Positions 1 to 32,571 of a stretch of DNA of 32,571 bases are shown here, piece after piece (position 1 is the first letter of the stretch; each line of letters opens with the position of its first letter). The notes below the pieces were generated by a model. That model saw only the letters and a list, made by a program, of their open reading frames with translations. It searched no databases and was not told the DNA's origin. Where the stretch lies: positions 1 through 32,571 of the forward strand of contig JAAXVP010000005.1 in assembly GCA_013335435.1 (NCBI GenBank). Reading direction: 5' to 3'. A program made the translations under genes and the position numbers. This DNA is from Thiobacillus sp. Its GTDB lineage: Bacteria > Pseudomonadota > Gammaproteobacteria > Burkholderiales > Thiobacillaceae.

Positions 1-309
1 CGTGTGCGGGGCCGAAGATGGCGCCCATCACCGCCATGGCGATGCCCATGCCGTTGGCCGCCATGTCGCCCATCATGCCGGCCATCTGGGCGTTGCCGGC
101 GCAACCGGAAGCCTGCGCGCCCTCCTTTTCGGGGACCGGACAGGCCTGGGTCTTTTCCTGCGGTGCCGGCTGGTTGTTGCAGCCCGACGCCCCGCCGCCG
201 GACATCATCATCATGGGCATGCAGGGCCCCATGCCGGCCTGGGCGGGGGCGACGGAAGAAAACAGTGCGACGGCGGCAAGCGCGGCGGCGGATTTGGTCA
301 GTGCGTTCA
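1..309 (-). CDS. Met/Cys-rich secreted small protein, 3' truncated by window edge
   Basis: Reverse-strand frame open from ATG at 309 to the window edge: MNALTKSAAALAAVALFSSVAPAQAGMGPCMPMMMMSGGGASGCNNQPAPQ..., a typical Sec signal peptide (AQA|G) followed by Met-rich sequence. No stop before the window edge. Confidence 0.6.
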
Positions 310-470
310 TGGTGGACTCCAGTCAGGTTGAACCCCGTCGATCACGGGTGGAGTCATCGTGCGCGCCGGCCGCAAGCGGCGGATTTCCGGGCTGTGGTAG
401 AGATGTAACCAGGTGTTACTGGTAGGAAACAACCAGCAGAATCCAGACTACGCCGGCCCAGAGTCGAACA

Positions 471-770
471 TCACAGCAGCTGGCCTTCCCGCAACGCAAC
501 GTCGTGGATCGGCAGATGCATCAGGTTCGGTGCGCTCAACACCACATCCACCTTGCGGCCATGCATCAGGCGCGACACCTTGGCCGACAGTCGGGCGGCC
601 AGCAGGGCCGAATTTTCGACCGGCTCCGGCAGTTCCAGGAAGAGATCGAGATCGCCGCCATGCGCCGAGTCGTCGAGGCGCGAACCGAACACCCGCACGC
701 GCGCCTGAGCACCGGCCACTTGCCGCGCGGCTTGGCGGATCGCTTGGGTTTGGGCTTCGGTCAGGCGCAT
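471..770 (-). CDS. MNT-type nucleotidyltransferase domain protein
   Basis: 99 aa with RVFGSRLDDSAHGGDLDLFLEL (GS...D-x-D nucleotidyltransferase signature) and KVDVVL. Confidence 0.75.
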   Translation of the reverse strand: MRLTEAQTQAIRQAARQVAGAQARVRVFGSRLDDSAHGGDLDLFLELPEPVENSALLAARLSAKVSRLMHGRKVDVVLSAPNLMHLPIHDVALREGQLL

Positions 771-891
771 GAGACGGTCAATCAGGCTGGATAACGATTT
801 GATTGGACTGCCAAATTGGACGCCGAACAGGCATGTCCGATCCCGGATTCTGCCCCGGCGCCCACTTCCGGGTTACGCATTCTTACAGCCA

Positions 892-1338
892 TCAATGACC
901 ATGGCTCTGCCAAGGAATCATTTCTCCCTCGGTACGAGCCCGAATCGAAAGGGCATTGCCTTTGAGGACTCCGTCTTCGGTCTCTGCTTCAATTTCCAGC
1001 TTTCCGGGATCGGTCACCACCAGAGGGCTAAATGACATGATGGCCATAACGCCCATGCGCTTCAGCTCAAGCTTATTATCCGGCGGCGTCAAATCGGCAA
1101 TACCGACATCCATCTCGGCTATGGTTTCTCCATTTAGATGAGCTCGCAGGACAAACTTTGTGAACGGGTTGTCAATTGGAGTGGTGACACGAACCTGTGC
1201 ACACAGCTTGGGCAGCACTGCCGGCAATTTATCGACGATGAGCTCTTCTGTGTAGCACCCCATAAGGGAATACTTGTTGCCTACTTCTTGACGAACGTCA
1301 TCGCAGAACTGTGCGACGAGAAGGCGTTGTTCGCTCAT
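892..1338 (-). CDS. DUF6941-like protein
   Basis: 148 aa, MSEQRLLVAQFCDDVRQEVGNKYSLMGCY...; overlaps the upstream antitoxin stop by 4 nt. Confidence 0.65.
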   Translation of the reverse strand: MSEQRLLVAQFCDDVRQEVGNKYSLMGCYTEELIVDKLPAVLPKLCAQVRVTTPIDNPFTKFVLRAHLNGETIAEMDVGIADLTPPDNKLELKRMGVMAIMSFSPLVVTDPGKLEIEAETEDGVLKGNALSIRARTEGEMIPWQSHGH

Positions 1339-1796
1339 TTTGAATTGGCCCGCGTAGCTAGTTGATTTCGGATGGCCTGGAATGCCAGAACCTCATCAAC
1401 CCCAAGTGCTTGCGCGATACGAGAGATCACGTCAGTGCGTGGATCGTTTTGCCCACGCTCAATCTTGGCGATGTGAGGCTGGCTAGTTTGAGCTTTCATG
1501 GCAAGTTGCACCTGCGACAATCCAGCAGCCAGACGCAGGGCGCTCAGGGTGATCGGCTCAGATCCGTAGACCGTTGCAGCCATGTTTTTTCTGGCTTCGG
1601 CCATCCGGCCAGCCATGTCCGAGTCCGCCTCCACTTCTTCCAGGAACGAGTCGAAACTGGAGGTGTTTGGCAGCGGTAATGGACGAGGAGGACCGAACTC
1701 ACGGTACACCACTCGCGATGGCGAGGCTGTCGGCGTGTTAGAGGGCACGCCAATCGGCAAAGATTCTTTTTGCGAGATCGCTGCTGAGGTTGTCAT
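1335..1796 (-). CDS. XRE-family HTH antitoxin (HigA-like) with long N-terminal extension
   Basis: C-terminal HTH_3: ITLSALRLAAGLSQVQLAMKAQTSQPHIAKIERGQNDPRTDVISRIAQALGV; directly downstream of a RelE-like toxin. Confidence 0.8.
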   Translation of the reverse strand: MTTSAAISQKESLPIGVPSNTPTASPSRVVYREFGPPRPLPLPNTSSFDSFLEEVEADSDMAGRMAEARKNMAATVYGSEPITLSALRLAAGLSQVQLAMKAQTSQPHIAKIERGQNDPRTDVISRIAQALGVDEVLAFQAIRNQLATRANSK

Positions 1797-2124
1797 AGTC
1801 GAAAGTGTCTTTGTGAACTACGGCAAGAACGCATATTTGGCGCGTCTGCCAGTGATATCCGTAAACGACTCGGTACACAGTTGCGGGAGAGTCCAACATC
1901 CTGAAACGCCACAGGTTACCTATACCCTTTGCACTTTCCCACGGCTTCAAGCTCAGTCTGACAGTGCCTACGACATTGTTGCCGTATGTCGTCATCAGGT
2001 CGATAGCTCGTGGATCCGCCTGAATCTGCTCCAGGGCAACAAGCACTGCTGCAACAGCACTCGGATCTATCGCCTTGATCGCCCGAAGATCCTGCTTGGC
2101 ATGGTCGTGGATGTCTATGTGCAT
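1738..2124 (-). CDS. RelE/HigB-like type II toxin
   Basis: About 128 aa from ATG 2124 (the track extends to a TTG at 2133); KQDLRAIKAIDPSAVAAVL...WRFRMLDSPATVYRVVYGYHWQTRQICVLAVVHKDTFDY is RelE/ParE-superfamily-like; paired with XRE antitoxin. Confidence 0.75.
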   Translation of the reverse strand: MHIDIHDHAKQDLRAIKAIDPSAVAAVLVALEQIQADPRAIDLMTTYGNNVVGTVRLSLKPWESAKGIGNLWRFRMLDSPATVYRVVYGYHWQTRQICVLAVVHKDTFDYDNLSSDLAKRIFADWRAL

Positions 2125-2238
2125 TATATGCAATTTGATATTAAAGAAAACCTCTTGCAGGAAGTTCCAGCTTTGCTTGGCTCAACATCGCCATCCATAT
2201 GCAATCTTGAGCCTACGGTTGCCCGTAAACCTACAGCC

Positions 2239-5200
2239 TCACCCGCACGCCCCCACCGCCCCACACGCCGTGCAGAAATCGCAGCCATCCTTGCGGATCA
2301 CCGTCTCGTTGCCGCACTCCTTGCAGCGCTTGCCCTTCATCGCCGGCATGGCGGCGGGGGCCTGGCCGGCCGGGGCGGGGGCTTCCAGGATGCCCATCTG
2401 CTGGATCGGCTGGCCGTCTTCGGTCAAGAGGCCAAGCATGGCGTAGCGGTGGATGATGAGCTGGGCGACGTAGGCCACCGTCGACGGCCAGGTCTGGCTC
2501 TTCTCGGAACCCGGGATCTTGGCCATGAAGTCGCCCAGCGGCTCCTGGTAATTCAGCAGCTTGCGCAGCTTCATGCCGATCCAGGCCGGGTCGATCACCC
2601 GCATGTCGAGCGACAGCAGCTTGCACAGGCCGTCCAGGGCGCGCGGGTAGTCGCCCGACAGCCAGACCGAATAGGGCCGGGTGACGCCGTCAGGCAGGGT
2701 GATCTCCTTCAGGCCGAGGACGAAGTCGTCCTCCGAGGCCGGGTTGAGCACGTCGACGGTCCAGGACAGGGTGCCGTCGGTGCCGGTCTTGGGCTCCTTG
2801 TGGCTGAACAGGACGTCGATCAGCGGGCTTGGGCCTTCCACGTTGAGGGCGCCGATCTGTTCCAACCGCCACTGCACGATCTGGGCCAGGGCCGCGACCA
2901 TGCTGGGCACCGAGCGCAGTTCGCCATGGGGCGGGAAGGGAATGAAGCAGGCGTCGTCGCCGCGGGTCTTGGCCAGGGATTCCAGCTTCAGTTTCAGCCA
3001 GGCGCGGTCGTTGGCGCGCATGTCCATGGACAGTGACTTGGCCAGGGCGCCGAGGCCGCGCGGCTGCTCGGCGCCGTTGACCCAGAGCTCGAACGGCCAG
3101 GCCTTGCCGCCGCCGTTCTCCACATGGCCGACGAAGATGGCGAAGCTGCCGTGGGGCGATTCGATCATGTAGCTCCAGGCCATGTTGCCGCCCGGCAACT
3201 TGGGCCGGCCGGGCCACTTCAGCGATTCCAGCACCGGGGCGGGGACGTTCTTGATCTCGATGCGGCGGTTCACGTCGCTGATCTGGAAGTCCTGCGGCGC
3301 GGCCTTTTCCTTCTCGACCGAGAGCACGCTGCCGAGCACGGCGTTGGGCCGGTAGGTGGTGATGCCCTTGAGGCCGGCCTTCCAGGCGGCGCTGTAGAGC
3401 TCGGAAAAATCGTCGAACGGATAGTCGCCGGGCACGTTGACGGTCTTGGAGATGGCCGAGTCGACGAACGGCGCCACCGCAGCGACCATCTGCATGTGGT
3501 CCAGGGCGGAGATCTCCAGGGCGGTGACGAAGCTGGCGGGCAGGCGCTCCATGTCGCCGCCCTGGTCGCGGTAGATGCGGTAGGCGTGGTCCTCGACCTG
3601 GTATTCCTTGTGGCCGCCGTCCGGCATGCGCTTCTTGCGCGTGTAGTACCAGGAGAACGGCGGCTCGATGCCGTTGCTGGCGTTGTCGGCGAAGGCCAGC
3701 GAGATGGTGCCGGTGGGGGCGATGGAGAGCAGGTGCGAGTTGCGGATGCCATGCTCGCGGATATCGGCCTTGAGCTCGGCCGGCAGGCGCGAGGCGAAGG
3801 TGCTGCCGGAGAGATACAGGTCGGCGTTGAAGAGCGGGAAGGCGCCGCGTTCCTTGGCCAGCTCGACCGAGGCCTTGTAGGCCTCGTTGCGCATGAACTC
3901 GGCCGCCTTGCCGGCGAAGATGCGCGCCAGGTCGGTGTCGTAACGCAGGCCGAGCATGACCAGGGTGTCGCCCAGGCCGGTGAAACCGAGGCCGATGCGG
4001 CGCTTGGACTGGGCCTCATTGTTCTGCTTGTCGAGCGGCCAGGCGGTCAGTTCGAGGACGTTGTCGAGCATGCGCACGGCCGTGGCGACGGTCTTGGCCA
4101 GGCCGGCGAAGTCGAACTCGGCCTCGGCCAGGAAGCCCGACTTGACGAACCGGGTCAGGTTGATCGAGCCCAGGCAGCAGCAGCCGTAGGGCGGCAGGGG
4201 CTGTTCGCCGCAGTTGTGGGCGTACAGGCCGTTGGCGTCGAAGGCATTGATGCCAGGCACCTGTACGTCGTAGACATCTTCCACCCCCGCCGGAACCACG
4301 GCCTCGACGCGGGCGGTAAAGCGCTCGCGGTTGAGGGTGCGCTTGTAGCCGGCGAGCAGGGCATCCAGTCGACCGGCCTTGTCGCTATCGGAAAAACCGA
4401 TCCGGTCACGGAAACCCAGCAGATTCTCGCCGCTGACCACCAACTCATGCTGGGCGCGGGTGGCATAGTCGGCCCGGCCGCCCTTGCCATCCGGCAGGCT
4501 GGCGCGGCCGGCAACCCGGCGATCGCGATAGACGGAGGACGCGATACCCAGGCGCAGCAGCATGCGCTGGACAGCCAGCAGGTTGTCGAGGTCCGACTGG
4601 GCCAGTCGCACGGACACCCCTTTTGCCTGGCTGCCCTGGACCGAGCCATCGGTATCGAAAAAACCGCGCAGGAAGCCGCGATAAAACTCGCTGGAACACT
4701 GTTCCATGCGCGCGGTTACGACCTTGTTGCCCGATTCGATGCCAAGCTCAAAGGCCAGATCGCGGATGGCCGCGGTCGAGAGCCGGTATTCACCCCGGCC
4801 GGCCACCTCGGACCATCCGGTGAAATCAGCCCGATGCGGCAAGGCGCGCGCAGCGGCCAGAGCTTCGGCCATCATGGCCTGAACACCGACAGGAAGCGTA
4901 GCGGCGGCGCCGTTTGCCTCCGCCGCGTTACGCCAGACCGAAAGGACGGCGGCCTCCTTGTTGATGGTGCCATCGCCAAGCAACAACCCCATCAGGTAGC
5001 CCTCGTGACGACCATGGCTACCTGACCATGCGCCATTGCCACGGTGATCGTTGATCAGTATGCGGTCGCCTGCCTTTAGCTCGCCGGCCGCACACCACTC
5101 CGTTTCGGTGCGATAGCGGGTAAATTCGGTCACCCGCCGCACGCGATGGTCCGTCGTGAGCTTGAGGCGGTAGCCCTCGCTGGTGACAAGCTGCATGACC

Positions 5201-6216
5201 GGCTTGGTGGCGGTACGGAAGAAACCCTGGGAACCGGTGGCGTGGTCGATGCCGTCGACCCTGGCCAGGAACGGCCGGCCGATCAAGTCGCTCACCTGAC
5301 GCGGACCGTCGGCGGTATGTACCCAGGTATCCGCACTGACGCACGGGTTGGTGGCCTCGATGGTTTCGCAGTAGCCGAGGTTGTTGTCCTTGTTGATGCG
5401 GTCGATGAACAGCACGCCCGGCTCGGCATGGTCGTAGGTCGAATGCATGACCTGGGCCCACAGGTCGCGCGCCTTCACCTTCCGATACACCCAGAGGCCG
5501 TCACCGCGCTGGTAGGCCCCGGCGGCCTTCTGCTCCTCGCCCGGCTCGGCCTTGTGGCTGAGTTCGACGTCGCCGTCGTCCTGGACCGCCTGCATGAAGG
5601 CGTCGCTGACGCCGAGCGAGATGTTGAAGTTCTTCAGGTCGCCGCTGTCCTTGGCGTGGATGAAGTCCTCGATGTCCGGGTGGTCGCAGCGCAGCACGCC
5701 CATCTGGGCGCCGCGCCGGGCGCCGGCCGACTCCACGGTCTCGCAGGAGCGGTCGAACACCCGCATGTAGGAGATCGGGCCGCTGGCGCGCGACTGGGTA
5801 CCCTTGACCAGGGCGCCCTTGGGCCGGATGGTGGAGAAGTCGTAGCCGACCCCGCCGCCCCGGCGCATGGTCTCGGCGGCCTCTTCCAGGGCGTTGTAGA
5901 TGCCCGGCTTGCCGTCGTTGATACCGGAGATGGCGTCGCCCACCGGCTGCACGAAGCAGTTGATCAGGGTGGCCTGGAGTTCGGTGCCGGCGGCGGAGTT
6001 GATCCGCCCGCCGGGAATGAAGCCGGCCTCCATGGCCTCGAAGAAGCGGCGTTCCCAGACCGCACGGGCTTTCTTGTCCTCGACCGCGGCGAGCGCGCGG
6101 GCGACCCGCATGCGCACGTCGGTGACGTTCTTCTCGGTGCCCTTGGCGTACTTCTCAAGCAGGACTTCGGTGGAAATATCCTGCTCGGCCAGTTCCGGAA
6201 ACAGCGCTTCTTGCAT
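2239..6216 (-). CDS. nrdJ: adenosylcobalamin-dependent (class II) ribonucleoside-diphosphate reductase, intein-containing precursor
   Basis: 1325 aa precursor. RNR motifs [14 protein letters not shown] and SAPTGT-like [28 protein letters not shown]-terminal TSCPD-like repeats and CxxC zinc-like tail ([29 protein letters not shown]). Confidence 0.95.
4213..5343 (-). other. In-frame intein (about 377 aa) with LAGLIDADG/DOD homing endonuclease inside nrdJ
   Basis: Starts [20 protein letters not shown] (block A), TTDH (block B), LAGLIDADG-like [12 protein letters not shown] and [12 protein letters not shown], ends [25 protein letters not shown] (blocks F/G). Boundaries computed from codons: Cys1 at 5343..5341, terminal Asn at 4215..4213; 1131 nt = 377 codons. 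Confidence 0.95.
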
Positions 6217-6259
6217 CGTTTTATCTCCCTTGCTCGATTACAACCAAGGCGGCAACCAT

Positions 6260-6275
6260 ACACTACATGTAGCGG
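6260..6275. promoter_or_regulatory. NrdR-box-like site 1 (acactacatgtagcgg)
   Basis: 12/16 match to consensus acaCwAtATaTwGtgt; core CTACATGTAG is a perfect palindrome; 44 bp upstream of the nrdJ start. Confidence 0.6.
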
Positions 6276-6291
6276 CGCACGCCAGCGCAAA

Positions 6292-6307
6292 ACACCATAT
6301 GCATGGT
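6292..6307. promoter_or_regulatory. NrdR-box-like site 2 (acaccatatgcatggt)
   Basis: About 11/16 match to the NrdR box consensus; starts exactly 32 bp from site 1, the usual three-helical-turn spacing of paired NrdR boxes. Confidence 0.55.
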
Positions 6308-6344
6308 TTATGCCAGGTCAGGGAGTAAACCTGCTCAGCGCCCG

Positions 6345-7112
6345 TCAGGACTGGATTTCGGCCACCACGGGGGTGTGGTCGGAGGGGCGTTCCCAGGTGC
6401 GCGGGGTACGGTCGATGCGGCAATTTGTGCAGGCGGCGGCGAGTTCTTCCGTAACCAGGATATGGTCGATGCGCAGGCCGAGATTGCGCCGGAACCCGCC
6501 CTGGCGGTAGTCCCACCAGGAATAGGCCTTGTCGTCCTGGTCGAACAGGCGGAAGGCATCTTTCAGCCCTTGGCCGAGCAGGTCGCGGAAATGCTCGCGC
6601 TCGGGTTCCGAGCACAGCACCTGGCCGGCCCAGGCCACCGGGTCATGGCAGTCGCGGTCTTCCGGGGCGATGTTGAAGTCGCCCAGCACGGCCAGGCGGG
6701 GATGCGCGGCCAGTTCGTCCTTCAGCCAGCCTTGCAGGGCGTGGAGCCAGGCCAGCTTGTACTGGTATTTGTCGGAGTCGACGCTCTGGCCGTTCGGGAT
6801 ATACAGGCAGATCACCCGGGTACCGTCCACCGTGGCGGCCAGCACCCGCTTCTGCTCGTCCGGGAAGCCCGGGATGCCCATCACCACGTCGGTCGCCTCG
6901 GTCCGGCTCAGGATGGCGACGCCGTTGTAGGTCTTCTGGCCGGAAAACACCGACTTGTAGCCGGCCGCGGCCAGTTCGGCGACCGGAAAGGCCTCGTCCA
7001 CCGTCTTGGTTTCCTGCAGGCAGACCACGTCGGGCGCTTCGGTCGCCAGCCAATCGAGCAGGTGGGGCAGGCGGACTTTCAGGGAGTTGACGTTCCAGGT
7101 GGCGATTTTCAT
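6345..7112 (-). CDS. xth: exodeoxyribonuclease III
   Basis: 255 aa; [61 protein letters not shown] motifs of the EEP/ExoIII family. Confidence 0.93.
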
Positions 7113-7449
7113 TCTACTCGTAACATGATGTTATTTATGACGATACGTTTCTTGGACACACCCAAGGACACAATCCCAAACAACTGCCGTTTCGATCTTC
7201 ACCACACGTCGAAGTAATCGCATGGATCTCGAGCGAAGAAACCAACTCAGCGGCTTCCGGATAAGAAACAACCATATCAGGCCCATTTCTTCCGCACCAT
7301 TATTTGATGCCGCCGCCGGGGCGATCACACCGTGGACCTCTCCACTAATGCCTGAATTCTTCCCAGCACGACCAAGTAACGAGCACTGCCGTGCAATTAA
7401 CGAAGCCCAAAACGATGCGTTCTCCAACCGCAGGCCTTCGTTCTCGCAA

Positions 7450-7812
7450 CTATGTCCTATTCCTGTTATGGCCACGTCGAAGTTCACTGACCTGCACGTG
7501 CTTGGGGCTTAACCCGTCTTTCAGAATCTTGAGCGCCGGCGCGGTATCCCGGTCACCGCACAGGAAAATGTCCAGGGCGATGAAATCGCGTTCCGGCCAA
7601 GTGTGCAGGCTGATGTGGGATTCCGCCAGGATGGCCACGCCGGTGATGCCGCCGCCATCGCCGAAACCGTGCAGGCGTACCTCCAGAACCCGTGCGCCGC
7701 AGGCCTCGGCCGCCGCCCGCAGCAGGGTTTCGACCTGATCGAGGCCGGTGGGCTGGTGGGCGCCCCAAAAGTCGATGAGCAGGTGCAGGCCGGGAGCGTG
7801 GTTTTCGTTCAT
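7450..7812 (-). CDS. speD: S-adenosylmethionine decarboxylase proenzyme (SpeD)
   Basis: 120 aa from ATG 7812: GLHLLIDFWGA..., self-cleavage motif AESHISLHTWPE, FIALDIFLCG. Confidence 0.92.
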   Translation of the reverse strand: MNENHAPGLHLLIDFWGAHQPTGLDQVETLLRAAAEACGARVLEVRLHGFGDGGGITGVAILAESHISLHTWPERDFIALDIFLCGDRDTAPALKILKDGLSPKHVQVSELRRGHNRNRT

Positions 7813-8909
7813 GTCTTCGCCGAATTGAAAAATAGGATGGCCTTCCAGGGAGTATTCGCCACGCCCATGCGCCAGATGTAGGCATCCAGCAGGTAGTGGG
7901 TGATCTGGGGCAGCGCCAGGAGGGGAACCAGCCAAGTCAGCAGGGTGGGGCTGTCCAGGCCGGGCAGATGGGCGAAGGTTGGGAATAGCACCGCATGCTC
8001 GCGCCATACCAGACCGTCCCAGAGCCCCTCTTCCAGATAGGCGATCAGGAACAGCAGCGCCAGGTAGATCGGGGCGAACCTCGCCTGGAACAGGCGGGCC
8101 ACCGGCAACAGGTAAGCGGTGCATCCACGATCGTGCGCCTGCTGGTTGCGGCCGTAGATCCAGATCAGGGCGATGTAGGGCACGCCGTGGGCAATGACGT
8201 TGGTGGCGGTGAAGGCCAGATCGTTGTCGAACACCAGGATGCCCACGTACCAGGACAGCGCCGTACCCAGCAGCATGAGGTTCTTGGGCAGGTTCAGCAC
8301 GCCACGCCGCAGTCCGTACACAGTCTCCTTGGCCATATAAACCGCCAGCATGGCCACATAGACCCAGCCTGCTGCCGCCGCCACGGCCGGCGCGTCGAAG
8401 GCCAGGAAATCTCCCGGCACGAACCAGTCGAACTGACGTGGACCGCAATGCCAGGCAATCAGGGGATAGAGCGTGGCGGCATAGATCAATGCCTGGTCCA
8501 GACGTTTGGCCCAGGCGGGGTCCGCGTATTCGGCACGCCGGTAAATCATCAGGAAACCATATTGTTGGCGTACGAAGTGAAACGCCGCCAGATAGGCCAG
8601 GGTGCGCCAGAACACCATGTCCCCCAGCCGGTAGAGCACCACCCCAAGCACGAAGCCGATCAGCGGCGTCAACACATAAAGTGCTTGATGCGAGCGCAGC
8701 TCCCCCCGGTCGAGGTAGGTGCGGAATATCGTGCTCCAGACGTGGCCCACATCCACCCCGACGATGAGCAGCAGCCAAAGCAACGGGGGCGTCTCGGCGA
8801 TGGCTTCGACCGAATCGCCCAGGACCAGCACCAAGCCCGTGACGAGGAAGGCGGGTGCCAGGATGAAGGCCGAATCCAGGCCGGCGGAATGGATCCAGGG
8901 TTGCTTCAT
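7809..8909 (-). CDS. polytopic integral membrane protein, unknown function
   Basis: 366 aa from ATG 8909 (MKQPWIHSAGLDSAFILAPAFLVTGLVLVLG...), multiple hydrophobic helices; 4-nt overlaps with both neighbours. Confidence 0.75.
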   Translation of the reverse strand: MKQPWIHSAGLDSAFILAPAFLVTGLVLVLGDSVEAIAETPPLLWLLLIVGVDVGHVWSTIFRTYLDRGELRSHQALYVLTPLIGFVLGVVLYRLGDMVFWRTLAYLAAFHFVRQQYGFLMIYRRAEYADPAWAKRLDQALIYAATLYPLIAWHCGPRQFDWFVPGDFLAFDAPAVAAAAGWVYVAMLAVYMAKETVYGLRRGVLNLPKNLMLLGTALSWYVGILVFDNDLAFTATNVIAHGVPYIALIWIYGRNQQAHDRGCTAYLLPVARLFQARFAPIYLALLFLIAYLEEGLWDGLVWREHAVLFPTFAHLPGLDSPTLLTWLVPLLALPQITHYLLDAYIWRMGVANTPWKAILFFNSAKT

Positions 8910-10531
8910 GCCCTTGCCCCCAGATGGTCGAGGACGCCTTCGGCGGCCTTGACGCCGTAGGTGTAGGCCTCCTCGAAGATGGAAATCCCGGCCATGTCCG
9001 AATGGGCGAAGAAGATGGGGGGATGCTGCCGCAGGGCCTGCCGGCGCGCCTCGCCCCAGATGAAACCGGGATGGGGGCGGATCATGGCGTGGCCCCACAG
9101 CCTGAGGTCGATACGCCGGATGGCGCCCTCCAACTCGGGGTGGAGCCGCAACACCTCCGCATGGATCAAGGACTTCCATGCCTCCGCGCCGCGCGCCAGG
9201 GCCTGCTCGCGGGCCGCAGGGGGAGGAAGGTGATCCAGCGGCCAGTACCAGGTAATGACCGTCCGGCGCGGCCGCATCGCCAGGCCCTGATGGGTGGCCA
9301 CCACATAACCGAGCATGGGGCTGCCATATACCACGTTGTCCCAGGCCAGTTCGGCACCGGGCCCGGCAGGCAGGCGATCCAGCGTGAGGTTGGCGACCAG
9401 CCAGGGCGAATACCGGAAATCGCGGTCGTCGATGCCCAAGCGGTCGCTGCGCACGATGCGCCGGGCGACGAAGCGCGGCACGGCCAGGACGACGGCGCGG
9501 GCATGCACCCTCAGCACCCGGTTTTCATCCGGCAGGAAGAGGTCGGTGGCCGGCCGTTTACCGTCCTGAACCCGCACCGCCAGGGCGCGGGTGCGGATAC
9601 GATCGGCGATGGGCGCGCGCAGTTTGTCGACCAGCCAGCCGTTGCCTTCCGGCCAGGTCAGCACGGTGTCGCTTTCCGCGTTGGCGGCGCGGCCGGAGCG
9701 GGAGGCGAAGTAGTGGATGCCGGCCCAGGCGGACACCTCGTCCAGGCCGGCGCCGTAATCGTCGCGGCAACTGTAGTCGAGCAGCCAGCGCAGGTGCTCG
9801 CCCCGGTAGCCCTCCCGGTCCAGCCATTTCCGGAAAGAGATCCGGTCGAGCGTGCGTAGGTCCGGGTCGGCGGAACTCGCGTCGATGGGGATGGCGAAGG
9901 CTCGACGGCCGTCCTTGCCGCGCAGGTTCTTGAATGCCGCCATCCGGTCGAAGAAGCGCCGGTATTCGCCGTGCTCCTCGGCACTTACACCCAATTGCGG
10001 CAGCAAGCCGTCCTGCCACTGGCCGTGCATGAGTAGACGTTCATCGGGATCGGCGCAGAGGGCGTAATCGTCGTAAACGGGTAACCCCGCCGGGTCGTAA
10101 CCGGTAATGACGCCTAGCCGCTCGAACAGATGCCGCACCGCCACCGACTCCTCGCTCGGCAGGGGCACGTAATGGGCGCCCCAGGGGTAGGCGGAAATTT
10201 CATTCGCGCCGGCGCGGGAGTGGCCACCCACGGCGTCTTCCATTTCCGCCAACAAGAAGGACACGCCGGCATCGTGCAGGCGCAGCCCCGCCGCCAAGCC
10301 GCTAATGCCGCCCCCGACGATGAGCACGTCGGTTTCCAGCGTCTGCGTCGGCTCCGGGACGTCGCCTGTGCGCAAACGGTGGCCCAACGTGGCATCCGCG
10401 CCCAGCAGGGCACCCGGAATGGGTGGGGGTGCGTGCCGGGACCACGACCACCCCGCCAGTGCGGCGGAACCGGCCAGGCCGGACGCGCCCAACAGCCAGC
10501 GGCGGCGCGCGGGCGACCGGGGCTGGCTCAT
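8906..10531 (-). CDS. FAD-dependent oxidoreductase (flavin amine oxidase-like) with Tat-type signal
   Basis: 541 aa from ATG 10531; N-terminal ARRRWLLGASGLAGSAAL twin-arginine signal, then TDVLIVGGGISGLAAGLRLHDAGVSFLLAEMEDAVGGHS dinucleotide-binding motif. Confidence 0.85.
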   Translation of the reverse strand: MSQPRSPARRRWLLGASGLAGSAALAGWSWSRHAPPPIPGALLGADATLGHRLRTGDVPEPTQTLETDVLIVGGGISGLAAGLRLHDAGVSFLLAEMEDAVGGHSRAGANEISAYPWGAHYVPLPSEESVAVRHLFERLGVITGYDPAGLPVYDDYALCADPDERLLMHGQWQDGLLPQLGVSAEEHGEYRRFFDRMAAFKNLRGKDGRRAFAIPIDASSADPDLRTLDRISFRKWLDREGYRGEHLRWLLDYSCRDDYGAGLDEVSAWAGIHYFASRSGRAANAESDTVLTWPEGNGWLVDKLRAPIADRIRTRALAVRVQDGKRPATDLFLPDENRVLRVHARAVVLAVPRFVARRIVRSDRLGIDDRDFRYSPWLVANLTLDRLPAGPGAELAWDNVVYGSPMLGYVVATHQGLAMRPRRTVITWYWPLDHLPPPAAREQALARGAEAWKSLIHAEVLRLHPELEGAIRRIDLRLWGHAMIRPHPGFIWGEARRQALRQHPPIFFAHSDMAGISIFEEAYTYGVKAAEGVLDHLGARA

Positions 10532-10929
10532 TTGCCGAACCCCATCCGTACGGCCGCCATGGCGAAGGCGAAGACGAATCCGTAGGCGAAGGACTCCAGG
10601 CGCAGTGGCTCCTTGCCCCGGCTGCGCATGCGCGCGCCGATCAGAGCCATCATCAGGCCGGCGCACAACGGGGTCAGGAACAGGTTGAGCCAGCGGGCGG
10701 CGGCGCCGTGGACGAACAGTTCCGGAAACACGAGCAGGCTGATGCCGCCGGCCACCGTGCCGAACAGGGCATGGCCCAGAGTGGCCAACCAGGGATTGAT
10801 GGGGCCGCGCCGGAACGGCTCGCGCACACTGCGTAGGCCCACTTCAGCCAGCAGTTCGAAAACCGCCTGGAGGGCGATTTCCAGTATGGCCTGAAGCAGG
10901 TAAGCGAGGATTTCCGCCAGGATTTCCAT
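10528..10929 (-). CDS. small membrane protein, unknown function
   Basis: 133 aa from ATG 10929: MEILAEILAYLLQAILEIALQAVFELLAEVGLRSVREPF...; about three hydrophobic segments; 4-nt overlap with downstream gene. Confidence 0.6.
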   Translation of the reverse strand: MEILAEILAYLLQAILEIALQAVFELLAEVGLRSVREPFRRGPINPWLATLGHALFGTVAGGISLLVFPELFVHGAAARWLNLFLTPLCAGLMMALIGARMRSRGKEPLRLESFAYGFVFAFAMAAVRMGFGK

Positions 10930-10934
10930 GTCGG

Positions 10935-12449
10935 CTACCAGACGGTCTGGTAGGCCCCCCATTCCTCGTCGAAGTAGCGCACCAACACCTGGTTGTCGAG
11001 CCGCTGCACACCGCTGTCGACATAGGCCATGTCGGCCGGGAAATGCAGCATGCGTTCGGTTTCCTCCACGCTCACGTAACGCAGCCCGTCGGGATAGCGT
11101 TGCGGCGGCGACCAGTGTCCCCGGCTGGCGAGCAGGTAGCCCCACTCGCCGAAGGCCGGCACATAGGCATGGTAGGGGGTGACTTGGTAGCCCGCCGCCG
11201 CCAGGGTGTTGCGCACGCACCAATAGGACTTGCGTGCCACCAGCGGCGAGGTGCTTTGCACGACGATGCGGGTCTCCGCATGGGTCAGCCCGTGCAGGGC
11301 CCGATAGAAGCTCAACGAATAGAGCTTGCCGATGGAGTAGTTGGAAGGGTCCGGCAAGTCGATGACGATGGCGTCGTAGGGCGGCATGCCGGCTGCCGCC
11401 GACTTGCGCACCCAGAGGAAGGCATCCTGGTTGATGATCCGCAACCTGGACGACTTGAGGGCATCGCCGTTCAACGCCGTGAGCAGTTCATTGCCGGAAA
11501 ACAGCCGGGTCATGGCCGGGTCCAGGTCGACCAGGGTGACGTGTTCCACCGCCGGATATTTCCATATTTCGCGTAGCGCCAGGCCATCGCCGCCGCCGAT
11601 GATCAGCACGCGCCGAGGCCGGTCCAGCGACGCCAGTGCCGGGTGCACCAGTGCCTCGTGATAGCGGTATTCGTCCAGGCTGGAAAATTGCAGGTTGCCG
11701 TTGAGGTAAAGGCGCAGGTCCCGGCCGGCCCGGGTCAGCACGATGCGCTGGTAGGGGGTGGACTGGGCGTGGATCACCCTGCCCGGATAGGTGGCCGCTT
11801 CCGCCGTGCCGGTGATGTCCTCGGCATGGATGAACCCCGCCAGCAGTGCCAGCAGGACCACGAAGGCCATGCCGCGCTGCGGCCGGGCGCCGGGGATGGC
11901 GTCCGGGACCGCGTAAAGAAGCCACAGGGCCACCAGCACGTTCATCATGCCGAACAGGAAGCCGGTCTGGATCAGGCCCAGGTGGGGCACCAGCAGGAGG
12001 GGGAAAAGGATGGAGGCGAACAGGGCGCCGGCGTAATCGAAGGTGAACACCCGGGAGACCAGGTCGCTGAACTCGAAACGGTCCTTGAGGATGCGCAGCA
12101 GCAAGGGGATTTCGATGCCCACCAGGATGCCCACGGCGAGGACGTCGGCATAGAGGATGACGCGGAACGATTCCACCCGCTCGAAGACCAGGAACAGCAG
12201 GGCCGCCGAGCCGCCGCCCAGGGCGCCGACCAGGATTTCCACCTGTACGAACACGGCCACCAGATTGCGCCGGACATAGCGCGACAACCAGGAACCGATG
12301 CCCATGGCCGAAAGGTAGGCGCCGATGATGGTGGAGAACTGGGTGACCGAATCGCCCAGGAGATAACTCGCCAGGGTGCCGGCGATCAGCTCGTACACCA
12401 GCCCGCAGGTGGCGATGACGAAGACGGAGACGAGCAGCAGGAAGGCCAA
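10935..12449 (-). CDS. spermidine synthase-like protein with N-terminal multi-TM domain
   Basis: 504 aa; N-terminal hydrophobic helices, C-terminal aminopropyltransferase-like Rossmann fold with VLIIGGGDGLALREIWKYPAVEHVTLVDLDPAMTRLF and VIDLPDPSN. Confidence 0.88.
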   Translation of the reverse strand: MAFLLLVSVFVIATCGLVYELIAGTLASYLLGDSVTQFSTIIGAYLSAMGIGSWLSRYVRRNLVAVFVQVEILVGALGGGSAALLFLVFERVESFRVILYADVLAVGILVGIEIPLLLRILKDRFEFSDLVSRVFTFDYAGALFASILFPLLLVPHLGLIQTGFLFGMMNVLVALWLLYAVPDAIPGARPQRGMAFVVLLALLAGFIHAEDITGTAEAATYPGRVIHAQSTPYQRIVLTRAGRDLRLYLNGNLQFSSLDEYRYHEALVHPALASLDRPRRVLIIGGGDGLALREIWKYPAVEHVTLVDLDPAMTRLFSGNELLTALNGDALKSSRLRIINQDAFLWVRKSAAAGMPPYDAIVIDLPDPSNYSIGKLYSLSFYRALHGLTHAETRIVVQSTSPLVARKSYWCVRNTLAAAGYQVTPYHAYVPAFGEWGYLLASRGHWSPPQRYPDGLRYVSVEETERMLHFPADMAYVDSGVQRLDNQVLVRYFDEEWGAYQTVW

Positions 12450-12521
12450 GGGGGTGCCTATCGAAGTCCGGCCGGCGGCCGGACTCCGCCGCGGAACAGG
12501 ATGATGGCGCTCTCGCCGGTC

Positions 12522-12743
12522 TCACCCATGCACGGCCGCGCTGATGATGATGGCGATCCCCAGCATCACCGCGCCCAGGAACACGGCCAGGGCGATGTTC
12601 TGTTTCTGGGTAAGCTCATCCCAGAGATCGACCTTGGGTGTGAAAAACTCCAGGATGCCGAAGCAAAGCGCGAAAAACCCCACGCCCACGGCGGAGAACA
12701 GCACGGCGTTGAGGACGAATTTCCACTGGACGGGGTCTTCCAT
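12522..12743 (-). CDS. DUF350-family membrane protein
   Basis: 73 aa, two TM segments: MEDPVQWKFVLNAVLFSAVGVGFFALCFGILEFFTPKVDLWDELTQKQNIALAVFLGAVMLGIAIIISAAVHG. Confidence 0.75.
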   Translation of the reverse strand: MEDPVQWKFVLNAVLFSAVGVGFFALCFGILEFFTPKVDLWDELTQKQNIALAVFLGAVMLGIAIIISAAVHG

Positions 12744-12751
12744 GAGAGCTC

Positions 12752-12904
12752 CTATTTGTGGCTGACCTGGCCGCTGGCGGACCGGCTGGCCGGGTCGGTG
12801 TCGTTAAAAAGGCTGGAAACCATGTAGCCCCGGTAATTGGCCCAGGCCATGCCGGCTACCAGGCAAAGGGCGAGGATCTGATACAGGCGAGGCGGTTTAT
12901 TCAT
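12752..12904 (-). CDS. 50-aa single-TM small protein
   Basis: Manual translation: MNKPPRLYQILALCLVAGMAWANYRGYMVSSLFNDTDPASRSASGQVSHK*; fits between DUF350 and DUF4178 genes and is missing from the supplied track (below its length cutoff). Confidence 0.55.
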   Translation of the reverse strand: MNKPPRLYQILALCLVAGMAWANYRGYMVSSLFNDTDPASRSASGQVSHK

Positions 12905-14225
12905 CATCGTTGCTTAATGAATTCTTGATGCTGGCGTAGCCCTCCGGCATGTAGTCGCTTTCCGACCAGCGCGCGTATTCGAAACCGTGATGGCGCAGCC
13001 AAAGAAACGCGGGGTAAGGCAGCAGGGCCAGCAATAGGGCGAACCAGTTGGACCAGATGGGGGTGTCGCGCAATACCCGCACGCTGAAGGTCTGCTTGCC
13101 GGGCCGCCCCAGCTGGAAATCCCCCGCGTCCGGCTCCAGGACGAGCCGGTACTGGCCGCCGGGCACGGCCGAGAAACAGTTCGAGGCCTTGGTATCGCCC
13201 TCGCTCCAGTGTTCCCCGCCATCGTAGCCGGAGTAGTACTCCATGCCCTGGAGCAGGTTGCGGCGTTCCAGGGTGGCTTCATTGACCAGGGTCGCGCTCA
13301 GTTCCGCCCAACTGTTGTTGAGTACCGCCTGGCTCTCAAGGCAGACGTTGGCGCTTTCCTTTTGCAGGACGAAAGAATGGCTTACATGGGTCCGGTCGGG
13401 GCTTTCTGTCGTGGCATCGAAGGTATCCACAAGAGCCTGCTGGCCGGATGCGCTGTAAACCTGGGCAAACTGGATGGCAGTGGCCACCAGCGTCGCCAGC
13501 AGGGCCGCGCGCAGCACACCGGGCAGGCGCCGGGCGAACGACGAGGGCTGGTTGGCCGCCACGCCACGCGGCGGCGGCATCTTGCCAGGGTCGATGGCAA
13601 AGGCGGCGGCGATTTCCTCCTGGCTGACATAAACGCCCAGGGCGGTGTTCGTCTCATCCTTCCCCTTCTCCACCGACAGGATGTAGGGCGGCGCGATGGA
13701 ATCGCTGACCTGTGCCGTATCACCCTTCTTCACACGCCAGTAGAACTCCCCCAGCACGTAGTCCACCCTGGCCTCGCCCGTGAAGAAGCGGGCGAAACTG
13801 GCCTCCGCCGGCAGGGCCATGCCGCTCTTGATCACCCGATATAAGGTCCAGTGGCCTTGCGCCTGAGCCAGGAAGCGGAAGCCGTGACGCGGGTTGAACA
13901 ACAGGTACTCCTCCCAGGCGTATCGGCCCTCCTGGGCGGAACCGCTGCTGCGTTCCTGGTAGCCGATAACCTCCCAGGGAGTCCCCTCTAGGCTGGCTCG
14001 GGTACCCAGGGGAATGAGCAGGGGGCGTTGGCTTTCCCAGGCCTTATTCAGGACCTTCACGTCTTCCCGCGCCACGTCCAGCAAGGAGCCGCATTGGCTG
14101 CACGCCGCGTTGACGCTGTGGCCAACCGCGCGCAGTGTGATGGCGCCGCCGCAGACCGGACATTGCATGACTTGCGGCCGGCCGGCCGGCGAGGCCGATG
14201 GCACCGGGATTTCCGGCTCGGCCAT
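12897..14225 (-). CDS. DUF4178-like protein with N-terminal zinc ribbon and C-terminal TM-flanked extracytoplasmic domain
   Basis: 442 aa; QCPVCGGAITLRAVGHSVNAACSQCGS zinc ribbon; WEVIGYQERSS...WEEYLLFNPRHGFRFLAQAQGHW; two TM segments flanking about 150 aa. Confidence 0.75.
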   Translation of the reverse strand: MAEPEIPVPSASPAGRPQVMQCPVCGGAITLRAVGHSVNAACSQCGSLLDVAREDVKVLNKAWESQRPLLIPLGTRASLEGTPWEVIGYQERSSGSAQEGRYAWEEYLLFNPRHGFRFLAQAQGHWTLYRVIKSGMALPAEASFARFFTGEARVDYVLGEFYWRVKKGDTAQVSDSIAPPYILSVEKGKDETNTALGVYVSQEEIAAAFAIDPGKMPPPRGVAANQPSSFARRLPGVLRAALLATLVATAIQFAQVYSASGQQALVDTFDATTESPDRTHVSHSFVLQKESANVCLESQAVLNNSWAELSATLVNEATLERRNLLQGMEYYSGYDGGEHWSEGDTKASNCFSAVPGGQYRLVLEPDAGDFQLGRPGKQTFSVRVLRDTPIWSNWFALLLALLPYPAFLWLRHHGFEYARWSESDYMPEGYASIKNSLSNDDE

Positions 14226-14873
14226 CTACCAGCCCTCCAGCGGACGGGTATTTTCCAGCTTCAGTTCATCCCAGCCGGCATAACGCCCCTGATACAGACG
14301 CCCTTCGTTCTGGTGGATTTCCAGGCTGGCGAAACCGCCCGCGCCTTCCAGGTCGATGGCCAGCGCCTTCCGGCCCCGGTTGGCGAGGAAAGGCAGTTCG
14401 CCCTCGCTACCCAGGCAGATGGTATGTTTGACGTCCACCACTTCCCAGGCCCGTTCGCCCACGTTCACGCGCTCGCCCGGCTTGGGTTTCCAGGTGGCGA
14501 GATCGCGGTTGATCACGGGGCGGCCCTCATGTTCCAGCGGCCGTTCGAAGCAGGCGGCGAAGAAGCCCTGGGCTTCCGCCAGCCAGCCCTTGCGAGCGTC
14601 TTCGGTGACCATGAACCACTCGTTCCAGGTGCCGTCCTGCCAGCCGATCTTCACCCGGCCCAGCAAGGAGAAGCCGACGCCGTCCAGCACGCCGCGGGTA
14701 CCGATCTGGAAAGGACTCATGTCCGGCGGCAGGGCCGCCATCTTGCCGAACGCCTCCACATCCACGTCGCGGCGCAGGATCATGCTTTTGCAATGGTTAC
14801 AGACGGCGTAGACCGAGATGCCGGAATGGAACTCTCCCGGTGCGCCGCAGGCTGGGCAAGTGTATCCGTGCAT
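14226..14873 (-). CDS. DUF4178-like zinc ribbon protein
   Basis: 215 aa; YTCPACGAPGEFHSGISVYAVCNHCKS; LLGRVKIGWQDGTWNEWFMVTEDARKGWLAEAQGFF; abuts the next gene directly. Confidence 0.75.
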   Translation of the reverse strand: MHGYTCPACGAPGEFHSGISVYAVCNHCKSMILRRDVDVEAFGKMAALPPDMSPFQIGTRGVLDGVGFSLLGRVKIGWQDGTWNEWFMVTEDARKGWLAEAQGFFAACFERPLEHEGRPVINRDLATWKPKPGERVNVGERAWEVVDVKHTICLGSEGELPFLANRGRKALAIDLEGAGGFASLEIHQNEGRLYQGRYAGWDELKLENTRPLEGW

Positions 14874-14882
14874 GGACCGGGC

Positions 14883-15884
14883 TTACTGGATGCGGCCCAG
14901 CAATTCCGTCTTCTTGGCCTCGAATTCGGCCTGGGTGATCAGGCCCTTGGCGAGCAGGTCGCCGAGTTTCTCGATCAAGGCAATAGGATCCTCCTGGGCC
15001 GGGCCGGCGGTCGCGGCGGCTGGCGGGGTTGCCGTCATGGCCTGCCCCATTGCTTGCGCCATGGCCAGCCCGGCCCCCATGCCGGCGCCGATCCCGGCGA
15101 TGCCGCCGGGGTTCTCGGCCGCCAGGGGGATGGCATCGGCGGTCTGGAAGCGGGTGTATTGCCCCAGGTCGCCCACGATGCGCTGGGAGGCGGCCCGGTC
15201 CAGGTGTTTTTCCAACTCCTCCGGCAGGGACAGGCTTTGCAGGAAGAAGGTGGCCAGCTCCAGCCCATACTCACGGAAGGCCGGGGCGACGGCCTCCTTG
15301 AGCCGGTTGGAGAACTCGGCCTGGTTGGCGGCCATGTCCACGAAGGCCACGGCGCTGCCCCCGAGGAAACTGCCCAGGGCGGTGAGGATGATGGCCCGCA
15401 GCTGGCCGTCCAAGTCGTCCACGGTATAGCGCGCCGCCGTACCGGACAGCTTGCGCCAGAAAGGCTCCAACTCGGCGATGCGAAATGAATACGTGCCGAA
15501 CGCGCGGATGCGCAGCGGACCGAACTCCTTGTCGCGCACCGTGATGGGCTGGGTGGTGCCCCATTTGCGGTCGATCTGCTCGCGCAGGCTGAAGTAATAG
15601 ACATCCGACTTGAAGGGCGACTCGAAGAACTTGTCCCAGTTCTTCAGGTAGGTCAGCACCGGCAGGGTCTGGGTGGTGAGCGTGTAGGTGCCGGCGTCGA
15701 ACCGGTCGGCGAAGCGGCCCTCGTCTATGAATACGGCCTGTTGGGTCTCGCGCACCACCAGTTGCGCCCCGTTCTGGATTTCCATGTCGGCCATGGGGTA
15801 GCGCCAAGCCAGAACGCCCGGCTCATCTTCCGTCCACTGGATGACGTCGATGAACTGTTTGGCGACAAAATCGAACAGGCCCAT
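14883..15884 (-). CDS. SPFH-domain protein with C-terminal SHOCT-like motif (YdjI/virion-core-protein type)
   Basis: 333 aa from ATG 15884 preceded by GGGAGAG: MGLFDFVAKQFIDVIQWTEDEPGVLAWRYPMADMEIQNGAQLVVRETQQAVF...; C-term IALIEKLGDLLAKGLITQAEFEAKKTELLGRIQ. Confidence 0.85.
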   Translation of the reverse strand: MGLFDFVAKQFIDVIQWTEDEPGVLAWRYPMADMEIQNGAQLVVRETQQAVFIDEGRFADRFDAGTYTLTTQTLPVLTYLKNWDKFFESPFKSDVYYFSLREQIDRKWGTTQPITVRDKEFGPLRIRAFGTYSFRIAELEPFWRKLSGTAARYTVDDLDGQLRAIILTALGSFLGGSAVAFVDMAANQAEFSNRLKEAVAPAFREYGLELATFFLQSLSLPEELEKHLDRAASQRIVGDLGQYTRFQTADAIPLAAENPGGIAGIGAGMGAGLAMAQAMGQAMTATPPAAATAGPAQEDPIALIEKLGDLLAKGLITQAEFEAKKTELLGRIQ

Positions 15885-15913
15885 GAATTCTCTCCCTATC
15901 GGTTTCTTGGTAT

Positions 15914-15936
15914 TGCCGGCACCAACAATGCCGGCA
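15914..15936. promoter_or_regulatory. GC-rich hairpin in the leader of the SPFH operon
   Basis: TGCCGGCA-CCAACAA-TGCCGGCA: 8-bp perfect stem, 7-nt loop, about 30 nt upstream of the SPFH start; no T tract. Confidence 0.4.
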
Positions 15937-16251
15937 CGGGAAATCCTACCGGAACTTATTGCCTGCGCCCAGTACCGCAGGCCGGTACGGAATCGCACCG
16001 CATCGACCGGCAAATCGCATTGGACTCAGCCCCGGCCGCACACTGCTCACCGGGGGCGGATCGCTCAGCAGCCATCGGTTTGGAAGCTGTGAATTAGATT
16101 ACTTTGATGTCGGACTCAACAGCCGGGCACAACGCCCGGATACGCAGACTCTTTGGCGAGGAGGTTCCGGCTGCCGTCGCGATCACACCGCCCGGATTCC
16201 TCTTGACGACGGAACCCGCAACAAGCCCAACGATGGCGCGCCACCGCACGC

Positions 16252-17013
16252 TCATGGGTAGTGGAATTCGCCGATCAGGATCAGTTCGCCGGCGTTGCGC
16301 AACGGCACGGTGAAGAACTGCTTCTTTTCGCCGGGTGTGTTTTCCTGCGAAATGACCGTGACATTGGCGACGGTTATTTCGCCCTCGCCGTCGCCACGCC
16401 CGTAATAGTTCACATACACCAGATAGGCGCCGGGCAAGGGGGCCGGCATCGAGAAGATCTCCGGGCCATAGCCGGTGGTGACATCCACATCGAGCGCGCC
16501 GCCATTGTCGAGCACGCGGTTGCCGTAGAAGGCGTGGCCTCCGTCCGGGGTGACGACGTGCAGATCGAGATCGGTGCCGTCGGTGTCCCAGGCCAGTACG
16601 ACGCGCAATCGGCTTTGCGCGCGGCCGCCGTAGGATTCATGAAACTGGACGCGCCGGCTTGCGCCGCCCGGCGCGCGCAGTTCGACGCTGTTGCTACCCC
16701 GGCCGAAGCTGTAAGGACGCGAGAAACTGCCGTCCGATTCGATCCGTTGCGGCAGTGCCACACCGTTGACGATCAGGGTCGCCGGTGCCCGGCCGGGCTT
16801 CTTCGCCTGGGCGATGCGCCCGGCGATCAGCCCCGCGCGCGACTGGCCTTCCGGCACCGATACCACCACTGCCGGGTAGTTGACCGGCTGGCTGTAGCGC
16901 ACGTTCTGCCCCTCGCTGTTGCGCCAGCCACCGATCGGCGCGGTGATTTCGACATCGGCCGCGCTGGCGGTCGCGCTGAAGAGCAGACTCAGTAGGATCG
17001 TAGCAGTGCGCAT
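16252..17013 (-). CDS. yfaP: YfaP-like DUF2135 secreted protein
   Basis: 253 aa, signal peptide; LAWDTDGTDLDLHVVTPDGGHAFYGNR...GALDVDVTTGYGPEIF, YLVYVNYYG; at the end of a yfa-type operon. Confidence 0.85.
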   Translation of the reverse strand: MRTATILLSLLFSATASAADVEITAPIGGWRNSEGQNVRYSQPVNYPAVVVSVPEGQSRAGLIAGRIAQAKKPGRAPATLIVNGVALPQRIESDGSFSRPYSFGRGSNSVELRAPGGASRRVQFHESYGGRAQSRLRVVLAWDTDGTDLDLHVVTPDGGHAFYGNRVLDNGGALDVDVTTGYGPEIFSMPAPLPGAYLVYVNYYGRGDGEGEITVANVTVISQENTPGEKKQFFTVPLRNAGELILIGEFHYP

Positions 17014-17050
17014 GGCGGGTCGCCTGTTCAGGATGGTGAAGGAATGAGGA

Positions 17051-18754
17051 TCATGGCTGCCCCTCGACTTGCAAGCGCCGCGCCGTGGCTTCGATGAAGC
17101 CTTCGTCGAGGCCGCGCGGATGCTGTTTGAAGGCGAGGTGCAGATATTCGTGGGCCAGGGTCAGGCGCGCCTCGCGGTCGTCGAGTCCGCGCGCGTAGAT
17201 TCGTCCGCGTTCCAGGTCGGCATAGGGGTTGCCTTGACGCAGGCGGCAAACCGCCGGCGCGGGAACGGGCTCGAAGCCGTCTTCGCCGGCCAGCGCGCGC
17301 TGCCATTGCCTCAGTCGGGCACTCAGCCAGTGTTCCGCCCCGGCCAAATGCTCGCAGTCGGTCGCCAGCGGGCTGTCGGTGGAAACCAGGCTGGCGCGCG
17401 GAAAAGCGCCGGCGAGGATCCGGTCGAAAGGCTCGCCCCGCTGCGCCCGCGCCTCGGCCTCACGCCAGGCCAGGCGGTTCGGGCCGGGCTGGTCGAGGTG
17501 GTATTGAACCGGCACGCCATCGAGCACCAGACTGTCCGACCAGTTGGCGATGGCGCGCGCGGCGGCGCTCGGCGGCGACGGGGCGACGCGCTGGCTGGCG
17601 CTGCTGTCGTCGATGGCGAGACAGCCCATTTCACGGCCGGCGTTCTGGTACAGGTAGGTGCGCGCGACGATGGCGAGGGCGCGCGCCGCCGCCTCGGGCT
17701 GCGGCGCCGCCTCGCGCTCCAGCACCCGTGCGACATAATCGTTGACCGCCAGCGTGGCGACCAGACGCGGCCCGGCGAGCTGCTCGATCTCGCCGTCGCT
17801 GCTGAACGCGAGCCGGTTGCCATTGGCAAAGCGTGCCAGGTATCGGCCGCGCAACACGCCGCTGCGCACCGGCCGGCCGGCCGCGTCCTCGACGCCTTGT
17901 AGCGGATAGCGCGCAAACAGGCCGACCCGGACGCATTCGCCGGGCAGCGTTCCCGCATCGGCGCGCAGGGTGGCGGGGAAATGCCTTGCCGCCACCGGCA
18001 GGGCGACATGGCTGGGCCCCGCCGCGCGCAGCCAGATCGGCGTGCCGTCGGCCAGCCAGCCGGCCGCGCCGCCGATGCGCCGATCGGGCTTGTCCGCCTG
18101 GTGCCAACTCCAAGTCTTGGCGCGCAGGCGCGCACCGAATTCACGCAACAACGAGGTATCGCGCGCACCCAGCACGCTCGCCAGCAGCGCGCCCCCGGCC
18201 GCGCGACGCGGCTGCTCCGGCACGCTGGCCAAGGCTTGCAACAGGCTTTCGACGCCGACCAGCGTACCGGGTTGCAGGCCGGACAGATCCCGCAGCCAGG
18301 CCGGCGCCGCACGCGCCTGCCAGTAGCGGCGCCAGTCCGCCGCCGCGATGCCAAGCCGGTGCGGTTGGAAATAGAGTCCGCAGGAGCGCGCCAGGGCGGC
18401 CTCCCGGCCGATGCTGCCGCCGGGCGCGCAGCAATAGACTTCGTCTCGTGAATTGCCGCCGCAGACGTAGTCCTCCGAGTCGAGCCGCCGGTCGATCAGA
18501 TAGACATAGACAAACAGCTTCCAGACGCTGCCCAGTGGGGTTTGCAGGCGCGGGTCCAGGCGCGCTTCCGGTGCCGGCCGCATCGACTCCGAATCCGAAC
18601 CCGAATCCGACGCCAGCCAGTAGCGTGCCTGGCCGTTGCGCAACGCGGCGTATTCCACGGCGCCGGCCCATGCCGGGGTGGCGGCCAGGAGCGCCAGGCC
18701 GAGCGCGCCAGCCCGCATCCGGGAAACATGGCCGTACCGAAACCGGAAAGCCAT
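17051..18754 (-). CDS. yfaQ: YfaQ-like DUF2300 protein
   Basis: 567 aa, signal peptide; lies between the A2M and DUF2135 genes as in yfaASTQP loci; LTLAHEYLHLAFKQHPRGLDEGFIE motif. Confidence 0.8.
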   Translation of the reverse strand: MAFRFRYGHVSRMRAGALGLALLAATPAWAGAVEYAALRNGQARYWLASDSGSDSESMRPAPEARLDPRLQTPLGSVWKLFVYVYLIDRRLDSEDYVCGGNSRDEVYCCAPGGSIGREAALARSCGLYFQPHRLGIAAADWRRYWQARAAPAWLRDLSGLQPGTLVGVESLLQALASVPEQPRRAAGGALLASVLGARDTSLLREFGARLRAKTWSWHQADKPDRRIGGAAGWLADGTPIWLRAAGPSHVALPVAARHFPATLRADAGTLPGECVRVGLFARYPLQGVEDAAGRPVRSGVLRGRYLARFANGNRLAFSSDGEIEQLAGPRLVATLAVNDYVARVLEREAAPQPEAAARALAIVARTYLYQNAGREMGCLAIDDSSASQRVAPSPPSAAARAIANWSDSLVLDGVPVQYHLDQPGPNRLAWREAEARAQRGEPFDRILAGAFPRASLVSTDSPLATDCEHLAGAEHWLSARLRQWQRALAGEDGFEPVPAPAVCRLRQGNPYADLERGRIYARGLDDREARLTLAHEYLHLAFKQHPRGLDEGFIEATARRLQVEGQP

Positions 18755-18756
18755 TC

Positions 18757-21700
18757 TCAGCGCACCCGCCAGGACTTCCGGCCGTCGGCTTCGTAGGCCT
18801 TGTCGTTGGGCTGGTACATGCGGAAGTAGCGCGTCGGCGGCAAGACGAACCGGCCACGCTGCAGGAAGCGCACCAGTTGTCGCGTTACGACTGGGCCGTC
18901 GAGCTGGGCCAGCGGAACGCGATAGCCGAGTTGCCCCGTTTCATATTCCGGCGGGGCAAAGGCGACGGCCGCGGCCTCGCCCTTCTCGTCGCGCTCCAGT
19001 CCGGCGATTTGGATGCCCCAGGTGGAGGCCTCGACCATGCCGCCGGGCGGCAGGGGCACTTCCAGCAGACCATAGCGATGGCGTCGGCCCTGTGCGGGTA
19101 CCAGGGTCACTTCATCGACATAAAGCGTGGCACTGGACAAAGCCTCGCCCGGCGCGACCGGCAAGGCCTTGAATTGCAAATCGCCACCTTGCGATTCCAG
19201 GCGGTAGAGTTGGCGTTTCACTGCCACCGGCAGGCGCCCGTTTGCCTTCTCGAACGCGGTGTAGCGCAGGCTGGCGCTGATCGGCGCAGCGGGCGCGCCC
19301 GCCAGGCGGATGCGGTTCGGCCAGGCGATGCCGTTTGGCCAGAGCCATTGGCCGGCTTGCGGAATCCAGTCCAGTGGCCGCAGTTGCGTCCTGGCCGGGA
19401 CGCGGAAGCCACCCAGCACGCGATGTACCCAAGCCAGGGTCATCGCCCGTTCCAAGGTCGGCTGTTCGCCGCCGCTGCGGCTCAGTATCGTCTCCGGCGT
19501 CCAGGCGCGCGGGTTGCCATTCAAGCGCAGCAAGGCATGCAGGAAGGGCGAGTCCGATGCCGGCAGCGCATCCATGGCCTTGCGATGGAGCGTGTCCGCC
19601 CCTGCCGGCAGTCTGCCCCCGGCCACGGTGAGCTTCAGCAACAGCGCGCTGGCCAGACGCGCATCGCGCGAATCGGGCGCGGCGAACACCAGGCTGTCGC
19701 CGGGCGCCGGGGCGGCTTCCCGTGCCTCGATACCGTCGGCCAATTGCTGCGCCAGGCCTCCCGCCAGACCTTCCACCGGCAAGCCCATCTCCTTCGCCCA
19801 CCAGAGCAGCAGGGCGCGCTGCAGAAGCGGATCGGCCTCGCCGCGTTTGCGGTAGACCTCGAGCACATGGCGCCAGTTGTCGGCCGGCAGTTCCAGGCCG
19901 AGGCTGCGCGAGGCGAAGTAGTCGGCGTAGTAGGCATAGCCGGTCATGAATGCGCTCTCGGCGCCGGCACGGCCCCACCAGCCGAACACGCCGTCACTGC
20001 CTGCCATCTGGATCAGGCGCAGGCGTTGCGCCTGCAACTGGCTATCCAGGCCGCTGGCGCCGGCGCCGTCATGCAGCGCCTGGCGCGCCAAGGCCAGCGG
20101 GATCAGGCGGCTGGAGGTTTGTTCGACGCAGCCATAGGGATAGTCGAGCAGGTCGTCGGCAACTTGCCTGAAACGGTCCGCGGCGTTGTCGGCCAGGCTC
20201 AGGCGCAGGTCGCGGGCATCGGCGGGCAGGTGGACCGGCGTGCTGGCCGCGGCCAGATCGATGTGGTCCTGATGCGGCGAGGGCCAGGCCACCGGCGACG
20301 AGCGCAGGTCGACGGTCAGGCTGTCGACGATCTTACCGCCGCCGTTCCCGGCCACCACCAGTTGCAGGCCAAGCTGGCCGCGATGCGCCTTCTTCAACTG
20401 CACCGGGAAGAAATTCGGGCCGGGGCGCATGATCACCGGGCGGACATTCGTGCTGCCGGCGAACAGGGTGCGGAATTCGGCGCGGACGTCCTTGTTGCCC
20501 CGGTTGAAGCCGACCACGTCGATGATCGGTTCGTCGTCGTCGCGGTAATCGCGCGGGCCGGGCCATTTCAGATACAGCGCCTTGTCCGATTGAACGTAAG
20601 CCCGACGCTGGCCGGCGCTGCCGTCGTCGCCCAGCGCACGCGCGGTGATGCGCCAGCGGGTCAGCGAATCCGGCACCTTGAAGCTGGCCGAGGCGCGGCC
20701 CTTGGCGTCGGTACGCAGGTCGGGGAACCAGGCGGCGGTATCGATCTCGTCGCGCCGCGGGCGTTCCAGCACCTTGACCCGGCGTTCCGGGTGCGCGACC
20801 TGGCGCGCGCCTTCGCCGCCGTAGTCGCGCGCCAGGTCGTAGCCGATGAAGGCCAGGCTGGAACTGGTGCGTACGTTGTCGCGGCGAACGTGGTGCAGGA
20901 ATTCGTCGAGGTCGGGCGCCAGTTCGGGTTGCAGTACATAGATCATTTCGTCGACCACGCCGACCGTCAGATGCGCCGCGACCGGCTTGCCGGCCAACCG
21001 GGCAGCGAACCGCAGGCGCGCGGTTTCGCCGGGCTGGTAGACCGCCTTGTCGGACTGGATGTCGATGTCGATGCGTGGATGTTCGACCACCAGACCCGCG
21101 TTCTGGAACACGTATTCAGCGTTCCGGACCATGACCGCCGAAAACGTCATGTTGGGCGCCATGTCCTCGGTGACGCGCAGCCGCACCCGCCATTGGTTGC
21201 CGGCCAGGCGCTGGACGCTGTCGAGCCAGGCGGCGGGACGCGACAGCAGCGCATGGTGGGCGACGTTATCGCGCTCCAGCGTGAGCAGCGCGTCGTCGAC
21301 CGGCTCGGGAAAGGTCAGCAGCAGTTCCGCCGCGTCGCCCACCGCGTAGCGCGGTTTGTCGGTGACGATCTCGATGCTGCCGGGCATGGTCCGGATACCC
21401 TTGCCGCTGACCCAATGGGTCGCCGCACCGAGCAGGTTGCCCTGGCCGTCGCGCAGGTTGACGGTATAAGAGCCGGACGCGGGGAAATCCACGTTCAGGC
21501 TACCGGCGCCATCGGCGAGCCGGCCCTCGCTGCGCGCGCGGTCCTCCAGGCGGATGACCTCCCAGCGCGCGCCGGCGAGCCGACCCGCGCCCTCCAGCTT
21601 GAACACCACCTTGGCGCCGGGTTCGCTGAAACGTGCCGGCGCGACCAGACGCCAGGGCTGGGCGCCGCGTTCCACCAACAGTTCGCGGCTGATCTTGACC

Positions 21701-23346
21701 CGCCAGGCGGCGCCGTCGTTGGCCAGGATGTTGAAGATGTAGCGGCTGGGATTCTTTGCCGCCGGCAACTGGAAGCGCGCGATGCCATTCGCGTCGGCGG
21801 TCAGTTCTTCCTGTTCGAGCTTCACCGGAAATTGGCCGGCGTAGTCCAGTTCGCCGTCCACCATCGTGGTTTGCTGGGCACGCACGGACAGGCTGACCTT
21901 GCCGCCGGCCACCGGCTTGCCGCTGGGATAGGTCAGGCGCACCTGGCCTTCGATGGCCTCGCCGCTCTTGGGCGCGGCCTTGTCGAACGAGAGATGGATG
22001 TCGAAGTGCGGCTTCACGTACTCGGCGACTCGGAAGGCCGCGCCGTAGAGGTCGTCGCCCAGCGCGAAGCGCAACTCCCAGCCGCCCGCCGAGGCATTGG
22101 CCGGCAGTACGAAACTGGCGTTGCCGCCGCTTCCGGCGACCAGTTCGACGTTCTGGGTGAGCACCGGCGAACCGTTGGGGTCGCGCACTTCCAGCTTGAG
22201 GACGCCGGCCGGCAGCGCGTCCGATCGCCGGGCATCGTGAAAGCGGCGGCCGATGAACTTGACCCGCACGATGTCGCCGGGGCGATACAAGGGCCGGTCG
22301 GTCACCGCATAGAGCTTGGCGTTGTAGATCTCGCTGTCGTAGTAGAAATTTTCCGAGACGAACACGCCACCCGCCGGGTCGCCCCCGATGACATAGCTTT
22401 TCTCCGGGCTGTCGCGATTCATTTCCAGCACCCCGGCGCTATCGGTGGTGCCGGACTGGAGCACGCCGCGGCCGTCGCTCCAGATGATGGAGACGCCCGG
22501 CGCCGGCGCGCCGGTAACCCGGTGCGCGGCCCAGACCAGCATCTGCTTGCCGGCGTTCTTGGTGACCGCAACGGTATCCGAGACGAACACCAGGGTATTG
22601 GCGCGGTAGTCGCCGATCATCGCTTCGACCAGATACAGGCCCGGCGCGAGCTGGCCCAGCGGCAGCATGACGTTGCCGGGATTGCTCCGGATGAACTCGC
22701 TGCTGCTGCCGGCCAGCCTGACGTCCTTCGGTGGCGCGATGGGACGCGCCGAGCCGAGCGGATAGCGGAAACGCCGGACCAGTTCGAAGCCGGGCATGCG
22801 GCCGAATTTCACGTCCTGGCCGAACTCCGTTTGGTTCAGCATGTACTTGCCGAACTTCAGGCCGGGCACGCGCGCCACCGCTTGCTGCCGTGCGGGCGTC
22901 GCGAGAATCCGCTGCCAGGAGCGGCGAGTCTGCTTGTTCCAGCTGTCATAAAGGTAGTTGAGGGTCTGGCCGGCGCCGGCGCCGACGTACATCGCCTGCG
23001 TGCCGACCCGATGCAGATTCTGCTGCCGGCGCAGAAACTCCAATGGTTTCGGCACGCGGTGGATGGCCACGTCGACGCCCGCCTCACCGTCCAATACGCG
23101 CGCGGTGTCGCCGCCGCCCTTCGCTTCCAGGCGCACCAACGCGGTCTCCCGGCTGCCGAAGCTCTTATCGCTCAGCAGAAAGAACGGCTCACCCTTGAGC
23201 AAGGTGAAATTGCTGCGCGGAATCTCCGGCACCGCGCGCGCCGGCGTAACCGCCGACAGGGCCGTCAGCGCGACAAGAAGGCCAATCGATACACGCCGAT
23301 ATAGTTCGAGTTTTCCGGTACGGGTCGCCACCTCGTATCCTCCCAA
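18757..23346 (-). CDS. yfaS: bacterial alpha-2-macroglobulin (YfaS-like)
   Basis: 1529 aa; MG-domain content, LYRPGDIVRVK bait-region-type motif, thioester YPYGCVEQTSSRLIPLAL (CVEQ at 20119..20130). Confidence 0.92.
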   Translation of the reverse strand: MGGYEVATRTGKLELYRRVSIGLLVALTALSAVTPARAVPEIPRSNFTLLKGEPFFLLSDKSFGSRETALVRLEAKGGGDTARVLDGEAGVDVAIHRVPKPLEFLRRQQNLHRVGTQAMYVGAGAGQTLNYLYDSWNKQTRRSWQRILATPARQQAVARVPGLKFGKYMLNQTEFGQDVKFGRMPGFELVRRFRYPLGSARPIAPPKDVRLAGSSSEFIRSNPGNVMLPLGQLAPGLYLVEAMIGDYRANTLVFVSDTVAVTKNAGKQMLVWAAHRVTGAPAPGVSIIWSDGRGVLQSGTTDSAGVLEMNRDSPEKSYVIGGDPAGGVFVSENFYYDSEIYNAKLYAVTDRPLYRPGDIVRVKFIGRRFHDARRSDALPAGVLKLEVRDPNGSPVLTQNVELVAGSGGNASFVLPANASAGGWELRFALGDDLYGAAFRVAEYVKPHFDIHLSFDKAAPKSGEAIEGQVRLTYPSGKPVAGGKVSLSVRAQQTTMVDGELDYAGQFPVKLEQEELTADANGIARFQLPAAKNPSRYIFNILANDGAAWRVKISRELLVERGAQPWRLVAPARFSEPGAKVVFKLEGAGRLAGARWEVIRLEDRARSEGRLADGAGSLNVDFPASGSYTVNLRDGQGNLLGAATHWVSGKGIRTMPGSIEIVTDKPRYAVGDAAELLLTFPEPVDDALLTLERDNVAHHALLSRPAAWLDSVQRLAGNQWRVRLRVTEDMAPNMTFSAVMVRNAEYVFQNAGLVVEHPRIDIDIQSDKAVYQPGETARLRFAARLAGKPVAAHLTVGVVDEMIYVLQPELAPDLDEFLHHVRRDNVRTSSSLAFIGYDLARDYGGEGARQVAHPERRVKVLERPRRDEIDTAAWFPDLRTDAKGRASASFKVPDSLTRWRITARALGDDGSAGQRRAYVQSDKALYLKWPGPRDYRDDDEPIIDVVGFNRGNKDVRAEFRTLFAGSTNVRPVIMRPGPNFFPVQLKKAHRGQLGLQLVVAGNGGGKIVDSLTVDLRSSPVAWPSPHQDHIDLAAASTPVHLPADARDLRLSLADNAADRFRQVADDLLDYPYGCVEQTSSRLIPLALARQALHDGAGASGLDSQLQAQRLRLIQMAGSDGVFGWWGRAGAESAFMTGYAYYADYFASRSLGLELPADNWRHVLEVYRKRGEADPLLQRALLLWWAKEMGLPVEGLAGGLAQQLADGIEAREAAPAPGDSLVFAAPDSRDARLASALLLKLTVAGGRLPAGADTLHRKAMDALPASDSPFLHALLRLNGNPRAWTPETILSRSGGEQPTLERAMTLAWVHRVLGGFRVPARTQLRPLDWIPQAGQWLWPNGIAWPNRIRLAGAPAAPISASLRYTAFEKANGRLPVAVKRQLYRLESQGGDLQFKALPVAPGEALSSATLYVDEVTLVPAQGRRHRYGLLEVPLPPGGMVEASTWGIQIAGLERDEKGEAAAVAFAPPEYETGQLGYRVPLAQLDGPVVTRQLVRFLQRGRFVLPPTRYFRMYQPNDKAYEADGRKSWRVR

Positions 23347-23915
23347 TTCATGAGTCGCCGGGGCGCAACGGCGCGCAGGCCGTTATCCGACGGGGTTGCC
23401 GTGCCGGTGTGGTACGCGATGTAAGCGCCCATCCACACCATGAGATGTTGGTCATCACCCTGATCGAAAAACAGCAGGTCGCCCGGCTCGGCACGCGTCA
23501 AATCCCTGCCCAGGGCGCGGCAATTGCCCTGAATCAGGGCCAGCGCGGTGACGAAGGACCGGCGGCGGCCGTCGATATCGACCCAGTCGCGCAGTGTTTC
23601 GTGTTGCCCGGCGGTCAATCGCGGCTCCGGCGGCAAGGCGATGCCTTGCAGGCCGTTGGCGCGCACCCAGGCGGCATCGTGCCGGCGCAGCGCCTCGCGC
23701 ACGGCAAAGCGCACCAGACCGGCGCAATCGCGATGCCGCCAGCGCGGCGACGGCCCCGCGCGCAACTGCGTCGCCACCATCAGGGTGATCCAGGCACGCA
23801 ACCGGCGCGATTGCTCGGCGTCCAGCAGGGTCTCCGGCGCGGCTTCCAGTATGGCCCGTGCCGGTCCGGCGAGCAGGCCCAGGAATAACGCCGAGAAGAC
23901 TTGACGACGGTTCAT
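23265..23915 (-). CDS. yfaT: YfaT-like DUF1175 protein
   Basis: 216 aa with signal peptide; CAGLVRFAVREAL, PGDLLFFDQGDDQHLMVWMG, Y-HTG; position directly upstream of yfaS. Confidence 0.85.
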   Translation of the reverse strand: MNRRQVFSALFLGLLAGPARAILEAAPETLLDAEQSRRLRAWITLMVATQLRAGPSPRWRHRDCAGLVRFAVREALRRHDAAWVRANGLQGIALPPEPRLTAGQHETLRDWVDIDGRRRSFVTALALIQGNCRALGRDLTRAEPGDLLFFDQGDDQHLMVWMGAYIAYHTGTATPSDNGLRAVAPRRLMNWEDTRWRPVPENSNYIGVYRLAFLSR

Positions 23916-23921
23916 GCCGGC

Positions 23922-25511
23922 TTACTTGAGCGGGTTCCAGTCCACTGCCAGCCAGCCAGCCGTCCCCGCCGCCCCGCCCAGCGAAGCCGCCATGGCCGGG
24001 TGATGCGCGATGGCCGCATAACGCGGCAACAGGCTGGCGCCGGGCTCGTCGCCGATGTCGCGCGTCGCCGCTTCGAGGAAGCGCGCCAGGCGCGGCGGAT
24101 CCAGCGTGAACAGGGCGGGCGCGGCGGGCAGGCGTTCGGCCATCGCCGGGTAACGCCGCGCCAACGTATCCAGCCCCTTGTCCAGCAAAGGACCGGAGGG
24201 CGAGAACAGCACCACGTCGTCCGCCAAGGCCAGTCCGATATCGAAATAACGATCGGATGAAAACTCGCCCCGGCGTTCGGCCGGCACGGTCAATTCGCCG
24301 TAACGCGCGCTGACTTCTCGACGCCATACGCGCACGCCGTCCTTGCGGATTTCGGCACGTACCGGGAAACGCCTGTCCGCCTGCTCGAATTCGCGCGCGC
24401 CGATCCACTGGTCGAACAGCCTGCCGAGCAGCGGTGCCAGCGTGTCCGCCCTGGCGGCATCGCTCAGGCGCAGGGCGAATATCGGCGCTTGCCAGCCTTG
24501 CGCTTCGTACCAGCAGACGGCCACCGCGCCGGTCAGATACGGTTTCAGCTCCGCGCTGTCCGCCAGCCCGGCCAATTCGCCGGGCTCCACCGGCAGGCCG
24601 GCGCAGAACGCCGCGCCTTCCGGCAACGCCCGCCACGGCAATGCCCGCAGCGTTGTCGACAGGGTGGCCCGGCCATCGAGTTTCAATCCGGTAGACCACG
24701 CCTTGGCGCCACGTTCGAAACGCAGCGCCTGCACAGCCGGCATGAATTGGCCGTAGCCCTGCGCCAACACATTGGCGGTGACCGTCAATCGGTGCGCCCC
24801 CTGACGCGGCGCACCGGCAAAATCGCGGCCATACGGCGTGCCCGCGTCGCTCAGCGCGGCCAGCGCCACGGCAGCCCGATCGGGGAGCAGTTCGCCCGAC
24901 TCGTTGAGCAGCAACGATGGCTGGGAAAGCACCAGCAGGCGGTCGCCTCGCGCCGCGAACAGCAAGGTGTGGCGGCTATTCAGTTTGAGCGCATAGACCG
25001 GCGTCGCCGCGGGGTCGCCGAGATCGGCGACATGCGACAACTGGGTGTCGTCGGCCGCGACCTGGGCCAGCGCCTGCAGCGACTTGGCGATGCCGTTGCG
25101 CGTCCCGGCCAGCATCCAGTATCTCAATCGGCCGCCCTCGCCGCGCCAGAACGCGACTTCGGCGGGTTCGTCGAACACCGCGTCGAGCAGATGGTCGGTC
25201 AGGGTCAGATCGTGTTCGTAAGCCAGCCGCTTGATCGCGCCCGACACGTCCAGGCGGGTATCGAGATCCTCGTAGTAGAACGCGAAATCCTCGCTCAGCA
25301 GATCTTTCAACAGCGGTGCCTGGATGACCGCGGCAGGCAGCGCAGACAGGCTGTCCGACTCGATCAAGGCATCCGGCCTTGCCATGTCCACGGTCAATGA
25401 GGGCAAGCCGGTCAGCTTCCTGGGCGGTGGGTCTTTCAAAGCCGCGGCCCCGACCACCCCGCCTAGACCTATGGCCAGTGCGACAACCGCCCATCGCTGG
25501 TGCAAACTCAT
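23922..25511 (-). CDS. yfaA: YfaA-like DUF2138 protein
   Basis: 529 aa; LSVDMARPDALIESDSLSALP-type N-terminus, first gene of the yfa-like operon. Confidence 0.8.
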   Translation of the reverse strand: MSLHQRWAVVALAIGLGGVVGAAALKDPPPRKLTGLPSLTVDMARPDALIESDSLSALPAAVIQAPLLKDLLSEDFAFYYEDLDTRLDVSGAIKRLAYEHDLTLTDHLLDAVFDEPAEVAFWRGEGGRLRYWMLAGTRNGIAKSLQALAQVAADDTQLSHVADLGDPAATPVYALKLNSRHTLLFAARGDRLLVLSQPSLLLNESGELLPDRAAVALAALSDAGTPYGRDFAGAPRQGAHRLTVTANVLAQGYGQFMPAVQALRFERGAKAWSTGLKLDGRATLSTTLRALPWRALPEGAAFCAGLPVEPGELAGLADSAELKPYLTGAVAVCWYEAQGWQAPIFALRLSDAARADTLAPLLGRLFDQWIGAREFEQADRRFPVRAEIRKDGVRVWRREVSARYGELTVPAERRGEFSSDRYFDIGLALADDVVLFSPSGPLLDKGLDTLARRYPAMAERLPAAPALFTLDPPRLARFLEAATRDIGDEPGASLLPRYAAIAHHPAMAASLGGAAGTAGWLAVDWNPLK

Positions 25512-26032
25512 GGCGTCACTCCCGAAACATCGTTGTTTTGTAATTCCTTGGCACAGGCCGAGAAGAATCAGCGGGCGAATTATTGCCGTCAGCCAGTGAA
25601 CCGGGAAACCGCCCCTTGAGCGAAATCGCCTCTTTTTCTTTGATTTCGGGTATGGATGCCGACGCTTCCACCCCCAATGGCCTTCTTCCAGAAGGCGGGC
25701 CTGCTACGGGTCATTGTGAAGAAGCCGTTTCTTCATCGCAAGGCCCTTGACCGTTCGAGAATGATGGTTATCCACAAAGCATGAACGTCGACACTGTTGG
25801 AAAGCCCTCCAACCGCCCCTCTGGGCGATCACCCATGTGCCTGATTCGCCAGATAGGCAGCACCGGAGCGATACCGCCGGATTGCATGCCCCGCAGGGCA
25901 AGCCGGACATCCTGCCTCCGACAGCGGCTTTATCGGGTTCGCTATTCAGCTGGATCGCCTAGTGAGGTCGGTTCAGGTTCGCCGGCCGAATAAGGAAGAG
26001 CAGGAGCCAAGGAACGGCCTCCTGAGGCTGGC

Positions 26033-26109
26033 GTGTCCGTGCAGTTCACCGCGGTGTCCATTTCGGCCAGGGACACCGCCATGGCCACGCTGGACACGGC
26101 TACGGACAC
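26033..26109. repeat. Cluster of five GTGTCC/GGACAC hexamers
   Basis: GTGTCC at 26033 and 26054; GGACAC at 26071, 26092 and 26104. The middle pair forms a 9-bp inverted repeat gcggtgtcc(26051..26059)/ggacaccgc(26071..26079). Confidence 0.6.
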
Positions 26110-26225
26110 GGTTCTTTCAATGAAGTGCGTTGAGCCGTCGAGTCAACCGCGTGCGACCGCGAACGACGTTGCACGAACTTGGATGTTCCAGGTGGCGATT
26201 TATACGTGCATGGACAAGGCTGATC

Positions 26226-26265
26226 GCGGCTTAGCCGGCATTCTCGATTAGGCGGCTTAGCCGCC
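26226..26265. repeat. Two copies of near-palindromic GCGGCTTAGCCG, 26 bp apart
   Basis: Exact 12-nt repeats at 26226..26237 and 26252..26263; the second extends to a GGCGGC-TTA-GCCGCC hairpin (26251..26265). Confidence 0.6.
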
Positions 26266-26453
26266 CCCCGACTTTACCGGAGGGTCACCCTGCTTGTCAG
26301 CCAAACGGCGTTCGCGGAATCGCCCCCCGATACCATCCGGGCGAGCCAATATCGCGCTAATATCAACACCAGCAATAAGGTTTCGGAAAATACCGGCCGC
26401 GGCGAACGCCAGTGGACGCTCACGCAGGACCGGCAATAACACGGGAGTGTCGA

Positions 26454-27269
26454 ATGGTTCAGGTCGGCCACGGTGTGTGCCAGGGGGACGAATCGCCCGG
26501 GCATTGCCCAGAGGCGCTAAATCTCGGACATGGAGGGTGCCTCACGCCGGGGCTGCCGCTGATGCTGGCATCGCTGTCACGGGTCAAATCGCGCGACGGC
26601 TTGGCGGCATGGTGCCGGAACGAGCTGTCCAAACGGATGACATTCCGGGCCTTCCTCTGCCGATTGAGCCACGTTGACGGACAAGCCATCGCGCCAATGG
26701 AAGCGGTATCCATCGGCATGGAAGCGGCCTTGTCCGCCGCCTGTCTCGGCCAACTGGCCGGCTTCCATCAGCACATCCTCCGCCACTGGCTGCATGTGGA
26801 GCAGCCGCTGCTGGCGACTGCGGACACGCTGGAACAGGTCATCGCCGACCCGGTTGCGCGCCAACGCTTTCAGGCCTGCGGGCTGGGCAACATCGCCGCC
26901 TTCGGCATGCGCGGCGCCAGGCCTGCGGAGGTATCCCATTTCTGCTTTTTCGGTATCCCGGAGGCATCCTGCGCACGCTGGGGTCTATTCCTGGAACTGC
27001 TGGCGGCGCCCTTGCATGCCGCCTTGGTGCGGATAGCGACTCGCTCGCACCCGGACTGGATACGCGATGCCGCCATGCCGAAGCTGACCCCGCGGGAACG
27101 GGAAATACTCAAGTGGATCGGAATGGGCAAAACCAATTGCGAGATCGCCATGATCCTGGGAACCCGATACAAGACGGTGAAAAACCAGGTCCAGAATCTC
27201 CTGGCCAAGTTGGATGTCAACAATCGCGCCCACGCGGTGGCGAAGGCCGCCGCCCTGGGACTTTACTGA
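26454..27269 (+). CDS. LuxR-family transcriptional regulator (EpsA-like)
   Basis: 271 aa from ATG 26454 with RBS-like GGGAG; C-terminal HTH LTPREREILKWIGMGKTNCEIAMILGTRYKTVKNQVQNLLAKLDVNNRAHAVAKA. Confidence 0.85.
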   Translation: MVQVGHGVCQGDESPGHCPEALNLGHGGCLTPGLPLMLASLSRVKSRDGLAAWCRNELSKRMTFRAFLCRLSHVDGQAIAPMEAVSIGMEAALSAACLGQLAGFHQHILRHWLHVEQPLLATADTLEQVIADPVARQRFQACGLGNIAAFGMRGARPAEVSHFCFFGIPEASCARWGLFLELLAAPLHAALVRIATRSHPDWIRDAAMPKLTPREREILKWIGMGKTNCEIAMILGTRYKTVKNQVQNLLAKLDVNNRAHAVAKAAALGLY

Positions 27270-27420
27270 GGCGGTCCGGCCGCCCGCCATGAAACCGCAC
27301 CATCTTGGGCCGAACGGCCCATTGCCGAAGCCGCCGCCGAAAAAATAGCCTAGCGGGCAGCGGACTGGCGCATCCAGTCCCGACCACATACGAAACCAAA
27401 TTACACAGGGCAGGAACGCA

Positions 27421-27690
27421 ATGACCATGCAGCGCAATCAGGGCCGGCAGCGCGGCCAGGGCATGACCGAGTACATCATCATCGTCGCCATGGTCGCCCT
27501 CGCGGCGATCGCGGTTTACCAGTATTTCGGACAGACCGTGCGCAACCAGACAGCGGCGATGTCGCAGGAACTGGCCGGGGAGGACGGCAGTGCCGCCCGT
27601 ACCGCCGCCGCCACGGCCGCCGGCAATGCCGCCACCGCCGCGGACACCAAGAACACCCTGGAAGACTACGTCAACCAGAAGGCCAAGTAA
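27421..27690 (+). CDS. Flp/Tad-type pilin-like protein
   Basis: 89 aa: NQGRQRGQG|MTEYIIIVAMVALAAIAVYQYFGQTVRNQ..., class IVb-type prepilin N-terminus with E5, then Ala/Thr-rich tail. Confidence 0.8.
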   Translation: MTMQRNQGRQRGQGMTEYIIIVAMVALAAIAVYQYFGQTVRNQTAAMSQELAGEDGSAARTAAATAAGNAATAADTKNTLEDYVNQKAK

Positions 27691-27756
27691 GCCCTTGCCG
27701 AGACGGCCTGACACCGGGCCGCTCGGGTGTTCGCAACGTTTCGGAGTCCCACGCGG

Positions 27757-29100
27757 ATGAGCCGACAGAATGGCCAGGCCCTGCCCTTGGCCCTGGTCAT
27801 GTTGGTGGCCGTGGCATCGGTGGTGTTCTTCATGTTCAACAGCGGCCAACTGGTCCAGGAAAAGATACGACTTACCAATACGGCCGACGCCGTGGCCTAC
27901 AGCGCCGGGGTGTTCGAGGCGCGGGCGCTCAATTACGACGCGTATACCAACCGCGCCATCGTCGCCAACGAAATCGCGATCGGCCAGGCGGTCGGCTTGG
28001 CGTCGTGGGCGAAATATGCCGGCACGGCCTCGGCCAACATCGCGCCCTATCTATACCTCATACCCTACGCCGGCCCGGCGATCGCCAACGCCATGGAACA
28101 GGTGGCCGACGTCATGGACATGATTACCTACGCCTACGCTGCGGCCGTGACCCTGCACGATGGCAGCGTCCAGGCCCTTGCCCTGTCGCAGTTCGCCGTC
28201 CACGGTCCGGGCAATGCACTGTTGCTCGCCAACCGTCTGGCGGTCATGCGGGACGTGGCCAGGCGCAACGATCCCGACGCCGAAGTCGACCCGATACCGC
28301 TGGCCGACGACTTTGCCGGGTTTACCCAGCGTTACACCGGCAGGAAACAGCGCGCACGCATGGGCAAGGTGGTCCACGACGACCGCGACGCCTTCCTGAA
28401 GCGGCGCAACTGGCAGTTCGGCCTGGTGCTCAAAGTTATCGGCTGTCGAGTCGGTTCCGACATCAAGAAGCGCGGCAGCACGGAACTCATCGATTTGACC
28501 GAGGGTTGGAAATCGATGGACACCCTGTCATTCCACAAATACTGGATGAAGATCAAGTTGTTCGGTCGCTCGTGCAAGCATTCCGAAACCCCGATCGGCT
28601 ACGGCTCGGCCTTCTCCGACGATGGCCTGGACGACTCCAGCTACAGCTATGCCGGCTCGCGATCCAGCAATCCCAGAGCCAGTTCGATGGCCGAATACAC
28701 CGTGGCCAACGGTTTCGAACCGTACACCCTGGGCGGAGGCGGCATTCCCCCCTTCCACGAACTTGCCGAGGCGGTGCTCAAGACCGCGGGTGACGCGCCA
28801 CGCACCGGCTTGGCCATCCGGGTCACCAAGGCGGCGGCGCGCCAGCGCTATTCGGGCGGGAGCGGCACCGTCAGGCCCTCCGGAGCACTGGACCTCTACG
28901 ACGGCCGTCATGCCGATAACCAAAGTGCCGCCATGGCTGGTGTGGAAGTCTATTTCGAACGGCCGGACGGCAAAAACGGACTGTCCGGAAAAGAAGAATA
29001 CGGCAGCCTGTTCAATCCCTACTGGCAGGCCCGGCTGGTGCCCGTCACGGCCGCTAGCCGTGCCCTGGCCCAGATGAAGCAAGGACTGGCACTGCCATGA
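27757..29100 (+). CDS. TadG/TadE-like pilus assembly protein
   Basis: 447 aa from ATG 27757; MSRQNGQALPLALVMLVAVASVVFFMFNSGQLVQEKIRLTNTADAVAYSAGVFEARALNY is TadG-like. Confidence 0.75.
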   Translation: MSRQNGQALPLALVMLVAVASVVFFMFNSGQLVQEKIRLTNTADAVAYSAGVFEARALNYDAYTNRAIVANEIAIGQAVGLASWAKYAGTASANIAPYLYLIPYAGPAIANAMEQVADVMDMITYAYAAAVTLHDGSVQALALSQFAVHGPGNALLLANRLAVMRDVARRNDPDAEVDPIPLADDFAGFTQRYTGRKQRARMGKVVHDDRDAFLKRRNWQFGLVLKVIGCRVGSDIKKRGSTELIDLTEGWKSMDTLSFHKYWMKIKLFGRSCKHSETPIGYGSAFSDDGLDDSSYSYAGSRSSNPRASSMAEYTVANGFEPYTLGGGGIPPFHELAEAVLKTAGDAPRTGLAIRVTKAAARQRYSGGSGTVRPSGALDLYDGRHADNQSAAMAGVEVYFERPDGKNGLSGKEEYGSLFNPYWQARLVPVTAASRALAQMKQGLALP

Positions 29101-29936
29101 GCGTGGCCCGCACCATCGCAGCCTGGTTGCTGGGGGTGTCGCTCGCCGCCCTTGGGATGTCTCCGGCCCAGGCCGCTCTCGCCTCGATCGCCGGCATCCA
29201 CGTGCATTACGCCGGGGAGGAAGCCGTAGCCAGGCACGCCCTCGCCGCCATGCGCGCCATGTGCGCCAAGGCCGAGGTCTCGGGCACTGCCGACCTCGTG
29301 GGCCGCTACACCCTGGACGTCTATTTTGCCGCGGACGGGACGCGCATCGCCCGCTACCGGCAAGGCTACGTCGCCAAGCCCCAAGGCCCCTGCCGGATCG
29401 CCGTCGAACCCTACAGCAAGATCGACCTTTACCATCTCGACCGCCGGGTCCGCTACGAATTCGCCGCGCGCGGCAACAAGGGGCCCGACTGGATGACTCA
29501 TCCGCTGCCCGGCGGCTGGACGGCCGCCCGCCTGAACGATGCCCTGGAGGCGGGAACGGGCCTGGAGGTGAGCGCGGGCGGCGCCGGTCGATTCGCCGGG
29601 CTGGCCTGTGAATTCCATGCCGTGCAGGGCCGTGCCGGCAAGGTGGCCGAATACTGCGACCGTGTCCTGGATGGGGCCCGGCCACCGATACGGCTCGAAT
29701 TGATGTCGCGCCTCTTCAACCCGGCGACGGGCGAAACCCTGTCGTACCGGGAAGCGGAAACGTTGAACCTGTCCGCCCGCCTGGAGCGGACCCTGTTCTA
29801 TCCGCCGGACGGCTACGCGGCAAAACCGGGGCGCCGGCCGGCCATTTCGGACCCCATGCGGAAATGGTGCGAGAAACAGCGGCGGGAGACCGGCGCCGAT
29901 CCCTGCACGGACGACCCGGAAGACGATGAAGACTGA
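29097..29936 (+). CDS. secreted protein of unknown function in tad-like locus
   Basis: 279 aa with signal peptide (AQA|AL); ATGA overlap with preceding gene. Confidence 0.65.
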   Translation: MSVARTIAAWLLGVSLAALGMSPAQAALASIAGIHVHYAGEEAVARHALAAMRAMCAKAEVSGTADLVGRYTLDVYFAADGTRIARYRQGYVAKPQGPCRIAVEPYSKIDLYHLDRRVRYEFAARGNKGPDWMTHPLPGGWTAARLNDALEAGTGLEVSAGGAGRFAGLACEFHAVQGRAGKVAEYCDRVLDGARPPIRLELMSRLFNPATGETLSYREAETLNLSARLERTLFYPPDGYAAKPGRRPAISDPMRKWCEKQRRETGADPCTDDPEDDED

Positions 29937-30696
29937 AGCGCGCCGCCATCCAGTCCGGCAACAGGGCCAGTCCACGGTGGAATTCGTGGTTCTGTCCCTG
30001 GTATTGCTGCCGCTTCTGCTGGCCGTGCCGCTGGTCGGCAAATACATGGATATCGCCCAGGCCACCGCCCTGGCCAGCCGCTACGTCGCGTTCGAGGGCG
30101 CGGTTCGGCACGGTTCCAGCGACGCTGGCTGGAAATCCGATGCCGAACTGGCCCAAGAAGTCAGGCGCCGTTTCTTCAGCAACAGCGATGCCCCGGTCAA
30201 GAGCGGCGATAGCGCGGGCGATTTCGACGCCCACCGCAACAGCCTGTGGTTCGACCACCGATCCGCGGCCTTGCTGCCCGACTTCGCCGGGAACGTAACC
30301 GCAAAGGCCAACCGGCGGTCCCTGGCCCAGCCGGCCGGTGCCGTGTTCGCCGGCTCGCTCGGCCTGTCCGACACCAACCTGGTTGCCGGCGAAGTCGTGG
30401 TCAGGATCGCCGACGTCGCCGGGCTGGAACCGTTCGACGCGCTCGGTCTAAGCGTCCGCCGCAGCACGGCCTTGCTGGCCGATCCCTGGGCGGCCAGCGG
30501 GCCGGCCGACGTCAAGGCGCGAATCCGCAAAGACGGCGGGAATCCGGCCGGGGTTTTTCCCTACGAGCCGCTCAAGCTGGCGGCGGCACCGCTCACGCCC
30601 TTCATCGGCCTGCTGGAATTCGACAGCAAACCGCCGGACATCGGCAGGGTGGAGCCGGATCGCGTGCCGGCAGACCGGCTCGGGGCCGCGAAATGA
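29926..30696 (+). CDS. TadE-like minor pilin/pseudopilin
   Basis: 256 aa; RQQGQSTVEFVVLSLVLLPLLLAVPLVGKYMDIAQATALASRYVAFEGA. Confidence 0.75.
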   Translation: MKTEARRHPVRQQGQSTVEFVVLSLVLLPLLLAVPLVGKYMDIAQATALASRYVAFEGAVRHGSSDAGWKSDAELAQEVRRRFFSNSDAPVKSGDSAGDFDAHRNSLWFDHRSAALLPDFAGNVTAKANRRSLAQPAGAVFAGSLGLSDTNLVAGEVVVRIADVAGLEPFDALGLSVRRSTALLADPWAASGPADVKARIRKDGGNPAGVFPYEPLKLAAAPLTPFIGLLEFDSKPPDIGRVEPDRVPADRLGAAK

Positions 30697-31361
30697 CGGC
30701 GGCTCGCCTGCTGGTCCTGGCCCTGCTGTCCGCATGGCCGTGGTGTTCCCGCGCGGCCTGGCCGGAAGTGCCGTTTCCGCCGGACGCCAGGATCGAGTCG
30801 CTGGGCGAGCAGATACGCCTCAACGGCGTGCCCATGCGCATGTACCGGGTCTTCCATGGCGAAAATGCCGGCCGGGTGGCCACCCGCTACCGGGACTGGC
30901 TCGGTCCCAGGCTGGCGGAAAGCCGCCTGCTCGGCGACCGTGTCCTCAGCCAGGGGCGCGGCGACCATTTCATCACCGTCCGCATCCACCCGCTCTCGGA
31001 CACGGATGCCATGGCCCTGGTGTCGATCGGCGATGTCCGCGCGGCCAGGCAGTCGGCGGACCGGGTGCCGGGCTTCCGGCTGCCGCCCGAATCGACCGTC
31101 CTGACCGACCTGGAGTCGGTCGACGGTGGCCGAAGCTCGCGCCAGCTGGTCGGCCAGAACCGGATCGGCCTGAAGACGAACCTGCGGCTGATCGAGGCCG
31201 AACTGGCACGGCGAGGCTATCGTCCCGATCCGGTGGCCGCCCCGGACGGAACGGGCAGCATCGTCCGCCTCTATGGCGGCGCCGGGCGCGAAGCCCGGCT
31301 CGTCCTGATGCACGAGGACGGGCTGACCCGCATCGTCCTGACCACCATCCAGTCGCCATGA
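30693..31361 (+). CDS. secreted protein of unknown function in tad-like locus
   Basis: 222 aa with signal peptide (CSRA|AWPE); ATGA overlaps at both ends. Confidence 0.65.
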   Translation: MTAARLLVLALLSAWPWCSRAAWPEVPFPPDARIESLGEQIRLNGVPMRMYRVFHGENAGRVATRYRDWLGPRLAESRLLGDRVLSQGRGDHFITVRIHPLSDTDAMALVSIGDVRAARQSADRVPGFRLPPESTVLTDLESVDGGRSSRQLVGQNRIGLKTNLRLIEAELARRGYRPDPVAAPDGTGSIVRLYGGAGREARLVLMHEDGLTRIVLTTIQSP

Positions 31362-31549
31362 GCCGCCGGCGCATTCCACCTTCCCGCCAGTCCGGCCAGT
31401 CCATGGCCGAATACCTCGTTGCCATGCTGGTGGCGATGATGGTGGTGGGCGTCGGCTTCGCCGGCGACACCTCGGTCATCGAACTGTTCCTGGACGCTGT
31501 CGGCATCGCCTTCGACAGGCTGAGCGCGTTCATGTCGCTACCCCTTTAG
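31358..31549 (+). CDS. 63-aa Flp/TadE-like short prepilin-like protein
   Basis: MSRRRIPPSRQSGQSMAEYLVAMLVAMMVVGVGFAGDTSVIELFLDAVGIAFDRLSAFMSLPL; GQS-xAEY class IVb-type N-terminus; ATGA overlap with previous gene. Confidence 0.65.
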   Translation: MSRRRIPPSRQSGQSMAEYLVAMLVAMMVVGVGFAGDTSVIELFLDAVGIAFDRLSAFMSLPL

Positions 31550-31558
31550 GACGCCAAG

Positions 31559-32407
31559 ATGCTTCAACTATCGCCCCGCAACCGGAACCTGATCGTCCTG
31601 CTCGCCGCCCTCGTCGTCGGCGGCCTGGCCGCGTTCGCCGCCCAGCGTTTCCTGCGCGGCAAGGTCGAAGAGATCGAGGCGCGGGAAAAGAACCAGGCCA
31701 CCGTCAGGCTGGTGGTGGCCAAGGAAAACCTGGAGAAGGGCACCCGGCTCGGCACCGCCAACCTGGCGATCCGGCCCGTGCCGCGGGAATGGGCGCATTC
31801 CGGTGCCATCACCCCGGAGCAGTTCGGGCGCGCCGATGGCGCCGTCCTCGCCTACCCGGCCCAAGCCGGCGAACCGGTACTCTGGGCACAGCTGGAAGGC
31901 CAGCGCGCCCCCAGTCTTGCCGCGCAACTGGCGCCCGGCCGGCGTGCCGTGACCGTACCCGTCGACGAGATCAGCTCGGTGTCCGGCATGGTCGAGCCGG
32001 GAGACCTGATCGACATCGTGGTGTCGGTGCGCAAGGCCAGCCATGCCTACACCTTCAATCTGCTGCAAGGCATCCGGGTGCTCGCCACCGGCCAACAGAC
32101 CGCCCTCATGCGCACCGAATCGGGAGAGCGGGAGGAGACCTTCTCCACCATCACCCTCGACACCACGCCGGAGGATGCCAAGCGGGTCATCGCCGCCCGC
32201 GAGATCGGCAAGGTGACCGCGCTCCTGCGCGCGCCCGGCGACCGGAACCGGGTATCCGGGGCGCGTTCCGAGGCGCAAGGGCTGCTCGGCCTGGCCGACC
32301 CCGTGTCGAGCCGGGTGCCGGTGATCTACGGCGGCGGCCCCATCGGCGAAGTGAGGCGCCTGGGCGCGCGGCCCGACGAGGCGGAGGGGCCGGGCGGCGG
32401 CCTCTGA
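31559..32407 (+). CDS. cpaB: Flp pilus assembly protein CpaB/RcpC
   Basis: 282 aa; N-terminal TM, SAF-like VRLVVAKENLEKGTRLGTANLAIRPVP, RAVTVPVDEISSVSGMVEPGDLIDIVVSV. Confidence 0.88.
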   Translation: MLQLSPRNRNLIVLLAALVVGGLAAFAAQRFLRGKVEEIEAREKNQATVRLVVAKENLEKGTRLGTANLAIRPVPREWAHSGAITPEQFGRADGAVLAYPAQAGEPVLWAQLEGQRAPSLAAQLAPGRRAVTVPVDEISSVSGMVEPGDLIDIVVSVRKASHAYTFNLLQGIRVLATGQQTALMRTESGEREETFSTITLDTTPEDAKRVIAAREIGKVTALLRAPGDRNRVSGARSEAQGLLGLADPVSSRVPVIYGGGPIGEVRRLGARPDEAEGPGGGL

Positions 32408-32449
32408 AGGGCAATTTTGGAAATAACGACAAAACGGGAAGGATAGATC

Positions 32450-32571
32450 GTGCTTTCGAGACTGAAACCCGGGCTGGCATGCCTGCTGTTCCTCGTCTGC
32501 GGCGCCGGCCATGGCGGCGACACCGCCACACTGGCGGAGCCGGCCATGGCACTGGAGGCGGGCACTGCCAC
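32450..32571 (+). CDS. probable start of secretin-type protein (CpaC/RcpA), truncated at window edge
   Basis: GTG start with GGAAGGA upstream: MLSRLKPGLACLLFLVCGAGHGGDTATLAEPAMALEAGTAT...; signal peptide; position after cpaB. Confidence 0.4.
   Translation, partial: MLSRLKPGLACLLFLVCGAGHGGDTATLAEPAMALEAGTA

Follow-up and report, generated by a model that had tools for sequence, protein, structure and literature searches.

What is done at the membrane by a locus that encodes enzymes of the polyamine type next to a scaffold protein, membrane proteins of no known family and an exported oxidase? We analyzed a 32,571-nt stretch of DNA from Thiobacillus sp. (contig JAAXVP010000005.1; here called the window), in which this locus occupies positions 7450-15884. 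We found that the operon is real and belongs to a membrane system, conserved in bacteria, in which such enzymes are accompanied by a tiny membrane peptide with a constant C-terminal lysine. The results suggest that the enzymes modify this peptide at the cell surface, and do not carry out ordinary polyamine synthesis.

Organization of the operon and its counterparts

The original prediction was a ten-gene operon, and the ten minus-strand open reading frames between 7450 and 15884 are indeed all open and co-directional. The intergenic distances from gene 1 to gene 10, computed with the start of gene 7 set at 10929, are +9, 0, -11, +8, +72, +5, -4, -4 and -4 nt. That is, the 4-nt overlaps and tiny gaps that had been described are found at most junctions, but 72 nt lie upstream of the SpeE-like gene. 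We saw neither a promoter-like site nor an excess of terminators inside the operon.

The families that had been claimed (SPFH-SHOCT, two DUF4178 proteins, DUF350, SpeE-like, amine oxidase and SpeD) were all recovered in HMM searches with Pfam and NCBIfam. Gene 1 (14883..15884; minus strand, as are all ten; 333 aa) encodes an SPFH (band-7) domain (Pfam Band_7_1, 247 bits, 2e-73) and a C-terminal SHOCT domain (1e-8), and is kept in the clusters. Between the two domains is a Gly/Ala-rich stretch (residues 256-290) that is weakly hydrophobic by inspection. Genes 2 (14226..14873; 215 aa) and 3 (12897..14225; 442 aa, two TM segments) encode zinc-ribbon DUF4178 proteins (Pfam DUF4178, 1.6e-8 and 1.9e-12). 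Most relatives have a single DUF4178 gene of 480-660 aa, and gene 2 corresponds to its first half; genes 2 and 3 represent this one protein, divided in two. Gene 5 (12522..12743; 73 aa) encodes a half-length DUF350 membrane protein (Pfam DUF350, 47 bits, 2.9e-12, profile positions 6-66 of 133). No significant Pfam family was found for genes 4, 7 and 9 and, as had been stated, Pfam found no PspA and no ATP-grasp ligase among the ten genes.

Clustering of these genes in relatives was also borne out: a neighborhood check found them grouped in dozens of genomes, beyond chance. A plasmid of Novosphingobium has 8 of the 10 genes in identical order, with only genes 7 and 9 missing. Gene 7 (10528..10929; 133 aa) encodes a membrane protein. 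Among the system loci examined, phmmer matched it in the window's own genome and nowhere else, and it is probably not core. A profile-HMM of gene 7 was discarded; its matches strayed to reading frames that overlap the SpeE gene. Gene 9 (7809..8909; 366 aa), encoding a polytopic membrane protein, was restricted to the window and to Thiobacillus and Hydrogenophilales MAGs, and a search of plasmids gave no match. Genes 7 and 9 are additions confined to particular lineages; neither this nor the split of genes 2 and 3 had been recognized.

The locus had been thought to be a distinct variant. This was only partly right, as Ravi et al. 2024 (mSystems, PMC11237479) had already described a class in which a band-7/SHOCT protein replaces the PspA dyad and is accompanied by an AdoMet decarboxylase and a polyamine oxidase. 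In their variant two TM segments separate band-7 from SHOCT, and it is grouped with ATP-grasp operons; TM-SpeE/DUF350/DUF4178 operons are also described there. Our locus shares band-7 and SHOCT, the AdoMet decarboxylase, the amine oxidase and the lack of PspA and CesT with this PspA-free class, and very probably belongs to it, but has a TM-SpeE and no ATP-grasp gene. The PspA-CesT operon of the Shewanella AAN56744 type (PMC11237479) has the 7TM-SpeE, DUF350 and DUF4178 in common with our locus, and its relatives (locus L161) include a Lys-ended membrane protein. In contrast to our locus, PspA and CesT take the place of SPFH (PspA is present in L161), no Tat amine oxidase was found in the genomes of those relatives, and the tails end in GGK, GSK or GR(V/I)K, not HK. 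The text of PMC11237479 makes no mention of a lysine-ended tail, an extracytoplasmic SpeE domain or genome-wide co-occurrence. We add these three (the second as a predicted placement) and the accessory status of genes 7 and 9.

The enzymes and their predicted locations

Gene 10 (7450..7812; 120 aa) encodes SpeD, a pyruvoyl AdoMet decarboxylase of class 1b by family (AdoMet_dc, 101 bits; TIGR03330 in NCBIfam, 107 bits vs a cut-off of 75.7). Aligned to the T. maritima AdoMetDC, its active site reads ESH...HTWPE...CG, with the pyruvoyl Ser, the His and the Cys present, and it would be expected to act on AdoMet. It is the sole SpeD in the genome and has no signal peptide.

Gene 6 (10935..12449; 504 aa, TTG start at 12449) encodes TM-SpeE, seven TM helices followed by a SpeE domain (Spermine_synth, 106 bits). 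It is well over the NCBIfam cut-off for the polyamine aminopropyltransferase PRK03612 (639 vs 472 bits). The dcAdoMet site GGGDG (G285-G289) and the catalytic DxPDP (D364, D367) are invariant in 16 TM-SpeE sequences, and the acceptor-side residues (YH, DxPDP, W436) are largely retained. From these catalytic residues, gene 6 probably uses dcAdoMet. The AlphaFold model (pLDDT 89.9, pTM 0.72) has seven TM helices, and lysines and arginines are concentrated in loops 2-3, 4-5 and 6-7. Because of this helix number and charge bias, the positive-inside rule combined with the model (at that pTM) predicts that the SpeE domain is outside the cytoplasm, on the same side as the lysine tail and the oxidase.

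Gene 6 could be called the sole SpeE-like protein of the genome only with a qualification: a PRK04457-type homologue on contig C484 scored 296 bits against a cut-off of 304. By reading, this homologue has GLGGAS where TM-SpeE has GGGDG. SpeE-family matches in the sample of the order number 219, vs 89 SpeD-bearing genomes. Because of the motif and this excess, we did not count the homologue as a user of dcAdoMet.

Gene 8 (8906..10531; 541 aa) has weak Pfam matches (Amino_oxidase/FAD) and an FAD amine oxidase fold (Foldseek matches 8p84, 2yg3 and 7d9j) that is nearest to monoamine oxidase, putrescine oxidase and spermidine dehydrogenase (SpdH). SpdH of Pseudomonas aeruginosa (PDB 7d9f-j) shares this fold and a similar C-terminal region with gene 8, but the identity is ~15% by fold alignment, and many gene 8 homologues have a Tat signal and a lipobox. 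An RR motif was present in 39 of 43 homologues and a lipobox-like Cys in 29 of the 43. The gene 8 protein, a Tat-exported oxidase, is predicted to act outside the cytoplasm.

These enzymes go together across genomes. In 250 genomes of the order, TM-SpeE and the Tat oxidase each occurred in 42 genomes and were together in 41 (Fisher p 9e-45); SpeD was present in 41 of the 42 genomes with TM-SpeE (p 7e-21). Both counts include cases in which the genes are unlinked. Another strong aminopropyltransferase was absent from 36 of the 41 genomes with SpeD and TM-SpeE. Canonical spermidine synthesis by SpeD and SpeE has the class 1b SpeD and the SpeE catalytic fold in common with our locus, but most of the canonical pairs are found in genomes other than these, and here SpeE is fused to seven TM helices and is tied to a tail peptide and to an oxidase that is exported. 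The original prediction of a pathway that makes, uses or oxidizes an aminopropylated product at the membrane is thus supported in part: families, synteny and genome-wide co-occurrence all point to a dcAdoMet-based, membrane-associated system with an exported amine oxidase.

The lysine-tail peptide

Gene 4 (12752..12907) had been listed as a 50-aa TM peptide. It encodes 51 aa, and its invariant His-Lys end and probable central role had been missed. A single TM anchor is followed by a flexible, polar Gly/Ser tail ending in GQVSHK, and relatives have HK-ended peptides at the same place. Every oxidase-type genome of the order sample that could be inspected (41 in all) had a tail ending in His-Lys. 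Of 53 genome groups, 51 had HK as the C-terminal dipeptide, against a mean of 3.2 and a maximum of 17 for the other dipeptides. In several loci the tail peptide is fused to DUF4178. The N-terminus is positive in 40 of 41 tail peptides, indicating an N-in anchor with the tail outside.

PspA-type relatives that lack the oxidase have a different tail, which also ended in Lys in 15 of 15 inspectable loci. In these and in minimal clusters, which consist of SpeD, a lysine-tail lipoprotein and TM-SpeE, a diverged membrane protein or lipoprotein ending in Lys is encoded beside TM-SpeE. A Gemmatimonadota plasmid has a tail ending in RHGK at the equivalent place. The C-terminal Lys is retained even though the tails of the different types otherwise have almost nothing in common. 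A dependence of the oxidase on the tail His was rejected, as one genome (G322, locus L165) has an HK tail and no oxidase. Gene 4 is a core component, and probably a central one. This corrects the parts list: the smallest gene, which was unannotated, belongs to the core, and two larger genes are accessory.

A possible modification of the tail lysine

The reading we favor, at somewhat less than an even chance, is a membrane aminopropylation machine that runs from SpeD through TM-SpeE and the tail lysine to the exported oxidase. SpeD would produce dcAdoMet in the cytoplasm, and TM-SpeE would transfer the aminopropyl group from it to gene 4, onto the epsilon-amine of the C-terminal lysine. We propose this lysine as acceptor because its side chain corresponds, in peptide-bound form, to putrescine. 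The exported FAD oxidase would then oxidize aminopropyl-lysine, or a by-product, outside. SPFH-SHOCT, DUF4178 and DUF350 may form a membrane scaffold or sensor; PspA and CesT hold that place in the sister type. The 7-TM part may serve to bring dcAdoMet across to the outer face, since the prediction places the SpeE domain outside the cytoplasm. We regard it as possible, more tentatively still, that the transfer of the aminopropyl group to the C-terminal Lys of a membrane-tethered peptide takes place outside the cytoplasm, followed by oxidation by the exported flavoenzyme; if so, this would be a protein modification of a new kind, and dcAdoMet would have a use other than in making polyamines. 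Diatom silaffins, whose lysines bear polyamine chains, offer an analogy only: they too are Gly/Ser/Lys-rich, with a likeness to the proposed aminopropyl group on lysine, but are secreted eukaryotic proteins.

Several points count against aminopropyl-lysine. An extracytoplasmic SpeE requires dcAdoMet on the outside; we identified no transporter for it, and SpeD carries no signal peptide. Putrescine or cadaverine may also be available as an ordinary acceptor, and the acceptor-side residues of SpeE are largely retained. We found no alanine-racemase-fold (PLP) ornithine decarboxylase in the genome (both matches are LysA), but an OKR-type decarboxylase is encoded, and an argument that the cell has no putrescine was dropped for this reason. 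The conservation of the tail could instead reflect docking, metal binding or attachment to peptidoglycan.

Two other readings compete most closely with aminopropylation of the tail: an ordinary spermidine synthase in the membrane, and a peptidoglycan anchor like that of Braun lipoprotein. In the first, TM-SpeE could combine putrescine and dcAdoMet into spermidine, or a similar polyamine, for the envelope, with the oxidase degrading it or signaling and the tail serving only in assembly or sensing. The match to the aminopropyltransferase model, the canonical catalytic residues, the oxidase fold resembling spermidine dehydrogenase and putrescine oxidase, the OKR-type decarboxylase and the absence of canonical SpeE from 36 of 41 genomes all fit such a synthase. 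We nevertheless consider it rather unlikely: it leaves unexplained both the Lys kept at the end of otherwise dissimilar tails and the minimal clusters, and the SpeE domain is predicted to be extracytoplasmic. In the second, the tail lysine would be an attachment point to peptidoglycan. In Lpp, L,D-transpeptidases link the C-terminal lysine, through its epsilon-amine, to diaminopimelate, and gene 4, like Lpp, has a C-terminal Lys on a membrane-anchored chain, here predicted to be extracytoplasmic. If the tail Lys were joined covalently to the wall, the enzymes could tune or compete for the amine, and membrane domains would be tied to the wall under stress. Some tail proteins in these clusters are lipoproteins. 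Gene 4 differs from Lpp in its flexible Gly/Ser tail without a coiled coil, its inner-membrane anchor and its operon with SpeD and TM-SpeE. No L,D-transpeptidase gene was seen in the clusters, and anchoring by itself does not predict the obligatory link to SpeD and TM-SpeE. We consider this account distinctly unlikely.

It is also conceivable, at a still lower probability, that the acceptor is a lipid headgroup (for example, of phosphatidylethanolamine), with the tail peptide as a subunit for docking or regulation. The TM-fused enzyme, the SPFH scaffold and the PSP-type partners point to the membrane, and aminopropylation of other substrates has been proposed by Ravi et al. (PMC11237479), but no family of lipid-binding proteins or lipid enzymes is in the operon, and the conserved tail goes unexplained. 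Least probable is that the SpeD homologue is a neofunctionalized ornithine or arginine decarboxylase and TM-SpeE does something else. Such homologues are widespread (PMC10407285), but gene 10 is above the TIGR03330 cut-off, its closest relatives outside the system adjoin canonical SpeE, and it co-occurs strictly with an aminopropyltransferase. Furthermore, anomalous SpeD genes were found in genomes without canonical ODC or ADC (PMC10407285), unlike this genome with its OKR-type decarboxylase.

Aminopropylation of the tail lysine would bear on the wider role of SpeD. The literature covered names no acceptor for a polyamine-independent SpeD. Such a role was reportedly proposed by Li et al. 2019 (Biochem J 476:2579, as cited in PMC11237479). 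The Lys-ended tail that is universally found beside the membrane SpeE is a concrete, testable candidate. If this is true, the bacterial envelope would have a new kind of post-translational modification that is tied to stress scaffolds (SPFH, PspA), and there would be a bacterial model for the placing of aminopropyl groups on protein lysines.

The operon and its relatives

We found all ten ORFs that had been proposed for 7450-15884, on the minus strand and running from 15884 to 7450. The junctions, described in the original prediction as 4-nt overlaps or tiny gaps, are indeed short, whether gaps or overlaps, apart from 72 nt upstream of gene 6. HMM searches assigned all of the proposed families: SPFH-SHOCT (gene 1), two DUF4178 proteins (genes 2 and 3, both with zinc-ribbon cysteines), DUF350 (gene 5, a half-length form), the membrane-fused SpeE (TM-SpeE; gene 6, which passes the PRK03612 model), an FAD amine oxidase with a Tat signal (gene 8), and SpeD (gene 10). 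Genes 4, 7 and 9 had no significant match in the Pfam search.

This class of operon is already known. Ravi et al. 2024 (PMC11237479) reported operons of the TM-SpeE/DUF350/DUF4178/PspA type that also encode a novel lipoprotein, as well as a band-7/SHOCT form containing AdoMet decarboxylase and polyamine oxidase; they suggested roles in polyamine sensing or in aminopropylation of other substrates. In the open-access literature searched, we found no mention of a lysine-ended tail or its fusion to DUF4178, an obligatory pairing of TM-SpeE with an exported oxidase, or an outward-facing SpeE domain.

A search of 250 genomes of the same order gave ~42 full-length oxidase homologues. In the 40 neighbourhoods inspected, the same neighbours recur in two principal arrangements. 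The collinear one is SPFH-DUF4178-peptide-DUF350-SpeE-oxidase(-SpeD); in the divergent one, DUF350-SPFH-DUF4178-peptide-SpeD lies opposite SpeE-oxidase. Genes 2 and 3 are a single long gene in most relatives. A Novosphingobium plasmid has the gene order of the window (SPFH, DUF4178, DUF4178, a 48-aa ORF, DUF350, aminopropyltransferase, FAD oxidoreductase, speD) and is missing only genes 7 and 9. Among the loci searched, gene 7 is restricted to the window's genome and gene 9 was found only in two close relatives, one of them a Hydrogenophilales MAG that retains the parts of the operon with insertions between them. Genes 7 and 9 are thus accessory. Gene 9 (7809-8909, minus strand) is polytopic with several intramembrane histidines (GH, FH, AHG and TH motifs), which suggests a membrane metal or heme protein.

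Two other minus-strand features flank the operon. Upstream is a bacterial alpha-2-macroglobulin cluster (16252-25511; DUF2135, DUF2300/SpoIID, a 1529-aa A2M and DUF2138). At 2239-6216 is a 1325-aa ribonucleotide reductase-like ORF with an apparent intein (downstream junction YAHN|CGEQ, read by eye from the translation).

Co-occurrence and lysine-ended tails

TM-SpeE was present in 42 of the 250 order genomes, the oxidase in 42, and both in 41 (Fisher p 9e-45; such values overstate independence because the genomes are related, although many families show the pattern). Both exceptions are fragmented assemblies from one genus. The pairing persists when the genes are unlinked: they are >130 kb apart in genomes G202 and G232, and on separate contigs in G077 and G032. 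SpeD was found in 41 of the 42 TM-SpeE genomes, and 36 of the 41 genomes with both had no second strong aminopropyltransferase. Across 399 genomes of the phylum, all 13 with the oxidase also had high-scoring TM-SpeE and SpeD; the remaining TM-SpeE genomes were without the oxidase.

Gene 4 (51 aa) ends in ...GQVSHK. Its counterparts in the same position (45-63 aa) have a single hydrophobic segment followed by a polar, mostly Gly/Ser-rich arm and a terminal HK; the N-terminus is positive in 40 of 41, and median pairwise identity, excluding the last two residues, is 30%. In loci that yielded no separate peptide, the tail forms the C-terminus of the DUF4178 protein (e.g., ...YGGYSSGGGHK). Once displaced parts had been traced, an HK tail was present in every one of the 41 oxidase-type genomes of the order sample that could be inspected. 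As a control for the HK-directed search, we counted C-terminal dipeptides at ORF ends with a hydrophobic stretch and then a polar tail. HK occurred in 51 of 53 genome groups; other dipeptides averaged 3.2 (maximum 17). A Gemmatimonadota plasmid has ...FRHGK in this position.

TM-SpeE loci without the oxidase encode a membrane protein whose tail differs but likewise ends in lysine (...RGLRGGK, ...GPGSGK, ...FGR(V/I)K), often preceded by R-(T/S/N)-G-S. This was true of 15/15 inspectable loci, including two minimal clusters: L014 (SpeD, lysine-tail protein, TM-SpeE) and L018 (adjacent SpeD, acetyltransferase, lysine-tail lipoprotein, TM-SpeE). One PspA-type locus reads SpeD, CesT, PspA, DUF4178, DUF350, unknown, lysine-tail protein, TM-SpeE. 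Because lysine tails are also found in oxidase-free and minimal loci, the core common to every type consists of SpeD, TM-SpeE and a membrane-held chain that terminates in lysine.

The acetyltransferase of L018 (6143-6949) is of the GNAT type. In locus L165 (G322:C149) the system is of the SPFH type and includes TM-SpeE, SpeD, DUF350 and a DUF4178 with an HK tail; the oxidase was not detected in that genome. This system is possibly an intermediate between the oxidase type and the oxidase-free type.

Predicted membrane placement and possible mechanism

The gene 6 product is predicted to span the membrane with seven helices (AlphaFold mean pLDDT 89.9, pTM 0.72). Positive charges in TM-SpeE are concentrated in loops 2-3, 4-5 and 6-7 (loop 6-7 is positive in 16/16 sequences), and the stretch that follows TM7 is acidic. 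Under the positive-inside rule, this predicts an inside N-terminus and an outside SpeE domain. For the tail peptides, the prediction is likewise N-in with the tail outside; some lysine-tail proteins are lipoproteins. Oxidase homologues have a Tat signal (39/43) and often a lipobox-like cysteine (29/43). Since each is predicted to be outside, the SpeE domain, the proposed acceptor tail and the oxidase would share one membrane face. This placement would require decarboxylated AdoMet to reach the outer face.

Gene 10 is the sole SpeD of its genome, and alignment to T. maritima AdoMetDC matched the pyruvoyl Ser, His and Cys. Elsewhere in the genome, contig C484 (5806-12013; L193, L083) has an OKR-type decarboxylase ~4 kb from a PRK04457 SpeE-like protein without GGGDG. 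Proteins of this type are apparently common in order genomes without SpeD, so the name "aminopropyltransferase" is doubtful for them. The modeled oxidase (pLDDT 88.7) is nearest to bacterial monoamine oxidase, putrescine oxidase, MAO and spermidine dehydrogenase, which fits amine oxidation and does not specify the substrate.

TM-SpeE retains GGGDG, the DxPDP catalytic aspartates and the YH pair. It could be an ordinary membrane spermidine synthase, a reading that we consider unlikely and rank below modification of the tail peptide. Lysine's side chain resembles putrescine in presenting a terminal amine on a four-carbon chain, which makes a C-terminal lysine held on a flexible arm a plausible acceptor. 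The proposal of a membrane-associated polyamine-type pathway is partly supported, for an operon class already published, and can be sharpened: the leading interpretation, held tentatively and at somewhat less than even odds, is that TM-SpeE would aminopropylate the C-terminal lysine of a dedicated, flexible-armed membrane peptide.
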